A stretch of DNA of 48,233 nucleotides. Source: Chloroflexota bacterium (GTDB lineage: Bacteria > Chloroflexota > Limnocylindria > Limnocylindrales > CSP1-4). The DNA lies in contig JARDZW010000003.1 in NCBI GenBank assembly GCA_029240655.1, positions 1-48,233 of the forward strand, given 5' to 3'. The translations under genes were made by a program, and so were the position numbers. Each line of letters starts with the position of its first letter. The first letter of the stretch is position 1. Shown piece by piece: positions 1 through 48,233 of the stretch. The notes beneath the pieces were generated by a model. That model searched no databases. It saw only the letters and a program-made list of their open reading frames with translations, and was not told where the DNA came from.

Positions 1-1
1 C

Positions 2-610
2 GGCAAGCTGTCCGGTCGACGGGGCCTGCAGGGCAAGCTGCGCGAGCTTGGCCACGAGCTCGAGGGCGACGTCCTTGACAGCATCTACCGTCAGGCCATC
101 GAGCTTGCCGACGCGAAGAAGGAGGTCACCGATGCGGACCTCCTCGCGCTCGTGGAGCAGCGCACGTCCGAGGTCGAGGCAAGCATCGCGCTCGTCGGCT
201 GGAGCGTGACCTCATCGCATGGCGGCAATGCCGTCGGGACCGTCACGCTCAGCGTCAACGGCGAGGAACGGAGTTCGGAGTCGACCGGGAACGGCCCGGT
301 CAACGCGCTCTTCAAGGCCGTCGACGACACGCTCCAACCGCTGCTCGGCTGGCACCCGACCCTGACGGAATACGAGATCAAGGCGGTCTCGGCCGGCGAG
401 GATGCGCAGGGCCAGGTCCTGGCCCGCTGCCGGCGCTCGTCCGACGAGGGCCCGGGCGCGCTGGTGGTCTCCGGCCACGGGTTATCCACGAACATCATCG
501 AGGCGTCGCTGGACGCGTACCTGGTGGCGACCAACAAGCTTCACGGGGCCGAGATCAACGGGGTCGACGTGGCCTTCGCGAGTCACCGCGCGGGCGAGGG
601 CCTCCCATGA
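2..610 (+). CDS. leuA: 2-isopropylmalate synthase, C-terminal part (5' end outside window)
   Basis: Open frame from base 2 (GKLSGRRGLQGKLRELGHEL...) ending in a LeuA regulatory domain (STGNGPVNALFKAVDDTL...STNIIEASLDAYLVATNKL); directly followed by leuB. Confidence 0.93.
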   Translation, partial: GKLSGRRGLQGKLRELGHELEGDVLDSIYRQAIELADAKKEVTDADLLALVEQRTSEVEASIALVGWSVTSSHGGNAVGTVTLSVNGEERSSESTGNGPVNALFKAVDDTLQPLLGWHPTLTEYEIKAVSAGEDAQGQVLARCRRSSDEGPGALVVSGHGLSTNIIEASLDAYLVATNKLHGAEINGVDVAFASHRAGEGLP

Positions 611-1743
611 TGGAGGATGGCCTTCCCACCTATCGCATCGTCACCATTCCGGGCGACGGCGTCGGACCCGAAGTCGTCGACGCTGCCCGGCGCGTCGTCG
701 ATGCCGCTGGAGGACGCTTCGGGTTCGCCGTGGACTGGACCGAGATCGTGGCCGGTGGGATCGCGATCGACACGTACGGCATCGCGATCCGGCCCGAAGA
801 CGTCGAGGCCTGCCGGGACGCGGACGCGGTCCTCCTGGGCGCTGTCGGCGGACCGAAGTGGTCCGATCCGGCCGCGCCCGTCCGCCCGGAACAGGCCCTG
901 TTCGCGCTGCGCGGCGGACTCGCGCTCTTCGCGAACCTGCGGCCGGTAAAGATCCACCCGGCGCTGATCGCGTCGTCCCCACTCCGACCCGAGCTCCTCC
1001 ACGGTGTGGACCTCCTGATCGTCCGCGAGCTGACCGGCGGCGTGTATTTCGGGGAACGGCAGGAAGCCGGGGAGGAACCGGGCGACCGATTCGCCGTGGA
1101 CACCATGCCGTACGGCGAGGAGGAGATCCGGCGGATCTTCCTCGTGGCTGCGGGGTACGCACTGGGGCGGCGTCGTCGCCTGACGAGCGTCGACAAGGCC
1201 AACGTCCTCGCGACGTCGCGCCTCTGGCGGCGGGTCGTGGACGAGGAGGGCCGGCGCGTGCCGGACCTCGAGGTGAGCCACCAGCTCGTGGATTCGTGCG
1301 CGATGCTGCTCATCCGAAGACCGGCCGATTTCGACGTCATCGTCACCGAGAACCTGTTCGGCGACATCCTCTCGGATGAGGCGGCGGTGCTTGCCGGGAG
1401 CCTCGGGATGTTGCCGTCCGCATCGCTCTCGGACCGGCAGACCGCCTATGGCACGTTCGGACTCTACGAGCCGATCCACGGTTCGGCCCCCGACATCGCG
1501 GGCCAGGATGTGGCCAACCCGATCGGCACGATCCTGTCGGCGGCGATGATGATGTTCTCGTCGTTCGATCGGAAGGACGTCTCGGCAGCGATCGAGGCGG
1601 CCGTCAGCCAGGCGCTGGACGGGGGGTGGCGGACGGGGGACCTCGCCGATCCCACGAACGCTGATGATGGGTTGGTGGTCGTCGGAACGACCGGCATGGC
1701 GACGGCCGTGATCGCCGCCCTCGAGGCGGGAGTGCCGGCGTGA
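607..1743 (+). CDS. leuB: 3-isopropylmalate dehydrogenase
   Basis: YRIVTIPGDGVGPEVVDAARRV..., LTGGVYFGERQE, VTENLFGDILSDEAAVLAGSLGMLPSASL, YEPIHGSAPDIAGQDVANPIGTILSAAMM; overlaps the leuA stop (ATGA). Confidence 0.97.
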   Translation: MMEDGLPTYRIVTIPGDGVGPEVVDAARRVVDAAGGRFGFAVDWTEIVAGGIAIDTYGIAIRPEDVEACRDADAVLLGAVGGPKWSDPAAPVRPEQALFALRGGLALFANLRPVKIHPALIASSPLRPELLHGVDLLIVRELTGGVYFGERQEAGEEPGDRFAVDTMPYGEEEIRRIFLVAAGYALGRRRRLTSVDKANVLATSRLWRRVVDEEGRRVPDLEVSHQLVDSCAMLLIRRPADFDVIVTENLFGDILSDEAAVLAGSLGMLPSASLSDRQTAYGTFGLYEPIHGSAPDIAGQDVANPIGTILSAAMMMFSSFDRKDVSAAIEAAVSQALDGGWRTGDLADPTNADDGLVVVGTTGMATAVIAALEAGVPA

Positions 1744-3425
1744 GCCCGAGCGACGCCCCGGTCATCCTGTACGACACGACCCTGCGCGATGGGACGCAGG
1801 GCGAGAACGTGACCCTCTCGCTGGCCGACAAGCTGCGGGTCGCGCGCATGCTCGACGAGTTCGGGATGCCCTACATCGAGGGCGGCTGGCCGGGCTCCAA
1901 CCCCAAGGACATCGAGTTCTTCGCTGCGGCCCGGACCGTGCGCTGGGAGACTGCGAAGCTCGCGGCGTTCGGATCCACGCGCCACCGTTCCAATACGGCG
2001 AACGACGATCCCAACCTGCGCGAACTCGTCGCGGCCGAGACCCCCGTCGTCACGATCTTCGGGAAGTCGTGGCTCCTCCATGTGACGGAGGTCCTGGGCG
2101 CGACGCCGCAGGAGAACCTCGACATGGTGGCCGATTCGATCGGGTTCATCGTCGACCGTGGCCGGGAAGCTGTCTACGACGCGGAGCACTTCTTCGACGG
2201 CTACAAGGACGACGCCGCGTACGCGCTGTCCACGCTGCGAGCGGCTCGTCAGGCTGGTGCGCGCACGCTCGTGCTGTGCGACACGAACGGGGGCACGCTC
2301 ACGGACGAGCTCAGCCGGATCGTCGGCGACGTGCGGGCATCCATCGAGGGCGACAAGGACGCGCCGGCCGTGACGTGGGGCATCCACACCCACAATGACG
2401 CCGAGCTCGCGGTGGCCAACTCCATGGCGGCGGTCGCGGCCGGCATCCGGCATGTCCAGGCGACGATCAACGGCTACGGCGAGCGCGCAGGCAACGCCAA
2501 CATGGTCTCGATCCTCGCGAACCTCGCGCTCAAGACGCCCCACACGCTCGTGCCTGCAGGTGGCGGCCGCCTCGAAGGCCTGACCGAGCTGTCGCGGAGC
2601 GTCGCGGAGATCGCGAACCTCACGCCCAACGACTACCAGCCCTACGTCGGACGGTCGGCGTTCGCCCACAAGGGCGGGGTCCACGGGGCGGCCGTGGCGA
2701 AGGTGGAGCGCTCCTACCAGCACGTCGAGCCGACCGCCGTCGGGAACATCGGCCGGCTCGTCGTCTCGGAGCTCGGCGGCCGGGCGAACACGTCCATCCG
2801 GGCTCGCCAGCTGGGGCACGACCTCGAGGGAATCGATCCGCGCGAGCTGTCCCGGCTCATCAAGCAGCTCGAGGCCGACGGCTTGGCGTTCGAAGGTGCC
2901 GAAGCCTCGTTCGAGCTCCTTATCCGCCGTCACGCGGCGGACTATGCGGCCCCCTTCCGGATCGTCGACTACACCTGTCTCGTCGAGCAGCGGGACGGCC
3001 GCGAATTGCTCGCCGAGGCGACGGTCAAGGTGGCCGTCGATGGCGAGGTGCTGCACACGGCCGCAGACGGCAACGGCCCGGTCAACGCGCTGGACGCCGC
3101 GCTGCGCAAGGCCCTCCGGGCCTTCTACCCGGCGATCGACGACGTGCACCTCGTGGACTACAAGGTGCGCATCCTCGACGGCGATGCCGCTACGGCCGCG
3201 CGGACCCGCGTGATCATCGATTCGCAGGACGGCGCGCGGACCTGGTCGACGATGGGCAGCGACACGAACATCATCGCGGCATCGGCGTCGGCCCTGTCCG
3301 ACTCGCTCGAGTACGCGATCTGGAAGTCCGGCGCGCAGTTGCGCCGGCGCGATGAGCGACACTTCACGACGGAGACAGCAAGCGAACGCCCGGCGGACGA
3401 TCCCGCCGCAGCGACCCGGAGGTAG
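1740..3425 (+). CDS. cimA: (R)-citramalate synthase
   Basis: ILYDTTLRDGTQGENVTLSLADKLRVARMLDEFGMPYIEGGWPGSNPKD plus C-terminal LeuA-type regulatory domain (GNGPVNALDAALRKAL); GTG start overlaps leuB stop. Confidence 0.93.
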   Translation: MSPSDAPVILYDTTLRDGTQGENVTLSLADKLRVARMLDEFGMPYIEGGWPGSNPKDIEFFAAARTVRWETAKLAAFGSTRHRSNTANDDPNLRELVAAETPVVTIFGKSWLLHVTEVLGATPQENLDMVADSIGFIVDRGREAVYDAEHFFDGYKDDAAYALSTLRAARQAGARTLVLCDTNGGTLTDELSRIVGDVRASIEGDKDAPAVTWGIHTHNDAELAVANSMAAVAAGIRHVQATINGYGERAGNANMVSILANLALKTPHTLVPAGGGRLEGLTELSRSVAEIANLTPNDYQPYVGRSAFAHKGGVHGAAVAKVERSYQHVEPTAVGNIGRLVVSELGGRANTSIRARQLGHDLEGIDPRELSRLIKQLEADGLAFEGAEASFELLIRRHAADYAAPFRIVDYTCLVEQRDGRELLAEATVKVAVDGEVLHTAADGNGPVNALDAALRKALRAFYPAIDDVHLVDYKVRILDGDAATAARTRVIIDSQDGARTWSTMGSDTNIIAASASALSDSLEYAIWKSGAQLRRRDERHFTTETASERPADDPAAATRR

Positions 3426-3429
3426 TCGG

Positions 3430-3987
3430 ATGCCGGAGCCAACGACCGATACGCCCACCCTGCAGCTGGCCCGCTGGACGGTCACGTCCGGCTCGAACGC
3501 GCGCAGCCGTGGCGCGGTCATCATCGACGCTGGCGACCACCACTGGCGCGCCTCGGCCGAGGGCAACGGCGCGATCGACGCGCTGTTCCGCGCGGTGGAC
3601 CAGGCCCTGTCCGAGATCCTCGACGGCCATCCGCGCCTGCTGGCCTACGACATCCATGCGCTGGGGGAGGGGACCGACACGATCGGCGCGGTGACCGTCC
3701 GAATCGCCCCGCCGGACGCCGCCGGCGAACGGGGCACGGGCGAATACGGCGGCGAGGCCCGAGGCACCAACATCATCGCGGCGTCGATCGAGGCGTACAT
3801 CGTTGCGCTCAACGCGATGCTCGGCGAGGCGCATTGGGAAGGCGCGCCCGAAGCGGCTGCCGCCACCGGGAAGCGTGCCCACGCCAAGGCGCCCGTGACG
3901 GCTGGCGCGGCCCGCGAGCGTCGCGCGGAGCTCGACGAGGAGTCCGGCGAGATCGACACGACCGACTGGTTCAACCGCCAGGGCTGA
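3430..3987 (+). CDS. Free-standing LeuA allosteric/dimerisation-domain protein
   Basis: AEGNGAIDALFRAVDQALSEILDGHPRLLAYDIHALGEGTDTIGAVTVRI...GTNIIAASIEAYIVALNAML aligns by eye with the C-terminal domain of the leuA in this window; no catalytic TIM barrel. ATG at 3430 preferred over the longer ORF that overlaps cimA. Confidence 0.85.
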   Translation: MPEPTTDTPTLQLARWTVTSGSNARSRGAVIIDAGDHHWRASAEGNGAIDALFRAVDQALSEILDGHPRLLAYDIHALGEGTDTIGAVTVRIAPPDAAGERGTGEYGGEARGTNIIAASIEAYIVALNAMLGEAHWEGAPEAAAATGKRAHAKAPVTAGAARERRAELDEESGEIDTTDWFNRQG

Positions 3988-3990
3988 GGC

Positions 3991-4824
3991 ATGACCTCAG
4001 TCGCGTATGCCGGCGAACCCGGTGCGTTCGCCGAGGATGCCGTCCTGGCGGCATTCGGCGACGTCATGCGGCGCTCAGTGGCGAGCTTCCGGGCCGTCTT
4101 CGAGGCGGTCGCCTCGGGCGAGGCGGCAGCGGGCGTCGTGCCGATCGAGAACGTCATCCATGGCACGGTCCGCGAGAACTACGACCTCCTGATCGAGCAC
4201 GACCTCACGATCGCCGGCGAGGTCATCGTGCCCGTGCACCTCTGCCTTGCCGCGCTGCCGGGCCAGCGCCTCCAGGACATCGAGCGCGTCTATTCCCATA
4301 TCCAGGCCCTGGGCCAGGCCGAGACCTTCCTGCGCGCCCGTCCGTGGCAGCTCCTTTCGACGTACAACACCGCCGGCGCGGGCAAAGCCATCGTCGAGGC
4401 GGGCGAGCCCGGGTCCGCCGCCGTCCTGTCGCCCCGGGCCGCAGCCTTGTTCGGGCTGGAGGTCCTCGCCGACGAGATCGGCGACCTCCCTGACAACCGA
4501 ACACGGTTCCTGGTGCTCGCGCGCCCTGGCGCCGCCGTTCCGGCGCTCGTGGACGCCCCGACGCTGCGGCGGACAACCATCGTTGTCGCGGTCCGCAACG
4601 AGCCAGGCACGCTGCTGGCGGTGCTCCGGGTCCTCGCGGAGCATGGCCTGAACATGCGCAAGCTCGAGTCGCGCCCAAGCCGTGAACGAGCCTGGGAGTA
4701 CGTGTTCTGGATCGACCTGGACGGCGACGCGTCCGAGCCGCAGATGGCGGCGGCGCTCGAGCAGGTCCGCGACGTGACGACGATGACGCGTGTCCTTGGC
4801 AGCTACCCCAGCCCGGACCGCTGA
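3991..4824 (+). CDS. pheA: Prephenate dehydratase with C-terminal ACT domain
   Basis: VAYAGEPGAFAEDAVLAAFG, VPIENVIHGTVRENYDLL, DNRTRFLVLARPG, ACT part NEPGTLLAVLRVLAEHGLNMRKLESRPSRERAWEYVFWIDLDG. Confidence 0.95.
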   Translation: MTSVAYAGEPGAFAEDAVLAAFGDVMRRSVASFRAVFEAVASGEAAAGVVPIENVIHGTVRENYDLLIEHDLTIAGEVIVPVHLCLAALPGQRLQDIERVYSHIQALGQAETFLRARPWQLLSTYNTAGAGKAIVEAGEPGSAAVLSPRAAALFGLEVLADEIGDLPDNRTRFLVLARPGAAVPALVDAPTLRRTTIVVAVRNEPGTLLAVLRVLAEHGLNMRKLESRPSRERAWEYVFWIDLDGDASEPQMAAALEQVRDVTTMTRVLGSYPSPDR

Positions 4825-4831
4825 CCGGACG

Positions 4832-5230
4832 TCAGATCGAGCTGGCGCACGCCTTGCATTTCGTGGCGTCGATCGCGTTCGGCTCCTTGCAGTATGGGCA
4901 GGTCTTGATCTCGGCCTCGGGGTCTTCCTTGATGAGAATCCTGCTGATCTGCCACACCACCAAGGCGATCACGATGAACGTGATGACCGCACTGAGGAAC
5001 TCGCCCCAGCGGATGGCGACCTCCGTCGCGGGATCGCCGGCGGTGGCCTCCCTCAACACCAGCTTGAGGTCCGCGAAGTCCACACCGCCGAGGGCGAGCC
5101 CGATCGGCGGCATGATGATGTCCTCGACCAACGAGGTCACGACCGTCCCGAGCGCGGCGCCGATGATCACGCCGATCGCCAGGGCCAGCGCGTTCGTCTT
5201 GAGCAGGAACCCCTTGAACTCGGACAGCAT
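4832..5230 (-). CDS. mscL: Large-conductance mechanosensitive channel with C-terminal zinc-ribbon-like tail
   Basis: MLSEFKGFLLKTNALALAIGVIIGAALGTVVTSLVEDIIMPPIGLALGGVDF; tail KTCPYCKEPNAIDATKCKACASSI contains CxxC-x10-CxxC. Confidence 0.94.
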   Translation of the reverse strand: MLSEFKGFLLKTNALALAIGVIIGAALGTVVTSLVEDIIMPPIGLALGGVDFADLKLVLREATAGDPATEVAIRWGEFLSAVITFIVIALVVWQISRILIKEDPEAEIKTCPYCKEPNAIDATKCKACASSI

Positions 5231-5351
5231 CGGCGTTCTCCATGGCCACGCGCGTCGGCCCGGCCGTGATGATCGCGGGGCGCCACCAGCAAGGCCGATG
5301 CTACCCTTGCGCTCCCCCGGCGGACCACCCCAGCGGAGGCGATGAGACCGC

Positions 5352-7028
5352 ATGGACCAGGCGTTTCGCGACGCGATCGCCAGCGGCTACACGTTCGATG
5401 AACCCGCGCTCGTCATCGGCAGCGCGATGCACGAGGGCGAGCTCGTCAACGACACGCGGGTCCAGGTCGCCCTCTCGATGCTCAACCGCCACGGGCTCAT
5501 CGCGGGTGCGACCGGCACGGGCAAGACCAAGACGCTCCAGCTGCTGGCCGGCCAGCTGTCCAAGGCCGGCGTGCCCGTCTTCGCGGCCGACATCAAGGGC
5601 GACCTGTCGGGGATCGCCCTGCCCGGTGACGCGGCCGATCCAAAGGTCGTGGAGCGCGCGACATCGCTCGCCTGGGAGTTCGAGGCCCGTGGTCATCCGG
5701 TCGAGTTCCTGTCGCTGACCGGCAAGCAGGGCGCGCAGGTCCGCGCCACGGTCCATTCGTTCGGGCCCCTTCTCCTCGGCAAGGTGCTCGACCTCAACGA
5801 GACGCAGACGAGCATCCTCGCACTCATCTTCAAGTACTGCGACGACAACGATCTGCCGCTGCTCGATCTCAAGGACCTGGCGACGACGCTCAAGTTCCTG
5901 GCCTCGGACGAGGGAAAGCCGATCCTCGAGGAGTACGGCGGGATGTCGGCAGCCTCGGTCGGGGTGCTCCTGCGTTCGATCGTCGTGCTCGAGCAGGAGG
6001 GCGCGGACGTCTTCTTCGGCGAGCCGGAGTTCGACGTCGACGACCTGCTCCGGACCACGCCCGATGGGCAGGGCGTCGTCAGCATCCTCGAGCTGTCGGA
6101 CGTGATGGACCAACCACGACTGTTCTCGACCTTCATGCTCTGGATGCTGGCCCAGCTGTACGAGAGTCTCCCCGAGGTCGGCGACCTGCCCCAACCCAAG
6201 CTGTGCTTCTTCTTCGACGAGGCGCACCTGCTGTTCGATGACGCATCCGAGGCGCTGATGGACCAGGTGGAGCGGACGGCGCGGCTCATCCGTTCCAAGG
6301 GCGTCGGCATCTACTTCGTGACTCAGGCGCCGACGGACGTACCGGCGTCCGTGCTGGCACAGCTCGGCAATCGGGTACAGCACGCCCTGCGTGCCTTCAC
6401 GCCGGACGACGCCGACGCGCTGCGCAAGACAGCGCGGACCTTCCCGATGACCGAGTTCTACGACGTCGAGAAGACCATCACTTCATTGGGGACCGGCGAG
6501 GCCCTCGTGACGGTATTGACCCCACGCGGTGTGCCGACGCCGCTGGCCGCGACACGGCTGCTGCCACCGGACTCGCTCATGGCCCAGATGCCGCCCGACG
6601 AGTTCGCCGCGACAGTGGCGGCGAGCACGTTCCAGACGAAGTACGGCCCCACCGTGGACCGCGACAGCGCCCACGAGCGCATCACCGCACGCATCGCGGC
6701 CGCCCGCACAGCGGCCGTCGAGGCGGCCACGCGCGCGGGCCTCGACCCGACCACCGCCGGCGGGCTCAACGACATGACCCCCGCCCAGCAGGCACGCGAG
6801 CTCGCTCGCCAGCAGAAGGCCATCGAGGCCGCGGAGGTGCGCGCCCAACGCGAGGCCGAGCGGCAGCGAAAGGCCGACGAGAGGGCCGCAGTTGCCGCCG
6901 CGAAAGCGCGCCAGAAGTCCATCGACAGCGCCCTGCGGACCGGGGGCAAGGTCGTGACCTCGCGGCTCGGCCAGGACATCGTTCGCGGTGTCTTCGGCGT
7001 GCTCTTCGGAGGTGGGAAAAGTCGCTGA
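5352..7028 (+). CDS. HerA-like / DUF853-family ATPase (helicase HerA-like)
   Basis: Walker A GLIAGATGTGKTKTLQLLAGQL, ADIKGDLSGIA, CFFFDEAHLLF Walker B, SKGVGIYFVTQAPTDVPASVLAQLGNRVQHALRAFTPDD; charged coiled-coil C-terminus. Confidence 0.92.
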   Translation: MDQAFRDAIASGYTFDEPALVIGSAMHEGELVNDTRVQVALSMLNRHGLIAGATGTGKTKTLQLLAGQLSKAGVPVFAADIKGDLSGIALPGDAADPKVVERATSLAWEFEARGHPVEFLSLTGKQGAQVRATVHSFGPLLLGKVLDLNETQTSILALIFKYCDDNDLPLLDLKDLATTLKFLASDEGKPILEEYGGMSAASVGVLLRSIVVLEQEGADVFFGEPEFDVDDLLRTTPDGQGVVSILELSDVMDQPRLFSTFMLWMLAQLYESLPEVGDLPQPKLCFFFDEAHLLFDDASEALMDQVERTARLIRSKGVGIYFVTQAPTDVPASVLAQLGNRVQHALRAFTPDDADALRKTARTFPMTEFYDVEKTITSLGTGEALVTVLTPRGVPTPLAATRLLPPDSLMAQMPPDEFAATVAASTFQTKYGPTVDRDSAHERITARIAAARTAAVEAATRAGLDPTTAGGLNDMTPAQQARELARQQKAIEAAEVRAQREAERQRKADERAAVAAAKARQKSIDSALRTGGKVVTSRLGQDIVRGVFGVLFGGGKSR

Positions 7029-7096
7029 CGCGCGATCGCGCGAGCCACCGCCCGCGGGTGGGTCGTGTCGCCCTGCCGACACCGAACCGATTCTCC

Positions 7097-7125
7097 TTGA
7101 CGTAGCACTTTCGTACTGGTAGACC
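7097..7125 (+). promoter_or_regulatory. Candidate sigma70-type promoter (TTGACG-17 nt-TAGACC)
   Basis: TTGACG at 7097-7102, 17-nt spacer, TAGACC at 7120-7125, in the 468-bp gap upstream of the secreted protein ORF. Confidence 0.35.
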
Positions 7126-7496
7126 ATCTTCCCTACCGAGTCGCTGCGCCGGGGGGCGCGCCTCGAAGTGGGAAGAACGGGTCCGAACGCAGCGTCGAGG
7201 GGCGCTGGGCGCGATCCGGCCAAAGCGACGGGCCGCCGACCGGCATCCAGGTACCTTCGGTAGCCCTTCCATCGAGGTCCCGGGGGAACGTTTCTGGGGA
7301 GACCGACGGGGCTTCGCACATGCAGGAGATCAGAACACGTGCTGGCCGCGTCCGGCCACGTCCACGTGGCCGACGGGCCGATCCTCGTACCCACGGACGG
7401 TCGGGCCTGGCTAGGGCGAGAAGGGGGGTGATGCCTGGCATGACTGGTACAGGACGGTGACCTACGAACGTGTCTCCGGGGGGAAAGGACCTTCTC

Positions 7497-7913
7497 ATGC
7501 GACAGACGATCAGGATCCTACTGGCGGCGCTGGCCGTGCTCGCCCTGAGCAGCCAGGCCGTGTTCGCGGGAAGCCCGCATTTCGTCGGCGCTGTCACGGT
7601 GACACGCGACGGCAACAGCCTCACGGTCTCCGGTAAGGAAGCCGGCCTCGGCAACGAGGACCAGGTGAACATCGTGGTGACCGCCACGGCGGAGTGCATC
7701 AACCCAGGCCAGCGTCACCCCAAGGCCGCCAACAAGGCGAGCGTTTCTGCCGAGGGCGATTTCCCGGTCCAGAACGGCAAAGCGACCTTCGAGCTGACGC
7801 TGACGGCGACGTTCCAGCCGGACTGCACCCCGCCGATGACCGTCGTCTTCACTGGCGTGACCGTCACCGACACGACCAACGGCATCTCAGCGACGTTGTC
7901 AGGGACGTTCTGA
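7497..7913 (+). CDS. Small secreted protein of unknown function
   Basis: MRQTIRILLAALAVLALSSQAVFAGSPHF signal peptide followed by a beta-rich Thr/Val sequence with two cysteines; no family recognised. Confidence 0.75.
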   Translation: MRQTIRILLAALAVLALSSQAVFAGSPHFVGAVTVTRDGNSLTVSGKEAGLGNEDQVNIVVTATAECINPGQRHPKAANKASVSAEGDFPVQNGKATFELTLTATFQPDCTPPMTVVFTGVTVTDTTNGISATLSGTF

Positions 7914-7941
7914 CAACGCTTGAACCGGGAGGGCGCCGGTG

Positions 7942-7970
7942 AGCGAGCAGTGATGCTTGCTTTCTGCGTC
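7942..7970 (+). terminator. Candidate intrinsic-like terminator after the secreted protein
   Basis: AGCGAGC-AGTGAT-GCTTGCT hairpin (7 bp with one G-U) followed by pyrimidine-rich TTCTGCGTCTCTTCC. Confidence 0.45.
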
Positions 7971-8168
7971 TCTTCCGCTTCGATCGGCCGGGCGCGCTCG
8001 TCATGTGGGCGAGGCGCCCGCGGCCGGTCTCTTCGCATGCCCGGTCCGGCCGCCAGTTCGATAGGGTGAGCCGCAGCCGCTCGGCCAATGACGGCCGCGA
8101 TGTGCTCGACCTCGGTCGTCATCGGCCCGGTCCAAGCCGTCACGCGTGGCTGGCCCCCCTTCATGTGG

Positions 8169-8990
8169 CTACTCGATGACGAGCCCACCCGGGACGTCCG
8201 GCGGCACCGGAGGATAGGCTGGCTTCAGGCCCGCGATCGTGTCGCCGAGAATCGTGGCGACCGCGAGGTTCCGGAACCACTTGCGATTGGCGGGGATGAG
8301 GTACCACGGGGCATGGGCGGTGGACGTCTTCGAGAGCGCGTCGTCGAAGGCGGCCTGGTAGTCGTCCCAGAGCTTGCGTTCCGCGAGATCGCCCATCGAG
8401 AACTTCCAGCGCTTGGTCGGGTCGTCGTAACGAGCCTGGAACCGCTCGCGCTGCTCGTCCTTGTCGATGGCGAGGAAGAACTTGAGGATCGTGGTCCCGT
8501 TGTCCGCCAGGAACCGCTCGAACTCGTTGATCTGGTCGTAGCGGGCCGACCAGACATCACGCGGCACGATGTCATGCACGCGCACGACGAGCACGTCCTC
8601 GTAATGTGATCGATTGAAGATGCCGATCTCGCCCTTGCGCGGCACCGCCTGGTGGACGCGCCACAGGTAGTCGTGGGCGAGCTCTTCGTCCGAAGGGACC
8701 TTGAAGCTCGTGACCGAGCAGCCCTGCGGATTGAACGCCTCCATCACCTTGTTGATGGTGCCGTCCTTGCCGGCGGCGTCGATGCCCTGGAGCACGACGA
8801 GGACCGAATGCTTCGACTCCGCCCAGAGGCGGTCCTGAAGATCCGCGAGACGAGCGACCTGCTTCTCGAGGGCTGGGGTCGTCGCCTCCTTGTCCCAGCC
8901 GTGGGTCTCGCCGTGGTCCTGGCTGGCGAGGCGCACGCGGGACCCCGGGCGGACGGCGAGGGCAGCGCGCAGGTCGACCCGGGTGGCCAT
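8169..8990 (-). CDS. Polyphosphate kinase 2 family protein
   Basis: VLVVLQGIDAAGKDGTINKVMEAFNPQGCSVTSFKVPSDEELAHDYLWRVHQAVPRKGEIGIFNRSHYEDVLVVRVH; PWYLIPANRKWFRNLAVATIL. Confidence 0.95.
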   Translation of the reverse strand: MATRVDLRAALAVRPGSRVRLASQDHGETHGWDKEATTPALEKQVARLADLQDRLWAESKHSVLVVLQGIDAAGKDGTINKVMEAFNPQGCSVTSFKVPSDEELAHDYLWRVHQAVPRKGEIGIFNRSHYEDVLVVRVHDIVPRDVWSARYDQINEFERFLADNGTTILKFFLAIDKDEQRERFQARYDDPTKRWKFSMGDLAERKLWDDYQAAFDDALSKTSTAHAPWYLIPANRKWFRNLAVATILGDTIAGLKPAYPPVPPDVPGGLVIE

Positions 8991-9072
8991 GGGCGATCCT
9001 CCGTGGATGGGCGTAGCGGGCTCGGACGTATGATGCGACCGTACCGTATCGCCCCTCGCAGGAGCGTCTCGC

Positions 9073-10515
9073 ATGACTGTCGTCGGCACCCATCCGCATC
9101 CCATCTTCCTCGCCGGCCGCTGGGTCGAATCGCCGGACGTGCTCGAGGTGGCCAACCCGGCCATTGCCGCGGAGCCTGCAGGCGCCACGTACAACGCGAC
9201 ACCCGAGCAATACGAGGAGGCGGTCGAGGCGGCCGTCGCTGCCTTCGAGGTCACCCGCCATCTGCCGGCCTACGAGCGGGGCCGGATCCTGCGCGACATC
9301 AGCTCGGGTATCCATGCCCGACGCGAGGAGCTCGGACGGCTGATCTCGCTCGAGGCCGGCAAACCGATCCGTGACGCGCTCGTGGAAGTCGATCGTGCCG
9401 TCATCACGTTCCGGCTCGGCGCCGAAGAGGCCGAGCGGATGACCGGGGAGCTGATTCCTCTTGATCTCATGCCGTCGTCCAGGGACCGCGTCGGCATCAC
9501 GCGCCGGTTCCCGATCGGCCCGATCGCGGCGATCAGCCCGTTCAACTTCCCGCTCAACCTCGCCGCTCACAAGCTGTCGCCGGCCATCGCCAGTGGCAAC
9601 CCCATCGTCCTGAAACCGCCCTCGAAGGACCCGCTCACGATGCTGACCGTCGCGGAGATCATCGAGGCCGCCGGCCCGCCCGCCGGGTCCGTGAGCATCC
9701 TGCCGATGACGCGCGAGCTCGGCGACCGGATGGTCGCCGACGACCGGTTCAAGCTACTGACCTTCACGGGCAGCCCGTCGGTCGGCTGGCGGATGAAGGA
9801 GCGGGCCGGGAAAAAGAAGGTCGTGCTCGAGCTCGGCGGCAATGCCGGCGTCATCGTCGATTCGACGGCCGACCTCGACTGGGCGGTCAAGCGCATCCTC
9901 GTTGGTGCGTTCGCGTATGCCGGCCAGGTCTGTATCAGCGTCCAGCGGATGTTCGTCCACGAGGCGGTCTGGGACACCTTCATGGAGAAGTTCCTGGCCG
10001 GTGTCGGCGACCTCAAGCTCGGCGATCCGCTCGATCCGACGACGGATGTCGGCCCCATGGTCGACGAGAACCAGGCGTCGCGCACACAACGCTGGGTCGA
10101 CGAGGCGGTCGCGATGGGTGGGCAGGTCCTCGCCGGCGGCAAGGCCGACGGCACCTTCTTCCCGCCGACGGTGCTGACCGATGTTCCGGTGGCGGCGCAG
10201 GTCTGCTCGAACGAGGCCTTCGCGCCGCTCGTCGTTGCGTTCCGGTTCCGCGACCTCGACGACGCGATCGCCCGGGTCAACGACTCGATGTTCGGGCTCC
10301 AGACCGGGGTCTTCACCAACGACCTCGCGGGCGCCTGGCGATCGTTCAACGAGCTCGAGGTCGGCGGCGTCATCATCAACGACGTCCCGACGTACCGGAC
10401 TGACCACATGCCGTACGGCGGGGTCAAGGATTCTGGACTGGGGCGCGAGGGCCTGCGCTGGGCGATCGAGGACATGACGGAGATCCGGATCATGGTGCTG
10501 GCCCAGCCCGGATGA
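9073..10515 (+). CDS. NAD(P)-dependent aldehyde dehydrogenase
   Basis: ISPFNFPLNLAAHKLSPAIASGNPIVLKPPSKDPLT, FTGSPSVGWRMKERAGKKKVVLELGGNAG, GQVCISVQRMFVH catalytic Cys, PYGGVKDSGLGREGLRWAIEDMTE. Confidence 0.95.
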   Translation: MTVVGTHPHPIFLAGRWVESPDVLEVANPAIAAEPAGATYNATPEQYEEAVEAAVAAFEVTRHLPAYERGRILRDISSGIHARREELGRLISLEAGKPIRDALVEVDRAVITFRLGAEEAERMTGELIPLDLMPSSRDRVGITRRFPIGPIAAISPFNFPLNLAAHKLSPAIASGNPIVLKPPSKDPLTMLTVAEIIEAAGPPAGSVSILPMTRELGDRMVADDRFKLLTFTGSPSVGWRMKERAGKKKVVLELGGNAGVIVDSTADLDWAVKRILVGAFAYAGQVCISVQRMFVHEAVWDTFMEKFLAGVGDLKLGDPLDPTTDVGPMVDENQASRTQRWVDEAVAMGGQVLAGGKADGTFFPPTVLTDVPVAAQVCSNEAFAPLVVAFRFRDLDDAIARVNDSMFGLQTGVFTNDLAGAWRSFNELEVGGVIINDVPTYRTDHMPYGGVKDSGLGREGLRWAIEDMTEIRIMVLAQPG

Positions 10516-10558
10516 CCGGCGCGACTGCCGCGGGTGCGGACATGCCGCGAGCCTCGCG

Positions 10559-11167
10559 GTGAGCACCGAGTTCTTGCTGACGACGTTCATCGTCGTCGCG
10601 ACGCCCGGCACGGGCGTGCTCTACACGCTGGCGGCCGGTCTCTCGCGCGGCGCCCGGGCCAGCGTCATCGCCGCGATCGGCTGCACGCTTGGCATCCTTC
10701 CGCACATGGTCGCGGCGATCACGGGACTCGCCGCGCTCCTGCACACGAGTGCCCTCGCGTTCGAGGTCCTGAAGTACCTTGGTGTCGCCTATCTGCTGTT
10801 CCTGGCGTGGAGGACGCTCCGGGACAAGGACGCGCTCAGTGTCGAGGAGGCGGCCCCGATCGCCCCGATGAAGGTCATCACCTCGGGCATCCTGATCAAC
10901 ATCCTCAATCCGAAGCTGACGATCTTCTTTTTCGCCTTCCTGCCGCAGTTCGTGAGCGCCACGGAGCCCGCGGCGTCCCTGCGCATGCTCGAACTGAGCG
11001 CCGTATTCATGCTCGTCACGTTCGCCGTCTTCGTCGCCTACGGGATCTTCGCAGCGTCGATCCGGAGCCACGTGATCTCGCGACCTCGGGTGCTGACCTG
11101 GATGCGCCGGACCTTTGCCGGCACGTTCGCCGTGCTGGCCGGCAGGCTCGCCCTCGCCGACCGGTGA
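10559..11167 (+). CDS. LysE/RhtB-type amino-acid exporter
   Basis: FIVVATPGTGVLYTLAAGLSRGARASVIAAIGCTLGILPHMVAAITGLAALL, LGVAYLLFLAWRTLRDK, GILINILNPKLTIFFFAFLPQFV. Confidence 0.92.
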   Translation: MSTEFLLTTFIVVATPGTGVLYTLAAGLSRGARASVIAAIGCTLGILPHMVAAITGLAALLHTSALAFEVLKYLGVAYLLFLAWRTLRDKDALSVEEAAPIAPMKVITSGILINILNPKLTIFFFAFLPQFVSATEPAASLRMLELSAVFMLVTFAVFVAYGIFAASIRSHVISRPRVLTWMRRTFAGTFAVLAGRLALADR

Positions 11168-11306
11168 GGGTCGTGCCGCGCCTCGTCGCCGTCCGCCGCA
11201 CCTTGGGCGCCAGCCGGCGCCCGCGCGATCCCCTCGCCGCGAGCGTTCGTCCCGCGGCCCGCGACTGCGGTCATGTCCCGGCCCCGCCGTGCGCCATGCT
11301 TGCGCG

Positions 11307-12485
11307 GTGGACCTGACACTCGGCGACGTCCAGCTCGAGCTCCAGGGTCGAGCGCGCGCGTTCACCCGCAAGGTCCTCCAGCCGCTCGAAGCCGAGTTCG
11401 AACGGTCCGGCGGGCGGTTACCGGCAGCGGCGAAGGCGCGGATCCGCGAGGCGTCGGTCGCCGCCGGACTGGTCGGCGGGTCGTTTCCGCGCGACGTCGG
11501 CGGACAGGGCTGGACCATGCTCGAGCAGGTGCTCGTGCATGAACAGCTCGGCCAGTCGACCGGCGGGCTCTGGTCGTTCATCCCGGGTGCGTACAACGCC
11601 CTCATCCATTGCTCCCCGGAGCAGCGGGCACGCTATCTCGACCCGAGCCTGACCGGCGAACGCTTCGGGAGCTACGCCGTCACCGAGCCCGGGGCCGGGT
11701 CCGATGCCCGCGCCCTGGCCGCCACGGCGGTCCGCGACGCCGCGACCGGGGACTATGTGCTCAATGGCGAGAAGTGGTTCGTGACGGGACCTCCGGACGA
11801 GACCGATTTCATGATCTTTCACTGCCTGGTCGTGGACGGGTCGAAGCGCCTGCCGACGTTGTTCCTCGTGGACTACGAAACGCCCGGCGTGACGATGGCT
11901 CACGACCCCGACTACATGCACACCTTCGCGGACCGGCATCCCCAGTTCGTGCTGTCGGATGTCCGCGTGCCCGAGTCTGCGGTCCTGGGCGACGTGGGGC
12001 AGGCCGACGAGCTCACCAACGAGTGGTTCGTCGAGGAGCGCATCCACATCGGGGCGCGCTGCACCGGGGCGATGGAGCGGCTGCTGACCCTGGCGGTCGA
12101 GTGGGCCGGCGAGCGGGTCCAGTTCGGCCAGCGACTGCTCGACTTCCAGGGCGTGTCGTTCCCGCTGGCCGATTCGGCCGCCGACGCGGCTGCGGCGCGG
12201 CTGCTCACCCGCGAGGCCGCCTGGCTGGCCGACACCGGCGCAGACCCGAAGGTGGTCCATGCCAAGGCATCCATCGCCAAGCTGTTTGCCTCGGAGGCGG
12301 CCTTTCGCTGCGCCGATCGGGTCGTCCAGGTGTTCGGTGGTCGGGGGTACATGCGTGAATACCCGGCCGAGCGGTTCTTCCGCGAGCTCCGCGTGGACCG
12401 GATCTGGGAAGGGACGTCGGAGATCCAGCGCCTGATCATCGCGCGTGCGCTGGAGAAGCGCGGCGTGGACCGCGTGGTCGGGTGA
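11307..12485 (+). CDS. Acyl-CoA dehydrogenase
   Basis: YAVTEPGAGSDARALAATAVRD, NGEKWFVTG, VFGGRGYMREYPAERFFRELRVDRIWEGTSEIQRLIIARAL; GTG start at 11307 preferred. Confidence 0.93.
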   Translation: MDLTLGDVQLELQGRARAFTRKVLQPLEAEFERSGGRLPAAAKARIREASVAAGLVGGSFPRDVGGQGWTMLEQVLVHEQLGQSTGGLWSFIPGAYNALIHCSPEQRARYLDPSLTGERFGSYAVTEPGAGSDARALAATAVRDAATGDYVLNGEKWFVTGPPDETDFMIFHCLVVDGSKRLPTLFLVDYETPGVTMAHDPDYMHTFADRHPQFVLSDVRVPESAVLGDVGQADELTNEWFVEERIHIGARCTGAMERLLTLAVEWAGERVQFGQRLLDFQGVSFPLADSAADAAAARLLTREAAWLADTGADPKVVHAKASIAKLFASEAAFRCADRVVQVFGGRGYMREYPAERFFRELRVDRIWEGTSEIQRLIIARALEKRGVDRVVG

Positions 12486-12495
12486 GGCGCCCGAC

Positions 12496-14748
12496 GTGAC
12501 CGACGTGACCGCTGCCGCCGGCACGATCGACCTGCGGCCCTTGTTCGCCCCGCGCTCGATCGCGGTTGTCGGCGCATCGCCGCGCAGCTGGATCGCCGAG
12601 ACCGTCCGCGACAACCTCCGTGCGACCAGCAGCGCCACGCGCTGCCACTTCGTCAACCCGCGCTATGCAGAGCTCCACGGGCAACCCTGCTACCCGACGC
12701 TCGACGCACTTCCCGAACGCCCGGACATCGCCCTCGTGGCGCTGAACCCGTTGCGCGCCGCGATGGTGACGCGGGACGCCGCCGCGGCCGGCATCCCGGC
12801 CGTGATCATCCCTGGCGGCGGCGTGGTCGAGGGTGGGGAAGCAGCCGCGGCGATGCAGCAAGAGGTCGCGGCCATCGCCCGGGAATACGGGCTTGCCCTG
12901 GTCGGCCCCAACTGCATGGGGGTGATGGATCTGACCGTCAACTCCTCGGCGTACATCGGCGACGTCTCGCCGTACCTCCCGCGCGGCGGCGTGGCCGGCA
13001 TCGCCCAGTCGGGGTCGGTCACCGACGCCTTCATCCATTCGGGATCACGGGTCGGGTTCACGAGGATCATCAGCTGCGGGACCGAGGTCGTTCTCGATGT
13101 CTGCGACTACCTGGCGTATTGCCTGGACGACCCGGAGACGACGTCCGTGATCCTCTTCCTCGAAGGCTTCAAGCGGCCAGAGCGCTTTCTCGCCCTCGCT
13201 GACCGGGCGCTCGAGCTGGGCAAGCCGATCTTGGTGGTCAAGGTGGGCCGGAGCGACCAGGCGCAGGCATCATCCGTTGCGCATTCGGGCTCCCTGGCCG
13301 GCGAGACGCGCGTGACCGATGCGGCCCTCGACGCCGCGGGCGTGATCCGCTGCACCGACCTCGACGAGCTGCTCGAGACCGCCGAGCTCGTGGAAGGACT
13401 CCGCCGAACGCGCCGATCGGTCGGCCGTGGGCGGACGGGGGTCGTCACCGTGAGCACCGGTGAGGCGTCGCTCGTGGCCGATCTCGCGCCGCGGACCGGG
13501 ATCGATCTGCCGCCATTGCCAGAGAGCGCTCGGGCGCGGATCCTCGAGCACCTCCCGACGATGGGCTATGTCGGGAACCCGATGGACCCGTGGGGTGCGG
13601 CCGACCCGCCGATCGCCTACGGCGCCGCCTTCGAGTCGATGGCGGCGTCCGGCGCCTACGACGTCCTTGTACTGGTGCACGACTTCCCGTACAAGTCGAT
13701 GCCCGCAGAGGTCGCCACCGCGAACGACGTGAGCCTGCAGCTCCTGGCCGCCACCCGTGACCGACCGCACATCCTGCCGGTGTACGTGTCGTTGACGTCC
13801 GGGGAGCCGCCACCGGAGACGAAGGCCGTGCTCGATGAGCTGGGCGATGGCGCCCCGCTGCTGCGCGGCGCGGTCGAGGCGTTCACCGCGATCGCGTCGC
13901 TCGCGCGCTGGGAGGCAGCGCGGACCCGTCGGCTCGACCGAGGCCCATGGCGGCCGGGGTGGCCGGCGCTCGCCGCGGATCGCACGGCGTACGGGCTCGA
14001 TCCGGACGGGTCGTCGGCCGCGGTCGGGTCGGGCGTCGCGGTCGGGTCGAGCGCCCCACCCCGCGCCCTCTCCGAGTTCGATAGCCTGGCGCTGCTGCGC
14101 GAGGCCGGCCTGCCGGTGACCGAGGCCACATCCGTGCCGGACGCCGCCGCCGCGGTCGAGGCGGCCCGATCGTTCGACGGGCGGCCCGTGGCGCTCAAGG
14201 TCGACGCCATCGGATTGGCGCACAAGAGCGACCTCGGCCTCGTCCGGCTCGGGCTCGCCGGTGATGCGCCGGTCAGGGCCGCCGTCGATGATCTCCTCGC
14301 CACCGCCCGCGCCCAGGGCCTGGCCGTCCGTGGGCTCCTCGTCGAGCCGATGGCCGAGGCCGGCGTCGAGCTCATCGTCGGGCTCCGCCGCGACGCATCG
14401 TTCGGGCCTGCGGTCGTCGTCGGGCTCGGTGGCGTCCTTGCGGAACTGCTCGACGACGTGGCGATCCGTCTGGCCCCGGTCGATCGCGAGACCGTGCTCG
14501 CGATGCTCACGGAGCTGCGCGGCGCCCGTCTCCTGGACGGCCTGCGCGGCAGCTCGCCGATCGATCGCGGTGCCGTGGCCGACCTCGTCGTCGCGCTCTC
14601 CCGGCTCGGCGACGATCGGCCGGATGTCCTGGAGGTCGACCTGAACCCGGTCATCGCGTCGGCGCGTGGCGCCCTGGCGGTCGACGCTCTGGTCGTCCTG
14701 GGGCGGCCGCTGGGGCTCGCGGGGTCGGAGGTCGGGGGCGATGCCTGA
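12496..14748 (+). CDS. ADP-forming acetate/acyl-CoA ligase-type synthetase (fused CoA-binding, ligase and ATP-grasp domains)
   Basis: LFAPRSIAVVGASPRSW, GLALVGPNCMGVMDLTV, GGVAGIAQSGSVTDAFIH, phospho-His loop VAHSGSLAGE; C-terminal ATP-grasp RPVALKVDAIGLAHKSDLGLVRLGL. Confidence 0.93.
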   Translation: MTDVTAAAGTIDLRPLFAPRSIAVVGASPRSWIAETVRDNLRATSSATRCHFVNPRYAELHGQPCYPTLDALPERPDIALVALNPLRAAMVTRDAAAAGIPAVIIPGGGVVEGGEAAAAMQQEVAAIAREYGLALVGPNCMGVMDLTVNSSAYIGDVSPYLPRGGVAGIAQSGSVTDAFIHSGSRVGFTRIISCGTEVVLDVCDYLAYCLDDPETTSVILFLEGFKRPERFLALADRALELGKPILVVKVGRSDQAQASSVAHSGSLAGETRVTDAALDAAGVIRCTDLDELLETAELVEGLRRTRRSVGRGRTGVVTVSTGEASLVADLAPRTGIDLPPLPESARARILEHLPTMGYVGNPMDPWGAADPPIAYGAAFESMAASGAYDVLVLVHDFPYKSMPAEVATANDVSLQLLAATRDRPHILPVYVSLTSGEPPPETKAVLDELGDGAPLLRGAVEAFTAIASLARWEAARTRRLDRGPWRPGWPALAADRTAYGLDPDGSSAAVGSGVAVGSSAPPRALSEFDSLALLREAGLPVTEATSVPDAAAAVEAARSFDGRPVALKVDAIGLAHKSDLGLVRLGLAGDAPVRAAVDDLLATARAQGLAVRGLLVEPMAEAGVELIVGLRRDASFGPAVVVGLGGVLAELLDDVAIRLAPVDRETVLAMLTELRGARLLDGLRGSSPIDRGAVADLVVALSRLGDDRPDVLEVDLNPVIASARGALAVDALVVLGRPLGLAGSEVGGDA

Positions 14749-15604
14749 CGAGGCGGTGGTCCTGACCGAGCGTACGCCGTGGGGCGTCCGACTCACGCTG
14801 AACCGCCCGGCGAAGCTCAATGCCCTCAATGGCGAGCTCGTGGCCGCGCTCGTGGCGGCCCTCGACGAGGCGGAAACCGACGACGCCGTCCGGGTCATCG
14901 TCCTGGAGGGCGCGGGACGGGCCTTCTCGTCCGGCTACGACCTGACCGAGGAGGCCGAGGGTGCGATCGGCGGGCCCGTCGCATGGCGGGAGCTACTGGC
15001 GGCCGACGTCGCCGCCACGCTCCGGTTCCTCGACTCCCCCAAGCCCGTGATCGCGCAGGTGCACGGCTATGCGCTGGCCGGTGGCCTGGAGCTCGCGATG
15101 GCCTGCGACCTCATCGTCGCTGCCGAGGGCACGAAGCTCGGCGAGCCGGAGATCCGCTACGGATCCGCCCCGGTGACGCTGCTCATGCCCTTCCTGATCG
15201 GCCAGAAGCGGACCCGGGAGCTGTTGCTGACCGGCGACCTGATCGACGCCGCGGAAGCCGAGCGGATCGGGCTGATCAACCGCGTCGTGCCCGCGAACGC
15301 GCTGGCCGCGGAGGTCGATCGCCTGGCCGACCGCCTTGCGCGGACGCCCCCGGAGGTCATGGGCCCGACCAAGCGGATGCTCAATCGAGCCATGGACGTC
15401 GCGGGGTTCCGCCTTGCGGTCGAGGCGGGCCTCGACCTGGGCGCCATCATCAACGCTGCCGACACGCCCGAGCAGCGCGAATGGGATTCGATCGTCCGCC
15501 GGGACGGTCTCAAGGCCGCACTCGCCTGGCGCGATCGCCGATACGACGAACGGCTGGCGGGGGACGGCCACGGAAGCGACGTCCCCGCAGCGGATGACGG
15601 CTGA
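14741..15604 (+). CDS. Enoyl-CoA hydratase/isomerase family protein
   Basis: GVRLTLNRPAKLNALNGELVAALVAALDEAETDDAVRVIVLEGAGRAFSSGYDL, KPVIAQVHGYALAGGLELAMACDLIVAAE. Confidence 0.95.
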   Translation: MPDEAVVLTERTPWGVRLTLNRPAKLNALNGELVAALVAALDEAETDDAVRVIVLEGAGRAFSSGYDLTEEAEGAIGGPVAWRELLAADVAATLRFLDSPKPVIAQVHGYALAGGLELAMACDLIVAAEGTKLGEPEIRYGSAPVTLLMPFLIGQKRTRELLLTGDLIDAAEAERIGLINRVVPANALAAEVDRLADRLARTPPEVMGPTKRMLNRAMDVAGFRLAVEAGLDLGAIINAADTPEQREWDSIVRRDGLKAALAWRDRRYDERLAGDGHGSDVPAADDG

Positions 15605-15630
15605 CCCGGCTGAGTCACCGGTGCGGCCAA

Positions 15631-15671
15631 GCGTGATGCACCGTCCGTTGGAGGCGGACGGCACATCACGC
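15631..15671. terminator. Bidirectional hairpin between convergent genes
   Basis: GCGTGATG-ca-CCGTCCG-ttggagg-CGGACGG-ca-CATCACGC: 8 bp + 7 bp paired around a 2x2 mismatch, between the stop codons at 15604 (+) and 15681 (-). Confidence 0.7.
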
Positions 15672-15680
15672 AGGGCGCGC

Positions 15681-17519
15681 TCAGCCCGGTCGCACGACGT
15701 AGTACGCATCGATGGAGACCGTCGGACGCCCGGATGTCCCGAGGCCTCTGACGACGATCGTATGCGTACCTTGCGGCACGGCCGTGGCGAAGACGATGCG
15801 CCTGGCCTTGAACGTCGAGGCCTTCAGGTCCACCGTCTTGACGTACTTGCCGTCGATGTAGACGTTGGCCTTGCCGCGCGTCGGGCCGACTGGACCGACC
15901 CAGGCGACGCCGGAACCGCTGAAGGTGAGCCTGGACGTCGCGCCATTCGCCTTGGTCCAATGGGCTTTTCCACCGAGGTAGCTCGTGTGACTGGCAATGG
16001 ACCATGACCCGGCCCATTGGACGGTCGACGAGGCATCGGACACGGTGATGCCCTTCTTGGGCCCAACGCTCTTCCAGGCGCCGTACCGACCCGCCGTGTC
16101 CACGGCGCGGACGCGGAAGGTATACGCATGGCCGGAACTCAGGGTCGTCCGGTAAAGCCTGGCCTTGGCCGAGCTGAGCGTTCTGGACGAGAAACCTCCG
16201 TCATCGACCTTGACCTGCAGCTGGTACTTCCAGAGCGGGTCGGAGCTGCTCGCAAGGCCCCAGAGGACGACGGCCGGAACGCCGGAGGTCGGCACCCCGG
16301 ATGTCGTGGACAGTCGGACGCTGGGAGTCGTGACGACCGGCAGGCTGCCCGGCGCCGGTGTCGGGGTCGAGCCTCCGCCGGCCCCCCACAGCCAATCGGT
16401 GAATCCGATCGCTCGGCCCATGTTCGACTCGACGGTCGGGATCTTCGTGCCGTACCGCTTGTTGAGCAGCCACGGCATCTGACGGGCGGCGTTGGTCTCA
16501 TTCCAGCCTTTGCCACCAGATGCCTTCGAGCGGGTCACGACGCTGGCTGCTCGTTTCATCGCTTTGGTCGACCAGTCCCAGGCCGCTGTGTAACCCGCCC
16601 GATACAGCAGCTCCACCTGGAGACCCATGCCCTGGATGGTCTCGAGCTGGTAGCTGACGCCGTCGTCGCCTGGCGGCCAGCGAAGCGAGCCCCCACGGCT
16701 GATGTCGGTCACGAACGCTCCATCGACGTTGATGCCGCTCTTGGTACATGCCTTGTTCTCGGGCGTGAACGTGGCGGCTGACACGCAGCTCCACGAAAGA
16801 TCCGCGCTGCCGAGCTGCATGGTGAAGCCCTTGTAGGCGGCTCGGTCCCCGAGGAACCCCCGGGTCACGAGGGCCGCCCGAGCCAGGTCGGTCTTGTCGC
16901 CGAGATACCGACTCGCCGCGATCCGCGAGGCCCCGGCATAGGCGCCCCAGTTGTTCGCCGAGACCGCGTGCGTCCGGCTCAGCGTGTACCACGTGGCGTG
17001 GCCGCCGACGTTGCGCGTTCGGATCGCCGATAACCACGAGCGGAACGTGGAGTCGTTCGCACCAGAGAGATCGGCGAAATCGGCCGCCAGGACATAGGCC
17101 ATGAGCTGGCGTCCCAGGGCCAGGACGGCGTTCGAGCAACCAACTGTCTGGGTCTTGATGGCGGCCATCACGCCTGCCCGGGCCTTCGTGCCGTAGGACG
17201 AGCTTCCCGTACGCGCGAATACGAGGGCGGCCGCCAAGGTCCGCAGGTGATGATCCTCGTTCTGATCACACAGGTTGGGGGTGCCGAGGGATGCACCTGC
17301 GACGGCTTTCAGGTTGGACCAGGCGTTGCCGCTCGTGGGTCGGGCCAGCAGCTCCGAGCGCGGCATGAGGAGGTAGTTGGTCGCGGCATCCGTCGGCGTC
17401 GGGGCTGACCAGGCGGTGACGGCGAGGATGAGGGCGCCTATCAAGGCTGCTGCGACGGCCCGGGGGGCGAAGGTTGGTCGGCCAGGCGCCCACTGGACGC
17501 CGATGTGGACCTCTCGCAT
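15681..17519 (-). CDS. Secreted alginate-lyase-like protein with C-terminal Fn3-like/carbohydrate-binding-like regions
   Basis: Signal-like N-terminus (AVAAALIGALILAVTAWSAPTPTDA), NLCDQNEDHHLRTLAAALVFARTG, SANNWGAYAGASRIAASRYLGD; AGGAAGGAG SD upstream of the ATG at 17519. Confidence 0.78.
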   Translation of the reverse strand: MREVHIGVQWAPGRPTFAPRAVAAALIGALILAVTAWSAPTPTDAATNYLLMPRSELLARPTSGNAWSNLKAVAGASLGTPNLCDQNEDHHLRTLAAALVFARTGSSSYGTKARAGVMAAIKTQTVGCSNAVLALGRQLMAYVLAADFADLSGANDSTFRSWLSAIRTRNVGGHATWYTLSRTHAVSANNWGAYAGASRIAASRYLGDKTDLARAALVTRGFLGDRAAYKGFTMQLGSADLSWSCVSAATFTPENKACTKSGINVDGAFVTDISRGGSLRWPPGDDGVSYQLETIQGMGLQVELLYRAGYTAAWDWSTKAMKRAASVVTRSKASGGKGWNETNAARQMPWLLNKRYGTKIPTVESNMGRAIGFTDWLWGAGGGSTPTPAPGSLPVVTTPSVRLSTTSGVPTSGVPAVVLWGLASSSDPLWKYQLQVKVDDGGFSSRTLSSAKARLYRTTLSSGHAYTFRVRAVDTAGRYGAWKSVGPKKGITVSDASSTVQWAGSWSIASHTSYLGGKAHWTKANGATSRLTFSGSGVAWVGPVGPTRGKANVYIDGKYVKTVDLKASTFKARRIVFATAVPQGTHTIVVRGLGTSGRPTVSIDAYYVVRPG

Positions 17520-17794
17520 GATGCTCCTTCCTACCTGGACGCCGAGCATTGACGTTCGGCGAACGATGGTTGACCGGCCGGGGGACTCTGCCGGGTGACG
17601 GTGGGCTTGGGCGGCCGCGGTGAGCACGGTCGGGGACCTTCCCCGGAAGCCCTCGAACAGCGAGCGTGCGGACCGGTCAGGCCGGTAAGGCGATCGCCGC
17701 TTGCGCAACTTTATCAACCCGAGGCAAGTCGCCCCATTCGGCGACCTCCCGGCAGCTGGGAGCCGGTCAAGCCTTGCGCGGGTAGGATGCCTCG

Positions 17795-18913
17795 ATGCTT
17801 CGTTCGTTCCGGTACGTCGCCCTGATCGCGACAGTGGCGATGGTTCTGTGCGCGTGCGGGTCCGACAGCCCGAGTCGGCAACCGACCGTCCCCTCGGCTC
17901 CGAGCCCCGCTCAGCCGATCGCCAGCGCGTCTGCTGGCATCCCTTCGCCCGGCCCGAGCGCGTCCACGGAGATCGCCCAACGCACGGCGCGCTGGACCAG
18001 ACTCGAGCTCGCCTCTGACCGACCGCCAGCTCGAGAGGGTCACACCTGGACGGTCGATCCCTCGGGCGCGGTCGCGTACCTGTTCGCGGGTCGCGGTGAT
18101 GACGGGTTCCTGGGCGATCTGTGGACGTTCGATATGACTGCGGACGCCTGGGCTCAGCTGGCTCCCGTCGGGCCATCCCCCGCAGCTCGCGCTGGGCATG
18201 TGGCCGCGTGGGTCGACGGCATCGGACTCGTGGCGTTCGGTGGACGCACGGCCGCCGGGATGTCGTCCGAGCTCTGGGCATATGACCCGGAGGCGAACGG
18301 ATGGCGGCTCCTGGCGCCGGGCGACGTCGGTCCACTTGCGCGAGCCGACGCCTGCGGCGTGATCGGTATCGACGGGCGGTTGTGGGTGAGTCACGGCGAG
18401 GACGGCGGCGGCGCCTATCTCGACGACGTGTGGATCTTCGACGCCGCTGACTCCACCTGGTCGGATGTGGATCCCGGCATGCCGGAACCCGCGGCACGGG
18501 CAGGCTCCGCATGCTGGTGGGCCGGTGCCGACGGGCTCATGATCTACGGCGGGCGATCATCGACCGAGGCAGCGCACGACGACGCGTGGTCGCTTGGATC
18601 GGGGTCGGCGGTGAGGTGGGAGGCCGGCCCGACCTTCCCAGTCCCGGGCCGCTCCGACGTGGCGGTCGGCGTTTCGAGTTCCGCGGCATATCTGTTCGGC
18701 GGTGTCGGGCAGGGCGACGCGTTGTTGGGTGACCTGCTCGGCCACGACCTGTCCGACGGCACGACGGAGCGATTCGCGCCAGCGTCCGAGGCACCAGACC
18801 CGCGAGCGGGTGCCTCCCTGGTCGACGATCCGGGTGGCGAGCGAATGCTTCTGTTCGGTGGTCGAGTGGCCACGGGCCCCGTAGACGACGTGTGGTCGGT
18901 CAGCCCGCCCTGA
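17795..18913 (+). CDS. Kelch-repeat lipoprotein
   Basis: Lipobox-like VAMVLCACGSD; repeated AYLFAGRGDDGFLGDLWTFD..., VAFGGRTAAGMSSELWAYD..., MIYGGRSSTEAAHDDAWSL, LLFGGRVATGPVDDVWSV. Confidence 0.85.
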   Translation: MLRSFRYVALIATVAMVLCACGSDSPSRQPTVPSAPSPAQPIASASAGIPSPGPSASTEIAQRTARWTRLELASDRPPAREGHTWTVDPSGAVAYLFAGRGDDGFLGDLWTFDMTADAWAQLAPVGPSPAARAGHVAAWVDGIGLVAFGGRTAAGMSSELWAYDPEANGWRLLAPGDVGPLARADACGVIGIDGRLWVSHGEDGGGAYLDDVWIFDAADSTWSDVDPGMPEPAARAGSACWWAGADGLMIYGGRSSTEAAHDDAWSLGSGSAVRWEAGPTFPVPGRSDVAVGVSSSAAYLFGGVGQGDALLGDLLGHDLSDGTTERFAPASEAPDPRAGASLVDDPGGERMLLFGGRVATGPVDDVWSVSPP

Positions 18914-20474
18914 CGCGCGCAGGAGCGTTCGCGACCCGCGATCCTCGGTCCTGGACGGGTGGCTCGCGACTCTCGCTGAGAGCGGACGATTCGGCGCCGG
19001 TCAGCGGACCCCGCACGCCGAGGTAGGCCGCGGAGCCGGCGAGGGCCAGGATGATCCACATGTAGCGCTCATAGGCGAGGTGGAGAAACATCCCCGTGGT
19101 CAGGTAGGTGAGGAGTGCCACGATGAACGCCGTCGCCATCTGGGCATACTCCGGCGCTCGATCCCGCCATCGCCGGCGAGCTCGCTCGAGGCCGATCAGC
19201 GTCGCGCCGAACACGCCGCTGAACGCCAGGAAGCCGAGCAGCCCCGTCTCCGCCGCCATCCCCGCGAACAGATTGTGCGCCTGCCGAGCCTCGTTCTCAC
19301 TCGCGATGCCGACCTCGTCCGCGTACCGGCCGTAATGCACCGGGAAGAGGCCACGGCCGACGCCGAATACGGGGTTGTCCGCGAAGACGAGCAGGGCTGC
19401 GATCGTCTCGTTCGCGCGCTTGCGGATCGAGCTGTCTTCGGCCTGACTCGCGCCGCGCGTGCCAGTCGCACCGCCGATCGCCTCCAGCGTCGTCAGCCGC
19501 TCGAGGTACGACGGTTGCAGGGTGAACAAGACGGCGACCCCCAGCGCCACAGCGATCAGCTGCGTGGGCTTGATATAGCGGAACACCGTCATCAGCGCGA
19601 TCGCGACCGCGAGACCCAGCGCCGCGCCTCGGGAATACGTGAGCACCGCGCCGAAAGCGGTGACGAGGGTGGCCACGGCCGCGATCCATCGAAGGATCGG
19701 GCGACGCTCTCCCCAGATGCGAAACAGGCCGAGCGGGAGGAGCACGACCATGATCTGCGCGTAGCGGTTCTTCTCCCCGATCGGGCCAGCCAACCGGGGT
19801 TGCCCGTCCTCGTCGAACGTCCCGGTCTCGATCGTCGCGTCGCTGACCTGCGCGAAACCGCCGTAGTCGAAATCGAAGGATCCGGTCACCTGCTGATGGA
19901 TCGAGAGTGCCCCGAGGAGGAAGCCAACCGCGAGCAGGACCCAGACGACCATCCGCAGATCCGCGAGGGACCGGATGGAGTTGGTCACCGCGACATAGAC
20001 CAGCAGGCCTTCCACGACGAATGTGACCAGCATGTCCAGGGCAAGGTCGGGGTCGGCGGCCATCCCGATGACCGTTCCCAGGATCACGACGACGAAGTAG
20101 CCAAGCATGAACGGCAGGCCTGCCGCGATGACGATCGGCTGGCGGCGGACGATGACGTGGTAGGCGAACGGCACGATCAACAGGGCCGGGAAGGCGGCAC
20201 CGGCGAAATAGGGGACGTCGTACCGTTGGACCGCGATCGCGGCTGCGTTGCTGTACAGGATCGCCACGACGATCAGCGTCGCGCGGTCCGGCCGAAGGGC
20301 GACGCCGACGACGGCGACGATCGCGAGCAGGATTCCGACGGTCTGAAGGACGCGTTCGGCACTGACGAACCCGATGGCCACCGCCGCCGCGCATACGAGG
20401 AGGCTTGCGGCGAGCGGGCCGAGGACGAACGGCGCGCCGGGCGACGTGCGCAGCCGGCTCGTGATGGCGGTCAT
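18900..20474 (-). CDS. O-antigen ligase / Wzy-type polymerase family membrane protein
   Basis: Multiple TM segments; LTYSRGAALGLAVAIALM, NPVFGVGRGLFPVHYGRYADEVGIASENEARQAHNLFAGMAAETGLLGFLAF. Confidence 0.88.
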   Translation of the reverse strand: MTAITSRLRTSPGAPFVLGPLAASLLVCAAAVAIGFVSAERVLQTVGILLAIVAVVGVALRPDRATLIVVAILYSNAAAIAVQRYDVPYFAGAAFPALLIVPFAYHVIVRRQPIVIAAGLPFMLGYFVVVILGTVIGMAADPDLALDMLVTFVVEGLLVYVAVTNSIRSLADLRMVVWVLLAVGFLLGALSIHQQVTGSFDFDYGGFAQVSDATIETGTFDEDGQPRLAGPIGEKNRYAQIMVVLLPLGLFRIWGERRPILRWIAAVATLVTAFGAVLTYSRGAALGLAVAIALMTVFRYIKPTQLIAVALGVAVLFTLQPSYLERLTTLEAIGGATGTRGASQAEDSSIRKRANETIAALLVFADNPVFGVGRGLFPVHYGRYADEVGIASENEARQAHNLFAGMAAETGLLGFLAFSGVFGATLIGLERARRRWRDRAPEYAQMATAFIVALLTYLTTGMFLHLAYERYMWIILALAGSAAYLGVRGPLTGAESSALSESREPPVQDRGSRVANAPARVRAG

Positions 20475-21703
20475 GCGATGGCCTCGTCTGGCGCGTCATC
20501 GCGCTCCCCGTCAACCACTCCCGTGGGCTGGAACCGATCATTCGCCGCGGGTTCGAGCGTCCGGCGTGGCTCCCAGCGATCGATCCGCTCCCCGCGTGCC
20601 AGGTTGACCATCGCCCGCACGGCGGCGACGTTGACCATGACGAAGTAGGCTGGGATCGCCAGCGGTGCCTTGCGTCCGACGGGGTGCCCGGCGAGGAGGA
20701 TCCCGGCGCCCGCGAGCCCGTAACAAATGGCCTGTCCGACCGTGGCGATGCGGTAGATGCGCCCCAGGCGCCACGCGAGCGGGCTCACGACGGCCAGCGC
20801 GGCCATGGGCACAACGGCGGTCCGTAGCATGACCTTGTGCCACAGGAGCTGGACCGCGTACCAGCCGGTGCGTCGTGGGTCGAACAGCCGACGCATCAGG
20901 ATGAGGCATCGGAAGGACCGGGTCATGATCCGGACCTTGCGCCGGAATTCCAGCGCGCCCGAAGGGGCGACCGGCTCAAAGGCCAGCGCATCCTCGGCGA
21001 AGACCAGGCGCTGGTCCCCACCGATCACCCGCATCGTGTTCAGCATGTCGTCGCTCACCCCGTCAGGGATCGTGTCGAAGTGGTGTCGTCGTATCGCGTA
21101 GATCGCGCCCGTCGCGCTCGTCACGTTTCCGGCGGCCGACTGCGACCGCTTGAGGAGCCGGTCGAAGTCCCAGTATCCGCGCTCTCCGACGGCGGTGGCG
21201 TCCGCCTCCCCTTCCGGGAGGTAGACCTGGTTGCCCGCCACGCCGCCGACGGTCGAGTCGGCGAATGGCCGGACGAGCGCTCTGATCGCATCGGGAGCGT
21301 ATCGGCTGTTCGCATCGGAGAAGACGAGGATCTCGCCATTCGCCGCCTGAACCGCGGCTTCCAGGGCTGCACCCTTGCCGACCCGGCCCGGAGCGACCAG
21401 ACGAACGTCCTGGCTGCGATAGGCCGCGACGATCTCGTCAGTACCGTCTGTCGACCCGTCAGAGACGATGACGAACTCACGTCGATCCGCGGGGTAATCG
21501 AGCGCGAGAAGATTCTCGATGCGATCGCCGATCACGTCCGCCTCGTTGTACGCCGCGATGATGACGCTTACCGACGGCGTGATGTCCGCACGGGCAAACG
21601 GGCGCGGCCGGAGGCGGGCGCGGAGCACGGTCAGCACCGGCATGCCCGCGTACGTGATCCCGAGGATGGCCGTCGCGAGCCAGAAGATCGAGGTCCTGAT
21701 CAT
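20471..21703 (-). CDS. Family 2-type membrane glycosyltransferase
   Basis: PSVSVIIAAYNEADVIGDRIENLLALDYPADRREFVIVSDGSTDGTDEIV, EILVFSDANSRYAPDAI, C-terminal TM segments. Confidence 0.92.
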   Translation of the reverse strand: MIRTSIFWLATAILGITYAGMPVLTVLRARLRPRPFARADITPSVSVIIAAYNEADVIGDRIENLLALDYPADRREFVIVSDGSTDGTDEIVAAYRSQDVRLVAPGRVGKGAALEAAVQAANGEILVFSDANSRYAPDAIRALVRPFADSTVGGVAGNQVYLPEGEADATAVGERGYWDFDRLLKRSQSAAGNVTSATGAIYAIRRHHFDTIPDGVSDDMLNTMRVIGGDQRLVFAEDALAFEPVAPSGALEFRRKVRIMTRSFRCLILMRRLFDPRRTGWYAVQLLWHKVMLRTAVVPMAALAVVSPLAWRLGRIYRIATVGQAICYGLAGAGILLAGHPVGRKAPLAIPAYFVMVNVAAVRAMVNLARGERIDRWEPRRTLEPAANDRFQPTGVVDGERDDAPDEAIA

Positions 21704-23049
21704 GGTCGCTCGACCGAGACCGATGGTGTCGCGACATCGTTCGACCGGGGGTCGTACGAACGTCGATCGGGATCGGTCACGACGCCCGGGAGCGCGTCGA
21801 TACGGTCCAAGATCGCCCGGGCATTCACGTCGACGTCGAAGTCCGACAGGATGCGTTGACGGGCGGCGGCGCCCATGCGAACGCGAAGGTGCGGATCGTC
21901 CACCAGGCGGCGGATCGCCGCCGCGAGTGCGGTGACGTCTCCGGGGTCGACGAGCAGGCCCGAGACCCCGTCCTCCACGAGCTCTGGGATGCCGGACAGC
22001 CGGCTGGCCACCACCGGAAGCCCACAGCTCATGGCCTCCATGAGGACCACCGGGATGCCCTCGCGCTTGCCGTTCCGGGCGACGACGCTCGGGGCAACGA
22101 GAAGATCGGCTTCCCCGAGCGCAGCGACTACTTCGGACCGGGTCCGTCGGCCATCGAGTGTCACGACGCCACCGAGACCGGCGTCATCGATCTGGGCCCG
22201 GAGCCGCGCCTCATCCTCGCCTTCCCCGATGAACCGGCAGCGGAGGTCCAGCCCCGCGTCCACGAGCAGGCGACATGCGTCGATGAGAACGGACTGGCCC
22301 TTCACCTCATGGAGGGTCCCGATGCCCAGGATCGTGAACGGTCGCGGCGTGGCATCGCGCTCCGGGACGGGTCGAAGGAGCGCCGTGTCGACTCCGCAAT
22401 GGACGACGTGTACGCGCTCGCGCGCCCATTCACCGCACTCCCCCACGATCTCTTCGAGGTTGTCCCTCGAGATGGCGATGACGAACGCGGCCTCGCGGAC
22501 CTTGCGGTCCAGCATGTGGCGATCCACATGGAGGTCCGAACCATGGGCGACGAAACTGAACGGGATGCCAGTCAGGCGGTGGATGATGAAACCCGCGGCG
22601 GCAGGATGATTCGAGAAATGGCAATGGACGTGCCGCACGCCGAGCGATTCCATCTCGTGCGCCATATGGACGACCTTGGGGAAGATCGCCAAACCACCGA
22701 AGAAGTAGTTCGCACTCCCCAGCGTGCCGCGCATCAGGGCCGCCAGCGCGCCAAGGTACGCCCGCGGCCGTCGACGCAGGGCGCGGAGCTGGCTGGCGAT
22801 GATCGCTCGCGAGAGGAACGGCTCGTATCGTGCTCGCTCGACGAGATCGAGCGCCTCGGGATGGCTCACTGACTCGCGATGCCGCAGCAACGGGAATAGT
22901 TCAACGCGCTGCGCCAGCCTCTCGACGGCCAGCAGCTCGAAGAGGATGAACGTCTCCGTCAACTTCGGAAACCGCGACACGACGTAGGCGATCGGCGCCC
23001 GTCGCCGGGTCGGATCGCCCGCCGAGGCGATCGACAGCGGACCGCTCAA
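21700..23049 (-). CDS. Glycosyltransferase family 4
   Basis: YVVSRFPKLTETFILFELLAVERLA, SFVAHGSDLHVDRHML, FTILGIGTLHEVKGQSVLIDACRLL, GKREGIPVVLMEAMSCGLPVVASRLSGIPELVEDGVSGLLVDPGD. Confidence 0.94.
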   Translation of the reverse strand: MSGPLSIASAGDPTRRRAPIAYVVSRFPKLTETFILFELLAVERLAQRVELFPLLRHRESVSHPEALDLVERARYEPFLSRAIIASQLRALRRRPRAYLGALAALMRGTLGSANYFFGGLAIFPKVVHMAHEMESLGVRHVHCHFSNHPAAAGFIIHRLTGIPFSFVAHGSDLHVDRHMLDRKVREAAFVIAISRDNLEEIVGECGEWARERVHVVHCGVDTALLRPVPERDATPRPFTILGIGTLHEVKGQSVLIDACRLLVDAGLDLRCRFIGEGEDEARLRAQIDDAGLGGVVTLDGRRTRSEVVAALGEADLLVAPSVVARNGKREGIPVVLMEAMSCGLPVVASRLSGIPELVEDGVSGLLVDPGDVTALAAAIRRLVDDPHLRVRMGAAARQRILSDFDVDVNARAILDRIDALPGVVTDPDRRSYDPRSNDVATPSVSVERP

Positions 23050-24080
23050 CGCAGCACGCCCGACGGCGTCGCCCCGGGCGACCGCCGCTCGATCGCCGAC
23101 GAGCCGAACCCATCGGGATGGCTGGTGTGCCAGCGCCAGGCGCTTGCGACGATCTCGGCGAGGTCGTGGCGAGGTTCCCAGCCCAGGATGTCCCGAGCCA
23201 GCCGTCCGTCCGCCCAGATGGCGCTCGGGTCACCCGGGCGGCGCGGCCGCTCGCGGGTCTCGATCGGTCGACCGGTCGCGGCCCGTGCGGCGGCCACGAC
23301 ATCGAGCACCGACGCGCCCTGACCCGTCCCGAGGTTCAGTGTTGCTCCCCGCCCCCCACCCATCAGGTACTCGAGTGCCAGCACGTGAGCGTCCGCCAGA
23401 TCCAGGACATGGACGTAGTCGCGGATGGCCGTGCCGTCAGGCGTGGGATAGTCGGTACCGAACACGTCGACGACCGGCGTGCGACCAGCCGCGACCTTCA
23501 TGACGGCCGGAACGAGATTCTCCGCGTTCCGCCAGTCCTCCCCGTTCGAGCCGTCGAGGGCGGCACCGGCCGCGTTGAAGTACCGCAGCGCCGCTGTGCG
23601 GACGCCGTGCGCGCCCTCGAACCAGCCGGCCATGCGCTCCATCAGGTACTTGCTTTCGCCGTAGGGATTCTCCGGGCGGATCGGGCTCGACTCAGCGACC
23701 GGCAGGTCGTCGGGCGTGCCGTACACGGCGCACGTGCTTGACAGCACCAGTCGGCGGACGCCGGTCTCGGCCATCGCTCGGAGTAGGGACAGGCTGCCCG
23801 TGACGTTCATCTCGAAGTAACGGCCGGGATCGGCGACGGACTCGGCGACCGATTTGCTGGCGGCGAAGTGGATCACGGCCTCCGACCGCTGCGCGCGCAG
23901 GATCTCCCCGACGAGCGCGGTGTCGCGGACGTCCCCCACATGGAGGGGCACTTCCGCCACTGCCGCGCGATGTCCATGTTCGAGCGAATCGAGCACGGAC
24001 ACCGTGTGGCCGCCCGCGACGAGACGGCCGACCGTATGCGAGCCGATATACCCCGCACCGCCAGTGACCAGCACACGCAT
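23046..24080 (-). CDS. galE: UDP-glucose 4-epimerase
   Basis: MRVLVTGGAGYIGSHTVGRLVAGGHTVSVLDSLEHGHRAAV, STCAVYGTPDDLPVAESSPIRPENPYGESKYLME, ALRYFNAAGAALDGSNGEDW, RDYVHVLDLADAHVLALEYL. Confidence 0.95.
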   Translation of the reverse strand: MRVLVTGGAGYIGSHTVGRLVAGGHTVSVLDSLEHGHRAAVAEVPLHVGDVRDTALVGEILRAQRSEAVIHFAASKSVAESVADPGRYFEMNVTGSLSLLRAMAETGVRRLVLSSTCAVYGTPDDLPVAESSPIRPENPYGESKYLMERMAGWFEGAHGVRTAALRYFNAAGAALDGSNGEDWRNAENLVPAVMKVAAGRTPVVDVFGTDYPTPDGTAIRDYVHVLDLADAHVLALEYLMGGGRGATLNLGTGQGASVLDVVAAARAATGRPIETRERPRRPGDPSAIWADGRLARDILGWEPRHDLAEIVASAWRWHTSHPDGFGSSAIERRSPGATPSGVLR

Positions 24081-24087
24081 CGCGGGG

Positions 24088-25530
24088 TCAGTCCTGCCGC
24101 TGGTTGGCCCGCGTACGTGCCCGGCTGCGGCGAACCGGCCGGATCGGCTGGGCCTGCATCGTGGTCGCAGGCTGCGCCTGCATCGAGGGGGCGTCCACAC
24201 CGACCGTGGTCGCGGCATGACGAGGATCGGGTTGGCTCGCCTGGGCGTCCTGGCGGAAGCGTCCGCGCGAGCGTGCGTCGAGCACGACGCCAAGGACGGT
24301 CGCACCGACCAGCGTCAGGCTTTCGACCGCATGCGCAAGCGCATCGCGCTTGGTCTGGTCGCGTCGCACGACCACGACCGACGCATCGGTGGCGCGTGCG
24401 TACACGAGCGCCTCCGCCGAGCCCAGCGTGGGAGGACCAGCCACGACGACGAGGTCGTGATCGGCCAGCAGCAGGTCGAGGATGCTCCGGACCGTGCCGT
24501 CATCGAGTCGATCGAGACGCCCATGGCCCACGGGCACGACATGCAACTCCGGCCCGTGCGCGACGATGACATCCGGCAGGGCGACCTGACCTTGGATGAC
24601 CTCGGCCAGACCCGGTCGATCGCGCAGGCCGAGCAGAGCCGAGGCCTCCCCGTCCACGTCGTCGCCGTCGACCAGCACGGTCCGCCGACCACTCGTGGCG
24701 AGCGCGGTCGCAAGGTTGCCCGCGGTCTCGCCCGCACCGTCCCCGGATTGAGCGCCGACGACCAGGAGGCTGGAGACCGGATGCTTGCCGTCGGCGAACA
24801 CGATCTTGGTCGCGACGATCCGATACGAGGAGGCCATGCGCGAAACGGGCATCCGCTCGACCACAAGCCCTCGTTGGGCGTTCGACGACCGGCTTCCTTC
24901 CACCTGGCCGAGGAATGGGACAGGTACGAGGCGACTGACGTCATCACGCGCCCGCACCGTGGCTCCGACGTATTCGATGAGGACCACCACCACGAGCGCG
25001 CCGAGCAGCCCCGCCAGCGCGGTCAGCATCGCGATCAGCGACACCTGCGGTGCGATGGGCGTCGTCGGCGGCTCAGCGAATTCCAGGATCTGGAGCTCAC
25101 CCTCGGGTCGACCGGTCCCCTGCGAGACCAATTCGGTCAGCAACCCCGAGAGCGTGTTGGCGATCTGCGCCGCCCGAGCCGGATCCGCGTCCTGCACGCG
25201 GATGCTCAGTGTCCGGTTCGTGTCGTTGGCGATCACGCGCGTGGCCGCATCGAGCTCGGCGGACGAGGCCTCCAGCCCGAGCCGGGTGATGGCCTCCTCC
25301 AGGCGGGGCCGGACCGTGACCAGCTCGGCGTACGTCAGTGCCAGCTGCCCCGAGGCACGAAGGGTGTTCAGGTCCCCTTCGTACGGCCCGACCAGGAGCT
25401 GTGCGCGAGCCTCATAGGTTGGCGGGATCTGTGTCGCCACGAGGTAGCCCGCGAGTCCGGCGACCCACGTGGCCACAAGCAACGTCCACCACCAACGACG
25501 AGCGGTGGCAAGGTAGCCAGAAAGTTCCAA
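24088..25530 (-). CDS. Wzz/chain-length-determinant protein fused to a degenerate BY-kinase-like domain
   Basis: N-terminal Wzz-like TM and PTYEARAQLLVGPYEG; C-terminal MinD/BY-kinase-like fold (SSLLVVGAQSGDGAGETAGNLATALA, RTVLVDGDD, HDLVVVAGPPTLGSAEALVYARATDASVVVVRRDQTK). Confidence 0.9.
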   Translation of the reverse strand: MELSGYLATARRWWWTLLVATWVAGLAGYLVATQIPPTYEARAQLLVGPYEGDLNTLRASGQLALTYAELVTVRPRLEEAITRLGLEASSAELDAATRVIANDTNRTLSIRVQDADPARAAQIANTLSGLLTELVSQGTGRPEGELQILEFAEPPTTPIAPQVSLIAMLTALAGLLGALVVVVLIEYVGATVRARDDVSRLVPVPFLGQVEGSRSSNAQRGLVVERMPVSRMASSYRIVATKIVFADGKHPVSSLLVVGAQSGDGAGETAGNLATALATSGRRTVLVDGDDVDGEASALLGLRDRPGLAEVIQGQVALPDVIVAHGPELHVVPVGHGRLDRLDDGTVRSILDLLLADHDLVVVAGPPTLGSAEALVYARATDASVVVVRRDQTKRDALAHAVESLTLVGATVLGVVLDARSRGRFRQDAQASQPDPRHAATTVGVDAPSMQAQPATTMQAQPIRPVRRSRARTRANQRQD

Positions 25531-25667
25531 GGGTCAACTCCAGCAGTCGGTCCGGGCCCGTCGCGCATCCGGCCGGCCGGGGGATAGAGGATAGGGGCGC
25601 CGTCCCGACCTGCATAGTCCGGCCGGTTCCCCGACGCACCAGAAGGAGGAGACGGACCGAACGACGA

Positions 25668-26717
25668 TCATCGGAGGGACCGCCGTGCGCGCGCGTCGAT
25701 GGTGGATGCCCACAGCAGCTGAGCCCTGATCAGGGGCGTCCGCGCCCGCATACCCACGTTGATCCGTCGCAGACGCAGCGGATCGGCATGCCGCAGGTCG
25801 TTGCCGCCGCGCTCGGTCGTGAACGCGAGCGTCATACCGGCGCGACGGGCGGCCTCGACGGCATCGCCGCTGTGGGCGCCACTCGGATAGGCGAGCACCG
25901 TCGGCGTCGGACCGACCTCGCGCTCCAGGTCCTGGTGGGCAGCGACGATCTCGTCCACGGCCTGATCGAGTGGCAGCCGGTCCAGCAGGGGGTGGGTCCG
26001 CGTGTGCGGTGCCAACGTCACGCCATCGAGCGACAGGCGCCGCAGCTCGTCCCATCCCAGCACGGCGTCCGCGAGGTCCGGGCCCGACCCCCCGAGGGCC
26101 GATATCAGGCGCTCAACCCCGCGCATCGCCTCGTCGTGAGGCAGTGACTTGATGAACGCCCGCAGCGAGCGAAGGGCGGCGGCTCGTTCCTCCGGGGTCC
26201 GCAGCGGCCGCGGTCCGATGGGCCTGTCGGGCAAGGTCTCTGACGAGGTCGATCGGACTGCCGCCCACAGCCGGTCCCACCAGAAGCCGGGCCGGGTGCC
26301 TTCGGGATACGCCGTCGGGACGAACAGGGTGGCCGGGATCCCCGCCGCACGAAGGACGGGCCACGCGTGGTGGGCGAAGTCGCGGTATGCATCATCGAAC
26401 GTGACGAGCACCGCCCGAGGGGGCAACCGCTGCGGGTGGGGCAGGGTATCCAGCACCTCCTGGAGCGACACGGGATGAGCGAATCGACGCAAGCCGTCAA
26501 CCTGTTCTGCGAAGTCGCGCGGTGAGGCGCTGATGAGCGAGGGCAGCAGGTCCGGTCGAGCATCCGGGACGTCGACTCGGTGATAGGTCAGCACCGCGAG
26601 CGTGCCGCGTCGCCAGGGTGCGAGCCGTTCGAGGGACGCGATCATGCGGTCGGCAACCCGGCCACGGACGGCCGCCGACCCCGCTCGAATCGCGATCGAC
26701 CGGAGCCGGTCAGCCAT
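25668..26717 (-). CDS. Polysaccharide deacetylase (NodB-like)
   Basis: AVLTYHRVDVPDA, PPRAVLVTFDDAYRDFAHHAWPVLRAAGIPATLFVPTAYPEG, LAPHTRTHPLLDRLP. Confidence 0.93.
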   Translation of the reverse strand: MADRLRSIAIRAGSAAVRGRVADRMIASLERLAPWRRGTLAVLTYHRVDVPDARPDLLPSLISASPRDFAEQVDGLRRFAHPVSLQEVLDTLPHPQRLPPRAVLVTFDDAYRDFAHHAWPVLRAAGIPATLFVPTAYPEGTRPGFWWDRLWAAVRSTSSETLPDRPIGPRPLRTPEERAAALRSLRAFIKSLPHDEAMRGVERLISALGGSGPDLADAVLGWDELRRLSLDGVTLAPHTRTHPLLDRLPLDQAVDEIVAAHQDLEREVGPTPTVLAYPSGAHSGDAVEAARRAGMTLAFTTERGGNDLRHADPLRLRRINVGMRARTPLIRAQLLWASTIDARARRSLR

Positions 26718-27942
26718 GCCGACCTCGTCGAGCGATACCGGTCGCGATGCCGGCGAGTTGGGCTAGCCCCGGTGCCGGGTCATCCCGGGCGAGTACATCG
26801 TCCCCGATGCGGGGATCGATCAGGCTGCCCACTGCGCCCAGGGCGGATCGTCGCGGCGGGAATGGCAGCTCCGGATACCGTCGTCGACCCAGAGCCACGC
26901 TGCCGATCCAACTGAGGTCGAGCCGAAGGTTCCGGGCGCGGATGCCGATGGCGTAATCGGACGCCACGGGCGTCTCGGGAGGCGGGGGTCCATCAAGCAG
27001 CAGCTCGGCGAGACGCGCCGGGAAGTCCATGCCGGCGCGCACGGCGAGCGGCAGTGAGCCCCAAACGCGGCCGTTGATCTCCATGAGCTCGGGCCCGGTC
27101 GGGGTCAACCTGAATTCGACCATCGCCAGCCCGGTCCAGGCCAGATGGCGGAGCAGTCGGCTCGCGTAGTCGTACAGCGTGGGATCGAGTGGGACGCTCT
27201 CCCGGAGCGCGCTCGCCCCCCCGGTCACCGGTACCTCTCTCAGGCGGCGGTGCTGGAACGCGGCCAGCGGTCGGCCTTCGTGCGCGAGCAACTCGATGCC
27301 GTGGCCTTCCCCAGGCTGCCAGCGCTGCAAAAGGATCCCGGTCCGACCCTCGAGTGCCGCCACGAGCGAGCGGAGCCGACGCTCGTCGCCGGCGTACGCG
27401 ACGCTGAATGCGTCGATCGTCCCGTCGGAACGGAATTCACGGGATACCCGGGGTTTCACGACGACCGGCCAGCCGAGTCCCTCCGCGACCTCCGCCGCTT
27501 GCTCGGCGTTCGCGACCTCGCAGGTCGTGGGGATCGGCACGCCGAGGCTCGCCGCCATGTCGAGCGTCTGTCCCTTGTCGTGCGCGACCGCCAGCGCCGT
27601 CGGGTGCGGCAGGGCGAGCCGGGTGGATGCGTCGAACCGATCGCGGGCAGCGGCCAGCGGCAACCCGATCTCATCCGTGATGGGAATGAGAAGGTCGACC
27701 GCTGAGCGCCGCGCGGCGAGCTCGAGGGTCTCCACCGCTGCCTCCGCCCGCTCGACCGGATCCGGATAGACGAGTCGGTCGCTGGTCCACCGTGACCGGA
27801 AGCCCGCGCTGCGTCGATCGGTGTCCGCGGCGGTGACCCGCCAGCCCCGTCGGCCCAAAGAGCGAATGAACGCGATCGCGCTGCCACGGGACGCGTCCGT
27901 CACGAGGACATGCCGGCGCCGGTCAGGAGCTGGTCGCATCAT
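26710..27942 (-). CDS. ATP-grasp family ligase (carboxylate-amine ligase-like), substrate unknown
   Basis: HVLVTDASRGSAIAFIRSLGRRGWRVTAADTDRRSAGFRSRW, HDKGQTLDMAASLGVPIPTT, WPVVVKPRVSREF, GIELLAHEGRPLAAFQHRRLRE, MVEFRLTPTGPELMEINGRVWGSLPLAVRAGMDFP; ATGATG start overlaps upstream stop. Confidence 0.9.
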   Translation of the reverse strand: MMRPAPDRRRHVLVTDASRGSAIAFIRSLGRRGWRVTAADTDRRSAGFRSRWTSDRLVYPDPVERAEAAVETLELAARRSAVDLLIPITDEIGLPLAAARDRFDASTRLALPHPTALAVAHDKGQTLDMAASLGVPIPTTCEVANAEQAAEVAEGLGWPVVVKPRVSREFRSDGTIDAFSVAYAGDERRLRSLVAALEGRTGILLQRWQPGEGHGIELLAHEGRPLAAFQHRRLREVPVTGGASALRESVPLDPTLYDYASRLLRHLAWTGLAMVEFRLTPTGPELMEINGRVWGSLPLAVRAGMDFPARLAELLLDGPPPPETPVASDYAIGIRARNLRLDLSWIGSVALGRRRYPELPFPPRRSALGAVGSLIDPRIGDDVLARDDPAPGLAQLAGIATGIARRGRHG

Positions 27943-28622
27943 TTCCTGCGTCTGGCGACGCGCAGGATATGTCCCGCAACGGCTTCCACGACCTCGTCGA
28001 TCGGTCGCGTGGCATCGACCTCGACGAACCGTGGTACGTGGGCCGCGATGGCGCGGTACTCGCCCCGGCGGCGCTCGAGCGCATCCAGCGAACCCTCCCC
28101 CTTGCGCGCGAGCAGAACCTCTGCGGGCGCGTCCAGATATACGACGAGATGGGGTTTCGGGTAGAGCTTGTCGAGCAGCAGCCCATGGAGCCGCTGGCTG
28201 ACCGACCGGGCATGCTCGGTGGACACGTCGTACGCGTGGTAGTCGATGAAGAAGTGGCGGTCGAAGATCACGACGACGCCTCGTCGCTGCCACTTCCAGG
28301 CCAACAGCTGGCGGTACCACTCCTCGGCACTCCGATTGGCAAGCCGCAGGCCGGTTCGAGCGTCCGCCGCGAGACGCTTTATGGGCGATCTCGGCCGGCC
28401 GGGACGCGCAGCATGCGACGGTGGTCCGGCCGTGTCCGGCGGCGCGCCGAGAGCGCGTTTCAATCTCCGGGCCACGCGGGTCGTCGGGAGGATCGCGTTA
28501 CTGGAGTCGGCGCTGACCCCCATGTACAGATACCGGACGGGTATCCCCAGTGCGTCTTCGAGACGCCGGGCGACCGTGGTCTTGCCGGCGCCGTCCGGCC
28601 CGACCAGGGCGACGGTCGTCAC
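27939..28622 (-). CDS. Thymidylate-kinase-like P-loop kinase
   Basis: VALVGPDGAGKTTVARRLEDALGIPVRYLYMG, GVVVIFDRHFFIDYHAYD, PHLVVYLDAPAEVLLARKGEG; GTG start overlapping upstream stop. Confidence 0.86.
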   Translation of the reverse strand: MTTVALVGPDGAGKTTVARRLEDALGIPVRYLYMGVSADSSNAILPTTRVARRLKRALGAPPDTAGPPSHAARPGRPRSPIKRLAADARTGLRLANRSAEEWYRQLLAWKWQRRGVVVIFDRHFFIDYHAYDVSTEHARSVSQRLHGLLLDKLYPKPHLVVYLDAPAEVLLARKGEGSLDALERRRGEYRAIAAHVPRFVEVDATRPIDEVVEAVAGHILRVARRRK

Positions 28623-29863
28623 CTCCGAGGCTCCGAGACGGTCGAACGCGCGGCATCCTCGAGGATCGCTTCGAGGCGGGCGGCGTTCCGACCCCAGTCG
28701 AAGTGCTGCGCGACATAGGCTCTCAGGCGCGGATCGGCCGGCGTGCCATCGGCGGCCTGGCGCAGGCGGGCGATGATGGCCTCCGCCATGCGCTGGCGAG
28801 TGGCCACGTCGACCGGCGGTTCATCGCCCTCCTGGGTCCGCAGGCCCGCCGCGGCCAGCGGCGACGAGACGACCGGCAGCTCCATGGCGAGCGCCTCGAG
28901 CAACTTGTTCTGGATGCCGGCGCCGTGGCGGATCGGGGCAGCGAACACGGCCGCGCGCTCGAGGTACGGTCGGATGTCATCCACGTATCCCGTCACCTCG
29001 ACCCCGTGACGACCGGCGAGTGCGCGGACACGATCCGTCGGGTCGCGGCCCACGATCGACACTCGGGCCGATGGGACAGCCCGCTGCACCTCGGGCAGGA
29101 CGGCCTCCACCAGCTGCTCGGCCGCGTCGGCGTTTGGCGGGTAGTCCATCGCGCCCGTGAAGACGATCTCGTCGCGACCGAGCCGACGGTTGGTCCGGCG
29201 CCAGAAGGTCAGGTCCACGCCATTCGGGACGACCGATGCGGGGGCCAGCGAGCGATCGGCCCCTGCGTCTTCTGACCCCGTTCCGTCTCGGCGCGAACCG
29301 ACGACGCCCGCCACGTCGCGCGCTGATGCGAACAAGGCGTGGTGCGCACGGCGCATGAGTTTGCGTTCCACCCGGCGCACATCGAGGTACTCCAGCAGGA
29401 GCGACGGCAGGGCGGGCAGCGTGGCATCGCGCATCTGTCCCAGGATCCGACTCGATGTCGCGTCGCAGAGGTCGGCGACCAGCGGGATCGGCGGTAGCGC
29501 GGACAACACGGGAATCGTGCGCCTGCCGCTCAGCAGCAGGACGTCGAATGGACGCTCGGACGCCAGGTGCGATGCCCTGACGCCGAGCCGCGCCGCCGCC
29601 TCGTCGCCCCCAGCGATCAGCATCCGTGCTCGGTCCGTGACCTTCGTCCGGAGCGATCGCGGGCCACGTGTGGCCCGCTCGGTGACGAGGTCCTCCAGGT
29701 ACGGATCGAGGGCGGCGGCATCCTCCGCACGGTGGTTGGGTCCGATCAGCGACAGGAGCGTGATCCGGTGATGCTCGCTCAAGGCGCGGATGAAGTGATA
29801 GTGACGGAGGTAGCCGCTCGTCAGCGGCCACGGCAGCTCGGCCGTCACGTACAGGATGCGCAT
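28619..29863 (-). CDS. Glycosyltransferase family 4-like
   Basis: MRILYVTAELPWPLTSGYLRHYHFIRALSEHHRITLLSL, VVPNGVDLTFWRR, IVFTGAMDYPPNADAAEQLVEAVLPEVQRAVPSARVSIVGRDP, PIRHGAGIQNKLLEALAMELPVVSSPLAAAGL. Confidence 0.92.
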   Translation of the reverse strand: MRILYVTAELPWPLTSGYLRHYHFIRALSEHHRITLLSLIGPNHRAEDAAALDPYLEDLVTERATRGPRSLRTKVTDRARMLIAGGDEAAARLGVRASHLASERPFDVLLLSGRRTIPVLSALPPIPLVADLCDATSSRILGQMRDATLPALPSLLLEYLDVRRVERKLMRRAHHALFASARDVAGVVGSRRDGTGSEDAGADRSLAPASVVPNGVDLTFWRRTNRRLGRDEIVFTGAMDYPPNADAAEQLVEAVLPEVQRAVPSARVSIVGRDPTDRVRALAGRHGVEVTGYVDDIRPYLERAAVFAAPIRHGAGIQNKLLEALAMELPVVSSPLAAAGLRTQEGDEPPVDVATRQRMAEAIIARLRQAADGTPADPRLRAYVAQHFDWGRNAARLEAILEDAARSTVSEPRR

Positions 29864-31506
29864 CAGCTGGCCTCCGCCATCGCCAACGAGGTTTGCCACA
29901 TCGCGACAGCCCGATTGGTCATCAGCCAGCGGATCGCTGCTGGGTCCGAGCCGGACAGTCCCAAGGCCGTCACCAGCCACGCAAGGGACCGCGTCCAGGC
30001 GGCGACCATGAGGGGTGGCACAAGCCGGCCGTCGATGTCCAAGCGGTCGGCCGCGCCAGCCAGGGCTGGCGCGGCCCATCCGCGCGGGTCCCGGACGGCG
30101 TTCGCGAATGCCGATGCCTGGGCTCGTGCTTCGGTCGCACCGTGCTCGGCCGCGGCGACGTACGCCAGCGCGATCGTGAGGTCGTGCAGCGGCAAGCCGT
30201 CCGGCTCTCCCCGTTCCCAATCAACGGCACCCAGTCGCCCGTCCTCGAGGAGGATGAGGTTGGGGTGGGCGGGGTCGCCATGCTCGAACACGACTGGCAA
30301 CTCGACTGCGTCGAGGCTCGTGAGCACCGCCGCAGCCCGGTCGGCCAGCGAGCGCAGCTCCTCGCCAGGGCCTTCGGCGATGGCCCGGATGGTCGTGACC
30401 GCACTGGACAGGCGCTCGCGGACCGGCATGGCACGGCTGGACGCGGGGCCGATGGGCATCTCCTCGAGCAGCCTCTCGATGTGAACGGAGGCCCCTCGCG
30501 CATCGGCCCTGACCATGGGTGGGGAAAGCGGGCGGCCGATGAGCGAGGTCTCGCCGACCGACGGCCACCCACCGTCGAAACCGGTCGTGCCCGTCGGGGC
30601 CGGCCAGCGCCCCTTGGTCGGTGACAACGCAGCTAGTCGAGCCAGGATCGCTCCTTCCCGTGCTGGACCTCGGTCGTCGGGCAGCCGTGCCACCTTGACG
30701 ACCTCGGCGACGTGGCCCGTCGCGCCGTTGATGTGGAGCGCAACGACGTGGGCCGACGCGCGAAAGCCGGGCGTCAGCAGGAGCAAGCCCATTCGGTCAG
30801 CCCCCCGTTCCGGGCCGGAGAACGGCCGTGGACGAGAGGCCCCGTCTGCGGCCCGCTGCGCGATCACCGTGAGCGAAGGAGCCAGCGTCTCAAGGATCCG
30901 CCGCCCAACGCCACTGGCGGCGATGCCACCGGCGATCCGGAGCGGGCCGGACGGGAAGCGTCTTGTCATCAGAGCTCGGATGGCGACCCGGTCGTCGGTG
31001 GCGACCCAGGCAGTTGCGCCGGTCCGTTGGGGCCAAGCCCACCAGATCCGCGTGGCCCAGCCATCGTCGATGAGGGTCCGGGCGATCCGCGCGGCGGCAG
31101 CCGGGATCGATGGACCGTGCCCGCGCAGGAAGGACCGGTCGATCTCCACCACCAGGCGGTCGTGCGGCCCTGCGACGGTCGACGCGGCCGCCACCACGCC
31201 TGGGTCGAAACGCCCGGATACGACGACCGTCTCCCCGTCGACCGCATCGCCGCCGCTGCGATGGACGCCCCCCTCTCGCCGACGCTCATCGAGGATCGCC
31301 CGGTCCAGGGCGGCGGCGAGCTCATCGTCGGGTCGCCCGCCGAGGCCGACGCGTCGGAGCCGCGGGTCGCTGAGCAGGAACCGCCAATCGATGCGCCGCG
31401 CGAGCCGGAGCCGTTCATCACGGGACATCCCGACCATGTCGATCGGTGCATCAGACCCATCCGCGAGACTCACGACCGCGAGCTCAGAGGACACTGCGTG
31501 CGGCAT
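29863..31506 (-). CDS. Large protein with C-terminal APH-type phosphotransferase domain
   Basis: GHVAEVVKVARL (candidate N-lobe Lys), VVFEHGDPAHPNLILLEDGRLGAVDWERGEPDGLPLHDLTIALAYV; about 250-aa N-terminal region unassigned. Confidence 0.82.
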   Translation of the reverse strand: MPHAVSSELAVVSLADGSDAPIDMVGMSRDERLRLARRIDWRFLLSDPRLRRVGLGGRPDDELAAALDRAILDERRREGGVHRSGGDAVDGETVVVSGRFDPGVVAAASTVAGPHDRLVVEIDRSFLRGHGPSIPAAAARIARTLIDDGWATRIWWAWPQRTGATAWVATDDRVAIRALMTRRFPSGPLRIAGGIAASGVGRRILETLAPSLTVIAQRAADGASRPRPFSGPERGADRMGLLLLTPGFRASAHVVALHINGATGHVAEVVKVARLPDDRGPAREGAILARLAALSPTKGRWPAPTGTTGFDGGWPSVGETSLIGRPLSPPMVRADARGASVHIERLLEEMPIGPASSRAMPVRERLSSAVTTIRAIAEGPGEELRSLADRAAAVLTSLDAVELPVVFEHGDPAHPNLILLEDGRLGAVDWERGEPDGLPLHDLTIALAYVAAAEHGATEARAQASAFANAVRDPRGWAAPALAGAADRLDIDGRLVPPLMVAAWTRSLAWLVTALGLSGSDPAAIRWLMTNRAVAMWQTSLAMAEAS

Positions 31507-32593
31507 CGAGGAACGCAGCGAACTCGACTGGATACGGATGGGTGATCACGTGAGCCGGTCGTCCAGCCAGGAAGCTGGCCAAGCGCTCGGCCTGGCGATC
31601 TTCCGCTACGTCGAGCCATGGGTTGGACAGACCGGGGAAGGCAAAGCGGGCTTGCAGATACAGTCCCGCCAGGTCAAGCCGCTCATGGACGAGCGAGGCC
31701 GTCATCCGCTGTGCGACCTCGGCCGGATCGATCGGTTCCACGCTCATCCTGTCGCCGGCGGCGGAGATGACGAACAGGACGTGGTCCACGCGGCCCGTCA
31801 GCGGCGGGAGGGGGCCGAAGAGCCGTTCCGGCGGGAGCTTGACATGACGCTGCGCGTCGATGATCGGGACAGCGCGGCGCAGGAATCGACCCGCTGAAGT
31901 CCGCCTCACGGCCGTGGGCAGCCGTGCCTCTGCGCGGCCAGCGGCCGGGAGGGTCGTCAACTTCAGGCGGTCCAGTCGTCCCAGGCGGGCGCGGACGGTC
32001 GGTAGCTGGTCGAGGTGCCAGTCCCAGAGCCGTATCGGTTCCGGGATGCCGTGCATCGATCCGTCCGCCTTGAGGTAGACCCAACCGTCGCCGATGTATC
32101 GGGCGCCGCTCGTGGTCGCCGCCAGGAGCAGTTCGGACCTGCCGCCCTTGGACCAGCCGGTCACGAGGACGCCCTGGCCGTCGAGCGCGAAGGCACCGGC
32201 GTGGAGCGGCAGTCCTCCGTTGGCCAGGGCGGTCAGATTGACGGTCGCGATGAGGAACGGGATCTCGGCCAGCCCGCGTTGGCAAACGATCTCGCATGGG
32301 CCGCCGATGCGCTCGATCGGGAACCGCACGACGCACCGCTGGTTGCGACTCTTGAGGATGTAGAACGCCTCGTCGGTCCAGCCCGCATCCCTGGCACCGA
32401 TGTAGCGGAGCTGGGATGGCGGCTCGGCCGTGTCCACGAAGCGGATCGTGATGTCTGGCGCGCGGTCGACGATCGTCGGAAGCGGGCCGAGTTGACGACG
32501 AACGACCTGGATGTCGCTCTCCGCCGCGTTCTCGACGCGGACGGTCGCGAGGCCATGCAAGTCGAAATCGACGATACGGGTCCGGACAGTCAT
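31484..32593 (-). CDS. HPr kinase/phosphorylase (HprK)-like protein
   Basis: GGLPLHAGAFALDGQGVLVTGWSKGGRSELLLAATTSGARYIGDGWVYLKADGSMHGIPEPIRLWDWHL resembles the HprK LHG...GDSGxGKSE region. Confidence 0.78.
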   Translation of the reverse strand: MTVRTRIVDFDLHGLATVRVENAAESDIQVVRRQLGPLPTIVDRAPDITIRFVDTAEPPSQLRYIGARDAGWTDEAFYILKSRNQRCVVRFPIERIGGPCEIVCQRGLAEIPFLIATVNLTALANGGLPLHAGAFALDGQGVLVTGWSKGGRSELLLAATTSGARYIGDGWVYLKADGSMHGIPEPIRLWDWHLDQLPTVRARLGRLDRLKLTTLPAAGRAEARLPTAVRRTSAGRFLRRAVPIIDAQRHVKLPPERLFGPLPPLTGRVDHVLFVISAAGDRMSVEPIDPAEVAQRMTASLVHERLDLAGLYLQARFAFPGLSNPWLDVAEDRQAERLASFLAGRPAHVITHPYPVEFAAFLDAARSVL

Positions 32594-34236
32594 GACCCGC
32601 CCTCGACGAGGCGCGCCAGCGTGGATGCCCGCGGACGTTCGAGCATCATGCGGATGAGACGGACGGAATACCCGTCCTGGACTCGTCCGGCTTGCAGGCG
32701 CGTGGATTCCTTGAGGGAACGATGGACCCAGCAGCCGTACAGGAGTGGCTCGATCGCTTCGACCGGTAACCCGACGGAGACCCGATACGCGCCGACGGCG
32801 CGCACGAGACGATCTGCGAGCGGTGAACGGTCGAGCATGTGGCGGGCGGTGCCATCGAGGCGGTCGCGGACCCCCGCTCGGCGGCTGGCAGCCACGGCGT
32901 AACTGCGAAACAGGTAGAGGAGGTCCCAGAGGGGCAGTCCATCGGTTTCCGCCGCCTCCCAGTCCAGGAACATCGTTCGGCCTGCGGGATCGACCAGAAG
33001 ATTCCAAATGCCCGGATCGCCGTGCTGGTTGACGACAGGGAGAGAAGGTCCGAGTCCGCCGAGGCGCTCGAACGTCTGACGCAAGGTGCTGATCTCTTCA
33101 TCGCTCGATCGGTAGATGGCGGCGTAGCGATCAACGAGCGTCAGGAGCGCCTCAGCGACGGCGTCGGCCGGCACCTCACGCCTCGTGGCGGCTCCATACG
33201 CGGTCAGCCACTCCAACGCGTCATCCAGATGTGAGCAGTCCTCGCGCCAGGTCGCGCGCGACGCGAAGGGGATGCCGTCCAGGAGCGATTCGCCGAGCAG
33301 GAACCGTCCGCCATGACGAGCTGCGAACCACGGTCGCGGTACGCGGCCCTCCGCCGCCGGCAGGGACTCCAGTCGAACGAGCGCAGCATGCTCGTTCTCG
33401 AGCCGGCTCGCGTGCTCCGTCGACCGGGTGACCTTGACCACCCCGGTCGGGGCCGGGTCATCCCCGGGTCTGAGCAGGACCAGCACCTTCTGGGAGTCGT
33501 AGTCTCCACGAGCCGCGACGGCCCAACCCCAACCATCGAGGCTTCGACCCGCGGCTGCGGCGGCTTGCGCGATGTACGCCGGCACGCCACCGTCGGCCAG
33601 GACCGATGGGCCGATGATCGTCGCCGTCCTCGTGGGACCGGGCCAGGAAACCTTGATCGATCGCCGGAGGCGTCGTTCGATCGCCGCGAGGCGCGGCCGG
33701 CTGGCGATGGTGCCCGCCAGGCCCATTCGCCCGATGGCGTCCCGCATATCCCGATCCTGGCTGGGCACGGCAGAGCGCACCTCGCCGAGTCGTGGGGTCA
33801 GTGCCAGCGTCAGGGAAGGCTCGTCCGCGGTCGAAGCCGCCGGGGAGCTCGCATCGACCTGGATGACGAGGTCGCCTCGGCGCACGTACGAGACGATCAG
33901 GTCGAACTGCTGTGCGGCGCCGGTCTCGGGCATGTCCGCGACGACCTGGACGCCGACCCACCCCTCGGACCGGGCGCGGGTCTCCAGCTGTCGCCGCCGG
34001 CGCGGGGATCGAACGACCAGCACGACGAGATCCGCCGATCGAACGAGCGTCATCATGGTCGCAGACGATGGGGCCCCCACGCACAGCACCGATCGGTATG
34101 CCAGCCGGGGGAGGCCATACAGCCAGCCCGCCCCGCTGAGCGCACCGCGTCGGTTGCCGCCGACGTCGTATTCGGTCGCCAGCGTCCTCGACAGGACGGA
34201 CGTCGTCTGCGCTGGCTCGATCACGGCCTCAGACAC
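32590..34236 (-). CDS. Second large protein with C-terminal APH-type phosphotransferase domain
   Basis: PTGVVKVTRSTEHASRLENEHAALVRLESLPAAEGRVPRP, VVNQHGDPGIWNLLVDPAGRTMFLDWEAAETDGLPLWDLLYLFRSYAV; GTG start overlaps flippase stop (GTGTCTGA). Confidence 0.82.
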   Translation of the reverse strand: MSEAVIEPAQTTSVLSRTLATEYDVGGNRRGALSGAGWLYGLPRLAYRSVLCVGAPSSATMMTLVRSADLVVLVVRSPRRRRQLETRARSEGWVGVQVVADMPETGAAQQFDLIVSYVRRGDLVIQVDASSPAASTADEPSLTLALTPRLGEVRSAVPSQDRDMRDAIGRMGLAGTIASRPRLAAIERRLRRSIKVSWPGPTRTATIIGPSVLADGGVPAYIAQAAAAAGRSLDGWGWAVAARGDYDSQKVLVLLRPGDDPAPTGVVKVTRSTEHASRLENEHAALVRLESLPAAEGRVPRPWFAARHGGRFLLGESLLDGIPFASRATWREDCSHLDDALEWLTAYGAATRREVPADAVAEALLTLVDRYAAIYRSSDEEISTLRQTFERLGGLGPSLPVVNQHGDPGIWNLLVDPAGRTMFLDWEAAETDGLPLWDLLYLFRSYAVAASRRAGVRDRLDGTARHMLDRSPLADRLVRAVGAYRVSVGLPVEAIEPLLYGCWVHRSLKESTRLQAGRVQDGYSVRLIRMMLERPRASTLARLVEGGS

Positions 34237-35791
34237 CGAATATCCGCCGGCCGAACGGGAGGCGAAGGACCTCAGGGAACATGCCGGCCACGTCGAGCGC
34301 CCGACGGGTGGACACGAGGACGACCGCTGACGCAACCGCCGCCAGCAGCAGACTCGGGACCAGGCTCGGTCGGAACGCCAGCTGGACCGCGCCCATCGCG
34401 ATGGTCGCAAGCGCGATGACCCCATAGACCCACGCGTAGCGTCGATCGAACACGCTGATGCCCGTTCCGCGACGCAGACCGGCCTGCTTGAGCAGATTGA
34501 AGCCGATCAACGCTGTGGCCGTCGCGACCGCGGCTCCCAACGGCCCCCACACCGGGATCAGGGCGAGGTTGAGGACAACGCTGGCTGCGGCGGCGATCAG
34601 GTTGATCGCGACGGTGTAGCGGACGAGGCCGTACACGCGAAGAGTCAGACCATTGAACCCGAGCGCCACGTTCAGATAGGCAGCGAGCGACAGGATGGCG
34701 AGGTACACGGCCGAACCCGCGTAGCGCTCCTCGAAGAGTGCCACGGTGACGGGCTCGGCCACCGACGTCGTCAGCGCAAAGATGGGGAATGAGACCACCG
34801 CCATCCAGATCGCCGTCCGCCAATACAGCTGGGCGACGCCATCGCGTTCGCCACGCGCGAACAGCCGGGATGCTGCCGGGAGAAACAGGATGGTGAAACT
34901 CGAGTAGACGATCAGGTTGAGGTGGACGAGCGGCTGGATGACGCGGTACTCCGCGACTGCCTGCGCCCCCCAGAAGTGTCCGAGGATCAGTGCGTCCGTG
35001 GTCTGGAGCGCGATGTAAACGAGATCGGTCGTCAGGAGCGGGATGGTAAAGACCAGGATCTCCCGTCCCGGGATCAGGGCATCCCGCCACCGCACCGCCG
35101 CCAGGATCCCACGCGCCCGCAGGACGCGCAGGAGCAGCGCACCGTAGAGCAGCACGCCGACCAGGCCGGTCACGACATAGCCCACGGCCAGGAACGCGGC
35201 GCCGAAGTCACCCGCGACGAGCAGCAGCACGACAGCCAATCGAAGTCCTGGTCCGACGACATACTTGCGGACGAAGATCGACCGGGCGTTCGCGAACACG
35301 GCCAGAGCACCGCCGAGCAGGTTGTCCAAGGCCTGGATCGGAGCCAGAACGATCAGGATCGCGAGGAGCGCGGCCGCCTCCGTGTTGGTCACGACCGATC
35401 CGAGCACGGCGTCTCGGAAGCCCACCACGACCAGGATCAGGGCGAGGCCAAGTCCGAGGACCGTGGCAAGGACCATGACGAGCGTGCCCAGGATCCGCCG
35501 GTCATCCCGACGCTCGTCGTACACGGCAAGGAACCGGCCGAGGCCGCGATCCAGTCCGAACGTGACGATCGTCTCGCACAGGGTCACGAGCGATAGCGCG
35601 TAGGCAAAGGCACCGAATTGCGTCTGTGACAGGGACCGCACGATGAGGACCTGGACGAGCAGATTGACGACGAGCGCGATGAGCCGGCCACCAAGGAGGA
35701 GGCTCGATCCACGGATCTGCTTGGTCGTGGCGGTTCCGGACGCAGGGGTCGGCATGCCGACGCTGGCGGTCACATCATCGATGGCGGCCAC
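34229..35791 (-). CDS. Wzx-like polysaccharide flippase (oligosaccharide translocase family)
   Basis: GSSLLLGGRLIALVVNLLVQVLIVRSLSQTQFGAFAYALSLVTLCETIVTFGLDRGLGRFLAVYDE, repeated TM segments, LNLALIPVWGPLGAAVATATALIGFNLLKQ. Confidence 0.92.
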   Translation of the reverse strand: MAAIDDVTASVGMPTPASGTATTKQIRGSSLLLGGRLIALVVNLLVQVLIVRSLSQTQFGAFAYALSLVTLCETIVTFGLDRGLGRFLAVYDERRDDRRILGTLVMVLATVLGLGLALILVVVGFRDAVLGSVVTNTEAAALLAILIVLAPIQALDNLLGGALAVFANARSIFVRKYVVGPGLRLAVVLLLVAGDFGAAFLAVGYVVTGLVGVLLYGALLLRVLRARGILAAVRWRDALIPGREILVFTIPLLTTDLVYIALQTTDALILGHFWGAQAVAEYRVIQPLVHLNLIVYSSFTILFLPAASRLFARGERDGVAQLYWRTAIWMAVVSFPIFALTTSVAEPVTVALFEERYAGSAVYLAILSLAAYLNVALGFNGLTLRVYGLVRYTVAINLIAAAASVVLNLALIPVWGPLGAAVATATALIGFNLLKQAGLRRGTGISVFDRRYAWVYGVIALATIAMGAVQLAFRPSLVPSLLLAAVASAVVLVSTRRALDVAGMFPEVLRLPFGRRIFGV

Positions 35792-35886
35792 CCCCTTGCC
35801 GCGGTATCCATTCGTACGCGGTCACGTAACGGACCGCCAACCTCTGCCGACTCCCAAACGGTAGCGCGCTCATGTGGTGCATTTGG

Positions 35887-37185
35887 TCACCGACCTCGAG
35901 CACGACTGGCCAGAGCGTCACCCACCAGTTCCCTCACCTTGTCGGTGACCTCCTCCAAAGAGCCACCAACATCCACGACCACCGCTGACCTGGTGCGAGC
36001 CGCCAGATCCAGGTACCTCCTGCGTTGCTCCTCGATCTGCGCAAGCGGATGCTCCGGCTTGCGGCTGAAGAGGAGGTCCGGGGGTGCGTCCAGGACGATG
36101 ACGAGGTCCGGTGCCGGCAAGGCGTGGGCCAGGATGCCGCGACGCATGCGAGCAAGCCCCCGTGTCGGGCCTCCGAGCCGGGCGTCATAGGGATGCCGAT
36201 CGAAGAGGACCAGCCGGCCGCGCCGTGCGTGCCACCACCCGATGAGCCATCCGCGCCACATGGCCACGAGCCGCGTAGCCGTGCCGAGACCTCGAATGGT
36301 GACCCGCCCATGACCCCGCTGAGCCCCCCGCGATCCTCCACGAGGCCCGCCATAGAGGCCCAGATAGATTCCTCGGGTGGTCATCGGCGCTCCGTCACCG
36401 ACGGTCTTCGCGAGCGAGGACTTGCCGGCGCCGTCCGGACCCAGGAGCGCGACGGTCAGGCCCCGCCTGAGGAAGGGCGGCTCGATGGCAGCGAGGCGAC
36501 GAGCGACCCGCCCGCGGATACGGCCGATGCCGACCGCAAGCGGCGACCGTGCCGTGAGGCCGGCACGAATGCTGTGGGCCAGATCAGCCAGTCCACCGTC
36601 GCCGGCCGACACCATCTCGACGATCCGTTGCGGCGACCAGGCGTCGCTGAGCCCGCGAACGAACCTCGCGCCGTCTCCGTCGATGCGCGCGGACGCCGCC
36701 AGGAGGCGCAGGTTTGCCTGACGCCCGATCCCCCTGAATGGGCGATCCACCAGCTCGTGGAGCAACAAGGTCCAAAACGCGTCGTCCGGGCTCGGCCGTG
36801 CACCGTCCGGACCGTGGACGCGCCGCGCCAGACAGCCTTCAGCCAGGCTCGTGCGCCACTCCTGGAATGGCCCGAGATCGATCCGGGTGACGACGTCGAC
36901 TTTCGCCCAGGCGCCCGTCTCGCGATCGTAAGCAAAGAACGCACGATGAGTGCCGTGGCCAGGCTGTGGACGCTCGTGGAACCCGGCCACGCCGAGCGCG
37001 CGTCGCGCGGCGGGCAGGTCTTCAGGAGCGACCAGCAGGTCGTCCTCGTTGCCCGCACCACGATCACGAAGGCGGAGCCAACGGACATTGGCACGATCAA
37101 GCTCGCTGGACGCCCGGGCGTAGGCGCCAGGTGAGACTGGCGCGGATGCTGGCGTGCTCGGCACCGACGTCGGGATCACACGCAT
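35887..37185 (-). CDS. Nucleotidyltransferase-like domain fused to a thymidylate-kinase-like P-loop kinase
   Basis: N-terminal DLLVAPEDLPAARRALGVAGFHERPQPGHGTHRAFFAYDRETGAWAKVDVVTRIDLG; C-terminal LTVALLGPDGAGKSSLAKTVGDG, GRLVLFDRHPYDARLGG, PDLVIVLDAPPDLLFSRKPEH. Confidence 0.8.
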   Translation of the reverse strand: MRVIPTSVPSTPASAPVSPGAYARASSELDRANVRWLRLRDRGAGNEDDLLVAPEDLPAARRALGVAGFHERPQPGHGTHRAFFAYDRETGAWAKVDVVTRIDLGPFQEWRTSLAEGCLARRVHGPDGARPSPDDAFWTLLLHELVDRPFRGIGRQANLRLLAASARIDGDGARFVRGLSDAWSPQRIVEMVSAGDGGLADLAHSIRAGLTARSPLAVGIGRIRGRVARRLAAIEPPFLRRGLTVALLGPDGAGKSSLAKTVGDGAPMTTRGIYLGLYGGPRGGSRGAQRGHGRVTIRGLGTATRLVAMWRGWLIGWWHARRGRLVLFDRHPYDARLGGPTRGLARMRRGILAHALPAPDLVIVLDAPPDLLFSRKPEHPLAQIEEQRRRYLDLAARTRSAVVVDVGGSLEEVTDKVRELVGDALASRARGR

Positions 37186-37305
37186 CGATAGCCGCAGAAC
37201 AGCACGCCTCCTCCTCGTCCGGCGCCGTCGCTGGCTGGTCCGGAGTCGCGACGATACAATGCCGCGCCACGACAGGCCTGCTGAGGAGTCGAGGAAACCG
37301 ACGAG

Positions 37306-38496
37306 ATGGTCACGCCGACGGGATCGGATCACCCTTCGCCTCTCGCGACAACGGGCCCGACACGACCGCGCCGGCCGCGCTGGCTGTGGGCCGCCGGCCT
37401 GGGCGCCGTTCTGATCGTGGCGCTTGTGCCCGCGCTCCCCGCGTCGACTCCGACCGGCCCGGAACGTACCCCGGGGTCGCCTGGTCCTTCGACCCCGAGT
37501 GATCGCCCAACGACTCGGCAGCCTGGCTACCTGACGGATCCTGTCGGGCTCCGCCAGCGGGCCGGGCTCGCGCGCCAGGGGGTCGAACCGTACGCGTCCG
37601 CGATGGCCGATCTGCTTGATTGGGCGGAGCAGGCGGTCGACCGGTCACCAGACCCCGCCGAACGATTACGGATCAAGGGGACGGAAGGTCCATTCGTAGA
37701 GGACACCGCAGCGGCCTACGGGTTGGCACTGGCCTGGGCGGTGACCGGTGACGACACGTACGCGGAAGCCGCCGCGCGCTTCATCATGGCGTGGGTCGAC
37801 ACGACGGTCTCGACGGAGCGAACGTGTCCGGATGACGGCGCGTGCCAGACGTCTCTGATCATCAGCCGGACGGTCCCCGGTTTCGTCTTCGCGGCGGATC
37901 TCCTCGAAGGGTCGGCTTTCCTGACCGCGGACGAAGAAGAGCGCCTTCGTCGCTGGCTGCGCGACCTGATCCTCCCGACTGCCTCGGAGCTGGACAACAA
38001 CTGGGGTGACGCCGGGACGTTCACACGGATCGTGCTGACCGACTACCTGGGCGATCAAGCCGGGTTCGAGGCGGCGATCGGGAAATGGCGCGAGTTGATG
38101 GACCTCGTCGCAGCCGACGGTCACATACCCGAAGAGGTCGCCCGGGGCCGCGCCGGCCTGGGCTACACCCAGGAGGCGCTCGACTACAAGGTCGCAGCCG
38201 CCGCCATCGCCGACCGCCGTGCCGTGGACCTGTGGAGCTACGTCGGGGCCGAGGGCGGCTCTCTAAAACCCGCCATCGACTACCTTGCAAGGTACATGAC
38301 GGACCACACGGACTGGCCCTGGAGCGAACGCGTTCGGCGTCGCGCCCCGAGCGCCTTCTGGGAGATCGCCTACGCCAAGTGGCAGGAGGCCTCGTATGAG
38401 CCCCTGGTCGCGGAGCGCCGGCCGCACGGTCACGTGGGCCATTCCGCCGTCCGCTGGACCACGCTCACGAACGGCGTGCCGTTCGGCGACCCGTGA
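37306..38496 (+). CDS. Exported alginate-lyase-like protein
   Basis: N-terminal TM (WLWAAGLGAVLIVALVPALP), TAAAYGLALAWAVTGDDTYAEAAARFIMAWVDT, ASELDNNWGDAGTFTRIVLTDYLGDQAGFEAAIGKWR. Confidence 0.82.
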   Translation: MVTPTGSDHPSPLATTGPTRPRRPRWLWAAGLGAVLIVALVPALPASTPTGPERTPGSPGPSTPSDRPTTRQPGYLTDPVGLRQRAGLARQGVEPYASAMADLLDWAEQAVDRSPDPAERLRIKGTEGPFVEDTAAAYGLALAWAVTGDDTYAEAAARFIMAWVDTTVSTERTCPDDGACQTSLIISRTVPGFVFAADLLEGSAFLTADEEERLRRWLRDLILPTASELDNNWGDAGTFTRIVLTDYLGDQAGFEAAIGKWRELMDLVAADGHIPEEVARGRAGLGYTQEALDYKVAAAAIADRRAVDLWSYVGAEGGSLKPAIDYLARYMTDHTDWPWSERVRRRAPSAFWEIAYAKWQEASYEPLVAERRPHGHVGHSAVRWTTLTNGVPFGDP

Positions 38497-38498
38497 GG

Positions 38499-38768
38499 TC
38501 AGACGTGCGCGATGCGATACCAGCTGACGACGACGGCCACCATCGTCATCCCGATGACGAAGATGCCTTCCAGCGCCTCGTCGGGTCCATCTGGGAGCAG
38601 GTCGACCTGGACGACGAGGGCCGCGAACGCGGCGACCAGACCGGCGGCGATGCCCAGGCCGACCTGGAGCCGATTGACCTGCCCCTTCCGCGACATGATC
38701 GCGCGGGCTCCGACGGTAGCGCCGACCGCGGCCAAGCCGACGATCATGAGCACGACGACGTACTGCAC
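38499..38768 (-). CDS. Small membrane protein, three predicted TM segments
   Basis: GTG at 38768: VQYVVVLMIVGLAAVGATVGARAIMSRKGQVNRLQVGLGIAAGLVAAFAALVVQVDLL...GIFVIGMTMVAVVVSWYRIAHV; start uncertain. Confidence 0.6.
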   Translation of the reverse strand: MQYVVVLMIVGLAAVGATVGARAIMSRKGQVNRLQVGLGIAAGLVAAFAALVVQVDLLPDGPDEALEGIFVIGMTMVAVVVSWYRIAHV

Positions 38769-38776
38769 AGATGCAT

Positions 38777-38792
38777 GGTACGACTTCGTACC
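38777..38792. promoter_or_regulatory. 16-bp near-perfect palindrome in a divergent intergenic region (possible operator)
   Basis: GGTACGA-CT-TCGTACC between the genes starting at 38768 (-) and 38888 (+). Confidence 0.4.
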
Positions 38793-38887
38793 GCACGGAA
38801 CGATGCCGCCCCCTTCGCCGTGGCCTCGACCTTCACGTATCGCTCCGGCGCGCCTCCACACTGCCCTCCGGGCATCGAAGTGCGTTG

Positions 38888-40852
38888 ATGCGCGGCGGTC
38901 GTTGGCTCGCGGCGATCGGTGTCGGGCTCGTCGGGGTGACCCTGATCGCGATGTTCATCTTGACGCCGGATGGTCCGCGCCGGCCCCAAACGTCATTCGC
39001 CTTGCCCACGGTGTCACCGATCGCGGGTGCAAGCCGAGGCCCGCTCGCACCGCTCGAGGAGTCGGTCACCGTCGTCGACGGGCTGTACGACGATGGCTTG
39101 GACCGAGCCGTGAGAGCGCCGACCCGGCACAAGAACCAGAGCAAGCTCTTCTTCGCCCATGGGAGCTGGTGGGGTGTGCTGCACGAGCCGACCTCGCGAG
39201 AGGCTCGCATCCACCGGCTGGACTGGACGACGCAGCGATGGCATGACACCGGAGTCATCGTGGACGAGCGGCCGTATGCCCGAGCCGATGTCCTCTTTGC
39301 CGACGACACGCTGTACGTCGCCAGCGGGGGATCGAGCGAGTCGCCGGCACACGCGGTCCGGGTCCTGGTATTCACCTTCGATCCCGCGACGAGCCGCTGG
39401 TCCCCGGCACCGGATTTCCCGGTGGTCGTGAGTGAAGCCGGCGTGGAGTCACCATTGATCGAGCGGTCTCCAAGCGGCGTCCTCTGGGTGTCGTACATCG
39501 CCGCCGGACGTCTCCAGGTCGCGCATTCCCTGGACGATACCCACCGCTGGACGCCGCCCTTCCTCCCGAACGTGGCGAACACCTCCGTCCAGACCGATCA
39601 GGTCGGAATGACGGCCGTCGGGGACGAACTCCTTCTCCTGTGGAGCAACCAGAGGGACGAGTCGATCTACGCCACGAGCCACTTCGATGGCGATTCCGAC
39701 GACGCCTGGAGCGAGGTGATCACGGTCGTCGGCGGGTTCCTTGCCGCGGACAATCACCTCAACGTTCGGGCGTTGCCCGACGGTCGAGTCTTCGCGGTGA
39801 CCAAGACCTCCCTTGACACGCTCCCCACTCGTCAGCCCGGCTGGGACCAGGTGCTCCTGCTCGATCGCGCCGACGGGCAGTGGTCCCGTCAGCAGTTTGG
39901 CCAGATCCGCGACAAGCACACGCGCCCGATCGTCGTTCTAGATGCCGAGCATGGGGAAGCGCTCGTATTCGCGACTGCGCCCACGTCAGGTGGCGCCATC
40001 TACCTCAAGCACACGGGGTTCGATGACATCCGCTTCCCGGTCGGGCAAGGCGAGGTCGCGATCCAGGTGGACGGGCTCACCGAGATCAATGACGCGACAT
40101 CCACCAAGCAGCCGGTCGGGTCCTCGACCGGCCTGCTGGTCCTGGCATCCGACGATCCGACAGGCCGCTATGTGCACCTCGCAGCCTCACTCGGCGGGGT
40201 GCCTCCCGGACGGTCGCCGGGATCACCGCCGGATGGACCCGAGCCGGCGCCCGCCCAGCCGACCGACCTCCTCGTCGAGACCTACGACGCGTTCAAGGTC
40301 GATGATCCGGTCCAGCCCCTGTGGGACGCTCCGGCCTCACGGGCGAACGGAACGATCGCATACGTGCGGCGGGCGGATCAGGACATCGCGATCCGCCTCA
40401 GGACGGACGGGAAGGGCGAGTTACGACCGTGCCGCAAGATCGGCGCGACGGGCACGGGCACCGTCACGATCGCCGCGGACGTCCGCCTCGACGGTCAGGG
40501 CCCAGCGGACACCACGCTTCTCTTTGCGCGCGGTGAGGGGGCGGAGCTCGGTGGCATCCGGGCAGACCAGGAGCGGCGGGTCCGCGTGTCGAGCGGTGAC
40601 GGCCGCGAGACCACGAACGTTCGGCTCCAACGAGGTGCGTTCTACCGCGCGGAGCTGTCGCTCGACATCGATGCCCGGACCATCGACATCCAGTTGGCCG
40701 ACGCCGATGGCCGCGTCCTCGTCGAGCGCATCGGCCTCCCGTGGCGTGCCCCGGGCTCGATGGTGGTGGACGCTGTGTGCGTGGCCGCTCCGGGCGGCCG
40801 GGCAGGCCTCGGGATGACGTTCGACGACGTGCGGGTCAGGCGCTTGCCCTAG
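38888..40852 (+). CDS. Exported protein with sialidase/beta-propeller-like domain plus C-terminal concanavalin-like region
   Basis: N-terminal TM signal (WLAAIGVGLVGVTLIAMFILTPD); KLFFAHGSWWGVLHE...ARADVLFADDTLYVASGG...DNHLNVRALPDGRVFAVTKTS...DKHTRPIVVLD; paralogous to 44690-47185. Confidence 0.8.
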   Translation: MRGGRWLAAIGVGLVGVTLIAMFILTPDGPRRPQTSFALPTVSPIAGASRGPLAPLEESVTVVDGLYDDGLDRAVRAPTRHKNQSKLFFAHGSWWGVLHEPTSREARIHRLDWTTQRWHDTGVIVDERPYARADVLFADDTLYVASGGSSESPAHAVRVLVFTFDPATSRWSPAPDFPVVVSEAGVESPLIERSPSGVLWVSYIAAGRLQVAHSLDDTHRWTPPFLPNVANTSVQTDQVGMTAVGDELLLLWSNQRDESIYATSHFDGDSDDAWSEVITVVGGFLAADNHLNVRALPDGRVFAVTKTSLDTLPTRQPGWDQVLLLDRADGQWSRQQFGQIRDKHTRPIVVLDAEHGEALVFATAPTSGGAIYLKHTGFDDIRFPVGQGEVAIQVDGLTEINDATSTKQPVGSSTGLLVLASDDPTGRYVHLAASLGGVPPGRSPGSPPDGPEPAPAQPTDLLVETYDAFKVDDPVQPLWDAPASRANGTIAYVRRADQDIAIRLRTDGKGELRPCRKIGATGTGTVTIAADVRLDGQGPADTTLLFARGEGAELGGIRADQERRVRVSSGDGRETTNVRLQRGAFYRAELSLDIDARTIDIQLADADGRVLVERIGLPWRAPGSMVVDAVCVAAPGGRAGLGMTFDDVRVRRLP

Positions 40853-40869
40853 GGATCAGACGCGGCCGC

Positions 40870-42033
40870 TCACGGCCCTTCGATGAACGAGGCATGGTCG
40901 AACAGGACGCTGCCGGTGTATGCGCCTGGCAGTTCGATGAGGAGCGTCGACGACGGGTCATCGATCAGGGCTGTGAATCGCATCGTCGCGACGGTCGGTG
41001 TCGGACCGATCTCGACGGTAGCGGTCCCGTGGGTCTCCTGATGCGTTCCCACCACGCGCAGCCGGATGGACCGCGCAGTCGATGCGACGGCGACGACTTG
41101 GACCGTGTATCCCTCGCCGGCCGTGATATCGATCGGGCCCTGCCTGAGGACGACCATCGATCCGGCGGGATCCGACGCAGTGATCTCCAACCGCAAGGAG
41201 CTTGCCCCCGAACCGGACAACGGTGCGTCGGTGGCCGCCGAGACCAGGACGCCCGGCGTCGCGGTGATCTCCCAGTGGTTCACGCCTTCTTCGAAGCCGC
41301 CGTCCCGGAGGCGCTCCGTGACGTCCGCGCGTGGCGAGCCCAGGCCCGGCGAGATCGACGGCCCGGCGGACCCGCCCGACGGCGCACCGGACGGACCGGG
41401 GCCGCTGGACGCTGAGGCTCCCGGTGGTGGGCTCTGGGACGGGGGAGCCGAAGCCGACGGTCCGGCCAGGATGGACAACAGCCTCTCACCGATGCCCGGT
41501 AGATCGACGAACAGGTCGATGATCTCTTCGGCTGCTTCGCGGTACGGCACGTCACTCGTGATCGACGTGTCCAGGGCGCGGTCGACGGCCGTCGCTGACT
41601 CCGCGTAGATGATCTCGAGCTGCGCGCCGACCGTCCGGAAGGCCGGGTCCATGCTCAACGCACTCGCGCGGTCGATGGCCGGTTTCGCCTGGGTGCTGAT
41701 GCGACGCAGGACTGAGGCGATCTCCGAGCCGCGCAGATTGGATCCGGCCAGGATCTCCTGCAGCTTCCGCCGTTCCTCGATCAACCGGTCGTTGATCTCC
41801 AGGATCGCAAGAACGTCAGCACGGCGCGGATCCGGAGTCGGCTCGGCCACGTCCGGAGAGATGCTCGGTCCGACGCGCGGCGTCCCGTCCGGCACGACCC
41901 CGGGATTGCCCGCGCCGGTGGGCAGGCCGAAGACAGCCACAGAGCCGTACAGCAACATCGCGATCAGGACCGCGACGAGTTCGGGCCCGGGCACGCGGGC
42001 GCCGATCCCCGTTCCAGCAGGTCGGCTCGTCAT
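40870..42033 (-). CDS. Membrane-anchored protein with C-terminal carbohydrate-binding-like domain
   Basis: N-terminal TM (ELVAVLIAMLLYGSVAVFGLP), Pro/Ser-rich linker, then LRDGGFEEGVNHWEITATPGVLVSAATDAPLSGSGASSLRLEI (CBM-like opening). Confidence 0.75.
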   Translation of the reverse strand: MTSRPAGTGIGARVPGPELVAVLIAMLLYGSVAVFGLPTGAGNPGVVPDGTPRVGPSISPDVAEPTPDPRRADVLAILEINDRLIEERRKLQEILAGSNLRGSEIASVLRRISTQAKPAIDRASALSMDPAFRTVGAQLEIIYAESATAVDRALDTSITSDVPYREAAEEIIDLFVDLPGIGERLLSILAGPSASAPPSQSPPPGASASSGPGPSGAPSGGSAGPSISPGLGSPRADVTERLRDGGFEEGVNHWEITATPGVLVSAATDAPLSGSGASSLRLEITASDPAGSMVVLRQGPIDITAGEGYTVQVVAVASTARSIRLRVVGTHQETHGTATVEIGPTPTVATMRFTALIDDPSSTLLIELPGAYTGSVLFDHASFIEGP

Positions 42034-42800
42034 CGAGCGACACGCTCCGTGTCTGGGCCGCCCACCGCCAGGGCGTCCTCGAGCTGACGGCCGGAGGCGC
42101 CGGCGAGACTTCCGATCGCGAAGGACAGACCGCCTTCCGAGTCGCTTACCACCAGGCGATCCTGGATCACCGTCGCGGTCACGCGTTCGAGCGAGCACTC
42201 GACGGCGACGACCGAAGGATCGCTATCCAAGGGGCCCATCAGTCGAAGGATCGCGCCGTGGCGAACGATGGCGTAGCGCGATCCCAGGACCAGCCTCGCC
42301 GTCCCGCCGAAGTACACCCCGGTGGCCAGGATCTCCGGAGGTTCGATCGGCGCCGAGGAATCGGGTGCCGTGGCAGGGAACCGCGACACGGGCGGGGTGG
42401 TAGCCAGCCGATCGGCCAGAGTGACCGGCGGGTCAGGCCGCACCAGCCGCGGCCGGGGCGGCGCGCGATCTACCGATCGCGGCTCCAGGGGGGTCATCAG
42501 TTCCGCCGAGGGCGGTTCAATGGCCTCCGCCGGTGTGGCGTCGGTGGATCCCCGTCGTCCGAACTCCAGGCCGCACGTCCCGCACCGCGACGGCCACCCT
42601 CGGACCGCCGTGTCGCAGGCGAGGCACCGTCCAGGGGGTGCCAGCGCCAGAAGCAGCAAAGCGATCGGGCCCAGCAGGCTCCCAAGGACGAGCCACGTCA
42701 AGGGCTGGCGACTGCGGCGCGTCGCATACCAGCCCGCCAACGGGCCGAAGACGGCGGCCGAGACGATCAGGAGACTGCTGATTCCAAGGAGGTCGTTCAA
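42030..42800 (-). CDS. Membrane protein with zinc ribbon and possible PH-like C-terminal domain
   Basis: Two TM segments, CLACDTAVRGWPSRCGTCGLEFG zinc ribbon, TGVYFGGTARLVLGSRYAIVRHGAILRLMGPL; stop overlaps the next start (ATGA). TTG start at 42800 is tentative. Confidence 0.65.
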   Translation of the reverse strand: MNDLLGISSLLIVSAAVFGPLAGWYATRRSRQPLTWLVLGSLLGPIALLLLALAPPGRCLACDTAVRGWPSRCGTCGLEFGRRGSTDATPAEAIEPPSAELMTPLEPRSVDRAPPRPRLVRPDPPVTLADRLATTPPVSRFPATAPDSSAPIEPPEILATGVYFGGTARLVLGSRYAIVRHGAILRLMGPLDSDPSVVAVECSLERVTATVIQDRLVVSDSEGGLSFAIGSLAGASGRQLEDALAVGGPDTERVAR

Positions 42801-42984
42801 TCGTGTACCGGGGTTACGGGGCTTCGGGAATCGGTGGACGAGTGTACCGCGAGACCGACGTAAGCCCGGCGCGGGGTAGGCCGGTACTTTCATACGGTGC
42901 GCATGGGCACCGGAAAACACTTGTCGGGGCATCCGCGCGCCCGATCCGTGCCTGACGGGCGGGCCTTACAGACGCATAACTGGC

Positions 42985-43013
42985 TTGTAACGGGGACCGC
43001 CCCACCCTAGACT
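42985..43013 (+). promoter_or_regulatory. Candidate sigma70-type promoter (TTGTAA-17 nt-TAGACT) for the sugar transferase
   Basis: TTGTAA at 42985-42990 and TAGACT at 43008-43013 with exactly 17 nt spacing, in the intergenic region before 43139. Confidence 0.5.
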
Positions 43014-43068
43014 TTAGTCCTGATCCTCGGCCACGGGGACCGGTACGAATCTCCGGTAAGCGATCTCC

Positions 43069-43094
43069 AGAATCGCCCCGATTCTCCGATTCGG
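43069..43094 (+). promoter_or_regulatory. Leader hairpin with an alternative pairing partner
   Basis: AGAATCG-CCC-CGATTCT (7-bp perfect stem) directly followed by a second CGATTC copy in CCGATTCGG, so AGAATCG can pair two ways. Confidence 0.35.
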
Positions 43095-43138
43095 CCAGGC
43101 CTTGGCGATGCGATCAAGCAGATGATTGGGGGAGCCGC

Positions 43139-44542
43139 GTGATTCGCCGATATGTGACGGTGCTTCGCCTTGCCTTGATGGCGGCGGACGCTGCATCGTC
43201 GCTGGTCTTATTTGCCGCGATCTCGACGATCGTTCTTGGCCCTGATTGGCGCGCGGGCTGGGAGCAGAGCACGCAGACCGACGGCATCATCCCGGCCCTC
43301 GCGTATGCGTTGGCCTGGATCAGCGCATCTTGGCTCGTCGGGCTGTATCGCCCTCGTGCGCTCTGGACCATGCTCGGCGACCTGCGCGAGATCGTTCGGC
43401 TGGGAGCCACGGTCGCGTCCGCGACGATCATCGTCATCTTTGCCTTGAACCTCGACGAGGTCAGCCGGCCGCTGATGGTGTCGCTGTTCGTAGCGCAGAT
43501 GGCTGTCACGTTCGTCTCGCGCGTGCTGATCCGGAAGACCTTCGGCTGGCTCCGCATCCGCGGCTACAACACCCGACAGCTGCTCATCCTCGGGACCGGT
43601 GACGCCGCCCAGAACTTCGCCAAGCTCGTCGAGCGCCACCCGGATCTGGGACTCGACATCATCGGCTTCCTGCGGCCGCATGAGCGCGGACCCGTCAGCG
43701 TGGATGGCCCGATCCTTGGGAACCTCGATGATCTGGAGCGGTTGTTCCGCGAAGAGGTCATCGATGAGGTCGCGATCTGCCTCCCGGTCAACGATTGGGA
43801 GTTCATCGATCCAGTGACGGTGCTCTGCCGTGAGGAGGGCAAACCGGTACGGATCCCGTTGGCCGACATCGGGCTGGCCTGGTTCTCCGGCCGGGTGGAA
43901 GACCTCGACGGGATCCCGGTGCTGTCACATATCCACGTCCCAGACCAGGCCCTTGCCATGTTCGCCAAGCGGCTGGTCGACATCGCGCTCTCCACGCTGG
44001 GCCTCATCGTTCTCAGCCCGCTGTTCCTCACCGTCGCAGCCGCGATGATCCTCACGGAGGGCCGGCCGGTCTTCTTCCGACAGGTTCGAGTGGGCCTCCA
44101 CGGACGGAAGTTCACCATGGTCAAGTTCCGCACGATGGTTGCCGACGCGGAGGAGCGCTACGCCGAGGTCGCGGCGATGTCGGACACGCAGGGTGCCGCG
44201 TTCAAGATGACCAACGACCCGCGGATCACGCGCATCGGCGCCTTCCTGCGCAAGACGAGTATCGATGAGCTGCCACAGCTCTGGAACGTCCTGCGCGGCG
44301 AGATGAGCATCGTCGGACCCCGCCCGGCGCCGCCCCGCGAGGTCGCCGAGTACGACCTCTGGCATCGGCGTCGTCTCTCGGTGAAACCGGGGATCACCGG
44401 TCTCTGGCAGGTCGAGGCTCGCATGGACGAGAGCTTCGACCGACGTGCCAGCCTGGATCTCAGCTACATCGACGGCTGGTCGATGTGGCTTGACCTCAAG
44501 ATCATCGTCCGGACCCTCCCGGCGATGCTCCAGGGTCGCTGA
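43139..44542 (+). CDS. Undecaprenyl-phosphate sugar phosphotransferase (priming glycosyltransferase, WbaP/WcaJ-like)
   Basis: [159 protein letters not shown] before GTG. Confidence 0.97.
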
Positions 44543-44670
44543 CCGGACGACGGCGACACCCACTCGCGCGCCGCCACGGTCGACGGATCGAGCCAGGTAC
44601 CCTGATCATCGAGCGCTGCACCGACGCCAGGGGTCGAGCCGTCTTCGGCGATGGCCCGCTCGAGCCTGGT

Positions 44671-44687
44671 GTCGCCCGGCTGGCGAC
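44671..44687. terminator. Hairpin between convergent genes
   Basis: GTCGCC-cggct-GGCGAC in the gap between the + gene ending at 44542 and the - gene ending at 44690; no U tract. Confidence 0.3.
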
Positions 44688-44689
44688 CG

Positions 44690-47185
44690 TCAGGGAGCCG
44701 GGCGGAGAGCGACCAGCTGGCCGATGTTGACGCCGCTGGTGGCGGCGAGGGCGACCCGTGTGCCGGTCGCACCGGCTGCGGGCACGAGCTCGTCGGCGCC
44801 GGCGGTCGTGACCTTGTAGGTGTTGGTCGACGGCACGGCCTGGTCGTAGCGCTCGGTCATGCCGGCCGGTGAAGTCTCCGTCGTGAGCTGCGCGATGCCG
44901 AACAGGCCGACGAGCATGCGGCCAGGCCCGGTCGTCGTGATCGATGGCGCGGTGATCGATGTCGAGGAGGCGTTGACCCCGCCGCCGTGGGCGTCGATCG
45001 GACCCGTCGGATCGACGCCGCTGTAGGCGACGATGCCGCCGGTGGCCGACTGGCTGCTCGACAGGATGAACACGTACGACGTCGGCTCCGAGGCCCCGGC
45101 GATGCGCACGAACACGGCCTGACGGATCGTCGAGCCGCTGAGGTCCTGGCGGACGAGGGTCCAGCCCGCGGGCGGCGTGATCGTCGGGCCGCCGCGGCTG
45201 GCGATGGTCGCCAGCATCGCGTCGCCGGCCGCGAGCCCGGCCGGCCGCGGGATGGTGACCGAGGTCGTGGTCGCGTTGGCGGCCGAGCTCGCGCCCCGGA
45301 AGGCGATGCCCGCCGATGGCGGCGGGGCCGCCCCGGTCGTGAACGACCAGGTCACGGGATTGAGTGCGTTGCCCGTGCCGTCGGTGATGCCCGCGGTCAG
45401 GCTGGCGGTGTAGGTCGTGTCGGCCGCGAGGTTCGCGTTCGGGTCGAGCGTGGCCGTCCGCGACGGCCCGTCGTAGGTCACGCTGGCGGCGACCGGGCCG
45501 CCGCTGCTCGCGAGCGTGAAGGTCGTGCCCGACACGCCCGTGACGGGCTCGCTGAACGTGGCCGTCACGTTCGTCCCGACCGCGACATCGGTGGCTAGAT
45601 CGGTCGGGCTGCGGCCGGACACGGTCGGCGCGGTCTCGTCGGGATCTGCCGTGGTGAAGGCCCACTCGAGCGGCGCAAGGTCGTTGCCCGCAACATCCTC
45701 GATCCCGGTGAGCAGGCGCGCCGTGTACGTCGTGCCGGCACTGAGATTCGCGCTCGGGTTCAACGTCGCCGTGCGAGCGGGACCGTCGTAGGTGATCGTG
45801 GCCGCGATCGGCCCGCCATCCGAACTCAGGGTGAATGTCGATCCGCTGACGCCCGTCACGGGCTCGCTGAAGGTGGCGGTCACGTTCGACCCGACGGCCA
45901 CGTCCGTGGCACTCGGCGACGGGCTGCGGCCGGTGACGGTCGGTGCGGTCGTGTCCGACCCGCCACCCCCGAAGATGTCGCCGTGCCAGTAGCGCCTGGT
46001 CGTGTCGTCGAACGCCATGACGATCAGACCGGAGACCGATGTCGCATTCTGCTTGGTGCTCGTCGGGTTGTTCATGTCGTCGCTGCTGGCGTCGTGGATC
46101 ACCGTGGTTCCGACACCGGTCCCGAACCCGATGGACCCACGCGGCGACGTCTTCTCGACGATCGAGCCGCCTGCCCCGCCGCGGGTCATGTAGACCCGGA
46201 AGCGGTCGTTCGCCTCGTCGACGATGAGGATCGGTCGCGTATGGTCCTGCGTCCTGATGCCGACGGGATGGTTGGTCCATGACCCGTCCGTGGCGCGGAC
46301 GAGGAAGACGATCTGCGGGTCGGTGCTGGTCTTGACCACCGCGAACACGCGACCACTTGCGTCTGTCTTGAGGTTGAGGTGATCGTCGGCCACGCCGGAA
46401 CCGGAGAAGGCGGTCTCGGCCGCCGACCAGCTCGTATCCGCCTGCCCGTCCGTGTGGATCGCGAACCGGTCGGCCGACGCGTCCTGGTCGCTCCACATGA
46501 GACCGATCTTGTTGCCACCGAAGGCGATCAGGCTCGAGATGTCATCCCCGTCGACGGTGCCGGCGGCGGTTAGGGCGAAGGGCGTTCCCCATGCCGCATC
46601 GCTCGTCGTGCTGCGGTTGACCCAGATCTGGCCGCCTTGCTCCCACGTCGCCCAGAGCTTGCCCGTACTGTCCTTGTCGATGATGAGCGTCTCGGATCTG
46701 ACCGCGTTGATCGTGGCGGGGAACCCGCTGTCGAGCGTATACGCGTCCGTCGACCCGTCGTAACTGTACCGGTACAGTCGCGACAACCCGGAGCCGTCGC
46801 CCTCGCTGAACGTATGCGAGGCGACATACAACTTCGTCCCGTCCCAGAGGATGTCGGCTCGCGTCGAGCTGCGATCGTCGAGCCTCGTGTTCGTCCGGGA
46901 CCACGTTTCGGTCGAGCGATCGAGCTTCCAGATGTAGAAGTCCGACGTCGCGACGTCCCACATGCTGGCCCACCACGACCCGTCGTTGAACCAGACCTTG
47001 GCCTGGGGCTTGGAGCCGGTCGGCGCGGCGCCGGCGCCCGTGCCGTCGGGGCCCTGGAATCCCACGTCACCCGGATCAGCGCGGGCGGACAGGGGCGCGA
47101 GCAGGACGAGGCTGGCCGCAAGCAGCACCGGGGCCAGGCGCAGGGCGCCTCGAAGCCTCGATCCGGACCCCGGACTCGCGAGCAT
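44690..47185 (-). CDS. Secreted multidomain surface protein: beta-propeller-like domain, two Ig-like repeats, C-terminal beta-sandwich-like domain
   Basis: Signal peptide (LAPVLLAASLVLLAPLSARADP); KVWFNDGSWWASMWDVATSDFYIWKLD...DHTRPILIVDEANDRFRVYMTRGG; two repeats of TAPTVxGRSP...ATDVAVGxNVTATFSEPVTGVSG. Confidence 0.85.
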   Translation of the reverse strand: MLASPGSGSRLRGALRLAPVLLAASLVLLAPLSARADPGDVGFQGPDGTGAGAAPTGSKPQAKVWFNDGSWWASMWDVATSDFYIWKLDRSTETWSRTNTRLDDRSSTRADILWDGTKLYVASHTFSEGDGSGLSRLYRYSYDGSTDAYTLDSGFPATINAVRSETLIIDKDSTGKLWATWEQGGQIWVNRSTTSDAAWGTPFALTAAGTVDGDDISSLIAFGGNKIGLMWSDQDASADRFAIHTDGQADTSWSAAETAFSGSGVADDHLNLKTDASGRVFAVVKTSTDPQIVFLVRATDGSWTNHPVGIRTQDHTRPILIVDEANDRFRVYMTRGGAGGSIVEKTSPRGSIGFGTGVGTTVIHDASSDDMNNPTSTKQNATSVSGLIVMAFDDTTRRYWHGDIFGGGGSDTTAPTVTGRSPSPSATDVAVGSNVTATFSEPVTGVSGSTFTLSSDGGPIAATITYDGPARTATLNPSANLSAGTTYTARLLTGIEDVAGNDLAPLEWAFTTADPDETAPTVSGRSPTDLATDVAVGTNVTATFSEPVTGVSGTTFTLASSGGPVAASVTYDGPSRTATLDPNANLAADTTYTASLTAGITDGTGNALNPVTWSFTTGAAPPPSAGIAFRGASSAANATTTSVTIPRPAGLAAGDAMLATIASRGGPTITPPAGWTLVRQDLSGSTIRQAVFVRIAGASEPTSYVFILSSSQSATGGIVAYSGVDPTGPIDAHGGGVNASSTSITAPSITTTGPGRMLVGLFGIAQLTTETSPAGMTERYDQAVPSTNTYKVTTAGADELVPAAGATGTRVALAATSGVNIGQLVALRPAP
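45332..45949 (-). repeat. Two tandem Ig-like (Big_5-type) repeats, 105-aa/315-bp period
   Basis: Repeat 1 at 45635-45949, repeat 2 at 45332-45634; 73 of 100 aligned residues identical by hand count. Confidence 0.85.
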
Positions 47186-47477
47186 GAAGCCTATGACGTC
47201 CGCCGGCCGATCCGAACCGCCTCCAGGGACATTGGCCGCACGGTCCGCGACTCGCCCTGACTCCGCGAGCGGACGGGCGGCTTGAGTCGCGGACGCGCGG
47301 TGATCGCGCGATAGGCTTCAGATGTGGGCACGGTCTCCCCAGTCCCCCTGCTCGTCGAAGACGAGCATGTCTCATCTCTGTGGTCTAGCCCGATGACTCC
47401 GGTGGACCTGGCGGCGTCCAGCGGGTAGCCCAAAGTACCATCCAGAAGCCTTGCTCCGCCAGCGGGTGCCGTCCCGA

Positions 47478-47495
47478 TGGTGCGTCGGCGCACCA
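47478..47495 (-). terminator. Hairpin 48 bp downstream of the partial surface-protein gene
   Basis: TGGTGCG-TCGG-CGCACCA perfect 7-bp stem just 3' of the minus-strand stop at 47543; no U tract. Confidence 0.4.
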
Positions 47496-47542
47496 CTGAA
47501 CGAAATCCGAGCGGCCCCGCACGGCGCGAAGGCAGAGCGGCG

Positions 47543-48232
47543 CTAGGGCGCGAAGACGACCAGCTGGGCGGCACTTACGGAGCTGCCCGAGGCTCGCGCG
47601 GCGAGCGGGCCGATCCGTCCCACGTTGGCCGAGCCAGCCGAGACCTCGAGGGAGATCTTGTAGGTGCCCGCCGTCGAAGCGGCCTCGCCGAGCTCCGTCA
47701 TCCCTGCGGGCGCCGAGATCGACGTCGATCGAGCCGCGGCGAAGAACCCAAGGACGAGGCTCCGGTTCGCGTTGACGTTCGTGGCCGGACTGATGATGTC
47801 CGATGCCTTGGCGTTGACGCGACCAGCGGCCTCCGACAGGCTGCTGCCCGATCCACGGAGTGCAACGATCGCGCCAGACGCTGCCTGGGATGCGCTGAAC
47901 TTCCACGTGTACGAGGCCGGCTCGCTCGATCCGGCGACTCGGGTGTAGGTCGCGAGTGTGGTGATCGTCCCGTTCACCTCGATGCCGACGAGCTTCCAAC
48001 CGCCCGGAGCCTCGATGGTTGGGGATCCGCGAACACCGACCGCGGCGATCAGCTGGTCACCTGGCCTCGCTCCTGCGGGCCGCTCGATCACGACCGAGGT
48101 GGCCGTGCCGTTGGCGCCGACCGAGGTGGACCGGATGTCGACCTTGGCACTATCGACCTTTTGCAGCGTGTCGGTGACCGGGGGCGCCTGCGTGGGCGCC
48201 TCCGTCGGCGCGGGGCTGGCGGTCGGGGCCGG
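47543..48232 (-). CDS. Partial surface protein: Pro/Thr-rich linker plus the same C-terminal domain as 44690-47185 (5' end outside window)
   Basis: Frame stays open to the window edge: PAPTASPAPTEAPTQAPPVTDTLQKVDSAKVDIRSTSVGANGTATSVVIERPAGARPGDQLIAAVGVRGSPTIEAPGGWKLVG... Confidence 0.85.
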   Translation of the reverse strand, partial: PAPTASPAPTEAPTQAPPVTDTLQKVDSAKVDIRSTSVGANGTATSVVIERPAGARPGDQLIAAVGVRGSPTIEAPGGWKLVGIEVNGTITTLATYTRVAGSSEPASYTWKFSASQAASGAIVALRGSGSSLSEAAGRVNAKASDIISPATNVNANRSLVLGFFAAARSTSISAPAGMTELGEAASTAGTYKISLEVSAGSANVGRIGPLAARASGSSVSAAQLVVFAP

Positions 48233-48233
48233 G

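Follow-up and report, generated by a model that had tools for sequence, protein, structure and literature searches.

In the current model for co-polymerases of the Wzc/CapAB type, cycles of tyrosine phosphorylation are essential; within the bacterial tyrosine kinase (BY-kinase) domain, the EX2RX2R motif mediates ring assembly, and the remaining motifs bind nucleotide and substrate. A BY pseudokinase has been described in Myxococcus xanthus, where EcpK is the partner of EpsV (PMC12004946). Both EcpK/EpsV and the HfsB/HfsA pair of Caulobacter resemble the protein described here: each includes a domain with the BY-kinase fold that lacks Walker A, Walker A′, Walker B and the tyrosine tail, EcpK and HfsB are likewise tied to a Wzx/Wzy pathway, and EcpK shares with our protein a basic C-terminal end (PMC12004946). 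They differ in that EcpK and HfsB are separate, essential proteins of Gram-negative bacteria (PMC12004946), whereas the present domain is fused to a polysaccharide co-polymerase (PCP), belongs to the Chloroflexota and has been lost in one orthologue.

Fused forms are also on record. The passages of that source that deal with them name, after Cuthbertson et al., the fused PCP-2/BY-pseudokinases SMc01795 of S. meliloti and BCETI_6000729 of Brucella ceti, together with Mlr8439 of M. japonicum and VV1_2305 of V. vulnificus (PMC12004946); as described there, all four have the same layout as our protein, but they are proteobacterial, and the likeness is one of description. A PCP-2 that works with a BY pseudokinase, fused forms included, is, then, already published (PMC12004946); what is added here is a Chloroflexota lineage, a tree pointing to ancestral loss, an inverted pattern of constraint, an endpoint of complete loss and at least four independent losses of the Walker lysine among fused BY-kinases of the phylum. 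A search of the literature on polysaccharide co-polymerases in Chloroflexi returned nothing relevant. With Wzc (PCP-2a) and CapAB (PCP-2b) the protein shares homologous Wzz and BY-kinase domains, the Wzz domain being of CapA-like length, but the catalytic motifs, EX2RX2R and the tyrosine tail of those systems are missing; moreover, in contrast to the CapA/CapB pair, the Wzz and kinase-like domains are fused.

The fused gene and its former kinase motifs

The window, namely, the 48,233 nucleotides of contig JARDZW010000003.1 of a Chloroflexota bacterium that were analysed, encodes a Wzz–BY-kinase-like fusion of 480 residues on the minus strand (24088..25530), with a TTG start at 25530, a stop codon at 24088–24090 and a GGAG sequence resembling a ribosome-binding site at 25538–25541, 7 nt upstream of the TTG. 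The short Wzz/PCP domain (residues 1–190; 24961..25530, minus strand) was delineated by Pfam and hydropathy: residues 3–81 match PF02706 with 27.9 bits, above the cut-off of 25.5, and two transmembrane segments lie at about residues 14–34 and 164–187. This is the best-conserved part of the protein. It is followed by a degenerate BY-kinase-like domain (about residues 195–421; 24268..24948, minus strand), within which residues 235–418 match the BY-kinase family model TIGR01007 with 77.6 bits, below the curated cut-off of 108.05. Residues 192–421 align with Staphylococcus aureus CapAB (PDB code: 3bfv) in phmmer with an E-value of 1.6e-19, and Wzc chains also match the fusion protein (E-values of 1e-6 to 1e-11); by homology, the BY-kinase fold is probably retained. 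AlphaFold2 models are of low confidence, being based on two input sequences in all, with pLDDT values of 49 for the whole protein and 40 for the kinase part.

The initial annotation regarded this gene as an apparent pseudokinase, and the motifs and coordinates that it quoted are correct letter for letter, the strand being minus. The former Walker A motif, GDGAGETAGNLA (residues 263–274; 24709..24744, minus strand), stands opposite GAGKSTIAANLA of CapAB in the phmmer alignment, which bears out the reported replacement of the Walker A lysine by alanine (Ala266; 24733–24735) and of the following serine by glycine, and adds a Thr-to-Glu change; where an active BY-kinase has GxGK[S/T], the protein reads GDGAGE. 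Similarly, the former Walker B motif, LVVVAGPP (residues 360–367; 24430..24453, minus strand), aligns with FVIIDTPP of CapAB, and its aspartate has indeed become alanine (Ala364; 24439–24441). The losses go further than those first reported. The former Walker A′ motif, LVDGDDV (24655..24675, minus strand), retains both aspartates, but the arginine of DxDxR is gone; the former EX2RX2R ring motif reads SSYRIVA (24811..24831, minus strand); the NPAELL signature is absent from the domain; and the asparagine of VLNR has been lost (VLDA). Intact homologues of the family read GEGKTTTAANLA, DADLRKP, VIIDSPP, EAYRTLR and LGVxLNR where the fusion protein reads GDGAGETAGNLA, DGDDVDG, VVVAGPP, SSYRIVA and LGVVLDA, and they carry a YYYYDYY cluster. 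The C-terminal tail (residues 422–480; 24091..24267, minus strand) was also rightly described as free of tyrosine: its 59 residues include none, against 2–7 in most homologues of the family, and comprise 11 arginines and 4 Asp/Glu residues. Thus, neither an intact DxDxR, nor the Walker B aspartate, nor EX2RX2R, nor a tyrosine cluster is present, and the assignment of the protein as a BY pseudokinase that has lost all the hallmarks of catalysis is well supported by sequence. Because both Walker A′ aspartates are kept, it may nevertheless bind nucleotide without catalysis.

Orthologues, ancestry and constraint

Nine orthologous loci were compared, drawn from two families of one Chloroflexota class and comprising eight dead forms and one that is kinase-less. 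Those outside the window include orthologues from four other genera of its family (L002–L005; 35–51% identical) and from the other of the two families (L061, L062 and L064). An intact GK[S/T] in orthologues would have pointed to an isolated mutation or an error; it was looked for and is absent from all nine loci, whereas, in the phylum, 48 related fusion proteins have it. None of the complete orthologues keeps the Walker B aspartate; L061 and L062 stop at contig ends, before this motif, and a second contig of the G165 genome, which we take to continue L062, carries what appears to be the missing C-terminal half, reading MVVISAGPV and free of tyrosine. Among the dead orthologues, L004 is exceptional in having a longer tail with scattered tyrosines. 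The sequence GDG[ASV]GE is common to three members of the dead clade, and a glutamate occupies the former second threonine position in six of the eight dead forms, across both families; these are derived states.

A tree calculated without the motif columns places the eight dead forms and the kinase-less one in a single clade (support 100/99); one loss, therefore, explains them all. On the evidence of this tree, the loss of the kinase is ancestral to the window's clade, and the pseudokinase assignment extends to its relatives as an inherited state. Sequencing error or chance is ruled out by the orthologues lacking GK[S/T], by their separate assemblies and by their distribution over two families.

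The two halves of the protein have diverged very differently. Across the five full-length dead orthologues of the window's family, identity between pairs averages 0.53 for Wzz but 0.31 for the kinase part, which is the lower of the two in all 10 pairs (mean kinase/Wzz ratio 0.58). The intact homologues of the family show the inverse: 0.50 for Wzz and 0.59 for the kinase part (0.56 without the Walker motifs), with the kinase part the more similar in 96 of 105 pairs and a ratio of about 1.1–1.2. At matched Wzz identity (0.38–0.62), the kinase part without its motifs averages 0.31 in the dead forms versus 0.55 in the intact ones; the pairs are not independent, but the dead and intact distributions barely overlap. 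From this we infer that the dead domain is under weaker constraint than active kinases. It is, however, not simply junk, because its reading frame is open and some core residues are invariant: the five full-length sequences of the family all have Arg283, Asp288, Arg395 and Glu403. Indeed, the frame is open in all orthologues except one, suggesting that some function of the domain remains.

The exception, L031 in genome G123, is a Wzz-only protein of 224 residues with a GTG start, which stops a little beyond the second transmembrane segment. Its gene occupies the same slot, between those for the deacetylase and a GT4 glycosyltransferase; there is no room beside it for a separate kinase gene, as the next gene starts ∼30 bases on, and a genome search of G123 found no BY-kinase above cut-off. 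The degenerate kinase domain can, thus, be lost entirely. In this respect, the G123 protein resembles Wzz/PCP-1, which controls chain length without a kinase domain, but sequence and history place its Wzz domain in the kinase-fused lineage.

The polysaccharide cluster and the function of the dead domain

The fusion gene lies in a minus-strand cluster, in which the genes run in the order thymidylate-kinase-like protein, Wzx candidate, APH-family protein, HprK-related protein, second APH-family protein, glycosyltransferase, ATP-grasp protein, deacetylase and dead PCP, and then GalE, GT4, GT2 and Wzy candidate. The preceding gene encodes a polysaccharide deacetylase (PF01522; 25668..26717, minus strand) and adjoins the PCP gene in most orthologous loci; the next, for a GalE-type epimerase (23046..24082, minus strand), has an ATG a few bases past the stop codon of the fusion gene, the open reading frame as listed beginning upstream at 24305, and is syntenic in L042, L043 and L044. 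Beyond these lie the GT4 (21700..23049) and GT2 (20471..21703) glycosyltransferases and a syntenic Wzy_C/O-antigen ligase family protein that is the candidate polymerase (18900..20474), all on the minus strand. A Wzx-type flippase candidate (PF01943) is encoded at 34229..35791 on the minus strand, and an initiating phosphoglycosyl transferase (PF02397, and above the cut-off for TIGR03025) at 43139..44542 on the plus strand; the protein, therefore, combines the Wzz domain and two transmembrane segments expected of a PCP with a setting that includes Wzx, Wzy and an initiating enzyme. L042, L043 and L044 share the order deacetylase–PCP–GalE–GT4–GT2–Wzy, which is partly preserved in L041, L045, L111 and L113 as well. 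At the eight loci of the same family that carry an intact BY-kinase (L103–L110), the surroundings gave no close matches to the cluster genes.

Several neighbours have features of their own. Two phosphotransferase-like genes of the APH family (PF01636; 29863–31506 and 32590–34425, minus strand) were not detected in the orthologous clusters. The thymidylate-kinase-like protein (35887–37332, minus strand), with the P-loop GPDGAGKSS, has a C-terminal half that is conserved in three orthologous clusters and an N-terminal part with a weak likeness to nucleotidyltransferases. An alginate-lyase family gene (PF05426; 37306–38496, plus strand) adjoins the cluster, hinting that the polymer contains uronic acid. 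The HprK-related P-loop protein (31484..33007, minus strand; weak matches to FomB and HprK_rel_A) probably starts well inside its listed open reading frame; its P-loop reads GGRS in the window, but GGKS, GGKT or GAGKT in L045, L042 and L044. By family, none of these kinase-like neighbours (the two APH proteins, the HprK-related and the thymidylate-kinase-like ones) is a tyrosine kinase.

We consider it likely, reasoning from homology and gene context, that the protein is a fused PCP-2a co-polymerase of a Wzx/Wzy-type pathway, the kinase being dead and the Wzz domain working without a phosphorylation cycle. The membrane and extracellular part of Wzz would still set polymer length, forming a ring with the polymerase; this ring would function without the autophosphorylation cycle that drives the assembly and disassembly of Wzc/CapAB rings, and the leftover cytoplasmic domain would be a passive scaffold or oligomer stabilizer at most. 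The initial annotation had proposed just such a catalytically dead scaffold, and this agrees with the work on EcpK and HfsB (PMC12004946), but the rapid divergence of the domain in this lineage and its deletion from one orthologue leave it, at most, the role of an accessory scaffold. A stronger version, in which the dead domain has taken on a defined new role, whether as an essential scaffold like EcpK or as a non-catalytic sensor of nucleotide or of a partner, is possible, although we doubt it. The derived glutamate shared across two families, the GDGxGE sequence of three orthologues, the four invariant residues and the basic tails, as published for EcpK (PMC12004946), would all fit recruitment; however, two orthologues lack the glutamate, the domain changes faster than active kinases do, and in one orthologue the kinase domain is missing altogether.

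The initial annotation also raised the alternative of kinase input from the neighbouring block, and action in trans by another kinase, be it a canonical BY-kinase elsewhere or one of the HprK-related, thymidylate-kinase-like and APH-family proteins of the cluster, seems improbable. Since the acceptor tail is gone, here and in most orthologues, trans-phosphorylation is unlikely, and no BY-kinase above the TIGR01007 cut-off was found in the six genomes of the family that carry the cluster, which are drafts of 72–92% completeness (window genome 71.5%), so that a separate kinase might have escaped assembly: the next best hits there are shorter, MinD/ParA-like matches, whereas three genomes with an intact BY-kinase score 186–202 bits in the same search. 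A canonical BY-kinase does accompany the dead one in two genomes of the second family. Moreover, strong matches to the HprK-related gene coincide exactly with the six genomes of the family that have a dead or kinase-less PCP, three weaker ones lying elsewhere, but shared membership of the cluster would alone predict this co-occurrence, the window's copy has GGRS in place of GGKS, and the other neighbours belong to families of small-molecule kinases. More improbable still is a kinase or ATPase that has stayed active in a deviant form, by way of a relocated lysine or an unusual P-loop: the Walker A′ aspartates are kept and three lysines are left in the domain, but none of these lies in or near the former P-loop of the window protein, no alternative lysine at the P-loop is common to the orthologues, the Walker B aspartate and the VLN asparagine have gone as well, and the related loci L003–L005 show further decay. 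Least credible of all is a decaying pseudogene or an error of sequencing or assembly; the kinase part does diverge fast, but frames are open in independent assemblies, the Wzz part is 43–61% identical to those of the other full-length orthologues of the family, and the same state is found throughout the clade. A missing phosphatase, considered as a sign of lost phospho-cycling, was rejected: low-molecular-weight phosphatase genes are similarly numerous in dead and intact genomes, and the window genome carries one elsewhere.

Lysine-less kinases elsewhere in the phylum

Further fused BY-kinases without the Walker lysine occur in the phylum, in at least three groups outside the window's clade: the seven proteins L114–L120 (family f46), L122–L124 with L128, L125, and L136, L143, L146 and L153, in which arginine replaces the lysine. 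The search profile was built from dead kinases and so favours degenerate sequences, and the counts of dead kinases give no frequency for the phylum. In the tree without motif columns, the state of the Walker lysine changes at least four times, four of the changes being forced by well-supported branches; a join of only 50/86 links the window's clade to the f46 proteins, and the two may or may not go back to a single loss. Some of the lysine-less kinases keep Walker B and EX2RX2R, as if they were earlier stages of loss.

We offer only tentatively the wider proposal that the Chloroflexota have repeatedly abandoned tyrosine phosphorylation of the PCP, with dead fused forms arising at least four times and one lineage going on to delete the domain, and that the HprK-related protein has perhaps taken over regulation here. 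If true, this would amount, within one homologous family, to a natural gradation that runs from active kinases to the absence of any. A kinase that is dead and then gone, with the membrane part and the cluster conserved, is natural evidence that the phosphorylation cycle can be dispensable, and it extends to the Chloroflexota the idea of a phosphorylation-independent PCP-2, so far argued from Gram-negative bacteria.

In automated annotation, genes of this kind may receive the label 'tyrosine autokinase', and for them that name is probably wrong. Elsewhere in the window, a stand-alone LeuA allosteric/dimerization domain is encoded on the plus strand (3352–3987), directly after a LeuA/CimA-like gene (1740–3425) that already has an allosteric/dimerization domain of its own.
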